Notes under the pieces: model-generated | The model's database searches: none | Told to the model about the DNA's origin: nothing | The model's input: the letters and a program-made list of their open reading frames with translations, nothing else | Translations under genes and position numbers: made by a program | Source: Dromaius novaehollandiae | Lineage: Eukaryota; Chordata; Aves; Casuariiformes; Dromaiidae | Length of the DNA: 64,000 nucleotides | NCBI RefSeq assembly: GCF_036370855.1 | Contig: NC_088099.1 | Location: forward strand, 150,245,517-150,309,516 | Direction: 5' to 3' | In this document: positions 1-64,000 of the stretch, piece by piece | Layout: every line of letters begins with the position of its first letter | Position numbering within the stretch: the stretch's first letter is position 1

Positions 1-3000
1 AATGGGAACAGCAGCAAGCAGCCTGGGGAGGAGAAATCCCCTTGGCCATTAAGTCCACAGGATTGAGTTTCCGTTAACAACAGCATGTAGTAGGTAGATG
101 ATTTGTGGCACAGGTGAAGTCTATCCAATGCAAGTCATATTTGACTGACTACATACTGCTTGTGGGGCCACTTTCAAACTGAGGGCCCAGCCCTACAGGC
201 TCATGTGTTAAAATAAATACCAGTGATTAAGATAACATTGTTAGAATGCTAGTATTTCCATAATTAAATCAGTAATGCTGTAAAGTGAACCAAGAGACAG
301 GTTACATTTTCAGTGTCCATGCAGGATCTCCTGTGTGTCACAGATCTGAGCCTAAGCCCACTGAAATCAGTAGGACGGGAGACAGGCCATCTACAGGGAG
401 CTTTTAATACAGGAAGAAAGACATTCCAGCTTCTCTGATGGACATCACTTCCAGCTTCATCTTCTCTTCTCAGAATTTCACCTAGCTGTCCTCTCTGTCC
501 CTGAGGTAAATGGCTGCTATACTTTGTGAAGCTCCAGATACAGTATCTTTCAAGCTCAGTCACCAATTTCCTATTCAAGGTTCACAAAAGGAACTGTGGA
601 TAGGAGCCAGGGTCTAGTCACTGAATGGCTCAAAAGCAGGAGGGTTTGTCAGAAACTGGCACAGTCAGTGAGAATCAAAACAGTGCAAGGAATCCTGAAG
701 GCAAAGGTGTGGGAGATGCACAGTGTGTGAAAGGGGAGTTAGCCTGTGGATGAGGCTGGGACAGTCTCTCTCATTCTGTCCTTCTTTTTAGCCTTCCCAG
801 CTTACTGTTTTCTTCCATTCCATTGCTTGTATCACCATTCCTTTCTGTCACAAAACTATTTCAGCTCCCTTGTTAGATCTTGTATCCTTTTATTAGTTTA
901 ATTGCTGCTTCTGTCACTCTTTAATGGCCTGGCGCCAGGAAGCAGAAGTGTGTCAGAGAGCTACATGGCTACAGAAACCAGGGGAAGCTGGCCTAAGGGC
1001 CACAGAATTGTGATTGTGCTGTGTGAAAGCGATTGCAGTTGGGATGTGGCCAGGCACAACAAGCAAGGCTGCCAAATGTGTGTGCCACGCCATATGTATG
1101 GTGCTGGCTAGCCTGGCAAAGGATTTCACCGTCTTCACTGAGTATCTTCTGCTGTATCATTTGTCGTGCAAACAATGTTCATATCTATCTCCCCTTCAAG
1201 GCTCCATTTGGCAAATATAATCAAAGCACCTAGTCTCTCTCTTGCTAGTTCTTCCTCTCCTCTCTCAAGCAGTCTTATAGTTTTTATATTATAACCAGTT
1301 TTTTCAAGGACACTGCCAGCACAGCTGGGGCTCAAAACAACTCTGAAATTTGTAAAAATGAATGTATTCAATGGCTAATATCTGTAATGTTTCTTTGTGT
1401 TCTTCAGCGAGGAAGGATTCATGCCACCCAACACTAGAAGTCAACAGAAAGAACACTTCTGTGATTTATTTAAACTGTAATATGGTGGGATTTAGGTATT
1501 CTGAATGTTCTGTCTGAAGTACAGCAATATAAACCTGATATAGCAGTTTGAGTTCTGCAGTAATAAGACTCTGTCATCTTGCACTGATTACACACCATCA
1601 AGGTAAGGGCTACTATTCTGAGTTGGACTGTATCGCTTTTGCCCCAAGACACTTTGCCAAAAAGCTGCCCACAGCAACTCCCTTCTGTGAGATCCTGGTG
1701 CTATCTTTTCCTTTTGATTTATTTGGATTGTGCAATTCTTGGCAACTGCACAATGTACAAAATTCTTCTTCTCAAGGTTTGCAATCTTTTGCTTCCTTTC
1801 TAAGCAAATACAAAATTCCTACAGTGGAAAGAAGTATTTGTTAACCTTTAAGTTGGTCAGATTTCTTATAGTCTCGAGCAGTAATTTTTTCCTTGAAACT
1901 CTTCAAGGAATACCTGTATTTAAAAAGAAGATTTGTTCTCATGCAATGCCAGTCTCTTTTCTGTGTCATTACACCAAAAGATTCCAATCCCAAGATGAAG
2001 ATATTTTCCCCTCCACCAATTTAACACCCTGCTCTGGAGAAGGGCAGTCAGCAGTACAGGCACCAATGGAACACAGAAGCAGCATGTGTAATGTGATGAA
2101 TTTGTCTGTAGCTCTTCAAGCTCTTAACTCTACCCTCTGTCTTAATACAAAGTTGGTATAGTCTGCTTCCATTTGGTATAAGAAAAATTTGGATGGTAGA
2201 TATGGTGGTAGGTACTCTCTAAGTTTTTGAAATCAATAGAAGTAAAGGTTACTCACCTGTAATGAGTTTTCCAATAAAGAGTTCAGACTTTGGCCTTCTG
2301 AATTCAAAGGAATCAAATCACAGACTAAACAAAAGATAGCACACAGCCCAAGATGTCATATCTTTGTTCCGATGTATGCATATGTGTATCCCTCTACGTG
2401 TGGGTGGGTATGCATGCGTGGTGTGTGTGTTAGTGGGAAGTTATATGAGGAGAAAGCAGTCTGGATAATGGTTCTTTTTGGAGTCCAGCTGGACTTTGAG
2501 AATGGCCAACTCCATGAACACTGGACTTTGGAAGCTGCCAGAGCTAACAACAGAAACAATATCAATGAGGACTGGCCAACATAGGAAATGAAGATCAAAG
2601 TATATGATGCTGAACTTAACCCAGCCATAGGTATATGATATCTATTATTCTATAATAGACTTTTATATTGATTTTCACCTGTAATTAACACATGGGTTAT
2701 GTTCAGATGATCAGAAGTTTTTGCAGGAATAGATCACCATCATTATTGAACAGAATAAACCTCTTCTTGGCTTGCTTGAACAAGAACAAATATTTTGTAG
2801 GCCAAGGTATAATTTCACAGATTTTGTGATGAAAGTTCATTCCCCAGAAACTTTTAGAATGTCTGGGTCATTTTCATTCACTAATTAGATAAACTACATT
2901 TGCTTCAATGTTTGTTTACTTGTGTAGTGCTAGAGGAAATCTACACTGTGCTGCAGCTCATGCTGCCTCTATTTACAAGTGGTCTCAGGAATGTGAATAT

Positions 3001-3529
3001 TGAGGAACTGGCTCCCCCCCGTGGAATATGGGAAATGAACATTAGGAAGTCTTGCAAGAAACTTTAAAGAACTTCTAAATAATAGGAATAGTTATAGGAA
3101 TAATAGTTATAGGAAAATAAAATATTCATTTACTTCATTTCCATACAATAATACAAAGGCCCCAGACATTTCCTCTCAATGGGCTAAATTTAGATATCCT
3201 ATTAGTAACATGAAGTGACAGCATTCGGTTTTATTTGTTAGTTTTTCAGTACTGTTATGGTAACTCTTTTCAAAGAATGACTGGATGTTCTCTTGGAAGG
3301 CGGTGGGGTTGGCAACACAGAGGAAGCCTGTTTTACATGCTCTGGCTGCTTCACGTTGGCTCTGGGTAGAAGGCAAAATAATGCTTTCCCTGAGAGCAGG
3401 TGAGTCTGCTGGGGAAAAAAAAGCTTCGGAGGGCTGGTAGGTAGCCTAGCAAGAGACCCACAGTAAACAGGGAACCTGCTGTACCAGCACAGTCCTAAGG
3501 GAAGCAGTGAGGAGAGGCACAGCCAGGCC
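1..3529. other. intergenic DNA, no gene recognised
   Basis: This stretch should be part of the spacer between CA3 and CA2, if the usual amniote order holds. Open frames here are short or of low complexity, and none resembles a known family. An imperfect AT-rich tandem (ATAGTTATAGGAATA-like units) lies at about 3080-3114. No CA2 exon 1 (an ATG followed by a Trp-Gly-Tyr stretch ending in a GT donor) was found on the minus strand. Confidence 0.6.
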
Positions 3530-4020
3530 TCAGAGATGACCTACACTGGTCACCTGCTACACTGGACTTGCTACACTTTGCCAATGTCCTTCATGCATTT
3601 GAGAGCCCAAAACTGGACTCAGCACTCCAGATGCAGCCTCCCAAGTGCTGCTACGCTCAACCTGCTGGCTACACTCCTGCTACTGCAGCCCACTGTATGG
3701 CTGGTCTTCATCACAACAAGGGCACACTGCAGACTCATGTTCAATCTGTTGTCCACCAGGACCTCTGTGTCCTTTTCTGCAAAGCTGCCTGTACCATTGT
3801 GTGGGCTTATTCTTCCTCAGGTGCAGGACTTTGCATTTGCCCTTGTTTCTTCATGAGGTTCTTGTCAGCCCATTTCTCCAGCCTTTCTGGGTCCCTCTGA
3901 ATAGCAGCCCTGCTCTCCAGCAAATCATCTTCAACCCCCAATTTAGTGCCCTCTGCAAACTTCCTGAGAGTGCACTACCTCTCATCATCCAGGTTGTTAA
4001 TAGAGGCATTAAATAGTACA
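3530..4020 (-). mobile_element. CR1 LINE fragment, inactive reverse transcriptase
   Basis: Read on the minus strand, this segment encodes a decayed C-terminal part of a CR1 reverse transcriptase. The diagnostic stretch AEKDTEVLVDNRLNMSL is readable at about 3715-3780 and matches the CR1 consensus motif AEKDLGVLVD..LNMS. Further 5' on that strand, the family's catalytic FADD box reads FAEG (about 3948-3959), so both catalytic aspartates are gone. The frame is also broken elsewhere. The fragment is truncated at both ends: no upstream RT fingers, no ORF1 and no 3' tail repeat. CR1 is the dominant LINE of birds and is also found in other reptiles, so this supports a sauropsid source. The ends are approximate. 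Confidence 0.85.
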
Positions 4021-6211
4021 CAAAGAACTGGAAAAAAGGAACTATCAGCAGAGAATGTATGGTTTAGAAGTCAAGGAGAGCAAATATAAAGTGCAAACTG
4101 CCAAAACTTGGACTGACTTAAATTAATCAGAGAAATTAAAACAAGCAGTAAATTCCTCTTTAATTATCTATCTAAAGAGAGAATGAAGAATTGTAATCCA
4201 GGGAGAATGGATAGGAATTATAGTCTTCAAACCAAATGAAAACTTTCACTTCGGTTTTCAGCGAGGATGTTTATATTGACTGTGGGATAAAAGCAGGATG
4301 AATAGTGGGAATGTCAATGAAAAAAACAGAAAAATTACTGGGAGAGATTAGAAGAAGAATTCAAAAACACAATCTAGTAAAGCTACATTATCTCTACCAT
4401 ACAGTTCTGCGAGAAGTGGCACACAACTTCACTGGTCCAGCCCAAGGAAGGAGTTTAGAGTAGAATTCCTCAAACAACAGTTTTCAGACAGATTTTCTGT
4501 AATATGTTAATAACAGTGAAAGAATAACAGTGTGCTGCTCAAATTCACCAATGGCATGATTTTTCTTTCTTTCTATTAAGTTCTGCTTACAGATGGCACA
4601 ACAGTCTTGCATTCCAATAAACTAACGCAAATCTCTTAAAAAAACGGCCTGGGAGATGAGTGGCCCAGTGAGTGAGACTTACTTTAAGATTTCCCATGCA
4701 GACAACGTTCTGTACAAGCACTTCTACTTGTGGTAAGATGAACATGTATGGTTCAATAGTATGACCACTCAGTTTGCATACCATTGGCATTATCCATTGG
4801 CAACTTCCCTGTTGCATTTTCTCCAGGTAAGGCAGGACCCAATAAAGATCTGGTCAGATAGAGTACTTAACAGAAGTGCTGCAATTTATCGTGCCACACT
4901 TCAGTTTTCTAAAGCAGAGACAATCCCATCCACAGGGTGGAATTTGCTGTACTGTCCTATTTAATCTATCATTTCACTTATGGTAATTTTCATTCTCATA
5001 TATACATTCCTATCATTCCTTCATCATTTACACCAATGTCTCCACCATCATCCTTATTGAAAGTGATGTGTTCATTTAGGCTGTGGACCACGCTTAAACT
5101 ATCTCTAATCTTTGTCTCATTGCATAGAAGCTGCATTCCTCTTTTTCTATCTTTCTTTTTATGGTTGATTTTCCATCTGTTACGCACTTTCTGTTCAAAA
5201 GTAAAAATCAGTTTGATCTCTGACAAAGTTCACCTTACTTACATGATCTCTGACTTCAAAGATACACTTTTGCTTGCTAATAATTTGTCTTTTTATTCCT
5301 TGCCATCACTTATACCCAACAGCCTTTTAGGTCACAGTTCACCAGTAAGTGGAATGTTCCTTTTCTCTGGTTCCAAAGATTTTAGAATTTTATTTGTCTT
5401 TAAAGAATAGCAAGTCTTTTCCTCATTTAAGTCTGTGTACTCTTCAGTTTACTTAACTTGTGTAAATACTGAAAAACTTTTTTTGAAATTAAAAGCTTTA
5501 AAGATGCATTTTATTTGTTCTTTTTAATTTAAATGGAAGCAACACAGGATAATATATGCAAGGTTAATTTCTATGGCAAGCACACTATCCACTGAAATCA
5601 AAATGATAACTGCGTAGTACCTCATCTCCTGTTGGATGCAATACCAGCTGATAAAGAAATCAGGCATTTATTACATACAGGATTAGGTGAATTCTATACA
5701 TTCTTACAATATTTTGCTGTCCAGTCTAGAAAGTTACAATTTTAGAAAGTTAAAATTTTCTATAATAACACCATTCCTCTTTGTGTTTATTTTTCCAGTA
5801 ATATCACAAGGTCTCCCTCTGTATTCAAATCTGTTCCTGAGTTTCAGTGAACACAAAACTTTAAAGTCTTTCCGTCTCTCCCTGCCATGCCACACTAGCA
5901 TACCTGACCTGGTTCATTCCTTTCTATGACACACATTTTTTGCAAATCATCATGGATAGCAGACCTAAACTAAAACAAAGGTACTTTTTAAAATATGTTC
6001 TTAAAAAAAAGGCGAGTGAGATTTGATCTATAATTAAACATTAGCTGTACAACCCTTTTTTGATGGGGCAAATGTTAAAATTCCTTCTATCAAATCTTTT
6101 TGGAAATAATTCCTGGATGCATGCTTTTTACCGTAATATTTATAAAGACAAATGCCAGAATTCATTTAGAAGAAAGACAGATAGATTAGGTGGAACACAC
6201 ACTATTTTTGT

Positions 6212-6243
6212 TTGCTGAGGCATGGGACAAAATGCCTCAGCAA
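6212..6243. repeat. perfect 12-bp inverted repeat with 8-nt loop
   Basis: The left arm (6212-6223) is the exact reverse complement of the right arm (6232-6243). The loop is GGGACAAA. The stem contains GCTGAGGC. There is no associated gene, and function is unknown. Confidence 0.7.
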
Positions 6244-8908
6244 GAGACAAAATGTTTTATTTTGCTAAAGTCATTGACAATATGAACATTTTTTAACTGA
6301 TTACTCAGCGAATGAACATGAGCAAGCAGATCCAGGAAAGTACCTCTTTAAATGTGAGATAGAGTAAAAATCATACATAGAGTCATCTTTTCATTTTGCA
6401 GTAGAAATACATAACTATAGCCATTTGCTACACCTAGGGTCATACCAAAAATTCACAATTCAGTTACAAAATTACATCTGACTCAAAGATGACTACAGCA
6501 GGAAGGAAACTGTTTCAAATAATGCAGAAAAGCTTTAGAAAAGCTGTAGGAGTCAACTTTTAATTCTACAGTCCTTGCTATTGTTAGTTGTTGGCAGCAC
6601 ATGCAGGAGCAAGGGTTCCAATGTTTGTCAAAACCTAACAGCTGGTAATTCATTTGAATCATTTGCTGCCCTGCTGAGAATTAACATGTGCATTATATGC
6701 ATTAAGGTAGTCAAGCATTTAGTATACCACACTGTCCAAATAATTAGGGTAATTTTTAGATTCTTGTTTTAATTGACCAGTGCTCAGAGGCTTTTTTCTC
6801 TAGAGTGCACCTAATATATTCTTACTTTGTTAGCAAGGTCATCAATACTAAACTACACTGGAATATCATTACAGAGGAACACACTCAAAGGGAAAAAGGG
6901 AAGGGGACAAAACTGTCTGCTTTGTACTCCAAGAGAAAAGTGAAAGTCTAAAGCATATTAGCAATGAGGTTAGTATTTTTGAGCAGTAATAGTAAATGCA
7001 GAGACAATGGAATGAGAGCAAATGTATGGTGGAATATAAATTTCAGGCAATACTTTCCTTTGCGTCAACATATAAACCATGTGTTTAGGGCTGGGACCAC
7101 AACTGCTATGTCAGTAGTTAATTCACTTTTGCCTACTTTGCAAGGCAGAAGCAATAAAGGAAAGATGCAAAGAAAGCAAACTGCATTCAGAGTCTGATTT
7201 TGTGGGCAACAACAGCACAGTATCAGGGAAATTAAGGTATTACTTCACTTTAACAAGGTTGATTTGTGTGCTTAAGAAAGTATAAATGAATCAGGAAATT
7301 TCAGAATGATGTAACATTTCAACTAATTGTTCCATATGCTTCTTGCAAAATAACAGAATTCATATCCAGGTTAGTGATATTCAAGGAGATCATTTATGAA
7401 TATATGAATTTTGGGAAGATGCAAGAGAATATGTGTGTCCAGACAAGAAATATATATTTCTTTTGTATCTGAAAACAGGTGCAACATGGCAAATGTATTT
7501 TAGGTGATGTCTCATGTTTTGGAGGAGCTGTTTTATTAGATACACAGAAACCATGATGGGATATCAAAATAAACTGCAACAGCTAAATGTGCCATTACTA
7601 GTGTGTCCATCTATCCATACATTACAAGGACATATAGCAAGTTTTTCTAGCAAGTTCTTGTTACTTTTTATCATCACTCAACACTAGAAAAAAAGCCAAA
7701 AAAATCAATTTTTTACATAAGTTAATTTATTGGTTCTCTGAAGACACAAAACCTGTTACTTCAATTGCAGGCAAACAATCCTGTTTTATTGTCCCAATAA
7801 CAAGAAATTAAAACATCACAGTCAATGGCTTTTAGATAGAAAGATTCAAATTCTGGTCTCACATACTTGTGTAGAAATTTCCTTGACACCAAGATCAACT
7901 GCACATAGATATGAAAAGAAATTTGAAAAGTAAGACATAGCATAGTTAAAAAAATGTTGCTTATGAGCTTTCTGTAGAAACATTTTTATGTGTTGAGAAG
8001 ATGTGGAGATTCGAGAGATTAAAGATCTAAGAGACTCTTAGTATTTTTGCAAGTGCTGCACTAGTAAAAATCAAAAGTTGATCTGATATGAATAAGCCAA
8101 TGCTAAAACATTTTAAACTAGATTCAAACAGTACTTTATGCTAACAGGAACTTGTTTTTTAAAATGAAACTGCTCAATACCATTTCACTACTTCATTAGC
8201 GGAACACTTTTTTTTTTCTAGTAAAGGTGAAAAGTGAAATAGTGAAGGATAATTAGGAAATGCCTGCAATAGCCATTTGTAACCTTGCTTTTTTCATCCT
8301 TTGACACATTCCTTATGAATGCTGCTGTAAACATATCTGTGGCAAGGTCTCCAGAAGGAACTCTCTCTGCCACCCATTGAAGAGTTAGAGGAAGACAAAG
8401 AATCCAAGAAGCTTCATCTGCAGGAGCTTTAGCCACCATGACACCTTTGACCACCCAATCTCCTGTATTTAGGAGAGTAATTACCCTGATGGTGAATAAA
8501 AGGTAGCAGATCTTTACTCATACTCTGAATGGGGGGTCGATCTCAATGGTACTTGTGTTATACTGTTTAGGGAACTTGCTGAAGTGCTAAAGTTGACATG
8601 GTGAGGGACAGGGAAAGATGATTTAGATGTTCCTGTCTGCCAGTAATTCTTTGGTTGCATCCTGTATGTCAGCTGAACTGTCTCCCCAGAAAGTAACAGA
8701 GCTAAACAGACTTAAACAGATCTTAAAAGTCTCCAGCTACTCAAGAGTCACAGTAAACAAACACTCAGGTGACTTAATGTGGATTTGTTAGTAGCGGAGA
8801 AGACAAATGACAAATATGAGTCACCAGCAAAGCCCCTCTCCCTGTGCAACAGAATTCCTAACAGGCAAAATCACTATTATGTAGACTAAAGTGTGGAAAA
8901 CCAAAATC

Positions 8909-8926
8909 CACACACACACGCACACA
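8909..8926. repeat. short CA-dinucleotide repeat
   Basis: An imperfect (CA)n tract with one CG interruption, a simple-sequence repeat in intergenic DNA. Confidence 0.7.
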
Positions 8927-9439
8927 TCACAGCATCAAAGCTGAAATGTGTCATCCTGAGAGGTAACACAGTCAAAGCAGCAAAAAAAAGGCGTGCTCCA
9001 TAGCAATCCTACAGCTGTTATCCTGAATGCAAGGCAACATGACACGAGCAGCGCTCTATGGCTGGATGGGTGAAGCAACAGCAGCACTGAAACAAGACCA
9101 ATGGGCAACAGGAAAAAATGGCAAAGACAGCAAATACAGAAATGACAACAAGGTATCTCTTTTCTTCTTCACACACAGAAGCTGAATATGCCTGACCATA
9201 TCTCCAGAATACAAATCTTAGATAACAAGCTATGAGCAAGAGCAAGAAGGAGAAAGGTGGTTTGTTAAAAGGGAATTTATTCTTCAGATGTTCATGATGG
9301 GGTATCTGAGGAAGGTCACTAGTAAAGATGCTGTAGGGACAGGCGCTTAACCTTGTGCTCATGTACTGTTGATCCGCTGTTAATCTACTTTCCTAAACTA
9401 CTGGTTCATTTTTCTGCCTTTACTACATTTCCTTTGAAA

Positions 9440-9445
9440 TTTATT
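9440..9445 (-). terminator. candidate CA3 polyadenylation signal
   Basis: The plus strand reads TTTATT, which is AATAAA on the minus strand, about 300 bases past the CA3 stop codon at 9748. It is the first canonical hexamer I see downstream of the stop. Another AATAAA lies at 9276-9281, so longer 3'UTRs are possible. Assignment is by position only. Confidence 0.5.
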
Positions 9446-9514
9446 TGAAATATTGAAACTGAGCCCATTTTTCTTCTGAGATCATATGGCAGAGAAATAA
9501 CATTATCACAAATG

Positions 9515-9540
9515 CTAGCGCATTTGTGATGAAGAATCAC
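9515..9540 (-). other. hairpin in presumed CA3 3'UTR
   Basis: A perfect 11-bp inverted repeat: the arm at 9515-9525 is complementary to 9530-9540, with a 4-nt loop. It falls between the CA3 stop codon and the candidate poly(A) signal, so the mRNA would carry an ATCACAAATGC stem. It could be an RNA structural element or chance. Confidence 0.55.
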
Positions 9541-9747
9541 ATATATCCCACATTTCCATGTTAAGGTTAGTACCGGTATACAATATTTTTTCTGCCTTAA
9601 AAATCAAATTCAGTTATATGCCAAGTTTCACCACTCAGATTTCAGGCTTGGAAACACAGATGTGGATCCAGAGGAAAAGCAGTAGAAGGCAAAAGCTAAC
9701 TATGCTTCGGGACGCAGGGACTTTCTCACTCAGGTTCAGCAGGAGCT

Positions 9748-9867
9748 TTACTTGAATGAGGCTCTCACCATCCTGCCCTTCACAGGCTGAGGTGGGCGCC
9801 AGTTATCAACCAGTGGCATCACAGGTTCATTCTCAGGGTTCTTGGAAAGGCTACGGAGCTTTGCCAT
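9748..9867 (-). CDS. CA3 exon 7 (C-terminus)
   Basis: Encodes 39 residues plus TAA, starting MAKLRSL and ending VRASFK, the conserved C-terminus of cytosolic CAs. It contains the NWRPPQP motif, in which Trp and Arg pack near the active-site rim. The acceptor is CAG at 9868-9870. The coding length of 120 bases is the family standard. Confidence 0.96.
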   Translation of the reverse strand: MAKLRSLSKNPENEPVMPLVDNWRPPQPVKGRMVRASFK

Positions 9868-12800
9868 CTGCAAGGAAGCAAAATCAAAGTGTCAGCATGA
9901 ATTAATCTGGAAGCAATGTGGACCCTGATGCCTAGGACAAACTAGAGAAGAAGAATTTTTTTACACAGTGACAAGCATGACTGGTAGAGGTCACTGCAGC
10001 CCAGTGTCTAGCCCAGTTTCTGTGGATCTTTACAGCCTTCATCCACAGAGCAGCAGATCATCTGACCCTTGCCTGGGCTTCTCAGGATTTTCTGCTGAGC
10101 CACACTCACAGTGTGAAACAAGGGTAGGTGCCTCTTTTGTGATCCAGCTGAACTTCAGTCAGATCAGTTGTGGAAAAATGGTCATCCATGAAGGGGGATG
10201 CAAGTCTAAGTGTGCACAAGTCAGTCTTATAGGAACAGCTGGTCTGTAGAAGTCCATCAACTGGAAACAAGGGTAGGTGCCTCTTTTGTGATCCAGCTGA
10301 ACTTCAGTCAGATCAGTTGTGGAAAAATGGTCATCCATGAAGGGGGATGCAAGTCTAAGTGTGCACAAGTCAGTCTTATAGGAACAGCTGGTCTGTAGAA
10401 GTCCATCAACTGGATTAATATTCTAAAATTTCAGGTTCACTGCATATTGCATTCAGAACATAGTAGAGTATAGAGCATGTTACCTGTGTGGGAGGCAGTG
10501 AGAATATTTTAGAGGTTTTGTTACTTATACTTTCAATAAAGACTCTCACAGTAACTTCTAGGGTAATTGAGTCTTCCTACAACAGTATAGTGCCATACCA
10601 ACTCCTGAGGCCAGTATGCCACCACATGGTTGCAAACAGGCTACAAACTGCAAAAAGGATGGGCACTCAGAACAACTTCTATCAGCAAGCCTGGAGCATT
10701 AGCAGGATTCTAAAATTATAAATCATCATAGGACCACCATCATCCTACGCACCTCTTCTGTATGGTAACATACAGCTGGCAAATCCTCACACCAACATGG
10801 TGAGAGACCACTGAGAACAGGAAAAGGAGCAGCAGAACTACCTGGAATTTACCTGGTCTGGGCTGACTTCAATGGGCTCCCTCAAGAGAATCCAAGTGAT
10901 GCACTCTTCGCAAGGGGGTGTAGTGAATGAGCCATGGTAGGTCCAGTAGTCCCGAGATTTGGGAAAAAGAATTGATGGATCAAAGTGCTGAAAAGGAGCC
11001 TCTTTCCCCTTCAATAAAGATAAAATAAATATCTGCAGTAACTCTAGAGATAGCCATCTTAAAAGACATCAGTATCTATGTTATTACAGAGGAAGTAATT
11101 AAATATCAAGACCAAAAGATCAGCCCCTTTTCTTCCTGTCAGGCATCTGCCCTGTAGTAACTGACATTTTGATTCCATCAACATATAAAAAGAAAATATA
11201 AAACAAATTGTGCAGGACCAAGCAAATTCATTGTTACATTCTCCTATTCCCCATGCCTTCAAAAATTCATCTGGGATTATCAACATTTTGTTTCATTTTA
11301 GGGTCACCTGGGATAAAAGTTAAAGGCTGGTGCACTGCAGCTACAGGATACTTACAGAAGTGAGAAACTATATGCTTACTTAAACAAAAGAAACAATCCT
11401 GCTCCACAATTCAAAGTATCCTTTGGTGCTACTCTTCAGCACCAGAATGATATCAAGATGAGTGGTTTTGAACTTCTGTTTTCTGCTCCTGTTGCTTTCA
11501 ACTATATTATATCATAAAAAGCATTCTGATACCTTGGTCTTAATTTTATCAATTTCTTCAAGAATTCTCTTCATCTCTGGTTTGGGAGTTGTTCCAACCT
11601 GCAACACAGAGCACAAGTACTGCGTTTTTTCACCATGTTCCACAATATGAAAAATGAATTCAGTACATCCCACCTGTCAAGGCAGGCAGCAGTATTCTCA
11701 GAACATCTTGTACAGACTGGCACAAAATGATGTCTGTTAAAAGGCCATGCTGAATAACAGACTTGAGTAACTGGTTTTGTAATTCAGAAATGTACTGAAA
11801 GGCTCTACAAGGTGTCTCCAACTGTCTGAGCAACAAACTGCACACCCAGACAATGTCATTTAGATCCCACAGGGCTTAGCCCTTGGCTCCTGGTTTGAAA
11901 GCAGGCCACAACCGCTGTGTGATGATGTATAGTTACTCAGCACAAGTGCTGTTAGTCTGAAGAGCTGGAGTCCCTGCAGATACTTAGAACATTCTGCAGC
12001 ACATATGCAGTCAGACCAGACTCAGTATAAAACATATGATGAGATTCCTGTCATGGCCCCCTCAAGGTATGAGGTAACTTTATACTTGTGTTCACAACAT
12101 TCAATGTCACCAAAAGCTTTGACATGGCTCTGCATCCAGGAAGAGTAAACAGAGTATGCATAAGACATGCTTTTGTTGCCGTGTCTTGTTCCAAAACAGA
12201 TTAAATTCTTCAGTAGGGAATTCAAACTCTGTCCTAGCAATACAAAATCAGTCATGGAACACAACAAAACCAGAGCAAAATAACTGCTCCAACTCCAAAG
12301 AGCAAGAAGGAAATGCTAAAAGAAGGCCAGAGAAGATGTAGTGATGCCTCTTACTTTTGTAGACATTTTAGCTGGCCTTAGCATGGTTAATAGGAACATA
12401 ATTTTATACTTTATAAGTTTTACAAGGTAAGGCTTTAGCCTGAAATAGACCAAAAGAGACAACAAAAGAAGAATAATCAAAGGACATAGTCATAGGTGAG
12501 AATCTGTGCAGGTGCTAAACTTTCGACTTCTATCATTTTAAAGTAACCACATGAAAAAAGGACAGGCTGGTTCAGTTAAGCACAGTATAACAGAATTAAA
12601 ATAGCATTGGCTCTAATGTGTCCAGGGACAGTGTGGCAAAATTAATTACATCCACTTGCTATATGTGTACAAATGCAACTTACTATTAAACAATTATTAA
12701 ACAAAAGGAGGGCTATTCCCTGACACTGATTCAAACATTGTGTTCAAGCTGAAGTTACCACCTGCAGGTACAATGAAACCTTTACTTCTCCACAGCTGCA

Positions 12801-15800
12801 TAGCTGAAGTCTGGCTAATTTATCCCTATTAGGCTGTCTGTCTGTTAATGTTTTCTAGTGTCCTTGACAATTTTCAGATTTGATATTAGGATTGCTTTCT
12901 TTCTGTTGTATTAAAAAAATCAGTTATAAAATATCTGTATTTTATTATTTTTAATTAACCTGCTGTATTTCAAGGTTTTATTTTTTTCAGTGAACTCCTT
13001 TTACAACCAGTTGTTTGAGGCACTCGGTTTCTTTGGAGCAGTTCCTTGAACTTCTTTTCCTTCGCAGCTCATTTGGGGATCAGCAAGAAACCAAGCAAGT
13101 GAATCAGTCAAGGTAACCTTGCTGACAAGTAAATACAACAGCTGTTAGCAGACAAAAGGCAGGAAGAAACACTCTTCCTATGCAGACTCTCTGCTCCCAC
13201 CCACCACGTGCAGTACCCGTCACAGCACAGAGCTGGTAAACGATGAGGGACAAAGTAAGCAGCCACCTCAGGCTTAACATTGTGCATCTCTGTTCAATAC
13301 CACCCATGAAATGTGCCCCTGCTGTCATAAACGGCGTCAGAAGTCAGTTCTGAATGGGTTTGTGCATGGAATCGGGAGGGCCCAAAGGACATGTGTGACT
13401 TCTGTCTGTGCACCACTCTGCATGTTTTCCTGTCAAACGATACAGTGCTGGGAAGAACAATGGGAACATTTCCCGCAAAGCTGGAAAAAGATGAAAAGTA
13501 TAGAAAATATACAAAGACCAAATATTTGCCACTTACTTTCAGAAAAATGCCCACAACAGCCACACCATCAGGTTGTTTCAAAGCTCCTGCAAAATTACCA
13601 TGTTTTGGATTCCAGTGGACCATATGTAACTAAAAAGCAATAAAAACTCAGTTGTAAATGTAAGAAATTGCTAACAGCCCAATCTTACAAACTGTTACAT
13701 TATACTGAGAAAAGTTTTCAGTACACAGTAAGTAAAGGAATGGATATGAACAAGGAAACTATACATAAATGTTTCTTATTCCTGTTCCCATGCTTCCATG
13801 TCCTCACATTTTCTATGAGCATCACTTTGTATTTAATTGAAGCATAAAAGACAGAAAATGGAATTTACCAAACAATTTTAAAAATTAATCAGACAATTCA
13901 ACTGTAAACAGTGTAACTCATGCATGTGACATGCACACATGCAATACAGGAATACCTACTGACATGCACTTCATTGCAAGTACATTCTTAGATCATCAGG
14001 TTATGCAGATAAAAGCTCAAGGATTTACACTGGGTTGTATGTAGTGCATATGGTATTGTTTTGCATCTCTTACTACTTTTTGCACATTGCATTGGAAGGG
14101 AGTAGAGGTAGTAACCTGGCATTTCTTTCTCATTTCTACTTTCAACAATGATGTATTTTCAGGAAGTATTTCAAGTTTTTACATCTCCTTCCAGAAAATC
14201 TCTGGCTCCTGTATATAGCTGCAACCAGCCATGTGGACTCTCAGCATAAATAGTGTCTGGAATAAAATGCTGTATCATACGAGTCTAATGCATATTTTGA
14301 ATGCAAATTTTTACCAGTTTTTTTTTTTTAAACACCATCACAATTATTTAAAATAACAACAAAATAATTTCCCCTGAATGTTAAGTAATATGTTGCTCTG
14401 TTTCTTGTCTCCTGCAAATAAAGGTATCATTTTCAAGGATGAAGTTGGGTAGCCATACATCTTTGGTTGTGTTCTAACAAAGTCTCATACATTCCAGGCA
14501 TTCTTCTCTTGTCTATAAACACCGGAGTACTGCAAATAAAAGCAAAGTAAGTATTCTCTGCTTGAAGTAACTAAGGAATAGCTTGAGGAAGCAGAATTTG
14601 TCCATTCAGTCAGCAAAGAGAAGGCAGTATATTAATGCAGTTTGGCTGTGGCTAAGGCACAGAGGGAAAAAAAAAGCATCACCCACCACAGTCATCTCTG
14701 CAACATTTGTGCCCACTGACCCTGCAAAATATCTGCCAACATTTTTCCCTGTGATAGGTGGGCAGAGTCCCTGTAAGCTCTGCACCTTGACAGTATAGGT
14801 TATTTTATAATAGGAAAACACTGCTGCAGACTTTTCATGGATGGAAGTATGTATTTTGAGCCTATTTTCAGATAATATGGAGGAAGGAGGAAACATCTGT
14901 TAGTAATTCACTTTCATCACTAGTGAATTCACTCATATTTATTACCTAAAGAAGTCTTCAGGGCCCAAATCAGCCATTAATTTTAGTAACTTTGGACAAC
15001 AGTCCAGTAGTTTGCATCAAAAAGCATAAAACATCTGTTTACCACAGTTCTTGAAAATAAATACAGAGATTTAAAAGCACAGATGTGCTAGCTTTAGAAG
15101 CTAGAAGATACTCCTTACCACTCTGAATTTTAAGGTAGATGAACATCAGCTTAGTGAAATGTGCTTTTCGCAAGTTTTTCTCTTTATCAGTAACGCTTCC
15201 AGAAACTAAGTTAGTAATTCAAGCTATACCAGAAACTGCTAGTAGCCAAAAAAAGTCAGCGAAAAACAGAGCTGCCTATTTGGAAATAACAAATCATCTA
15301 TATTCACAAATATTTTTAAATATTTTAAATATTTTTTAAACATTCCAAAAAACAGCAAAAAATCTTGCTCAAAGAGGCAAATTCCATGTTAGTATATATT
15401 TGCAAAGACATGTTTGTTGGCAGATACAATTTATCCTACTGCACGTTGATGAATATTCACAAGTTTTATGACAGATTTTAGAGAAAAATGAATAAATACT
15501 TGCAAAGGGAGAATGGTTAATCTGTTCAGATGCACAATCAGTCAAATTCCAGTTAGTACCACATAGTACTATCAAAAATAAGTCCTACCTCTGCTGCATA
15601 TTTCACCCCATCTATAACATGTTCTGAGCCATGGTCATCAGAGGAACCCCAATGCAAGTGAAGCTGACGCAGCCTGTAGGCTCCTGAGAGTGGCCCACCT
15701 CTCAGCACTGCAATTGATAATCTGCATCAACACTAGCCTACAAAACGGTGACACACACATTTACTGAACAGGGATCCATGGTTTAAAAGTGTGGAGCACC

Positions 15801-18800
15801 TCATGTACATCCAGCTGACTGCAGTGGGAGTCACGACACTCACCAGTTTAGCAGACTGGGCCTGAATTCCATTATTGCTCAGGACAGTACTATTTGATTT
15901 CAGAACTGCAAAACCTGCTGTGACTCAGGCACTGAATCAAACCCCAACTGCCAAACAAGCCCCTTCCCTCTAGCAAGACACATTATAGCTCCTGATAGGG
16001 GAGAGAAGGAAAGTATTAGCAGCTTTTGCTTTCAAGAAAACATTCTGTTGGGATTAGGGCTGTGAAATTAACCCCAGAGGGTCATGTAGTGCCTTGAAAT
16101 GTGCCTATATCCCATGAGTAGCGTACCTTTTAAAGTTCAGACATGTTTACAGCCTAGTCTGCTCATTCTAAAAATAAAGATCTATTTCCTGAAGTGAGGG
16201 AAGAGAAGAAAGTTTAAAACAAATGAGTTAGAAAAATGTAGGCAAAAGCTATAGGCCACACTGAACACTGCCACCAACGAGATATAAATTAAGAGGCTAT
16301 TACGTGATGTTCTCAGCCAAGTAGTGCTGAGCACACATAGGTCTGATGGTTTACCTCTACTGTGACTTTCAAAATATCACATCTGCTCTTTCAGTTTTGG
16401 GATTATTCTGAGCAAAGTCTGGACACAGGAAAGCTCTCAAATACATTTTTTCATTTATTACCTAAGACAGGAATGAGATGAGTTTCTTTATGCAGAAAGC
16501 TGATAACCCAGTTCACAACTGCAGCCCCAGGAGACCTTGTTAAGACAAAATTTGAATTTCAGCTTCTAACCATAGCTTGGAATTTCAAAGTTAACAATAA
16601 AACCGTACTTAAATGTTTTGTGCCCAGTGGTCTCAAATTAATTCTTGGTATTGTATGTGTTGGAATACCTACAGATAAATGATATGCTAAGCATGGAGCA
16701 AAAGGTTTAACTTTGCAGTTTCTCTTTTTAGTTTGTATGTGTTGTAGCCATTGGGGTCTGAAACAGAGTGATGAGTTTTGGGCAAGCAGTTTCTCTATTT
16801 TTTGAGTTTGTTAATGCATAAATAAACTAACACAACTAACTCGATATTATGGAAAGCCTTCTGTGGAAGATATGATGCATGTTACATCATTATTATCCTT
16901 CCTGCTTCACTTTGGAAGGAAGGAAAAATAAGGCATAGATGCTAAGGCCCAAATTTTCAGAAGTATTTGCTTGTCATTTCATACCGGAATCAATGGGAAG
17001 CAAGAACCTTCTTTCAAGAGCTGAATTTATATGATACACCTACATTTACAAGATAAATCAGTATCAGAGTCGGAAATTCTTTTAGCAATGATTTCTCATT
17101 GACGGCCCTTTCCAAAGCTCCAATACACAGTAGGCCTTAGAAAGAGCACTTCCAAATGATCTGCAGATCTCTCTAGCATAGAAAATAATTCAGTTTTTAA
17201 CACTCAGAATTTTCCATGTGGTTAGATCAAAATAAAAGGCTATGTTTAAACTAGATTTCTTTTTCCAACTAAACTCTGACTAGTACTTAGCCTCAGCAGC
17301 TGCCATCACAGAAGCCAGTGAAGGGAGATGATAAAATGTTTGTGAAATGCTGTCTCATGGAGTTCTTCAGAAATGTTAAGCATTGTATTCAGGAGCTAAT
17401 TCCAAAAGAGACACATTTCTATGTCTCAACTCTAAATTTCTGTCCAGCAGCCTGCTAGCAATAGGAGCAGATGGGGTGTCCAGAGGAACAACAGAGATGA
17501 TTGGGATTGGAGGGAATGGAGGGAAGATGATTTACAGAAAGGGCAGCACCAAGCTTGGCAAAATCAGGGTATTTCTCCAACAGTATTCCCTGGGCAGGCA
17601 TCTTCTTGAGCAGCCTTTGTCTAAAAGTTTCAGCCTTTAGGAAGCTGTAATGAAGACAGAGCAGAACTTCCATATGAGAAGGTTCATAAACAATTTCCTT
17701 CATCACATGTTTCTGAGGTTTGTATTGACCTGAAACGCATTTATCTCTTTCCTACCCTTACACACATTTAGGAATTTATATAAATAGACAGAGCTGTGAG
17801 ATGGTTGTATAGGCTTGAAACACCAGCAGAATGGAAAAAAAAGCTACCGTTTGTGGCTTTGATTTCTCTGTAATGCAAATTTAGTACTATCTTGTGGGAA
17901 AAAAATCTTCGCTCATAACTGTTACTTGAAAATTATATATTATGATATATGTGGTATCCTTTTCTGAATATATGTTAAGGTATACCTTTTCTGAATATAT
18001 GTTAAGGTCAATGCCTAGGATCAATCAGGAAAATTTAAACACTAAAAATAACAGATGTCTCTCATTGTTGATGTTACACAACAGTAACCACATCCAAACT
18101 TGTGCAAACATAGAAGTGTCAAGAGACAAACCATTTGCATTGATCTGAGAGCATCCAGGCTTTTTCAGGTATATGCTTTTTCTGACCAGAATTAAACACC
18201 TCGTGAGTGGCTAATCTGAAAGAATATTTTTTCTATACTTTCGAACAAAGTATATGGCATTGATTTCATGCAGTGCTTGTAGTGGAGCATTCCATGTTAT
18301 AAAAAAAGTGTAATGTATTATTTGTCTGAGGCCACTGTGTAGACACTGCAGTCATGGATATCGAAGCACCATACAAATACGTAACAATGAGATGGTCCCA
18401 CATAGTTTACATTCTATCTTCACAGTGTGGAACAAAGACAGGTAGCTGAAATGGTAAATGGAGGAGTCCAAGGAAACAATGAGCTCATCAAGATAAACAA
18501 TAGTGATAGTGATCTTTGAATACACTGCGGATATGTCACTAATTATATAGCTTACTAAAAATAGAATTCCAATACAAGTGCCAGCAAAGCTGATGCAGAA
18601 AAATACAATGGAAAGTAACTCTGTTTTTCATGAATTAGATTGCTTTCCTTCCTGCTAAAGAACTGATCAGTAGTGTATGCTCTTGAGATGTGTTCACATT
18701 ATATCGTATTGTGAATTTATTTTTCATTTTGGTGGCTGTTGCCCATCCGCACCCAGAATTATGCACTGATATACCTCTGGAATCAAGTTTTGAACAATTT

Positions 18801-20982
18801 GACTTGGACATGCAAGCCTGATCCTAAATAGTAAAACCATTTCATAGCTTTTCATAAGTGAGTTCTACAAAGTACAGGGGAAAGAATCATTACAGAATGT
18901 CAGAGTTTAAGTCAAAAGAATCTAAATTCTTCTAGCACTTGTTGAACAGTATTGGAATTGCCCTTTAAAATAGATGATTGCTACAATCATTAAGTTACGT
19001 AGTCTGCATGCAGCACACTGAACATAGATGCAATGCTTTTGTAGTATTTTGTAGGTGAGCAAATAAGACTGATGATTAACACTAAGGATTTTCATGTAAT
19101 TGTTTTCAATTACTTCCTTTTGTACCTACAGGTCTAGGTCTGTGGTTTATACTCAGCTAAAAATTCCGCCTGTCTATGGCATTTTGCTTGGGCTCTGTGT
19201 AGCTGCTTTGGTTTATCACAACAGGTATGGATATATGTTTTCACATGATATTGTTCTAGCTCACAGAGTACACATATACTATGAAAACACTGTATTATGT
19301 AGTACATAGAAATATATAATTTTAGGCTTTACTGGATGTTGGGCACAGTTACTGCATTCAAAATAGCTGCAAGTATACTCAGTTTCCTTACGGACTGAAA
19401 TAGTTGAAATTGAAGAATAGGCCTATAAAGGACCCTTACAGAGGGGTCAAGATTTTTGATTTAGCATTGTTTTAGGAAGACATAGCTTGTATGTATGAAA
19501 GAAGAGGGGGAACGTATTTGGTGAAAAATAGTGACAGTTTGAAAACAGAGAAAAGCCTAACTCTCTTTGAACAAGCATGGTAACTATTACCATCAGGAAA
19601 AGCCAAAAAAAGGCCCCTATGTAGTAAGAGGAGCTGCAAACAATTCTTCTTAGTTGGTTGCTTCCTTCTGTATTCACAGAAATAGGTCTTTGCAGGTTCT
19701 TAAGATTAATTATAACTGCACTGGTGATTTGACTACCTCATTAATTCCTCCTACCTGGAACAATCAGTAAAACCTCAGGTTTGTGTAATTGCTTAGTTCA
19801 AAAGGATTTAGAAGAACTTTGTCAGGAGTAAGTTCCAGGTTCAAAGACCGATTTTTGTGATTTAATGTTCCTATGATAAAATAAGTGGTAGAGAGGCTTG
19901 CAGAACTAGAAAAAACACCCAGAAGGAGCTAAACATCAAGACAAGCATGTAGAAGTTTTCCTGTAATACCTAAAACACAACTTGCATGTGGATGTGATAT
20001 CTCCACTGAAGAAAGTTACTGTGGTGTTCAAGGACTCAAATACACTGAAATGTCCAGTTGCAAATCTCCAAATCTCTGAAATAGCCATATGGCCAAACAA
20101 AGCAACCATCAACCTGATTGTCGAGAATAGAAGAAACCATGAGCAAAGTCACTGGAAACATGAGGGCAAGTTTTGTGCTTACACAGTGTCTAAGAGAGCA
20201 CACTAAACCCTTCCAGATGAAATCCTCTCATCTTACCAAAGGATTCGGTGTCCATGCTGAAGGAGGTTACTTGGGGAAGAGAAATCCACCTTCCAACCCA
20301 GAGCTAAGGAGTGGCTGCTTGGCCACTGGTAAGAGCCTCCCTTCCCAGCTAAATCTGCACCTGACAGCAGTCCCTGCAGCTGCAGCCTCCCTGCCCACAT
20401 ACAGGCAATCTAAAAACGGCATGATCCTCCCAGAGAAGCTCCTGGGCCACCTCTTCTCCATACCCAAATGATCCTTCTCTGCTAGCTTGTGCAGGCCAGT
20501 AACTACAGGATGTGTTTCAGTTTCAAGCACTTTGCAAACCTTAATTCCTAAAAACTCCCAACAGCCCAAACAAAAACTGACCTGATCTATCAAAACTGTC
20601 ATCAAAGACCACTCTGCAAGTCCGCCCGTTGTTCAGGATGGTTTTGGCTGCACCGGGATCGTAACTCGTGTGCCAGGGGGCCAGAGAGGAGTCGTGCCGC
20701 ACGTCCTTGCTGTTGATTTCAATGGGCGACTGCTTGTCCCCTTTGGCAAGAGGGTAGTTTTCATGCCAGCGCGCAGGTCCTGGGGGGAAGCGCAAGGGAT
20801 CGTCACGGACACCCTGCGCGGCCCCAACGGCCGCCGCGACACCGCCCCAACGGCCGCCGCGCGCGGGCTGCGCGGGCCGGCGGCGGGGAGGGGAAGGGAG
20901 GGGAAGGGAGGGGAGGGGAGGGCGGCAGCCCGCGGCCCCGCTCACCGTTGTCGCTGTCGTAGCCCCACAGGGACTGGGCCAT
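9748..20982 (-). CDS. carbonic anhydrase 3 (seven coding exons)
   Basis: CA3 is the cytosolic, low-activity alpha carbonic anhydrase abundant in muscle, liver and fat; it hydrates CO2 slowly and has a proposed antioxidant role. Coding parts (minus strand): 20946-20982, 20582-20779, 15589-15707, 13537-13629, 11533-11598, 10853-11008 and 9748-9867, giving 789 bases and 262 residues. All introns are GT-AG and exon sizes match the family. Zinc ligands are His95, His97 (in HLHW) and His120 (94, 96 and 119 in CA2 numbering). Glu107 and the GSFTTPPC loop with Thr200 are present. CA3-specific marks are Phe199 (CA2 position 198), Arg68 (67), the [12 protein letters not shown] stretch and the [10 protein letters not shown] context. 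The proton-shuttle His64 of fast isozymes is replaced by Arg65. The start is set by Met-Ala-Gln before the conserved WGY motif. It is transcribed away from the CA1-like pseudogene and towards the expected CA2. CA13 or CA2 are much poorer matches. Confidence 0.96.
9868..10852 (-). other. CA3 intron 6
   Basis: A 985-base intron between exons 6 and 7, with donor GTAAAT and acceptor TTGCAG. It holds an exact 149-bp tandem duplication (10115-10412). No other feature is recognised. Confidence 0.9.
10115..10412. repeat. exact 149-bp tandem duplication in CA3 intron 6
   Basis: Positions 10115-10263 and 10264-10412 are identical by eye, with identity running one or two bases further. Complete identity implies a recent event or an assembly artefact. 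The unit length is not a multiple of three and it lies entirely within the intron, so the coding sequence is unaffected. The unit resembles no repeat family I know. Confidence 0.95.
10853..11008 (-). CDS. CA3 exon 6
   Basis: 156 bases, 52 residues, starting GKEAPF and ending SPDQ. It carries the substrate-binding loop [11 protein letters not shown] with the catalytic Thr and the CA3-type Phe before it, and the conserved RDYWTY. Two cysteines of mammalian CA3 in the segment before RDYWTY are replaced here by Ile184 and Ser189. Donor GTAAAT at 10852, acceptor AAG at 11009-11011. Confidence 0.96.
11009..11532 (-). other. CA3 intron 5
   Basis: A 524-base GT-AG intron with no internal gene, repeat or unusual structure noticed. 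Confidence 0.85.
11533..11598 (-). CDS. CA3 exon 5
   Basis: 66 bases, 22 residues ([11 protein letters not shown] to IKTK). The usual exon 5 of cytosolic CAs encodes 21 residues (63 bases), so one extra residue lies near the N-terminal part of this exon. The frame stays open and both splice sites are canonical (TTGCAG / GTATCA). Confidence 0.95.
11599..13536 (-). other. CA3 intron 4
   Basis: A 1.9-kb GT-AG intron. Open frames here are short. No repeat family or nested gene was recognised. Confidence 0.8.
13537..13629 (-). CDS. CA3 exon 4
   Basis: 93 bases, 31 residues, starting [11 protein letters not shown] and ending VGIFLK. The first His is the third zinc ligand (CA2 His119). The [12 protein letters not shown] stretch is the core beta-strand of the fold. 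Canonical TTTTTAG acceptor and GTAAGT donor. Confidence 0.96.
13630..15588 (-). other. CA3 intron 3
   Basis: A 2.0-kb GT-AG intron. It contains AT-rich low-complexity sequence at about 15303-15342 (alternating AAATATTTT units). No nested gene is recognised. Confidence 0.8.
15589..15707 (-). CDS. CA3 exon 3
   Basis: 119 bases, standard for the family. It encodes [19 protein letters not shown] and [19 protein letters not shown], with two zinc-ligand histidines and the Glu that orients the catalytic threonine. The split first codon (G from exon 2 plus TG) gives Val. Acceptor TTGCAG, donor GTAGGA. Confidence 0.96.
15708..20581 (-). other. CA3 intron 2
   Basis: A 4.9-kb intron, the largest of the gene. 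It contains a 27-bp imperfect tandem repeat near 17958-18009, an exon-like open segment on the plus strand at 19132-19224, and an unexplained minus-strand open frame at 17455-17706 (83 codons). None of these resembles a family I recognise. Confidence 0.8.
17958..18009. repeat. 27-bp tandem repeat, about two copies
   Basis: The unit CCTTTTCTGAATATATG plus TTAAGGTATA occurs twice in direct succession with near identity, inside CA3 intron 2. Confidence 0.8.
20582..20779 (-). CDS. CA3 exon 2
   Basis: 198 bases, standard length. It encodes the CA signature GDKQSPIEI and ends in [17 protein letters not shown]. The Arg in NNGR takes the place of the proton-shuttle His64 of CA2 (Lys in human CA3). 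The exon is CpG-rich and lies in the island. Acceptor CCCCAG at 20780-20785, donor GTCAGT. Confidence 0.97.
20780..20945 (-). other. CA3 intron 1 with G-run tract
   Basis: A short (166-base) GC-rich intron, donor GTGAGC. On the plus strand, 20881-20922 consists of repeated GGGGA/GGGA units. The plus strand is the template for CA3, so any G-quadruplex would form on the transcribed strand. Confidence 0.85.
20881..20922 (+). repeat. polypurine GGGGAAGGGA tandem tract
   Basis: At least eight G-runs of three or more, separated by one or two bases, fitting the G-quadruplex pattern. It sits inside CA3 intron 1, within the CpG island. Confidence 0.85.
20946..20982 (-). CDS. CA3 exon 1 (coding part)
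   Basis: 37 coding bases, [12 protein letters not shown] plus the first base of Gly. The WGY motif is the N-terminal mark of cytosolic CAs. It is one residue longer than human CA3 before the Asn-Gly. The ATG context has GCC just upstream. This ATG is the only in-frame start compatible with the family length. Confidence 0.95.
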
Positions 20983-21044
20983 GGCCTCGGCACCTCTCTC
21001 GGCGGCTCTCGCAGCACGGTGGCCTCGCCTCTCCTCCCCCGCGG

Positions 21045-21053
21045 CTTTTTATA
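21045..21053 (-). promoter_or_regulatory. CA3 TATA-like box
   Basis: Minus strand TATAAAAAG about 65 bases upstream of the CA3 ATG, which would place transcription start near 21020 and give a short 5'UTR. A TATA box within a CpG island fits a tissue-regulated gene. Not confirmed by transcript data. Confidence 0.7.
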
Positions 21054-21660
21054 GACTCCCGCGGCTTCACGTCCTGCCCTGGGGCGGGCGGGCAGTGCGG
21101 GCGGCCGTGAGGAGGTGGGCAGCCGCCGGGGGCGGGCAGAGCCGCGCTGCCGCGGGGGGAGCCGGGGTCCCCGGGGCCGGGCCCGCCCTTCCTTCCCCGG
21201 GAGCACGTTTCATCCCACCCAAGGGGATAAGCATCGATTTAAACCCGATTTTCGTCCCCCTTTGCGAGGCAGAGAGATGCTAATGGCACTCAACGGTCCT
21301 CTTCTCCTTGTGCTGTAAAACGTCTCAGTCTGCCCTGCCCCGGCGAGTCCGGCTGATGCAGGAGCGGCAGTGGCCGGCTGCCTGCGGCCGTCCGGGGGGT
21401 GAGGGGGTGCCTGCCTGCCCCACGGCCCCATGGTTAGAGACAGGGACGTGGGCGGTGGCCGACCCCGGCGGGGTGCACAGGAGCAGGGGGCCGTGGCTCG
21501 GGGGGCTGCCGGGCTGCGGTGTCGCCGACACTGGGCTGTGATGGCTCCCCGCCTCTGCCGTGGGGCGAACGGGGGGCTCCGAAGCCCCACGGCCAAGGCG
21601 CGCGGTGGCCTGGGTGCGGCTGCCCCTCTGCGCAGGCCGGGGTGGCGCGCAAGGAGCTCG

Positions 21661-24600
21661 CTCGTGCTTAGGGTGTGACTGCCACTCTGGGTCTGTCACA
21701 CTTGGCAGCCCCTCACCGGCCTTTCAAGGCTCGAGTGGCAGGAGAGGCATGCGGGGCTGGAATTGCCTCCTGGGGAGTTAACCTGCCCGCAAACAACAGG
21801 AGCGAGCCAGATGGGAATGCAACACCCCAGCAAGAGAGAGCCTGCAATATTTTCCCCTCTTTATGTTCAGCATGGCTGTTTTGAAGCTGAGTTTGGATGA
21901 GCTCCCAGCACAAACAAGCTACAGAGCTCTGTCTCACTGGTTTCATAGATAACCTGAATTCCCATATTAACAACTCCTAAAGGCACAATGTTGGTCTAGA
22001 AGGATATCTCTTCATCTCCAAAACCATGCCATTATGTAAAGCTAGCCTCTAACAGTTCCAGAGAAGACCATACCTTGTTATTACATCAAATTCAGATCTG
22101 ATTTTGTTGAGCTGAATCTCATTTATTCAGGGAGCTTTACATCAAGTTGAGCGCACAACTGCACACATCTGCTAGCTTGCTGTTCGTCCCACAGGTGATT
22201 CACACACGTGGGCATACAGAGCCTGAACCCACACTGTGAGGCCAAACGCCGATGTACTGTTCTTTACAACTGTTTAGTCTGCTGGCACCCAGTGGAAAGG
22301 AGCATGGATGAGGCATAACTGGTGGAAATTCAGACTGGATCTGTCATAGGATATGTCTATGTGTGGAGAGAAATCAGAACAGAGGGTGGATATTTCATCT
22401 CCGAGCAAAAGCAAGCATTTGTCATATTAGGCAGCTTACAAATCAATACTTCAGTCAGGAAAACAGCCGTTTTTCAGGTGATGGAGAAGCAGGAATCACT
22501 GTGGCTCCGATAGCTGGCTTTCTCTCTCTATCTCTACGTAGTCAAAGCTTCTTTCAAACAGTAGCTTCACCACAATCTCCCATGCCTTTATCACTCCATT
22601 TTATGGCTACTACAATCAAATCTACCTCGAGCTAAATGCTACCTCAAACTACATACCTCAAGCTGGGTAATAACTCGAGCTGAATGTTTGGGAGACTGCC
22701 AAGAGGCATTGTGAGCCATGAAGATTTCCAACAGAGTTGCAGCAGAGTTGCTCAAATGCTCCATGCTCCCCCGTCAGCACTGGAAAGTAGCATGGAAACA
22801 GATCCACAGCTCCAAGACTCCAAAAGTTGTACCCCATCTATTGGTGGGGTACAGGGAAAAGGTTCAGAAGCTGCAGTGTACAGATCATAGGATCACTCTG
22901 GCCATGCTTTATATCCCACAACCAGCTGGAGAACAAGGGTTCCACTTCTAGCTTACTTCTATTGCTATGCTAATAAATAACTAAATTTGGACTTTGTTTA
23001 GGGTAGCTACAATGGCTTCTTGGAAGCTACTTGTTTAGTAAACCGTCTCATCTATATACACCCTCTCTTCTTCCTGCTTTGAAGTAAATCATCAGTAGAA
23101 GACATTTTCCTCAAATGATGCTTATCACATGAAAGGTGTGTGAGACTTTGTGGACAAATGGCCTGATGCCCATCCGAGGATGACCAGGCAGAACAAGACA
23201 CAGAGCAGACCCCCAAAAAGCCCCTAGAAGAACCCCTAGAAATATCAGATCATAGGTATGTGCTGATTTTTATATTTAGCAGTAGCATAGATATTAAATC
23301 CTATTCACAACTAGACTGGCACACAAATCATTTGCCAAAACAAAGCAGCACATGAATTGAAGTGTTCTTGTAAACATACAAAACCTGTAAAAATAAGCCC
23401 TGCTACTCCAGCTGTGACTCCGTCCCTTATGTCTGCAGGTATTTTCCACCTCACTTGCTGACTGCGAACATGAGTGAAAGTCCGTTAAGGAACTTTTCAC
23501 CAAACTAAACTTATAAAGGTTTTACATTGTGTCTTTATATATAAAAATGTGTATCTTATCAGATTGAAACTCATGCAACCACAGAGGTACCTTTTGTCAC
23601 CTTTAAAGATACAAAGATATGGTCATTGTAAAAGTGTCCTTTATAAAATTTAGTTCCTCATATCTTATCTAGACAGAATTAAATTAAGAAAATAATATGA
23701 AATGGTTTAGAAATGATGAAAAATTACACCTTTTTCTTTTAAAATAGAACTCTTTTAAACAAAAGAAAATACGATCTTTTACTCTGTCATCAATCAAATG
23801 AATAATGTCACATTTGTTTGTACAGACAGGCATATAAAATTGACACCTGTTGCAATTTTGATTCAGAAAGCTTACATATTAATCCTTGGGAAATGGTTTC
23901 TACCTCATCTTGTTAGACAGAAACATTTATGAGCTCATGAAATTCTAATTGGAGCAGCTTATTTTCTGTCTGTATTAACAGGCAGTTTTAGTAGGCTTGT
24001 TTATTGAAGGCTCAGAGGGACATTTAATCAACTTCATATATACAAAGAATACTTACTGTAGCCATTTATGGAGGTAATGACATGATTTGTATTACACAGA
24101 AAAAGATGCAAGCCAGTTCTTTCACTGATATTTCAATTCTTTGTTCTGAATGAGAATTTGCACAGTCTTCTCTACTAAGAAGTCCCACAACTACAGCAAA
24201 AGTCTTCATAATTTGGTTTTCCAGTGAGCTTTACCTGATTCTGTTGGACACGCAGAGGAAGCTCTTTGTCAGCTTCTGCACATTGCAACTTCTAGGCACT
24301 GATTTACATACAAGTGACAAATGCTAGGATCAGCACTGTAATTACTTGGAGTCAGCCCCAGACACTGAGTCATATCACAGTATTTCCCTGGCTTTTTGTT
24401 GTTATTCTTTTGCTTTTGCTTTCATCATCAAAGGTAGAGCAAAGGTAGAAAATGTAGTACCTGCACTGAAAGATAATCACAATAAAATGATTTTTGCATC
24501 CCTTAGCTTCTTCATATTTAACTTTTTTTCCTGATACTGGCTCAAAAATTCATTATCATCTAACTTTCATAACATCTCTTTCTCTAGGAAGTAAATACTT

Positions 24601-27600
24601 CTGTCATGAAAAAGCCATTATACTTAAGAAATGCCCAGAATTTTAAACATTTGAGAAGAACACAGTTATCGAGTACATTCGCAGCTGCATTGAAATGCTT
24701 TGTTTATTTTTCTAAACCTCTGACATACTTAGAAAGTCAACATGCATCTGAAATAGCAAAGGCGAGAGCATAACAAGATCAGTTTAGGTCATTTGTGGAA
24801 AACATAAAGTTTTCTGCCTACCCAGCTGCAAAACTACTCACTCACAATACTGCAGTTTCCTACTAATAAAATGTCTTCCAGTATCCTCTGAAAAGAATAT
24901 TATACCCATTGTTCAGGTGGAGAATTGAGGTACAGAATTTGTAGGCTGGCACTCATAAAAGTAGTCCTACCTCTCTTACATGCTTTTTAAAATCCTGTCT
25001 GAAGTTGTTTATCTGTGAGTACGTAAGAGTGCAAAACAGCAGGGAATCCAGGGTGAGTCCTCCTTAATCTGTGCCTTAATCAGGAGGTTACTGTCCCTTG
25101 AGAACGTAATGCCGTAATACTCGGTCCAAGAACTGTAGGAGCTCATGGAGCTCATAACAAACTGACATCTGTTTCATCAGAAAGATAAAGATTTGAGAAT
25201 TCAGAGAAACAAAAGTAAGAGGAAAAAAGTGAATGCAATCAGACTGACCGAAGAGAGTGGCAGATTTCAGCAGCATCGCTAATGGCTGGGTCTAAAAAGC
25301 ATTAGTAAAGTCTGTGATTTTACTTGCGGAAGGAAAACTGTGCATTTGTTCCAATTGTTCTGATTTTGTTCTTAAAGGTAGAAGTGATCTGAGTGTCAAC
25401 TGGAGATTGCTAGGTGAAGCACAGGCTGAATAAATACTAAACCTGGCTTCTCTTAAACTGTGTTTATAGAAAGGTTCTGTAATACAGCACAAGCAGTGAG
25501 ATTACAGGTAAATCTCAGTTACTTTACTGCACTCTATTTTTTAGTCGGGACTTAACTCAGTAGAAAGCAAGTGGCATAAAATGGAAAGGGATTTAATTAA
25601 AGAATGCTGCTGATGTATTAGCTTTGAAAGATGGCTGACAGCTTCCTATCACTGCTGTATCTGTAAATACATATGAAATAGTAGTAGAATCCAATCACAG
25701 CAGAAGTAAAACAGCAGTCTTCATGATAAACTGCTTCTCTTTTACACTAATAAAATCACCTATGCAAAACATCACACATGCGTGTTACCAAAGACAAATA
25801 TGGTGGGATAAACGTGGACAAAACACTAGTTGCAGACACACTCTTGTCTGAAGCTGGTACCCAATCACAGGATCACAGTTTTTTTCCAGAGCTTTTCAGA
25901 AGTCAAACGTGGTCCTGTCAGATACATAACTAGTAAGGTACTATTCATCCAAAAGAGATTTTGCAAATTTGTCACCTAAAGGAAATATTGAAACAAAGAG
26001 GCAAGTGCTAATTAATGTGCTAGATGTGGGACACTTTCTGTTGGATGTGCAATTCAGACGCAGTGTTTGTCTCTGCCAAGTAAACAACAGGCACAATCTT
26101 GCTCATCCCACTCATGAAAATAACTTAACTGAAATCAAAGACACTATCTTTGAGTAAGGAAAGGAGGCATAAGCAGAGCCTGGAAAATGGCTGAGAACCG
26201 TGGCTTTACCTGGGGCACACAAAGTACATATGGAAAAATGATGCATGGAAAAATGGCTTACAGCAGCTTTGGACTCCTCCAGTCATGGCTAGCTTGGCCA
26301 ATACCTTGACATATCTAGAGCAACCAAAGTGCTGCTCCACCTCAGTAGGCCAATTTCCAGCAGTCTCCAGAGGCCGACATGACAGCTAAGAATGGCTGCC
26401 TGCAAGGGGACACAGAAGTAAATATACCAGCAGAATGTAATTCAAGAATTCCCCTGCTCAGAGTTAAGCTTCCCAGGTTCCACCGTGCTTAGGGCTATTT
26501 CACATGGGTGATTTCATACACGGGGCTTTACCAGAGCACACAACGTGCCCAGAATGAGCACACTGTTAAATGAGCAAGAGTATTTACTCAGTCCTTATGG
26601 CCAATCTAAATATAAAATATATTCCACTATATTTAATAGCTTGTGGAAGAAAACAATACAGCAGAAAGGAATCTGATAATACAAAATATGGAAGGGGCAG
26701 CAATATTTTTTGACATATTGCACATTGCATTCCAGGCAGTGCAAGAAAGGCATGTCACACTGCTTTTGATTGAGGGATGCCATGGTGGCATGCCACAGCC
26801 AAAAAGCCAAATTGTCATATGTCTTCCAGTCCACTGAGATGCATGCCACGCTATGGAAAACATTGTAGGCATGAATGGAAACCCCCATTAACAGCCAAAT
26901 CTTTGTTGGAAGATCTGCCAAAGGAGAAAGAGAAGCATATTGGGTCAGTTTTGTTGTTTTTATACAACATGAGTTATTTAGCTACATTTACTTAATTTAA
27001 TGAAGAGCAGAATCTAGCACATCTAGACAAACATTAGGCAGACTTTTAAGGGACATTCCTATTTCAGAAAGCATATAGTTCAGCAATATATCTTCAGTTC
27101 TGTCTCTAGCAGCTCACTTGCAAAATCCCGTCCTGCTCCTGCTATAGTGCAGAACCTACATTGCCATTTGCAAAGCTTATATTTAGTTCATGAGAGACGG
27201 TAAGCATGAAAACAGTAAAAGAGAGTTCAGATTTAGCATAGTAAACTGAAAGATAAACAAGCTTTCTTTTTGGCAGTCTATTAAAATGAACATTGACTTA
27301 AAAGAGTATCAGTAGCAAAAAAATCTAGTAAATTTATTAAGTATCACATATAGATCTGGCAGAACAAAAATATACTGCCTGTGTAAGACACATTGTCCAG
27401 ATCTGACAAACTGCATAAACTCTGCAGGAAGATGACTCTCCTAGTTTTCCCACAGGAATTTGCTTGTATGGCATTCACACTGAAATCCAAATCTGAGCTG
27501 GGCTGTCTACTTTTATACACACTGGCACAGTCTTACTTGAAATAATCCAAGTATGAGAATCTGACCTATACTGTTTGCTTTTATAAGCTCTGGACGTGTC

Positions 27601-30600
27601 CATTTGAAAATTTCAGCAGATTGGCAACTCTTCTATATCAAGGTAGAACTTTATGTATGACCTTCATCTTGAATGGCAGTAACATCCACCTGAGAGCAGT
27701 CCTAACCAAACCACAGAAATGTTAAGATGAAGCTAGGAGAGTTAATAAGATCTGGACTCAGAGCTTTGCATAAGACACCTCAATGATATATGTAGAATAC
27801 GTAATGATGCAGAAAATCAGAATTACTTCATATGTTCTTTTTCAGTAAGACTCATCTTCCTAAAAGAGCATTTTGTAAGAAAATCACTAGATGTGTTTCC
27901 AGCCCTTGAAATATGCCCTCTGCAGGCAGAAGAGATTTTGGCCCTTAATCATCTTCCAAAAATCCCTGGAGAGATGCATGTCTCCCAAAGCCCTGAGAAA
28001 ATCATTCCTTTTGAATCCATCTCATTTGTGCACTTCTAAAGATCGGAGCCCAGCGTCCCATTTCTATTAACACTTGTGGTTCTATTCCCTTTAATGAAGT
28101 CAAGATTTTACTCTGAGACTGCAAAACAACTTTGAAACTTTGAAAGTATCATCTCTAGGTCAGAAGAGGATAACTTGATGTATAGAAGTATAAACATTAT
28201 ATAAGGCAAGTGTAAGGAGTGTATAGTTGTAAAGGAGTCAGTATAAGAAGCCTCATCTGTGTCAAATACAGAAATTTCAGCAACACATAAAGAACATCAG
28301 GTATTACCAGAAGAGAGGAAACAGAGAATGAAAAGTCTTCAGAGACTGAGAACAGTTTAGGAAATAGTAGTGCATAAAAAGATCATTTTGACAAACCTCA
28401 CAGAAATGGACTAAAAGAATGATGTGCAAGTGATCCTAGGACATAGCTTGTAAAAATCTAATAGAAGATTCAGTAATAGAGCAGTACATAATTTTGCAGT
28501 TGGAAATATGTTACAGGTTTATGAGCAAAATTGCCAGATTCCATTCTCTATATTTTAAGTCTCCATTTCTGTTAATTTATACTGATGCATATGCATGGTC
28601 TCCTGTACTGTATTCAGCTTTTTTTAGTATGACCCCTTACAAGCTTGGGCTATGGATTCTGCAACACATCCACACTTTAAAGTTGCTGTTGTAACGAACT
28701 GAAATGCTGTTGATCTGACAGTTCAGCATGTACAGCAGTCTGTCTAGCACAAAAGACTTTGCTAGTTTCTCTCCTCCATTCCTACCCTTCTATGTCTTTC
28801 TGTTCCTCAGCCTCTTTCTTCAGTTTGCATTAACTTTCTCCATGGTGTTACTCTCCATTCTCTACAAATGTGTCACTTGCCCAATCCAGCTCTACATTAT
28901 AGATTTTGAAAAAATCTTTTCTCCTGAGTTGATTCCAAGACTTCATGACTAGTTTTGATGATAGATGGCAGTATATTTTATGTGATTGAACCACAGGCTG
29001 CTATTCAAACCTCATGGTCATTTTAGTGCACTACCCACATACCAACATTAGTGCAGAAGTACAGAAATACGTCTGAAATACAGAGCCAAAGCACTCAGAA
29101 CCTTTCAGAACTAAGTTCTTAACTCCTGACCTGAAAGATGTTTCAGTGCTACCTGTAAAAGCAGTAAAAATATCAGTATACCTTTTGGATACTTTAGTGG
29201 AAAAGTTTTTATTTGTAAAACTTGTATGTCATTGTGGAACTGTTCTAGGCAAGGACAGAATATGTTCTGGCACAAACACCACACATCTTCCTAACCTGTC
29301 TGCAGAGAATACTGCAAAGGACCTTGCTGCGATAAGTTAGGAATAAGGAAATCTATGCTTCATGCTCACAGGGATGATAGTGACTACTGTTACTTTTTTG
29401 GAAACAGTAACAGCATCATTCCAAGGAGTGATGCTGAGCCGTGCCCTCTGGTATTAACTTCTGCTTCTGCAACTAAGATGATGGTCATGGTTTATAATCT
29501 ACACATAAACAGCTCAGTAATAGTGACAACTTGTAGAGTTATAATCCACAAGTAGCATGCTAGGTGGAAGGAGCAGCAGACTGTACATTGTCAGCAACTT
29601 GAAATTTATGCTTATATTTTTCTCAGCTTGCTTCCCTGAGGAAGGAGCTAGCTATCTGTCTAGCTAGTTTCACTGTTCATTCTTCTTCTGTGTGCCTCTG
29701 ACTGGGCACTTTCCCAATCTTAGCTACGTGCTTTTTCAAAGGTACTCTGCAGAAATTATAGCAAAATATTCTAAGGCATTAGACATGGAAAATATTTTTC
29801 TAACCTTGCATCACTATACCTTTCCTGACAGAGACAATGAACCCCGTGTTTCAATTATAGATCTTACACACACAACTGGGCAACAAGCCAACAATTTTCA
29901 TCTGTGTGTTCCAGACCAGTAGCATTTGTTTAGCAATAAATTCAGAGATGCTGTAGGTTATGATGCAGTTGTGACTGGGAAAATGCATGCCATGATTAAG
30001 ATCTTTCTCAAAATAGTTTAATTCAATTAATCACTTTCCAGTTAAACTCGAGAGACTAAAAACTAACAAAATGTGATAAAATTAGGAATTTCTGGTGAGA
30101 GATCAAGAAGGGAGCATATGCTATTCTTTGTCTTCCAGTTCGGCAGCAATGTTGACATAAAGTTGTAGCACAGCATAAAATGAGAGGTGGACGTTATGGA
30201 AGAGAACATTATGGTCATGTAATGTATGTCTTTCCCCTCTCACCTGGAATGTTTAGCACTAATTTGGGAAAAGCAACAGAAAAGTGCAAGACAAATCATG
30301 ACTTTCTGAAGAGATTAGGCCTAGATGACTTATCCACCTCCAACTTGTGTCATTTTATCATTTGAAAGTATTAGACTGCAAAGGTGGAGCCAATCTACAT
30401 GTGGACATCTTCATTTTCTGGTAACAAATTTACACGCATAAAAACACATACACTTGCATAACCAAAATATGTGTGTGAATATGTAGAAGGTACTTCTTAA
30501 TACTAAATCCTGAGTAATGAAAAATATAAAATCTGGAGTAAATGTTAGTAGTATTAGCCAAATTCTCTGAATTAATAATGTCACAAGCCAGTTGCTAAAC

Positions 30601-33600
30601 AGAAAATTAAAGAAAAAAAAGGTTAAGAAAAGAGGTGTTTGCGTTAACATGATTTTTAAATTCAATGTTATCAATGGCATCATTTTCACTATTTAGTTTC
30701 TTTAAAATTTTTTAAATAAATTCAGTTTGAATATATGTTGTTATTTGAAAATGAAAATGAATGTGTCAGAACAAAATGTTTTACTTTCTAGTATTTTTTC
30801 CATTTATTTTAGTGGTACCTATCACCAGATTCAGTTCAAACACACTGATCAGCAACTGCAGAAATTATTTGCATGAAAAATTTTGCTCAGCCCCATTCTC
30901 AAGTTTAGGACTACAAACCGTAGGGAACTGTATGAGATTCCAGATAGATCTGTCATTCTGTGTACACCAAATGCAAGGTCAGCGAACTCCAAGTATCTGC
31001 AGCTGAAGGTTACATCTGTATTGCAAGATGTCTAAGATCAGGCTCAATTTTTACCCAAATCATCCCATCACCCCTAGAGTCTCTGTAATAATTTCCAATG
31101 GGTATGTTCATGTTCTGCATATGGGATAACCTCAGCTAAATAGACAGTCTACCGTGGTAATAGAGTTCCAGAGTTCAAATCTCAAACCTCTTCCAGTGAA
31201 AGACAGATGACACCTATAGCTCTCCTGAGCTGCCCAGGGCTGCTGGCAGAGACTGCCAGCTAATTGCTGCTGACTCAGATCAAAGACGTTCTCAGCGCGC
31301 AGCTAGCTACCAGGAGAAAGTATGCATCTCAATAAAGACCTGAAAGGGATCCTGCAAATTCTGCTGTTTTGGCTACCGAAGTAAGAACGTTCACCACTAA
31401 GGTTACTCAGCTAAGCACTTGCAGGGCTACGTCAAGCTATCAGTTACATGGAAAGGCAAAGTATGAAACCCAGAGATCAGGTCACTCCTCCAAGGAGCTG
31501 AGCAGTACCGCAGCTCACCAGTCACAGGCTCCTCCTCTGACAGCCCCGTTCTTCCACGAGGAGGTTTCTCCAGAAAGCAAGAAGGAAAGCACGTCTCAAG
31601 GAGGGCTCCTTGCACGTGACACTGAACCTGCGGGAAACCTTAGGCAATCAGCTCAGGACACCCTAGGGAATACGCGTGTGAAGTCATGGGTGAGCTCACA
31701 CGGGTGGACGGGTACTAGCGGGAGCTTCCCCCAGAGAGCACTACCTGCTGTGTGCGCTGTCATTCAAAGTGTGTGTGGTGGTGGTGGCGGCGAACTGACA
31801 CGATTTCTTGATGGGTGGCAAAATAATTTGCAGTGAAGAGTTTCCTCAGCTCCTCAAGGTCTGATTAAATTTGTTTATGGTGGAATGACAGCTAAGGTTG
31901 CTCTTCGCCCTTCTCTATTCTAATTTTAATATGGTCACCAAGCATGGAAAAATGTAAGATAAGAAAATTTCTAGGAGTCTCGTAATATTTCTTTATCAGT
32001 TCTACACACAATTGCACTGCCATTTGTTCCTCAGATGCATTTCTTTTAATAACTTGTCATCCACTTTCACCACATAAAAGTATTTTATTCTTAAATTACA
32101 GTTTGTAAAAACAGCAAAATAAATAAAAGGAATGGAGCTTCTCTTGAGAACTGTGTGTCCTCCTGACTGGACAAATTCTGTCGGTGATCTATCAGTATGG
32201 AAAGTGCCAGGAATCTGTTCTGTTTTTGCAAGCTCCTTTCCAAAGAAACCTCCCTTGAGGTAGACAGAAGATATTCTTTTTTTAGGTCAGAGATCCTATT
32301 GCATGATTAGTGTTTCTGCAGAGTCAAATCATTGCATTGGGAAGAGTGGGGGTGGCAATATTTTATCTTTATAAATAAGTTTATTTTTACTTAATGATTT
32401 TAGTAGAACTCCAGACTTCCTTGTGCTCAAACATGAAAAAGATTTAAGTAATCACTTGCCACCATCTGAGCATCCAGTGCATTGTTCTCAAGTTTTTATT
32501 TCTAATTTTATGAGTTTAAAAAAGGTCCATGTTTAACCACTTTTTGTCTTCAAGTATAAAAAAACCCCTGTAATTACGACAAAACATTATATTCAAATAC
32601 AGCAAAATAACAATCTACCCAAACCACACAAATAAATACAAAGAATTCCATTTAAATTGCTGGATACATTATCCATGAAATCAGCTAACCCTTATCCAAC
32701 ACAATTTCCAAAATTAATCAGGGTTTAAGCCATTTCCATGTGGACTAGTAGTGCCTTAAAAAAAATACAGTATCTTAAGTATCTTTTTAACATCAATATA
32801 TTTCACAACATTTCACTGTGTACAGGACATCATCTTTATTGAGCCCTGCCAAATCTACCAGCTTTGACAGTAGTCTACTGCTTTTGATAATAATATATAG
32901 CCTTCATGCTTTGTGTGGTGAACTGCTAAGCTGATGTCTAATAACATTCACTATTAAGCACCCTAAAATTCAAGACAGTGGAAATTCTGGAAATTCGATA
33001 TACACACAATGTACTACCATTCTGCAAACATTTACTTGTCTATTATACTTGACATTTGGACGTGCATGTAGAGATCAGCAGTGCCGTATGTGTGCAGCAG
33101 TTTGACTTGTGGCATATGCAATGTGCAGAGGAGCTTTAGACTAGCAGCAGACCCACTGGAGTTTTGTTTTATCTTTGGTGGTTTTTTGTTTTGGTTTGGT
33201 TTTAGGAGTGACAACTTATTAAAATCCTCATACATGGAATGGCATGTGGAACTATTAATTGTCTTTGTCTCCTTATCCTGCTTTTGAAGGGTTTTCTAAT
33301 TGCACAGTCAGCTAAGGAGTCTGTTGGTGTTGTCAGTCCTCTCAATATGAAAGTAGCTCAAGTTGTGGTTCAGGATGCCCAAAGACACATACCAAGTGTT
33401 TCTCCATCAGAAGTTCATATTTTAAGAGTCATGCCTATATGCACAACTTGATTGCAGGAGTGTTCCTAAACATGAGTCATTTGGTATTATGAATATTTTC
33501 TTGCTTTTTCAGATAAAAGAAGCATTGACACAAATTGATGTTTCTCCTTTGCAAATTGCCATTTTAGCACTGGCGACTCAGTTGAGGCAAGTTATGTTCC

Positions 33601-35714
33601 CCTTCTTAGCATGCCTGAATAACCTCCAGTAGTGGGGCTGGATCATATATCAAAATCTGGAAACATTTTACAAAGATCTGGATGGAAATACTACAAACTA
33701 TGAGATCCAGTGCCTTTAAAAGGAAAAAAAAAATCCATTGATGCACAGCAAGAACCAAACAGCCGGCTCTGAACACTCCCAGCGCTTGCAGCACTCACCT
33801 CTCTTTCAAGTAACATGGGAAGCCGGCTCCCCCCAGTGGAAGATGGACACTGAACAGTGGAACAGCTGTGCAATGGGACTTCAGACATTTATAATTGCAC
33901 AAATATCTTCTAATAAATCATCCTACAGCATAAATCACTTCCTATTCTGTTTCTCCTATGATCAAACTTAAAATGCTTATTAAAAACAGTTGCTATCAAA
34001 GATTATTTTGAGAAAATAAAGGATGTGATTAAAAACAGAATATCTCATAATTCCAGAATAGTCTTTTTTCAGACCCAGTTACTATAGGTGCTGTAAAACA
34101 GCTACTTTAGCTGGATCACATCAAATATGCCTAACATCTGTCATCTAAACAGATCATGAAGTCTTAGCCTTGACTTAAGAAGACTAAGATTTGCTATTAT
34201 TAAGATTTGCTTAGACAGTCACTTGGATATTCATCAAATCTTTTCTTCATATAGCCTAATAATTAAAGCTTTTGCTTGTTTAGTATGATGAGGAAGAAAA
34301 TAGTAGTTAGATGGAGCAGTGATATACTGTCATAATGACAAATCTGTGCTGTGGAGGACAAGATGTAGGCAAGATGCTCTCAAACTGTTCCCTGTCCCCA
34401 AAACTAGCAAAAAGGACTGCTGCTAGGTAGGAAAGCCATCTAGTGCACAGACCCAGCCAAGCCTAGCATTTAGGAATATGCAGAACTCTAAGTTTATAAT
34501 CAGCTCTTTTGATTGCAGTCGACTCCTCACAATACCTGTCAACAGCAGAAGCCAAGGCAGCACTTTGCTGGTCCTTTGTGAGGGCAAAAATCTCCCATAT
34601 CCCTTTGCCCATCCTCTATCAGGGTCTGAACAGTTGTGTAGCTGTGTCCTTTGAAAACTTTCGGGGACAGAGAATGTGATCCTTGCAGAAGGGACAATGT
34701 CATTCTTCATCAGATTATTATGTTGTTACCATGAATATTTGTAAATAATCAGTAAAACAGTAATGAGAACACTTCTGAGAAGAGTATGTTTTCTTTTAAG
34801 AGGAAAGGGATCCTGTTTTCTTCAGCAATACAACTACTTTCTTAATAATTTACAACACAGGTTACAGATTAAAAAAGTGTCATCTCTAGACATGTAGATC
34901 AAATTAACATAAATTGATGACAATTAATTGTGATGTGATTACTATATTCCAATATAATAGGTAAACAGTCCTTCAGAAATCAGGGCATCATTAAAGGAAA
35001 AGTATCCATTGCAGTAAACTTACAAGACTGTCCTAAAATAATGGCAGATGAGACTGTGTTTGTAAGATTAGTTTCCCTGTCTGCACTTACTACATGACAC
35101 TTGATCTCACTACGGTATTGCACTTTGGAATGGAAAAAACCCAACAGTTTAGATAGGCTTTTAGGAAGCATTAGCTAATTATAGCTGTTATAATCCCCTT
35201 CATTTAGAACTAGTCTCTTGTTGTAATAGTTGAAATTATCTCTGTCTTGCAACATCCACACAGTTACCTGCTGGATACCCTATTTTTCCTACAAATATGC
35301 CTCTCTGAAGTCTAAATTCTATTAGCTTATCTTAAGGAAAGTTATACATTCTGGACTGTTTGCTGTTTTACTTTATTCACAGGATTGATTCCACCACAGA
35401 TACAAATTCAGAGAGCAACCATTTATCCACACAATTTGTTTATGTATATGTCTTAATCCAAATGTTATGAAATATAAAAATCATTGCACAGCAATGTTCC
35501 AAGTTCTGTAGACAATGCCTACATCTCATCCTTCTTATCCTTTAACTCTCAGTGTATTCCCTATACACCTTTTTAATTCCTATATCTGATCACAGAAGAA
35601 AAACAAAAAAATAATCAGTTTGTTGAAACTTAATATAATTCTTGCCTAACATTGCAATATTTTTTGCAGGAAAATATTTTGTAACATTTCAGACAAAACT
35701 TCAATTATGGGACC
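21661..35714. other. intergenic DNA between CA3 and the CA1-like pseudogene, left part
   Basis: No gene is supported. Noted items are a four-fold ACCTCRARCT motif (22624-22681), a short direct repeat of TGGAAAAATG near 26228, a near-palindrome ATGCCATGGTGGCAT (26777-26791), a 155-codon open frame (31369-31836) in locally GC-richer sequence, and an exon-like open segment at 33513-33590. Confidence 0.55.
22624..22681 (+). repeat. four spaced copies of ACCTCRARCT
   Basis: Copies at 22624, 22641, 22655 and 22672 (the last begins AAC), spaced 17, 14 and 17 bases. Possibly a degenerate minisatellite or clustered binding sites. Confidence 0.6.
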
Positions 35715-35805
35715 ATAGAAAAATCCAGGTTGGAAGGGACCTTTCAGGTTGGAAGGGACCTCAGGGAATCATCTAGTCCAAGCTCCTGCACAAGTAGCTA
35801 CCCCA
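35715..35805 (-). mobile_element. CR1 LINE 3'-end fragment with internal duplication
   Basis: The plus strand carries GGTTGGAAGGGACCT followed by ATCATCTAGTCCAA, the reverse complement of the well-known avian CR1 3' end. The GGTTGGAAGGGACCT part is duplicated in tandem with a 19-base period (35726 and 35745). The element is severely 5'-truncated. Ends are approximate. Confidence 0.85.
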
Positions 35806-38800
35806 AAAATATTTCAGATAAGCTTCACAACTTATATGAAAATGGCATATTATTAATTTAACTTAGCATATTGAGCTCATACTTGCAAAACCTGCTCTTG
35901 ATATGGTTACTACATTCATTCTGGTTTCATTTCATTTATTCATACAAATTTTGGAAAGAAGCAGAAGAACAAGTTATATCAGTAGAAAAAAACTATGGAT
36001 GGAAAAAATATAAGTCCTGTATGGTTGGCCACATAAAAAGAAATGTGCAGTGTTAATGCACAGGAACCATACAGGTAGACCATATGCCGATGTTCAATAA
36101 GATAATATTGAAACAGTAAGGGAAAACAGTATTTCTGAAGTCCAAAGTCTCATGTTATATGAGGTTAACATCCCTACAAGGACAACTGGTTTTAATACAA
36201 AGACAACAACATTATCACACTGGACAATCAAGGAAACTTTCAGAGTACCACATCTAGCAAGGAAAATAGAGAACAGAAATTTTGTGGCTGCTTTATTTGG
36301 CAAAGAGAAACACAAAGATAAGAAAAAGGAGGGCCCACCCTCAGTTAACATTAGCATCTCCATAAGCTGTAATAGTATCAAAGATAGAGTAATAGAGTTT
36401 ATTGTTGCTAAAACATAAATTGCTGACATCAAGCTGTGCTAAGATATCCTAGTTATTTGAATCTGCATTAGAGATACTCAAGGCAAACGAGGGAGCTGCA
36501 GGCCAAAATACTTACCCCACCAAGTTCCACACATACATTTGCCTCCCATCTTGCGGCATGTCTTCAGTTCCAGTCTGGCCCCATTTTATTTTGCACCTCT
36601 CAGATCTTTTTCTGCATCTCTAATACTTCTTCCATGCCTTAATTTTCCTATTGGCATCCAGGCATCCCCCTGAGGCTCTTCACAGTTTTCGGGTCAGAAT
36701 CTAAATCACAGAACCCAAAATATCTCTATTTACAACTGTTTCCTTGGCACCTCAGAACACTGTCAAAGAGTATTAGCCATGCTTATTGAGAGCATTTAAG
36801 TGACTTCAATCTTTCACAAAAGAAACACGAGGGAACAGTCAATTTGAATAAGAACAAACATTTTAAGACACTGCTCCTGGGAAATGTGAAATTAGGGAAA
36901 ACTGTAAAGAAATGCACAGAATTTGGATTCTTCACAGAACTAATAATTCATGTTTATGACGAGTTATCCCACCAGGTACAGAGGTTGTTCAGAGCTGAAG
37001 TGAAATAGCTGGGACACTCTTTTGTGGCAAATTGCTGCTTGTTAGCTACAACTGGCAGTGAATGTCCTTACTGAGAAAGCGGAGCTGAAAAAAGGAAATA
37101 AATTCCTTGGGGTAGTGGAGTTAAATGGAGGAATGGAGCTTCAAGGTGTCCCTCCATAGCATCCTCTTAGACTCTGAGAGGGAGGAGGTGGCCGCCCACA
37201 TCCCTGCTCTGTCAGCAGGCAACAGAAGGGGAAATGGTAAGGGACAGGAAGATTCTCTTCAGGGTTGCTTCTTACTTATCTTTTCCAAGAAAGGTAAGAG
37301 TGTGAAGGTATGGGTCTGCAAGCATGCATTTCTCTCCCTTCAGGAACACTCAGGTATTGCGTCTGCTGTTAAGCTGAGCTCAGCTCGCTGGCTCCTTTCC
37401 TCCATCTCAGTCTGTTTACATCGTTTCAGGTTTTGAGGGCCGTCTCTACACAGAAAAGGGCTGGAAAACTTTTCTGTTTTTAAACTGAGAGGAGACCCAC
37501 AGTCTGCTCTGTTGACCTGAGATTTGCACAATTCTCTCTGATGGTTTGCCAGTACATCAGAGGTGGTTTGGTTTCTTTTTCATCTGTGAGAGGAGTAGCG
37601 TAGCTTGATAGTACTGAGTGTGATTTCATGATGACAGGGAGCAGGCAATATGTGGTTTATCTAAATTGCAACAGATATTAAAATACTGGGGGAAGCAGGG
37701 CAAGCAGGACTTATTTTTGACATTTTCAGGCACATCAAGCTTCCATCAGAAATGTGGGAAAGCTGCTGTTCATTTAAGGATAGAATAGATATCTGTTAAC
37801 TATAACACTTTAACTATTAAAAACAGCAAATGCTTCTGAGCCCTGTTTAGCGTGATGGGCTCTGTTACATCCCAGGGGGAGTCCCAGCAGTGAAGATGGC
37901 TTGTACTCAGTATGTGCAGCTGCTGCAAATACAATACCTTGCTTAGTTTCTATACAATTTGCATTAAATCCTGATCATTCAGCACATTCCTGTATTTCTG
38001 GTTTACACAATAGGATTCTCAGTTAGGGTGCTTGCTATTTCCACCTCTGTAAGAACTCTAAGCAGGGATAAGGTTTGGGTTTTTTTTAATGCGGATACAC
38101 AAGTGGGGTGTCTGTAAGTGGCAGCGCTGGTCTAGTAGTTATTGTGGTGTACTCATGAATCCTATGGCATTCCTGAAGATATTTCTGTTTTTAACAAATG
38201 TGATTTTTAAGATTACAATTGCTAAGTCGCAGGAGTTTTTGAACAAGCCCCGGTGGAAAGGCAAAAGTACTGACAAGTCACACTTTGCACCATCCATGCT
38301 GCAGACATGCCACCAAAGAGGTGGACACATCTACAGTTTGTACTAAGTTGGTGAGATTTAATGTAGAGTGTTCGAATAGAGTACGTGGCTAGAACCGTAC
38401 TATTTTTAGAATGGAAGTTAATGAGACTACATCTGTGATACATAAATACGTTTATTTGCATATGTACATGTCTGCCTTACACTCTTGCAATAGAACCTAC
38501 ATATGTTACTTGTATTTCAGTACTCCCAAAAGAGAAATACTTTCATAAAACAAAGATTTGCGGCACTGAAATTATATTCCCTTCATGTGATTATTAATAA
38601 CTCTTTCTGGAAATTTAAGAAATTCCAATAGAATCATTGCAGCCCTAACAGGCTCACCGAAACTATTCTTTGTGCATGCCACCAATGAGAACAGTAAAAT
38701 TAAAAGGTAGGTGAATTAAAGACAGAATAGTCATCCAGAAAACATTTCCAAGCCAAATATAGCCTTGAATCAAGGTTTAAGCAGGATTTGATGAAAAAGG

Positions 38801-38875
38801 TCCAACAATCATAAAATGAAGCTTTCAAAAGCTGTATATCATTTGTTTTTCCGCTGGGTGGAAGAAACAGTTAGC

Positions 38876-38891
38876 TTTTTTTTTTTTTTTT
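38876..38891. repeat. poly-T tract
   Basis: An uninterrupted run of 16 T. Could be the tail of an old retroposon in minus orientation, but no body is recognisable next to it. Confidence 0.7.
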
Positions 38892-40867
38892 ACCCACTCT
38901 TTCTGAAGAAATAATGAATTTTCATGCTTTGTCACTGATGAAAGAAAAAACTTCTCAAAATTGCTACCTCTCCTGTTTTTCACTACATGGAGTATGGCTC
39001 AGTCTCTCAGGAGACTAAAAACAAAAAATATTCACAACCAAGCAGTAGAGCTTACCATAAAATTTAAACTTTCTGTAACAATTTGACAAAAATCCTAACA
39101 GCAAAAATTGCTTTCAGGGAAAAACTTTACTCTGTAGCTATGTGAGAAATGTCACAGCAGTGTCCCATTTCGCCCGTGTTTCAGGTCGAGAGTGCACGTG
39201 CTAAATTCCTTGCTGCTCTTTCTTCCCTCTGTTCAAGCCAGCAGCAGAGGGCACAGTTCACTGCTGAAAACGTTCAAAGCAGGAGGCTCTGTGACTATGC
39301 CTCATCCTGGCTAAAACTAAGTTTTCCATCTATCACAAGTGAAGCATTGATTAAAATATCCACAGTTGGTAATACAGCAGTACCTCTGAGAGAAGGGACT
39401 TGTCTTTCCTTATTTCTCCCACAGCCAATGGGGAGAAATACGCAAAACCATGGGATTTAGTTATGCCTAATTTAACTTCCAGAATACAAGTGTTACCACA
39501 GGTCACTGAAGTAATTATTTACGTTCTCTGTATACCGAATTCCCAAAATTGAATATATTTGAAATAAAAACTACTGGTCACTTTGGACAAATGTCTCCAT
39601 ACACAGAGCTCAATTTGTTCACTAGCAGTAACACAAGGCAAAGCTACATTACAGCTGATCAGCAGCTCCTACCAAAGGGCCCAAATCCTGAACATTTATC
39701 ATGCAGATAACCACCTTCAGCAGTCTCATGGCACAGAAATGTGATTTTCAACTTCTGGCCCCAAATCTTGGGGTCTATAAATTCTTTTCAAAAAGAAAGG
39801 CAACTAAATGTGAGCCTGCTTTCAGTAGGTTTAGATTTTCTGTTTCTTTGCTGGTAAATATTTAAAGGTCTGGAAAACAAAGGCTTGAAAACCCTTAATA
39901 CAGGGCAAGTAAAATTTGTCATTTGTTACAGATACAAGCCAGATTCATTGTGTTGCAGCTGCATGTACTTCTTTCATACTAAGGAATAGAATTAAAAAGG
40001 GAGAAAACACAGAATTACTCCATTATTTCTAATACAGATTGTTTAATGCTGCACCAGTAGAAGTGCAAAGGGATAAAACGTGTATTTATTACCATGCCAT
40101 GTCTACCATGTAAGGTTGGGTTTTGTTTGTTTGGTTTTTTTTTTCCCTTCAGGTCTGTTTTAGTATTGAAATATATTAGGTGAAATTCAATAAATCCCGT
40201 GAATATGAGGTGCATAATGACACTTAAAATGTTTTGTTGCCATTTGCTAGAAAGTACGGACTAGATAGGCTCACCGAACACATAGAAACAAAAAAAGACT
40301 GGATACCTCGTTATTCGGGGATATCATTTTTTCTTGGCTTCAGACTTTGGCTGTTCTCACAACTAGGACAGGCAATTATAGGACTGACAGTATTATGTTT
40401 TATAGGTCTGTCTGCAAATAAAAATAAAGAGATATATTGTCTTTCATCGCTTGTAAGTAAATGCTCTGTTAGTCAAGAACCTCAGGCTGTAGCTCATACC
40501 AAGTAAAATTCCCCTGTTAAGGCGACACTTTCCCACACGTGAAGGGAGGCCGAGTTTGATCCTGAATGCACTAACCAGTCATGAATAAACAAATCGGACT
40601 GCATCTCTCCCCTTAACCAGCCCCGGGGCAGGAAGCACATACAAGGTAATACGACACAATAGCTCTTCCACAGCCCTACGCAACCTGCTGTTTCCCTCCC
40701 TCCCTCTCTCCTCTCCCTGAGGAGATGTCTACATCTTCATCCCTATGCCCGAGCCCTTATTCTGATATGTATTCAGGAGCTTGAGCTATCACTGAATTTA
40801 AGCCTGAAGTGTCAGCGAAAGTTGAGAATACCCAATGTTGTGCACAGGGCCTGATCTTTCTCAGATC

Positions 40868-40940
40868 CAGCAATGCCTCGTGGCTTGGGAACCTCCTCCA
40901 GCAGTGCCTCGTGGCTTGGGGACCTCCTCCTCCTCCTCCT
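40868..40940 (+). repeat. 31-bp tandem repeat followed by CCT microsatellite
   Basis: Copies at 40868-40898 and 40899-40929 differ at two positions. Each ends in CCTCCTC, and the second runs into a (CCT)n tract at 40923-40940. Confidence 0.85.
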
Positions 40941-43900
40941 CACAGGGAGCTCCAAAGCTTTCCCCACCTTGCAACGTTCCTACTTTAATGATGCTTTAAA
41001 TCATACCACACCACTAGTGTATCTACAACATCGATAGGGCAAGATTATCTAATACCTCCTATTTAATTTAATCTAATAACAATGATATCTTGATACTCTG
41101 TAAACATGAACTAAAAATGAGCACTACAGAAGCTAGTGAAGAACTTTTGAAACTTTTATTATTCCATTGGAATTTTTACCAAAAAAGTCACTATCAAGAC
41201 ATATAACGTTTGACACTTCAAAAATGCAAAGTTTCCTTTGCTCGTTCTTTCAGTTTCATATTTTTCAGATTTGTTTTCTGCTTTTCTGGACAGTGTCCTT
41301 AAAATAAGACTGTTTTTCATTCATTCCTACAGTAACAATCATGTTTAATTTCATAGGCCCAAATAAGGTCAATTGGTGTCCTACTATGCATAAAGTTAAA
41401 CACACCTGTAGCGTTTTGCAGAATTAGAGCTTTAGACATAAAAACTTTGTCCACACTGGTCTGGAAAGCCAGGGATCCACTTCTATTTATACCATGGAAG
41501 TTTTGCCAAGGATATCACATTTCTTTAATCCAAGTTTCCTGGAAAGGTGCTAACGCTTTCCCTGCAGAGTGTGGATAGCCTAAAATGTGGAGGCAATAAT
41601 CAATGGCTGATGGAATACAGACTTGTTTTTTAAGTAGCTTATTATCACCCATGATCCTCAAACTTTTTACGCCCTGTGCTTCTGGGACCTTTTTTGTGGT
41701 TGCTGTCTAAGCAATTTGTTTTCCTGGTTCCAATGCATTAATATAATGTGACAAAGTCTGGACCACAAGTAGAGTAATGCACAAGAGCCACAGAAGTAAT
41801 TTTAAAATGCTTTAAATAATATTATTTTAATTTATATTTATAGATCTTTTACTGCAATCACTATTGAATTTTGCAAAAGGTTTTTATTTCAGAATAACAT
41901 TCAGTGGTCTTTGAATTCAGAATTCTTTCCTCCTACCCTTAAGTTTTTGTAACAAGCCTTTAATGGTTTTTGTCAGGTAGAAGAGAGAACTAACGGAAGT
42001 TGCCCAAAGTGCAAGTGCTGTGCAGCAAGTAGCAACGAGGTGCCGGCCACCCTTCCTAAGCTGTATCAACTTAGTTCCTGTGACTTTGTTTAAAGTCAAA
42101 CACAATTTCTTCCTCACCTGGATAAGGGTTGATCCACACTGTAACTTCAGGAATTAACAACTCCTAAGAGTCTATTCACAGAAATATTTCCTTTGCATTG
42201 TGGTTCAAGAGCTCTTAAAAAGTGCTCCTTCATAACATTAATCTTTTTATCTACATTCATGCAGCAAAAAATGTATTTTTCTTGACAGTTCTTAATTTGA
42301 AATTGTAAGAACCAGCAGCTTAAACTTGAATTAAGCGATACCAGTGATGAATTAATTTAGCAACATTGATAGAGTCATAGTTAAAAACTGAAGCGCCCTA
42401 AGTGCGCTTAGGGGCGTATAAAAAGGTGCAAAGGAATCATAAGCCAGTTGTGTTGGGTTTCAAGAAGTAAACCAGTTGTCCTGTCAGTCACACATGGTCT
42501 GCAGCATTTGAATTGGAGATCTAGAATTACTTTAGAGACTGTCTGATGAGACACTAAAAAGGTCATAACTGTGAAATCTGGCTCCTGTTCCAAGCGATCG
42601 TTTTAGTGAATCTGTGCCATGCTCACCTCGCACAGCAAGAATATTTTTCATAGTCAGAAAATTGTCTTTGATTATCTGATCAAGCAAAAGGTACTGTGGC
42701 AGTTTTTCCACATTAAATTCCCATTGGATCTGTCTAATAGGACAAGATTTATATTTCCCTTGGCTATTGTTCCTAATACTTCATTTCTTTCTTTGTTAAA
42801 AAATTCAGAATGATCTCACCCCAGTCTTTCTTTGTCACTGCATTTCTTAATATTATATTGCCTCCATATCATGCTGGAATGCATCATCTGTTTAACTCAA
42901 ACCATAAACACAATTAAAGAACTCTTTGGATGAGTCCTATCTAATAGGTCACTCATGTTTTCCCATGGTCTAGCAAGCAGTTCTTAACTTTTGACAGAAG
43001 GTCTTTGACATTATCTACGTAACTAACTCTCACTGACCACCACTACCTACCGATTATTTGGACAAGGAATTGAGGGGTCTCTGGCTCTTCTTACTAACTG
43101 CAGTAAGGATGTTTCCTGCATTTGGTGCTAGGACTTCAGCAGAAATGAATCCTACATTATTCTCAAGGAACAGTAATGGTTGATATGAGAGCTGGTCAAA
43201 AGTTGGGATTTCTGTTCTGCAAGAAATACAGTCTGTTTCAAAACAATTCTTTAAAGAATTTACAAATTTTACTGATTGCTGCTCAATTTCCCCCCCCACC
43301 CCAAATTTGCTAAAGAGTTCTGATTCTCAAAACAAAAAGCTATGAGCCTTGAACACCTGTGCCCCAGCTTACCGGGCTCAGCCATCCCTGACTGCCTTGC
43401 AGGTGCAGGAGGCAGGCAGGGAGCTGGGACACTTTCGTGCCACTAATAAGATAACTTTGGCACTCAGAACCCAAACTGCCTCCTTCACCAGGAGAAAGAC
43501 TGCAAGCCCTGAATCTCTTCTGACACCGAAGAGGACGTGAGCGGCAGTAATTTTTCAGGGCCATCCTAGACCGTAGCAGCCAAGATTGCAGCAGTTCCCC
43601 ACCCCTCATTGGAAACGCTGGGGTGCCGAAGGCCTTGACGTGATTCAGCTACTGAGCTCTTCACACTGCCTGCTAGGGAACTGGAAGCTAAATCCTGGCC
43701 AGAACCAGGATACCTAAAGTTTTCAGGTGCTCTGCCAATTTTGGTAGTGTTGTTTCTCACATAGTTCATAGAGCAAGGTCAGGGGCAGTAAATCATGCAC
43801 CCTTCACACTAAGCAGAAATTTCATGGTATAGCAAAACATTGATAATCATCTTAGTATTTTGGCTACAAAACTGGCCAGGGACTAAGCAGGTGAAGCTGT

Positions 43901-45189
43901 ATGTTTTTCAGTTTGGGGTGGAAATTTTCCTCTGAATGTTTACATTCTGCTAAGTCCTAATTTCTGAATAAAAAAATTAACAGAAAATTGCCATCCACTG
44001 ACAACTGAGAAGCACCTAAAAGCTATTATATTTCTAGGTATCAGTGCCACAAGTTCTACAGGTTATAACATTGCTTGCACAATAGTATCTGAAATTCCTG
44101 TCGTCAGCTGCGGACGTCTGCAAAACCAGATATCAGTAATTTCCTATTACCGAGAACAGTCTGTAAGAAAAACAGGAAAATGTCAACAGGTTCCATTTTT
44201 GCAACTCAGGATGACAAGGCAATGCTCACATAGTCTGTGATAAACCTTATTTTATATAGAAATAATTACTCAATATGATCAATTCAAATGGTTACAAATA
44301 GAGATAATAGTAGAAATATTTAACCGTGCAGCAGGACTTGTAAAGCATATGGTCCTAAAAATACAATCCTGCCTTTAAGTACTTATGAGACAGAGTTTAA
44401 GCCAAGCAAAATCCCAAATGTAGTAGTAGAATTTAGCTTTACAATGAAGAGGGTCAAGATGTGATATCTTATTACTGAAGAGAGAGGTGAGTGTGTGTAA
44501 ATCTTCTCAAAGTTCATGACGGGCCCTACTTCCAAAGAGAACTTCGAGTGCTGTACCTCAGCTGTGCACTTCAGTAGGTATCAGTCCTAAAGAAGATGAC
44601 CTTAAAAGTTCCTATCACTACAAAAATGGCTTGACATAATTCCCAAAACAGCTGAAGCTGGTAGGACTTAGTACGTTCTGGACCTCCTCTTTTATTGAGA
44701 GCATTTCTAGTAATATTAAAGTGATATTTAGTAATATTATCAATCATTTTATCAGACATTGACATTATTATTTGCTTTCCACCACTAAAAACCACTGAGA
44801 TTGATTTTTTTTTTTAGTCAGTGCCTAAAGTTTAGGGCCCTTAATCCACACATGGATTAGTCATTGACATGAATTTTCAAAAAGGCTGAGCATCCACTGA
44901 TTTACACATAGGTTGCACTCTTATACCAGAATTATCCTTTGGCTTGGGAAGGTTGAGTGTAGAAGTCGTTCGTCAACTTCTGAACAGTTACAATGATGTA
45001 TCTTTTAATTTGCCATCTAACTCATTTCATACCTATCTTAATATATGTACTGAACCAAAAAGTACACAAACTGCAAGCCACTGTTCCCTTATTACAGTCC
45101 TTTCTCTTATCACAATTTCTTATGCCATTCTGAAATCATATGAAATCAATAAAGGTTGGTTAGAAAGTGTTACTGTCTTTACTGTTGAG

Positions 45190-45223
45190 TATCTTGCAAG
45201 CAGAAATATCTTGCAAGCAGAAA
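45190..45223 (+). repeat. exact 17-bp tandem duplication
   Basis: TATCTTGCAAGCAGAAA occurs twice in direct succession (45190 and 45207), followed by an A-run. Confidence 0.85.
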
Positions 45224-45459
45224 AAAAATGGCAAATTTGAACTGGAGTTATCAAGGCAACAATGGTAAAAACTTTCTTTAATAGCAGATCAAATTTATTT
45301 AAAATATATGGAATATTCTTTCCTTTTCCTTACAAAAACTCTTTAGAATGACATTGGGTATTAACTTATCAAATACATCTGTTATGAATACAATTAGTTT
45401 CAAGGGAAAGTGTCACAAATTCAGCATTGATATAGAATTTAAAGTAGAAAGCTTCAAAT

Positions 45460-45483
45460 TTTTATTTATTTATTTATTTATTT
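45460..45483 (+). repeat. TTTA microsatellite
   Basis: About six TTTA units directly before the acceptor of pseudogene exon 2, where they form part of the pyrimidine-rich tract. Confidence 0.85.
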
Positions 45484-45490
45484 TGCCTAG

Positions 45491-45686
45491 CACCTGACCA
45501 CTGGCACAAGTTATACTCTATTGCCAATGGAGACCATCAATCTCCTATAGATATTAAAACCAAGGAAGTCAAAAAAGATGCTTCTCTGGGGCATCTCAGG
45601 ATCACCTGGAAGCCTTCCACATGCAAAGAGATTGTCAATGTTGGACATTCTCTCTATGTGGATAGAAGATGAGGATAATCAATCAG
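45491..45686 (+). pseudogene. CA1-like pseudogene exon 2
   Basis: 196 bases against 198 expected. The frame is open from the acceptor CTAG to VGHSLYVD, then meets TGA at 45670-45672. After the break an alternative frame reads EDEDNQS up to the GTTAGT donor, as expected for the family, so a net loss of 2 bases after GTGGAT explains it. His64 is present in VGHS. Confidence 0.88.
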
Positions 45687-46863
45687 GTTAGTAAAAAGGC
45701 AATCTGGAGAGGGGAACTGGAAACATTTTTTCAATCTCTTCTTCTTGAATTTGTATTGAAAACAAGACTAGTGGCTTTTCAGGAGTATTTATATGGCTCA
45801 GGGTATGTGTTCTGATTTTGGAAGTTATACCAGCTGCCAGTACCCTTTCAGTGTCATAGAAGATCCAAATTATGTCCTTTAAATGTATGATTTCTTGACA
45901 AGTCTTTCTGTGCTAACGTCAAAAGGATTGGTGATTTCCCAGTAGGAAACCTCCAGGATAATCACTGATTTTAGGGGGTGGACAGTAGGAGGAGAATTTC
46001 TGAACCCAATAGGGCTTATGTGTGCATTTGTTTGTTTAACCAACATGGGCTGGGAGATTTATACATATACCAACATTACTAACATGTATAACTCCATATG
46101 GAATCACTCTGGACTACGTCATTTTCTTCAAAGAGCCTTATTACCTTGATAGCAAAGGAGGGGATTTATATGTTATATTTATATGTTGTGCAAATACTAC
46201 TGCAAATACTGTCCTACAAGAGCACCAGGCATGTATTTCTAAGAATCATGCACAAACAAATACAGGTCCCTATCAGCACAGTGGGAATGAATACAGCTTT
46301 ATGTGCTTTTAATCAGAGGAGCAGTGATAATGACCTAAAAACAACACCATCAATAACATCCAGGTACACCTGTAACATTTCATAAGTTAAATTCAGAAAA
46401 CATCAAGTACCCATAACTATTACCTCTGTGTAGAAAGGGACTATTAAATACTGTCACAAATGAGACAAATTTTAATGGGAGGTGAACTCCATGAGGTAGG
46501 ACTCTCTAATTACTCTTACTCTGGAAAACTGCTGTTTTTCTACTTTAGTTTTCATTCTACAGTAGCTGGTCTAGTCACATGTATTTGATCTGAATTTTGG
46601 AACTGTATCGTGGAGACGTGCGGATTTACTATACCAAAGCACTCTTATACACCTATTCAGAATTGAGGCCTTCAATAACTTTGGCTTAACTGCACAGACT
46701 TTTTTCTTCTTCTACCAATGGCAAAAAATAGTCTACTAGATAAATATGTTAACCTCTAGCTTTGAGAAAAGTGTTTGCATGTTATGAAATCTTTGAAATC
46801 TATGAACCCTGGCTGTCAGGAAGACTTTATTGATTGTTTTTAGCTTGTTCTGTGCGTTTGCAG

Positions 46864-46981
46864 TGCTGGCTGTGGTCCTCTCACTGGAAACTACAGATTG
46901 TGCCAGTTTCACTTCCATGGGGGCCAAACCGATGACCAAGGCTCTGGGCACACCATGGATGGGGGGAAAGAGGCCTCAGAG
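46864..46981 (+). pseudogene. CA1-like pseudogene exon 3
   Basis: 118 bases against 119 expected. After a missing base close to the start, the frame reads [15 protein letters not shown] then [16 protein letters not shown]. Two zinc-ligand histidines are kept. The conserved Trp after the second one is Gly, and Glu106 is Gly. Acceptor TTTGCAG and donor GTAGAG remain. Confidence 0.87.
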
Positions 46982-48920
46982 GTAGAGTCAATGAAAGAGA
47001 CATCAAAGGCACTTTTTCAAACTCCAGTCACGTATCTCATCCCCAGAAGAAACAAAATTACATGTGTAAACTGCTCTGATAATTATTTTATTTTGCAAAA
47101 CAGCACCATCTCTGCACGTGCAAAGCTGACTTGACAAAAGCAGGTTAGGATCTATGGTCAGTACTCAATAAGATAATTTTAGATAATCTAAATCCCTGTT
47201 AAATAATGAACTAGTGCTTAAAAGTGCATGTACACAAGTGAATAGCACCTGCTAACTTCCCAGGGGTAAAAAGGTCACATATACAGGCACATTGAGCTTT
47301 AGACTCAAGTAGCTGCTTTTCAAAGAGTCTGATCACTCAGTTCCCTGCTGTCATTGTAGCTGGAGATACACAGCTCCTCACAGGTACAAGCGTACTGATT
47401 ACTGTAAGGTGCTGTTCTTTGGCATTTTAAGAAGAACAGCAAATAAGAAGGAAAACCAGAAGAAAATAATGAAGAGAAAGAGGTAGGAAAAAGTACTTAA
47501 CAAGTGTCCCAGCTGCTGTCAAGTACATTAACTATCCTCAGATAATGAAGCAAGGTCCATTTTATAGGAAATAAACCCCTATAAACTCAATTCTTTTCAT
47601 TTGTTTCCCAGTGACTTAGTATCATGCCATTAGTTAACAAGATGCCAAAAAACAATCCATGTTCAATCCATGTAATGTTATCTTTGGCAGATCTTTAGAT
47701 TTTAAGAACATTACTACATGCAAATCTAATGAGACAGATTAGAGTATTCATTTTTAATTTAGGCATTAGGAACACACAGCCAAAAGTGTGTTCGTAATAG
47801 GAAATTTTCCACTGTTGAGAGTGCTAGAGCTATCTCATTTCATACAGCCAAGATATGAGAGGGGTGTTCCTTTGGAATTGCTTCCTGCCATAAAGAGATA
47901 GTGCACTTAGGCTGTGTTTGAGCAGCACACGATTAAAAGTGTTTATTAATTTTCTTTGAATCAGTGGTTTAAAATGCTTCATAACAATAAAGATGTTACA
48001 TTGAAAAGACAGCAATTCAGCTTTAAAATGTACCTGAGGATTCACAAAGGTGAAACCACAGTTTTAAAATTGTTTGCATTATATGATGATTTCCATGCTC
48101 TGTCTCTAATTTTAGAACCTCTCCCTTGTGTTTTAAGAAGCTTTGATAATTTTTGTGACCATGTTGCTTAAACATTATAGAAATAATCCCGCACTAGACT
48201 AATGCCATAGAGTTACACAGATGCTAAGGAATTGCTAAGTATGCTTCAGCATTCATGGATGAGAAGGCTTTTCAAGAAATTATTACGATTTCCAACTTCT
48301 GTAAGTTTTGGAAATTTTTATTTCACACTTGAAAAATAAGATATAATAAGCAACATACTAGGCTGAACGAAAGTTTCTTGAAACTCTTTTAAAGGAAATA
48401 CTGCCAAAACTGCAAAGTTGCTGAAAGATCTGTACTGAATATATGTCAGTCATCCACAGCTATGATGTTCATGGCTATACCAGCAGTCTGTTGCAGTAAA
48501 TGGAACTATTGTGAATAAATGGTGCACCCTGTGTGACACAGGGCTGAAATGCTATTTAATCTATTGCATTTTTAAAGACATGGAAATAAAAGCATGCACA
48601 GGAGACTGTTAGAGGTAGAGTTAGAAAAATCTATGCCTCTTGTAAGTTGTGATTTTCTACACCTCTGTGTACTTACCCCTAAATTGCTTTCAAGGATATA
48701 TGCAGTTCTGCCTACTGTGAGATAAAGCCTGGGTATCGGCACTGACACTGCGAGAGCAATTCAGCAGAACGCCAGAAACCAAGAGGTGTTCACGAGCACG
48801 CTCGCGCTGTCAGGGTTAGACTCGCAGAGCGCCGAATGCAGTTTCTAACGTGTTTTACTTTAATTGCAGCATTTCCTTGCTCTAGAACCAGCAGAATTTA
48901 TCCTGTCAATTGCTTTTTAG

Positions 48921-49016
48921 CTTCATCTCGTTCACTGGAACTCAGACAAGTATTCAGGCAGAGCAGAGGCTTTCGACAAGCCAGATGGTTTGGCAGTTGT
49001 CACTGTTTTCCTGAAG
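48921..49016 (+). pseudogene. CA1-like pseudogene exon 4
   Basis: 96 bases with an intact frame, [18 protein letters not shown] through [11 protein letters not shown]. The 32-residue length is that of CA1 and CA13 and one more than CA3. The third zinc-ligand His is kept. Acceptor CTTTTTAG, donor GTCAGT. Confidence 0.9.
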
Positions 49017-49912
49017 GTCAGTTAATGACGTCCTGAAAACACACGTATCTGTCTTCCCTATCTTTCTCAAAGTTGCACTCAGGACTGAAAATTAGAAAAA
49101 ATACATCTTTGTATTAAATCGGTGGAGATGACTATCTCTTATCCTGGTTTAGACCATATTGCCAACTTTGCCCATGCTTCTACATAGGTGTTTTGCCCAA
49201 CCCCCCATTTCACCCATACAACCTTCAAGATCTGTGCTTAAACAGTGTGGTTGCTAGTGAGCTTGTGCTGTTTCATCCGCCTTCGTGACAGTCAGTGCTC
49301 ACACCTTTCGTGTGTGTGTTTGCTTTTCACTCCATTTACAATTATATGAACTTTCACAGAAAGACAGTTGCAGTCACCTGTGCAATTACTACCAGAAAAG
49401 AAATTTTTAAATCATAATTCCAAGAAGCCTTGAAGCCACGTATGTGACATATTTGAACTTTCAAAACCAACCGAGGCAGCATAAATAATTCCTTATGACT
49501 ATATAAGGAAATGCCATATAGCAATATTATATTATAACATAGTGCTAAAATATAATTGTTCATAATTCACGTTGTAAAAAAGATACCAGCAAACCATCTC
49601 TCTGAATGCTTCCAAAGAAAAGTGCATTTCAAGCATAAACACCACCGCTGCAGAGCAAAGCAATCATATACCTCTTAACTACAGAGTAATATTCCCACTA
49701 CTGGTGGCATTAGTTTGCCAAACAGAAAACATTGCTTGCAGCAAGACATCTTGTTATTTCCCCAAAGTTCTAAATATTATCTCCTTCATATGGGGTCTGC
49801 CCAACTAACCAGCATTTGCAAAGCATATTCATATTCTTGGGAGGAAGATGTTCTTTTAGAATAAAACTGTTGTTACATATTTAGGATTTTAAAAGTATTT
49901 TTACATTTACAG

Positions 49913-49975
49913 TTTGGTTCAGGCAATGAAAACCTGAAGGATGTTTTGAAGGCCTTGGATTCAGTAAAGACTAAG
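49913..49975 (+). pseudogene. CA1-like pseudogene exon 5
   Basis: 63 bases with an intact frame, FGSGNENLKDVLKALDSVK. The acceptor TTTACAG is good. The donor is GC (AAG followed by GCAAAC) in place of GT. This may be a point mutation or a tolerated GC-AG site. Confidence 0.87.
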
Positions 49976-50976
49976 GCAAACATCCTTACAGCCTGGTCAT
50001 GATAATATGCAGAATAGTTAAATTAAAACCTACTCAGTCTCTCATCTGCCTGTGTGAAGGCTTCAGAGTAATTCAGAGAGTCAGCTGCAGGAGGCTGTTG
50101 AGACATGGGGCTGAAAGCGTCTTCCTGAACATGAGCTTATAGGAGCCCATGAGATATTATTTATTCTTGAGGCTCTACCCTGTAGATGGCTGTGGGCTCT
50201 TGGTGAAAGATTAAGAGTTCTTATTTCCTGATTCCTAGCTAATCCTATGCTTCCATCCATCTGTCTGTCTATTTAAAATTATCCCTGGTGTCTATCATCG
50301 GCACAGCCTAGCAATAACTGAACTGAAGTTTTGCTTGGTGGAGGAGGGAGAGGAAATGAGTAACATCAGAACTGCACCTTTCTTAAGCTCTTGTGTAGAC
50401 TAAACCTCTGGCGGTTCCCACTAAGCCTCACACATAATAAGCTGAGATAGGATCTGCATTTTAGTGGGCATGTTAAAAATACAGTACTGCATCTCCCATA
50501 GGAGGAATGTGGGCTTTGACCCAGAACATGCAAACACTATAAATATATGTGATATACGTTTATATTTTTATATAAAATTAGCCTTGTCAGACAAATTTAA
50601 ATTAATTATCTACTGAAGTGTTCCACTTGCTCAGGAGCATAGAGTTCAGTATCTTGCAAAAAGGAACTCCTTAGTCAGTGCTGACAGAAACTTTCTGGTA
50701 TCCAATAGCTGTTTCAGGGTTTTTTGTTTGCTTGGTTGGCTGGGCTTTTGTTAAGATATGCTGCCCATTTTTGTTGGTGTCAGCCTAGATCTATCTCAGT
50801 GTCAAACTTGCCAACAGGGCCAGCAAATCACCTCTGATGCTACGAGAAAATGCTAGTGTTTTGAAGTCACCTCCTCTGTATTTTGATTTAGGAACACACT
50901 CCCTTATAGTCTCAATTTTATATAAATCATATCTTCCTCATGGATAAGCCTCATTAACTCTATGTATCTTCCAAAG

Positions 50977-51132
50977 GGTAAGCAAGCACCACTTTCTAAC
51001 TTTGATCCTGCAAGCCTACTGCCTACATCCTTGGATTACTGGACCTACAACAGCTCTCTGACTCATCCTTCCCTCCATGAGAGTGTTATCCGGATTATCC
51101 TCAAAGACTCCATTACTATCAGCTTGGAGCAG
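50977..51132 (+). pseudogene. CA1-like pseudogene exon 6
   Basis: 156 bases with an intact frame, [33 protein letters not shown] and ending ITISLEQ. The catalytic threonine region SLTHP is kept. The conserved Trp of the following strand is Arg (VIRIIL). Donor GTACGT is good. Confidence 0.9.
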
Positions 51133-52565
51133 GTACGTATTGCAAACAAAAACCTCTCTTGTCTTTTAGCTTCAGTGACAGTATCATTTTACAGTGTATT
51201 ATCATTTTCTATTAGGTTTATTTATCTCATTTTTACTATAAAACCAATATTACCTTTACACCACATTATTATTCATAATAAATACCTATGATTCTGCCTC
51301 AGCCCACTTAGGCTACTAACATCTTACACAGTCTTGTGGGAATTGAGGTAAGAAGACTTCAGATTTGTGGACTTGCTTCCACTGCTCAGGTAAAGGCTGT
51401 TCACTTATTTAATTTCCTTGCAGTGCTGTTGCTCCCAGAGCAGAAGCCAGGCGGAAAGCTGATTTCTTCCCATCTTCCTTCCTGCATGACTCCCCCAAAG
51501 AAATGCATATTCCCATCAGATCTCAGCCAAACACCTGCCTGAGCAGGGGGGGTTGTGGCATGCCACAAAGGTCAAATGCATGGAGCACGGTTCTCCTTTC
51601 AGTGCTGTTATAAGTGGTTAGAAACTCTACAGATTGCTCACCATTTCCTAATAATGTCTGTAGGTCTAGCTAAAAACATCTTACTTCTGTTTCACCTGCA
51701 TCATCTAATAAAGAACGAGGTACGTGCACTAACATATGTCCATGCAAAAGTAAAGTACCTGGATCTGGTTGTACATTAAAGTCACACAGTTCCAGTTCCA
51801 GATTTCACTTTTTTTCTTCCCCCCCGCCACCAAGCAGAGCAGTACTTAGCTTTGTAAATGGCTCCAGCAGTGACAACTGAATTATTCAATAACCAACAGT
51901 GGCAAAGGTCTGAGGAAGGTAAGGTCAGATTTTACAAGGAACACCATCAAGCATTAGAACAGAAACTAGGTTTTTAGGTGACCTCATTATGTAACTTTAA
52001 TAGTATTTAACTAAAGTGATGAAGTACCTTCATTAAATTACACTGGTAATTATTGTCTGTTGGGAAACCCTAGCATATGTTGCTACACAGTTTCTTTTTA
52101 ATGTTTGCATGCCTATGACTATACAGCAAAAGTGGTGCTGTAAACGTTTACAGTTCCTCACATTTTTTATAAGCTACAGAAAATTTTCAAATGCTTCTTC
52201 CTGACATATTCAAAAGTAAAATTGCTTTAAATGCAAAATACCATCTGCACTGCATGTCAGATACATTCAGTAGGACACATGCCTTGATCTGCTCTACTCT
52301 TCAGTCAGCCAGTGTGTGAATCCCACGACTGGAGCCATAAGGACTTGGTCTGTGACTGTGATTTCTTGAGAATTGCACCATATTCTAGTGGCAATGGCAT
52401 CAGAACAGAAGAAACTAATTACTCACCCTGATTAAATTATCCTGTACCTGTTTTGCTTCCATGTCATTGCTGCATTTCTGCATGGTGCCATTGGCCTCTT
52501 AATCATTACATTTAAAGTATAATGATAGAGGCAAGACTCCAACTTAATTCAGTGCAATGCATGTA

Positions 52566-52615
52566 CAAAATAAACATAATAAAATACATAAATACATAAT
52601 AAGATACATAATAAA
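52566..52615 (+). repeat. AT-rich imperfect tandem (ATAATAAAATAC-like)
   Basis: Repeated AATAAAATACATA / ATAAGATACATA units over about 50 bases, a simple-sequence region. Confidence 0.75.
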
Positions 52616-55600
52616 ATCATTCCTACACCTTTCTTTATTCCATTTCTAAACAGATGTCACATTTATGGATGACTTCACATGAAACAGGTCTGAGAGAACC
52701 ACATGCAAATTTACATCTAAAAGCAGAGAGATCATTTAGTCTTACCCTCCTTCTCCTATCTTAGAACTAATGAAAAATGGTAATGAGTTTTTTAAAAACA
52801 CAGAAAAGTGAACACGAACTACAGATACTCACATGGTTGCTAAAATTTATTTCTTGAGCTTAGTCTTGAGACCTCTGCCTTTATAAACAAGAACTGCCCT
52901 TCCTTAGAAAAGCTTCTTTTCCTAAGAGCAATCCCCAGTGCAGAATCATATGTAAAATGGGAACTCACCACTCAAAGGTATTCTCTACTTCTGTGGAGAT
53001 TAGAAAGAATCAAAATTAATTCAGAAGAATACAATTAATTAAAAGGAATGCAAACCAACAGTCAGTCAGACATTCCTGCCATCCGCATCAGCAATATCTA
53101 TTCCTATTACCTTATTTAGCAGAGCCAGTAAAGCGCCGTTAGCTCTTTCTGTCCACAGACTTATGCAGAGAATTACAAAGAGGCCGCTAATTCCCTCAGG
53201 TAATTGATACCTTCTTAATGAGCAATGCTGCAACCACCCCACTTGTCCCTGCCTTAGTGCAACAACTGTTTCTTTCCTTTAACTGCCATGAATAGGGAAA
53301 TAATCATTTTCATTCCTCTCAGTTCTCTGAAAATAAATCTAATCGTGCTTTTGGGGAAAATGAGAACAGAAGCACAGCTATTTCCAGTGCATGGGCTTCA
53401 GAGGATATGTTTTCTTTGTGGAGACAAATAATTTAAGTAAACTTCACAGAGAGTTCACAGTAGGCACACATTTGAGAAACGGGAACAAATCTGTTAGGCA
53501 AAACAACAGGTTCATTAAAAAAAGGTGTTTCATTCAGAGTCTCTTTGCAGAGCTAACTAGTTTCCTGAGCTATAGCGTGCAATTTCTCAGACTGAGCGTG
53601 GGCCTGAGCTATGGAGTCCATCAGCCGGAAAGCTCTGCATGTGGGCACGAGGGTGGCAGCAAGCTGGCAGCTACAGCTACCCGCTCACCTCAAGTCCATC
53701 TTCAGCATAAGTGACTTTACCCCATTTCTTCTCCTGCAAGTCCTCTGATAAATTACTTTAACAAAATGCCAATGAAAGCATTAAGTAGGAACAATGGCAA
53801 AAATCAAATGGATCGGATTATGACCAGTGGGAAAATGAACAAGCAATTCCAAGTTGAGGAAACTGTAAGGCAAAGGAAATGTCCTTGATATGTGATCAAG
53901 GAAAGGCAAGCTTGTAGTATCTCAAAACTTTGACTACCAGTTAAGCAAAGATCTCTTATCTTTATGGCACAGAAAGAGAACAAAATACAAACAGGATTTT
54001 ATTTTGAGACATAAAGCTATCCCTGTATTGACATATACTGATACTTCCTGGCAATATAAAAAAAGAGAAGGAAAGGAAAATTACCTAATGCAGTAGTTTA
54101 AAGAAGCGATTTCTCAATGTGAAACACTTGAGAAAATTCAACAGACAAACATAAGTATTTTAAGCTTTATTTTGAGAATATCTTTTTCTGCCTTAATCAG
54201 AATGAATCATTTTCTCATCTGCTGCTCAATATCTTATCCATACCTAGAAATATTTCGGTGTCTGTGTGCCATGCCAATTGCCAAACCCAACAGTAAATCA
54301 TCTATAGTCCCAAATAACAATAACACAGGCAAATGCAAGCTACCACTTACGCAACTCATGCTGCAGAACTTCTCCTAAGCTTTTCTTTATCCTGAAAAGG
54401 ATTAAACTGCTTCATTCTGCTAAAGTAAAGTTCCCTCAGGTAGCCCCACAGCTGTGGAAAAAACAATTACACTTAACATTTAGCATCTGATCAACAGGCT
54501 TCTGGTCAGGTTCCAGCAATACCTCCCATCTCTGGATGGGACAGCTCTAACAGGCGCATTAACTAGGACTCCTTCATTAGGAAATAAAATTGTGTTAGTT
54601 AATGTTCCACACTCGTTTTTGCTTTAGCAAATCCTTCCTGGTTTAATTTTTCCTTCATGCTGAAGGAAGGAGTGCACTGTTATAAACATGTAGGTGGTAA
54701 AGGAACGATGCAGAGCTGGTTGCCTAGAGCAGGTTAGAAAAGCTACCTGCTTTCAGTGTATTCTGCTGGGTTCTGTTTCTGCTTGCATGGCAGCTGCTGC
54801 GTGTGGGGTATGTTCCACAGCTTTACAGGAAAATATCAAAACATTTCTTTTTTAGAAGCTGGAATTCTTGACCTACTGTTGCTGGTCCTGCTTTTCCGTC
54901 TTCCTTTTCCAGCCTTTTATCATCTAGTTCTCTCCCTCGGTGCTGGCTAAATTATTACGGGATAATAAAATTCCTGAAAATCCCATTGGAGAAATTTTCT
55001 TGTGTAATACAGATGTTGGTTTAATAACAACATTCATTTCCAGAAATAAAACGTACCATTATGGAGACCTCTGAGTGGACAAGTAAAACATAATGTTTTA
55101 CTACACTTGCTAATTCACATTGGCTGCCAAACCTCTGAAAGCAGTGTAAGTTGCATTCAAGTAGGGGGAAGCACCTGCTAAAAAACTGAAATGAATGTAA
55201 CAGGGGTGTCTTCATGCATTATGGAGTAAGCTTAGAGTCTTAACATTTCGGTAGAGTACTTAGTTCAGTCCCAAAAGCCCTGAAACTACCTTTTTTAGAA
55301 ATGTTTCTCAGAAGGGGGATTATACTCCTACTCATAGAAAGGATGTAAGCATTCAGTAGAAGACTGGAGCCGGCGTCTCCTCTTTCCGTGATGAATTCCA
55401 AGGCCGCTAGACTACAGAGCCCGGCTCATAAACGCTTGTTGAATCATGGGACTGTTCTTTATTCCCAGGCACAAATTTGCTATGCCAGCTATAGAGGCTG
55501 CAGCACAAGCCTCCCGGTGGGATACTAAGCTTCTAGTCCTGTGATGGGTCTCAGCCATGCGTCAGAGCAGTGCCCGACCCGCGCTGTTTCCCCACCAGCT

Positions 55601-56599
55601 CTGCTGTCAATAGAAAAAAACCCAGAGGCTGGTTGGACTTCTATTTGCAAGATGGGTGATGCAGATTAAAATCCAGTTTACCACAATCCTACAGAGATCC
55701 TTGTATAAAAGGAGTGCATCCTTGCTCCCATCTCTCTTTTGTCTGGGGCTGATGCGCTCCGAGCAGACCTGCTACATAAGCCCTTACAGATGAGACAGCC
55801 TGAGGAAGGCCTAGGTAACGGCTCCTGGTAGAGTTTAGGGACTTTGCCATAGGGTCTATAGATCTTTTGGAAATGGAAAGACCTTGTACAGGAAGTCTCC
55901 CTTGTTTCACAGCACTTACTGGCAATCCTCTGCATCACTGATCCTCTCTGCAACAGGTGAAGCAACGCTGGGAGCACAGTGCTCAGAAAGCCCAGCAGCA
56001 TGGTACAGGAAACTCAAGGAGCAGAAGCAGCTAACAACAATGCTGGCTGGTGCAAGCAACCACTTAAAACTGAAGTCAATCACAGTAGGTCATTTAGAAA
56101 ATGTCAGAATGTGATACTACATCTTGAAGCTTTTAAAATTATTTTCCAAGACAAACCACTTGTTAAAATCACTACATTCCCTAGCTATTTTGAAGTTCTT
56201 AATTGCATTGCTTAGCAAAAAAAGACGAAAGAAAAGATTTGCTGAAAAAGTCCTACCAGGATTAATGGTACACTGCTGCCTATGTTAAGGTAAGGCATTA
56301 CAGCCTCACTGCACACCCTATTCAAGTTTTTCTGCGTTAGCACGGAGGTCAAGTAAAATGCTTTCATTTTTTGACTGCTTAATCCTTAGCCATTTAGTCT
56401 TTTGCAATTCTCTGAAGTAAGCAAAAGATAACATCATAAACACTGTAAAATCAACAAACTGAATTGTACCACAAAGTCCACCATAATATAGCTAGAGTCA
56501 AGTCAGCTAAAGCGGTAGTTCTGTAGGACACGTACACCACTGCGGTTTTGTTCCTGTCAGTTCAATGTAGTGTGACTAATTTCTTTGAGAGCTATCGGT

Positions 56600-57500
56600 T
56601 ACTCGGTTACGGCGCGAAGGCTGCCAAAGGTGTAAGGTTCCTCGCAGAAGGGTGCTAAAGAACGAGCCAGGGGACACCGAAGTGCCGGCCGCCCCGCGGC
56701 ACCACGCACCCTTCGCCCCCCCCCGGGCCTCGGCAGCTCACAGCGCGGGACCGGGAGCAAACGCTGGAGCTGCCAGAGGGCTCTCGGGTCCTGGGGGTGT
56801 CTTGGCAGCCCAGTGCCTGGGAGGACTCAGCATGCCTTTGCCATTTTGAGATCAGCAACAGCAGCGGCGCTTTCTGCTCCTGTGCTCCGAAACGAGCACT
56901 TCCCTCATGGCTAAAGTATTGCCACCTGATCCCCTCTTTTTATGTCTATTACATTCACTTCCTATTTTGTCTGTGGAGCACCGCCGCTTGCTTTTGGATA
57001 AATCCAGGAAATCAAGAGGCTGGACTCTTATCTCTAGTATTCACTGCACCATGCAGCGGTAGCAGCTACTTTGTTTTCTCATAAACACAAATCTGAGTGG
57101 AAATTTAAGAGAAAACTTGGGAAAAAGCCCAAATTTCTCTCTATCCTCCCCCCCAAGGTGGAATCAGATTCATTCATCACATACCCTTTGAATAGTAGTC
57201 ACCCCTCCTCAGCAAACCCATGAACTTACATCGATCCTGCCCAAGCAGGAGAAACTTGAGCATGACCAAAGGGGTGACTGAAGGTGGTGCGAGCACCGTG
57301 GCTCCTAGCGTGTGTTGCTCTGCAGGGGCGATGGCTGCTCGCGCGATGCCCCCGTAACGGGATATGGCAGTGAGGTTAGCGTGGTTCCTCCGAAACAACG
57401 CCGCAGAATATGGCCTGACAGATGGGCCTGTGGCTCAGCTATGCGCGCCCCGTGCCAAGGTTGGGCCCGCGGCGTCGTGGCCGCCATTGCGTAACTGAAT
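56600..57500. other. two GC/CpG-rich patches, possible unidentified promoter
   Basis: CpGs cluster at about 56610-56830 and 57290-57490, in contrast to the AT-rich surroundings. A minus-strand frame starting with ATGGCGGCC at 57487 stays open for 60 codons. A 10-bp inverted repeat (GTAACTGAAT at 57491 and its complement at 57568) flanks the next part. No family was recognised; a promoter of an unannotated or non-coding transcript is one option. Confidence 0.3.
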
Positions 57501-60500
57501 TTAGCCCCGGCAGAGCCCCTGGGCCACAGTACTCACAATGCAATGAAACCCCAGCTCCATCTGCGACATTCAGTTACAACAGTAACATAATAATATGAAC
57601 CAGTATAAAAGACCAAATCATTCATTGCCAATATCGCAATATATAGAGGATACACGTCCTCCTGCCCTGCTGTCAGCTCGCTCCTTCAGCCGCAGCTGTG
57701 TTAATCAGGAGGCGATAGCAGAGGAGCTGGGAAATCTGTTCATCTGGGCTGCTCATTAAAGCCAAACTGCTTCCTCGTGATAAGGAGACACCAACCCTTG
57801 GCACACAGACGGTGCGCAGTCAGGAAACATTTAGATTTACCTTTGAAAAATGCAGTAGGACAAATTTGGTAGCAGTGGCACAGAGAGCCATCAGTGACTG
57901 ACACAACAAGACCATGCTGTCCTATCAAGCGGTTCCCCATGAGGACAAGCAAGGAGCAAGATACCCACTGCTGCTTCTGCACTTCCACCCAGGAGAGGTG
58001 TGCTCCACAAGCAATGGGGCTTCCTTGCAATCCTCTGGTGGAGGCCAAGTCAGCATGTTCCCACCTTCCCTCACCAGGCTGTACACTCTTCCACTGATTC
58101 CCACTGCCATGAGTTGTAGTCTAATACCATATTTCAAAATTATATTTCTAAATTGTCTTCATGGCACCATCTAGGCCATTTCTGCAGAGGCACCATACTT
58201 TTGAGGCATGATCTAATGGAACCATTGTGTTGTCTACCTATGAAAATACACATATGCAAGAAGAATGCCTGAAATGGTCACACTCCTTCCACTATTCAGA
58301 GTGCTTTCAGCCCTTGAACAAGCCCTTTACATTAACTTTAAGTAGGATCCTTATGAGGCTGCCAGCTATCAGCATTACCTTTTGTCTCTTTCCATTACAC
58401 CTCCCACAGCAAAGTCTGCAACTTGGGATTCTTTTGTGATTTGGTCAAGAGAAAGAAAGCCTCCAGGGAAAGCCTCCAGACAGCTTTGGATAATTATTGC
58501 AAAGGAAAGCTTTGCCAAGTCCTACAGAATTGTTTCCTATTTATTTCACTCATCGTACCCTGCTTCTGGCCTCCTAGGTTTTCCTGGTATGAACATTGCT
58601 GACCTATCTCTGATCCCCTAGTCCTCCTTCCAAGTATTTGTTGTATGCACATTTCTTTCTTCAAGTGACATTTTAACTCATTTGAGCATATTTGATTGAT
58701 GAGAGAGGGGCGGAGAACAGATGTTTGGCTCAAGCAGTTGCAAGACCAGACGCTTATGTGCAGGAGCTCAAGCTCTAGACCTGTCTCTGAAATCTTATTT
58801 CTGTGATACTAGAGCAAGTTAGGCCAATTGTGGAAGGAGCAGAGACTGAATTCAAATAAATGATTTAAAATAACTGCACTGTACGTATCAAGAAGTACCT
58901 ATTAAAACCTAATAATGGTGAAGAGTGTGATATATACACCATTCATATTCATGTTCTGTAGCTCTCCAAGCATAAAGGGATATAGTTATTCCAGTAGGAT
59001 GGTTAGACTAATACTAAGATTCAGCATGTACTCCTGAACCCCCATGCCTAAAGGTTATGCTTTGAAATCTTTAAGCATTGCAACAGAAGTGAACCAAATT
59101 GCTGCAGGCAGCAGCTGCTGTTGAGATCTCTTTGGTCGTCAGTACTTCATGAAAATTAAAAGCTTCTTTTAAAATGGTTAAATTAAGCTCCTAATTTCAG
59201 GAAACCACCTTGAAAATATTTACATTATGTGACTAGTGCAAAGCCACCCAAAAAAAAAAAAACCACTCCCAGAGTTGCAAAGTTGGGAAGAGAGCACAGC
59301 ATTTCTGCCTTGATCTCCCACACTAGAGGTGGTTCAGCCCCAACCATTAAAACACAGCTTTCCAAAGCCAACTTCCATTGCTCTCCCTAAGACAGATACG
59401 TGACCCACCCCGGCCTGAAAGTCAGCTCCTTCCACCCCACCCAGTCTTCCAGGCTGTGAACCAGGAGGCCCCTCTCTCCCCATAAAGAAAGCAGTTGAGA
59501 CAGGATCCAGAAGATTTATTTTGGCACCTAAAATGAAACTTAAGCTAAACGTAGGTGGCTAAATTCAGTAAAGAATTCCAGAAAGCGTATGCCAACCCGT
59601 CTCTCTCATTTATGAGCCATCTAAGTATCACTGTTGCGCAGGAATGCAGTGTGCGGTGGTGCCCACACATCAGCCAGCTTACAGAGACTTAAGTGTCCAG
59701 ATCTAGTGGGGACAAGGCGCGGAGGCTCCAGTGGGACTCAGAAGGGGGAGAGGCCCTCGTGAAGCCCAGTGTCATACCACCAGGCCCAGCACTCAGCACA
59801 CACGAGACAGGATCAGGGCTTGGGCTCTGGCCATGGTCCTTTCTGCTGGGAAACTGTTAGGAAGCTCCTCAGCGTGGTTTTGGCAGGTGTCAGTGAGCGC
59901 TGCCTGGGACAGTGCCAGGCATGGTGGCGGTGGAGCATGGGCCAGCGACCGTCGTCCATAGGCCTTGTGGAGAAAGGGATCCACAGACCATGTGTTCAGC
60001 GGTACACATGCAGGGCATGCTACAACCCTTGCTCTCGGGACCGGGAAGCAGGCCCTGGCCTGTCTCGTTTACCACGATAGCCAGACTTACCAAGTTCACT
60101 GCAAAGCACAGCAGACGCACTCACTTTTCTATCTCAAAAAGCCTGGGGTGTTAGTAGTTAAAACATTCCTCTGAAAAGCAGGTGGCTTTTCCCCCCTGAG
60201 GCAGAGGAAACCCTGTCGCTTCTGCAAGTGCCCTAACCAGCAGGCTTTAAAAAAGGCCATCACAGGGCACCTACTCCCTCTCCGGTGCAAGCAGCAGCCT
60301 GTGCAAGCAGGGATGCTCCTGGAGGCTAGCGGAGGAGCCGGCTCTGCAGCCCTGCAGTCGGGCAAGGGCTCTGGTTTTCAGAGTATTTATTTACACCGCA
60401 CAGTCGGGAAGCAAAAACTGGAGTCCGCCACTGGAGTCAGTCCTGGGAGCAGGGACCGAAAACTCATCTCCTCTCTCGTCGCCCACTCCTCTTTCCCTCT

Positions 60501-62642
60501 GCCCTTTCGTTCACCTATGCCTGCCAGCAAAACGTGGTCCCGGCTTGCTCAGTTTCCCAAAAGAGCTTCACTCTTACCTAAGTTGGCACTGCTGTGAACA
60601 CTGTCCTCTTCCATACGTTACATGATGCCACTAGTTCTTAATGCGAACTCTCCGCTGTCATAACTGGATAGCACTTACACAGCGGATGTGATATTGCACC
60701 TCTCTGTAAACTCAGAAAATATAATAAAAGTTCTAGCAGTGAGAACACGCAACAAAATCATTTCTTTCTATCTGTCTAACCACTTACTCTGCTAGTGGTT
60801 TTGTGCTTTGGCTGGGTAGCTTTTCTCTTGCCAAATGGGACGGGTATCTCTCACAGCCAGTAACAAGCATTAGCTAATGTTTGTACTGTGCCTACCAATG
60901 GTGCTAAAGATTAGAAGTGAAGCACATCTTAGGACTCAAAAAAATGCATGTTAAATAGCTGACTCAGTGCCCAAACTGGGACAAGCCCTGAGTCTGCAGA
61001 GGCTCAATATAGCCTTAAAATCATAATAGAAAAAAGCCCAGTACAGATATGTAAGTAACAGCATGGAAAGCACAGCTAAGCAGCAATATACGTTTCGGAA
61101 AAGGAAAAGGGGCTTTCTCTGCTTCAATACAAAGAATTTCAGTCCATCACATTTTCCTCCTGCATGAATTACTGTAGGTAAAGCACAAAAAAAAATTATT
61201 AAATTTAATCCTTTTTAATCTTAACCGTTTTTAGCATAAGCGTAGCGCAGGTGTCTTGGCAACGTTCAGGCAGTTTTGTCACAAGCTACAAACACCCCTG
61301 AACATATTGCCTGGTGCAACACCCCCTTGCCCGTCACGAGGGAGTAGTGAAGCACCACCATCAGGCTTCGGTATTATTTAGGCAATATCGCACACGGGCA
61401 GGGCGTGTCCCCGAGCACTGTTCAGCCCTGATATCCCGGATGTTCCCACTCCGCTGTTGGATGGCCACGTTGCAGGACCAGATTATTTCCTGACTGCTGT
61501 AACGCAGCAGGGGTTAGGTACACCCTCCACACACCAGCACGGGGGGATCCCAGCGCAATGGAAACATTGCCATGGAAGCCAACAGTGCCTGAATTTCACT
61601 CCAGTTCCTGCTGTCTAGCTTAAGGCATCTAATATAACATACCTGAATCCGGCCCCTGGAACACTTCTGCAACTGTGCAGGAAAGCTCTGTCATTTGATA
61701 CTCTAGCGAGCACAGGCTGGTAATATAGGTTTTTAAGTTAAATGTCTAAGAATAAATGGTGTCAATGGTCTTTAAGAATCTGATAGTCAAATTTCACTTT
61801 TTACTGTTCAGCAAAACAGTATTTTGTTTCACTAGATGCTCAAGGTGCAGTCCGTCTTGGTTTATTACTGATCCTGCTTGAAAACTCAAATGAATTAGTT
61901 GCACGATGAGTTCAATGCTCGGAAAACATTTTAGACTTAAATTTCTGAGTTTTTTGACTTACCCAATAAATTATATTTAAAAAAAGCAGGACGGAAAGGA
62001 AGATTTTGGTAGTCTGTTGTCCTGTTCACAATTACATTTTCCATCTTTCCATAATGACACAGATCCATTTCCAGTTAATACATGTTTGCAGTTTGACTGC
62101 ATGAACCAAGAAGCCTGCCTTGGGGCCTGACCGGAGGGTAGGGAGAATTTAGTCTCCAAATTCAACAAAGTCATCAAGAAAGCCCACAATACTTTGCTTT
62201 CCTAACTGTAGAGCCACCTAAATTCAGTTAACACCTGTAATCTAGGCTGCTTAAAATGAAGCTCAAATCTCAGATGTGATAGAAACCTGTCCAGTACAGT
62301 TCTTGGGTTCAGTCCTCAGTCGGAGTAAATTGCTTCTTGGTTGACTTTGACAGTTCAGCAACCAAAGATCTAATTTGTCATGCAGCTTCATGAGATTATC
62401 AAAGACCCAATACAGCCTTTAAGCTACACTTCAGAGACCTCCACCTGGCAACCCGCAGGAACCGAGCACTCTTTGCCAGTCAGAGATTTAACTAGAAGGC
62501 AGGCACACTTGTGACTGGGATCTCAGCAGCACGCTGGTCTCAGCATGCTTCACTATGTCTACTGCAAATATTTGACATAGAAAAAAGGGGTGAAATCCTG
62601 TGCATGTGTTTAATTACAGGGGATGATATATCTTGAGCCTGA

Positions 62643-62661
62643 TTTTTTTTTTTTTTTTTTT
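62643..62661. repeat. poly-T tract
   Basis: An uninterrupted run of 19 T, with no recognisable retroposon body next to it. Confidence 0.75.
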
Positions 62662-64000
62662 AAGGAAAAGGACTTCAAAGCTCATTTAAGTGATTTAAAA
62701 TGTCAGTATTTAGTGACTGGTTACCTGGATTCTGATTTGTTTTAAATTTCTTTTTTTTAATCCTTTCTTTTACAGTTGATGTCAATAGTCAATTGTTAGT
62801 GTTCCAAGATTTCTTTTAGTTCCTGAAAGATCTTCATTTTACCAAGGAAAAATTCCTTCTCTATTACAAAGCAAAGATTAGAAGCACCTTTTGCATTGTG
62901 AAGGACATAGCATTTCACTATTTATTTCCTGCCTTAAACTCTACAAGGCGACTGACTCAGTAGCTGGGCCTGGAGAAGGCTCATCTCCCTCCTCCTGGGT
63001 TGGTTTTTACCCGTTATGGTGGACAGCCGCCCTGTGAAAGTGGGAAGCCGTCCTGAGGCAGGGGATCGGACTGCAGCCTGGGCTACCTCCCCCGGGGCCT
63101 GACGCCAGGGCTGTGTGCACCAGGACAATACCTCCACTAAAGCAAAATTATAAAAAATTTGAAAGTGAACTCACTGTTTTTAATATTTTTAAAAGTTATT
63201 TAATTTCTGATGTAAAGGCAACGTTTTGATGCATTAAACAGAATGAATCTAATTAATCTGCACTTGCCTGAATTGTTGTAGTGCTTTGTAAAAAATATGT
63301 TTTCGTCACCTTCTGATCCTCTCCCCTGGGTGTGCTGGGATTCCTGCCCTGGCGACACCTTTACGATACCATCTTTTCCTCTGGGTGAACCACCATCAGG
63401 CACAAGAAGTGCAGTCCAACCACAGGCTCATCCTCCATCCGAGTATGTGTATAAAGCATTCAAGTCATAACTAAAACCCAGGCACTGATGCACTTCACAC
63501 ATCCACCACTCCGCGTTTTCTCGGGAGAAGCCGATGCTGGGGTACATTTCATTTAGCTTGACGAAACCGCATTAAAGACAATGATCTCTGAGCTAGTCAC
63601 CCCAGGAATCAGCATCCGACCAGATGAAACCCAGCCTAAATGCTGTGTTCCTACAGAGAACGTATTTCATTTGAACTGAAATATCAGATATACATTTCAG
63701 AATTTACTTGAGGACAAAGTTTTCAGGAAGGGGCAATAGTTTTTACTAGACCAGTTGATACATTTGGAGAAACCTGAAAGCTCCTGCAGATTTGAATTTA
63801 TCATTTTAATTTGCTGTTCTGTGACAAATGGCACATTTTGACTTTTTTTCTTCTTTTTTGAAACAAAAAAAAGGGTCAAATTAATGAAATTGTCTATGGA
63901 CAGGACTTTTAACTTTTTAGTGCTTTTAATTAATTAATTTTCAATGACACTGATAGGACCAATACACTTAACTCAGACTTCCACAGAGCTGCCTAAAGGT

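Follow-up and report, generated by a model that had tools for sequence, protein, structure and literature searches.

The analysed window, 64,000 nucleotides of contig NC_088099.1 from Dromaius novaehollandiae, carries on its plus strand (45228-51132) six of the seven exons expected of a carbonic anhydrase gene, in order and with their introns kept. This broken CA1-like gene, here called psi-CA1, belongs to a cluster that reads CA13(-), psi-CA1(+), CA3a(-), CA3b(-), CA2(-); it is thus flanked by CA3a and CA13 and lies on the strand opposite to CA13, CA3a, CA3b and CA2, all four of which read open. In the human cluster, which runs CA13-CA1-CA3-CA2, CA1 occupies the same place in the same orientation. 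The features considered here are the following:

9748..20982, minus strand: intact CA3a gene, divergent neighbour of psi-CA1; all seven exons open, splice sites AG/GT
45228..45264, plus strand: psi-CA1 exon 1; begins with ATG, spans 12 codons and one further base, keeps its GT donor
45491..45686, plus strand: exon 2; 196 nt with a net -2 around 45663, CA1-type Val62 retained
46864..46981, plus strand: exon 3; 118 nt with a net -1 around 46872, retains the zinc ligands His94 and His96
48921..49016, plus strand: exon 4; open over 96 nt, retains the zinc ligand His119
49913..49975, plus strand: exon 5; 63 nt, open, GC instead of GT donor at 49976-49977
50977..51132, plus strand: exon 6; open over 156 nt and followed by a GT donor, retains CA1-type His200, carries Pro202Ser and Trp209Arg
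51133..64000, plus strand: expected region of exon 7 (search extended to window coordinate 77140); no exon 7 found

CA3a, which is arranged head-to-head with psi-CA1, has CA III as its best PDB match (478.7 bits). With this gene intact and all four cytosolic neighbours open, the view of the initial annotation that the decay is selective and spares CA3 is borne out. Elsewhere in the assembly, another carbonic anhydrase gene, presumably the Z-linked CA9, occurs on two contigs at 99.8% identity, which would reflect a pair of sex chromosomes of the ratite-like type or else two haplotypes. Haemoglobin exons mark the genome as avian: beta exon 2 differs from chain 3wtg_B, an emu sequence, at 2 of 75 residues and scores slightly better against 2zfb_B, and alpha exon 2 finds its best single-chain match in 3wtg_A.

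The two ends of the gene

Exons 2 to 6 were located with their introns as first annotated, whereas the accompanying statement that exon 1 is undetectable proved wrong. Exon 1 sits 226 bp upstream of exon 2 and encodes MANLNWSYQGNN, the human CA1 counterpart being MASPDWGYDDKN. With a score of 31, it is the sole plus-strand site of at least 15 in the scanned interval (21004-45490) that combines an upstream ATG with an in-phase GT donor, and none of 100 Markov shuffles reached 31 under these requirements (best 25). When ATG and donor were not required, a site on the opposite strand scored 29.

The absence of a detectable exon 7, also noted initially, was upheld. The best plus-strand match between 51133 and 77140 scored 20.8 bits, within the 17.7-21.6 bits spanned by 30 shuffles, whereas leave-one-out searches with the four intact paralogues as positive controls returned 41.2, 51.2, 62.0 and 62.0 bits. 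Over about the same interval, a tblastn search using six exon 7 peptides, as well as a protein HMM, an nhmmer DNA profile and motif scans, gave only background, the best nhmmer match being 35 bases long (E 0.019). No repeat or transposon that might account for the missing exon emerged from a genome-wide search that omits very common words: the segment 51133-57133 matched itself alone.

Lesions and relationship to CA1

The disabling changes described initially (two frame breaks, an in-frame TGA and the replacement of Trp97 and Glu106 by glycine) were all recovered. Exon 2 has lost two bases and exon 3 one base relative to the four intact paralogues, which uniformly have 198 and 119 nt, respectively. 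The TGA follows 72 codons (45670-45672) and is trailed by a TAA (45676-45678), both stops being due solely to the exon 2 shift. The codons for Trp97 and Glu106 now each read GGG (46919-46921 and 46946-46948). The initial annotation had overlooked Pro202Ser, Trp209Arg (51091-51093) and the GC donor after exon 5, and had missed that the two indels total three bases, so that the frame is restored and the joined exons can be read through once more from exon 3 on. Neither indel falls within a long homopolymer run. Trp97, Glu106 and Trp209 are invariant in the ten sequences compared, and all three are lost here. By its sequence, psi-CA1 would not qualify as an active alpha-carbonic anhydrase, for which an open frame, the zinc histidines, the Thr199-Glu106 pair and the full fold are needed: His94, His96, His119 and Thr199 are kept, while Glu106 is gone, the frame is broken and exon 7 was not found. 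Still, the decay is light, given that the frame is regained after exon 3, exons 4 to 6 are free of stops and all but one of the 11 splice dinucleotides are canonical.

Several lines of evidence connect these remains to CA1, in agreement with the initial reading of a CA1-like gene decayed in place. Read across the breaks, the product aligns end-to-end and gap-free with residues 1-223 of human CA1 at 288.4 bits, compared with 255.6 bits for CA13 and 254.5 bits for the best CA2; exon 2 by itself has CA1 as its best PDB match (67.5 bits; CA13, 56.4). In a tree of 11 rows, with human CA1 as the single CA1 reference and three weak forks out of eight, psi-CA1 pairs with CA1 (support 97/94) rather than with CA2, CA3, CA13 or CA7. 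AU tests on groups chosen after inspection of the tree reject its placement with both CA13s (p-AU 0.017), with its own CA13 (0.0008) and with its own CA2 (0.0055). Val62 and His200, which occur in human CA1 and are absent from CA2, are present, while His67, likewise a human CA1 residue, has become tyrosine (PMC5050428, Table 1). Against the CA1 reading, identity to human CA1 (128/221) is barely above that to human CA13 (123/218), with the bird's own CA13 at 120/219.

The pace and age of the decay are harder to read. Ten of the 57 columns that are invariant in the ten other rows are changed in psi-CA1, versus 0-4 of 57-61 in each of the nine other CA1, CA2, CA3 and CA13 rows, though CA7 comes close (7/64) and the comparison with human CA1 (4/61) gives a Fisher p of 0.059. 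One of four relative-rate tests is without acceleration (34 vs 28), the branch of the intact CA3b is likewise long (0.26), and synonymous sites are saturated in pairwise dN/dS against the paralogues. A value of about 0.03 neutral substitutions per site fits the number of lesions best, whereas the branch excess, if wholly neutral, would require about 0.14 by a hand estimate; dating by lesions and by protein rate thus disagree. The lesion count hints at a death some tens of millions of years back, which is a weak dating, and a phase of faster protein change may have preceded it.

Probable loss of CA1 and alternative explanations

We propose that point decay has inactivated a once-functional CA1 of this bird, standing in the place and orientation of CA1 in the human cluster, and put the probability of this reading at roughly 87%. 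Since six of the seven exons are ordered and separated by introns, psi-CA1 is not a processed copy. It is probably a unitary pseudogene, an ordinary and familiar sort of gene loss: introns are retained alongside disabling lesions, and a search of the whole assembly with exon 6 returned, among the best candidates scored, itself and seven others, the closest being 58% identical. The unitary loss suggested initially is therefore supported for this one assembly.

A different origin could be imagined, namely that the decayed gene is a copy of CA13 (or CA2) which arose by duplication in this lineage, and that CA1 was never lost here. CA13 is the adjoining gene and the identities given above are nearly equal, but the tree, the AU tests on the bird's own CA13 and CA2, the retention of Val62 and His200, and a strand opposite to both putative parents make this improbable. 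Even less credit is due to the idea that psi-CA1 is functional in altered form, with splicing around the exon 2/3 junction producing a non-catalytic carbonic-anhydrase-related protein like CA8, CA10 or CA11. GC splice donors are used at times, the -2 and -1 changes compensate each other, both stops are confined to one short stretch, and exons 4 to 6 are open; however, such a product would be without the normal C-terminus, as exon 7 was not found, and all three zinc histidines are kept, a pattern not known from the catalytically dead members. Least probable of all is an assembly artefact, in which long-read indel errors interrupt an intact CA1. In its favour, the frame is broken by small indels in both cases, the rest of the joined frame is open and the data come from one haplotype only. 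Against it, neither indel sits in a long homopolymer run, the four neighbouring genes are open, and errors do not explain three lost invariant residues, a GC donor and a missing exon 7.

If CA1 was indeed lost by decay, its transcript would be degraded or would yield a fragment of 72 residues that lacks the zinc site, leaving CO2 hydration to the cytosolic paralogues that are still intact, CA2 and CA13 among them. The loss may have been tolerated owing to the low activity of the isozyme and its overlap with CA2.

Carbonic anhydrase I in birds and mammals

With mammalian CA1, psi-CA1 shares the exon layout of cytosolic alpha-carbonic anhydrases, the presumed cluster place and strand, Val62, His200 and a 13-residue start; it differs in the broken frame, the undetected exon 7 and the loss of Trp97, Glu106, Trp209 and His67. 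Human red cells contain about 14 mg CA-I and 3.2 mg CA-II per g haemoglobin, as given in passages of PMC3060127. Despite this abundance, the requirement for CA-I is unclear, as CA-II is far more active. The same passages describe erythrocytes of ruminants and felines with CA-II only, a statement about red-cell protein, whereas the present case is a bird gene visibly disrupted in its sequence. For birds, they report a single high-activity CA-II form isolated from chicken erythrocytes, the purification of a CA-I from the intestine of chickens (apparently Holmes 1977), and nine carbonic anhydrase zones on gels of hen erythrocytes (PMC3060127). As far as these passages go, the avian red-cell picture is not clean, and the label "erythrocyte-type" initially attached to CA1 is doubtful and unproven.

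Titles and abstract openings retrieved in a literature search contained no report of CA1 loss in birds. The whole words CA1, CA3 and carbonic are all absent from the main text of PMC4290089, and in excerpts of further papers a chicken chorioallantoic proteome lists CA2 and CA13 without using the word CA1 (PMC9237712), and CA13 is mentioned but CA1 is not (PMC11680404, PMC11678133). In-place decay in part of the bird tree has a parallel in STK33, a unitary pseudogene whose loss is reported for 28 neognath species (PMC4509753); psi-CA1, in contrast, is seen in one genome.

It is conceivable, with the odds leaning against it, that CA1 stayed functional long after the origin of birds, maybe serving the gut instead of the blood, and that a recent loss is confined to this lineage. 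If true, close relatives would keep an intact CA1, and the role of the low-activity isozyme could be tested in this species as a natural knockout. The probable loss of CA1 in place, beside four intact sister genes, provides a concrete locus for screening across birds; such a screen would show whether the reliance of avian blood on CA-II goes along with one ancient CA1 loss or with repeated recent losses.

Gene content and exon structure of the locus

The window (C2:150245517-150309516, C2 being its contig) is part of a 1.47-Gb genome with 65 matches to the alpha-carbonic anhydrase family model, mainly lone exons. The globin exons of this genome indicate an avian source. Five CA genes lie side by side at the locus, in the order CA2(-), CA3b(-), CA3a(-), psi-CA1(+), CA13(-) up the contig, and psi-CA1 has the place and strand of CA1 in the human cluster. 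CA2, CA3a, CA3b, and CA13 each have seven exons and an open frame, in line with the intact neighbouring CA3 of the initial annotation. Two features are needed here (window coordinates):

9748-20982, (-) strand: CA3a, seven exons, open frame
45228-45264, (+) strand: psi-CA1 exon 1, MANLNWSYQGNN, usual phase-1 donor, 226 bp 5' of exon 2

Exon 1, previously described as undetectable, scores 31 and carries an ATG and an in-phase GT donor. It is the only plus-strand site in 21004-45490 with these two features and a score of at least 15, and 100 Markov shuffles held to the same ATG and GT requirement reached 25 at most. When these demands are dropped, an opposite-strand site scores 29, and the call therefore depends on the site's ATG, donor, and position. 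Exons 2-6 lie where they had been placed, and exons 1-6 measure 37, 196, 118, 96, 63, and 156 bp, whereas exons 2 and 3 of the intact genes measure 198 and 119 bp. A TTTA simple repeat (45461-45480) immediately precedes the exon 2 acceptor. Exon 7 proved as elusive as first reported: its best match (20.8 bits) falls within the 17.7-21.6 bits of 30 shuffles, while leave-one-out controls recovered exon 7 of the intact genes at 41.2, 51.2, 62.0, and 62.0 bits, one value for each of the four.

The first exons of all four intact genes (+/-500 bp) have a GC content of 0.66-0.71 and a CpG observed/expected ratio of 0.78-1.13; the surroundings of psi-CA1 exon 1 (44746-45746) are AT-rich and CpG-poor (0.336 and 0.071), a promoter contrast that could reflect either the ancestral CA1 state or decay. 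The region around CA3a exon 1 (20482-21482) holds a CpG-rich island, as do those of the other three intact genes.

Several observations concern the other genes. The CA3-type pair (C2:150211367-150266498) shares Arg67, Arg91, and Phe198, with Arg64 in CA3a and Lys64 in CA3b. In the last intron of CA3a, a 149-bp tandem duplication (10115-10414; two copies, 100% matches) is perfect and thus either very recent or an assembly duplicate. The CA13 protein (C2:150322656-150342663, loci L021-L023) has the C-terminus ...REVRRN and seems to be shorter than its human counterpart; an AATAAA signal follows within a few bases of the stop. Another CA gene, presumably CA9, occurs on two contigs (L007/L008 on C33/C35; 99.8% identity over 3195 bp), reflecting either a recombining sex-chromosome part or two haplotypes. 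PMC5050428 describes an additional bird CA3, named CA3b, with which the two CA3 genes here are consistent.

Identity of psi-CA1 and its lesions

Searches against PDB placed CA1 first for exon 2 (67.5 bits; next isozyme 56.4) and exon 6 (67.3; 60.4), and the read-through protein scored 288.4 bits with CA1, 255.6 with CA13, and 254.5 with CA2. In an 11-row tree, in which 3/8 inner branches are weak, psi-CA1 pairs with CA1 (support 97/94). Grouping with both CA13s (p-AU 0.017), own CA13 (0.0008), or own CA2 (0.0055) was rejected, these groups having been picked after tree inspection, against which the test's own note cautions. Raw identity is less telling (CA1 128/221, human CA13 123/218, own CA13 120/219). 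Val62 and His200 are CA1-type; His67 is lost. A genome-wide exon 6 search returned, among the best candidates scored, psi-CA1 itself and seven others, the closest being own CA13 (58% identical).

Both frame breaks of the initial annotation were recovered: a 2-base loss in exon 2, with a TGA after 72 codons, and the loss of a single base early in exon 3. The latter restores the frame, so that the joined exons hold just two stops, both within the short shifted stretch. Splice dinucleotides are canonical in 10/11 cases, the exception being a GC donor at exon 5. Trp97 and Glu106 are each replaced by Gly, as already noted, and Trp209 by Arg, all three being invariant in the ten other rows; Pro202 is Ser, and all three zinc histidines are kept. 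Taken together, psi-CA1 is very likely a unitary pseudogene of CA1 in this one bird assembly.

Constraint and age of the loss

Of the 57 columns that do not vary among the other ten rows, psi-CA1 alters 10. With psi-CA1 excluded from the comparison, the nine other CA1/2/3/13 rows alter 0-4 of 57-61 each, and CA7 7/64. Fisher contrasts of psi-CA1 with the nine rows gave p 0.0006-0.059, weakest for human CA1 (4/61) and strongest for human and rat CA3, which are near-identical to each other. The terminal branch of psi-CA1 is 0.49 versus 0.20 for human CA1. The branches of CA13, CA2, and CA3a in this bird (0.17, 0.17, 0.07) are not longer than their human counterparts (0.22, 0.26, 0.09); CA3b, though intact, reaches 0.26, exceeding CA3a. 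In relative-rate counts against four outgroups, changes unique to psi-CA1 and to human CA1 numbered 36:18, 35:18, 39:18, and 34:28, the final ratio not being significant; none of three intact pairs differed significantly (12:20, 19:14, 19:12).

If 0.05-0.12 frameshifts arise per substitution, the lesion tally (no substitution stops, 1/22 splice bases altered, two frameshifts) gives a likelihood peak at ~0.02-0.05 neutral substitutions per site. At 0.10 the probability of zero stops is 0.084, and at 0.14 it falls to 0.031. With an avian rate of 1-2 substitutions per site per billion years, 0.03 corresponds to about 15-30 million years. An older death is conceivable. The branch excess of ~0.3 would, under wholly neutral evolution, require ~0.14 (hand estimate). 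The two conflict unless the protein was evolving fast before the gene broke; the favoured reading is that constraint on CA1 relaxed first and the gene died later.

Implications for CA1 in birds

According to PMC3060127, chicken red cells yielded just one CA-II form, of high activity, and chicken intestine a purified, less active CA-I, nine CA zones are cited for hen erythrocytes, and CA-II is the only red-cell CA of ruminants and felines; CA-I absence is thus, on that account, an already known condition. The loss would likely be fixed in the lineage, and the tissue affected in a bird may, by inference, be the gut. Losses of this type are well known, and psi-CA1 is valuable for dating CA1 loss across birds.
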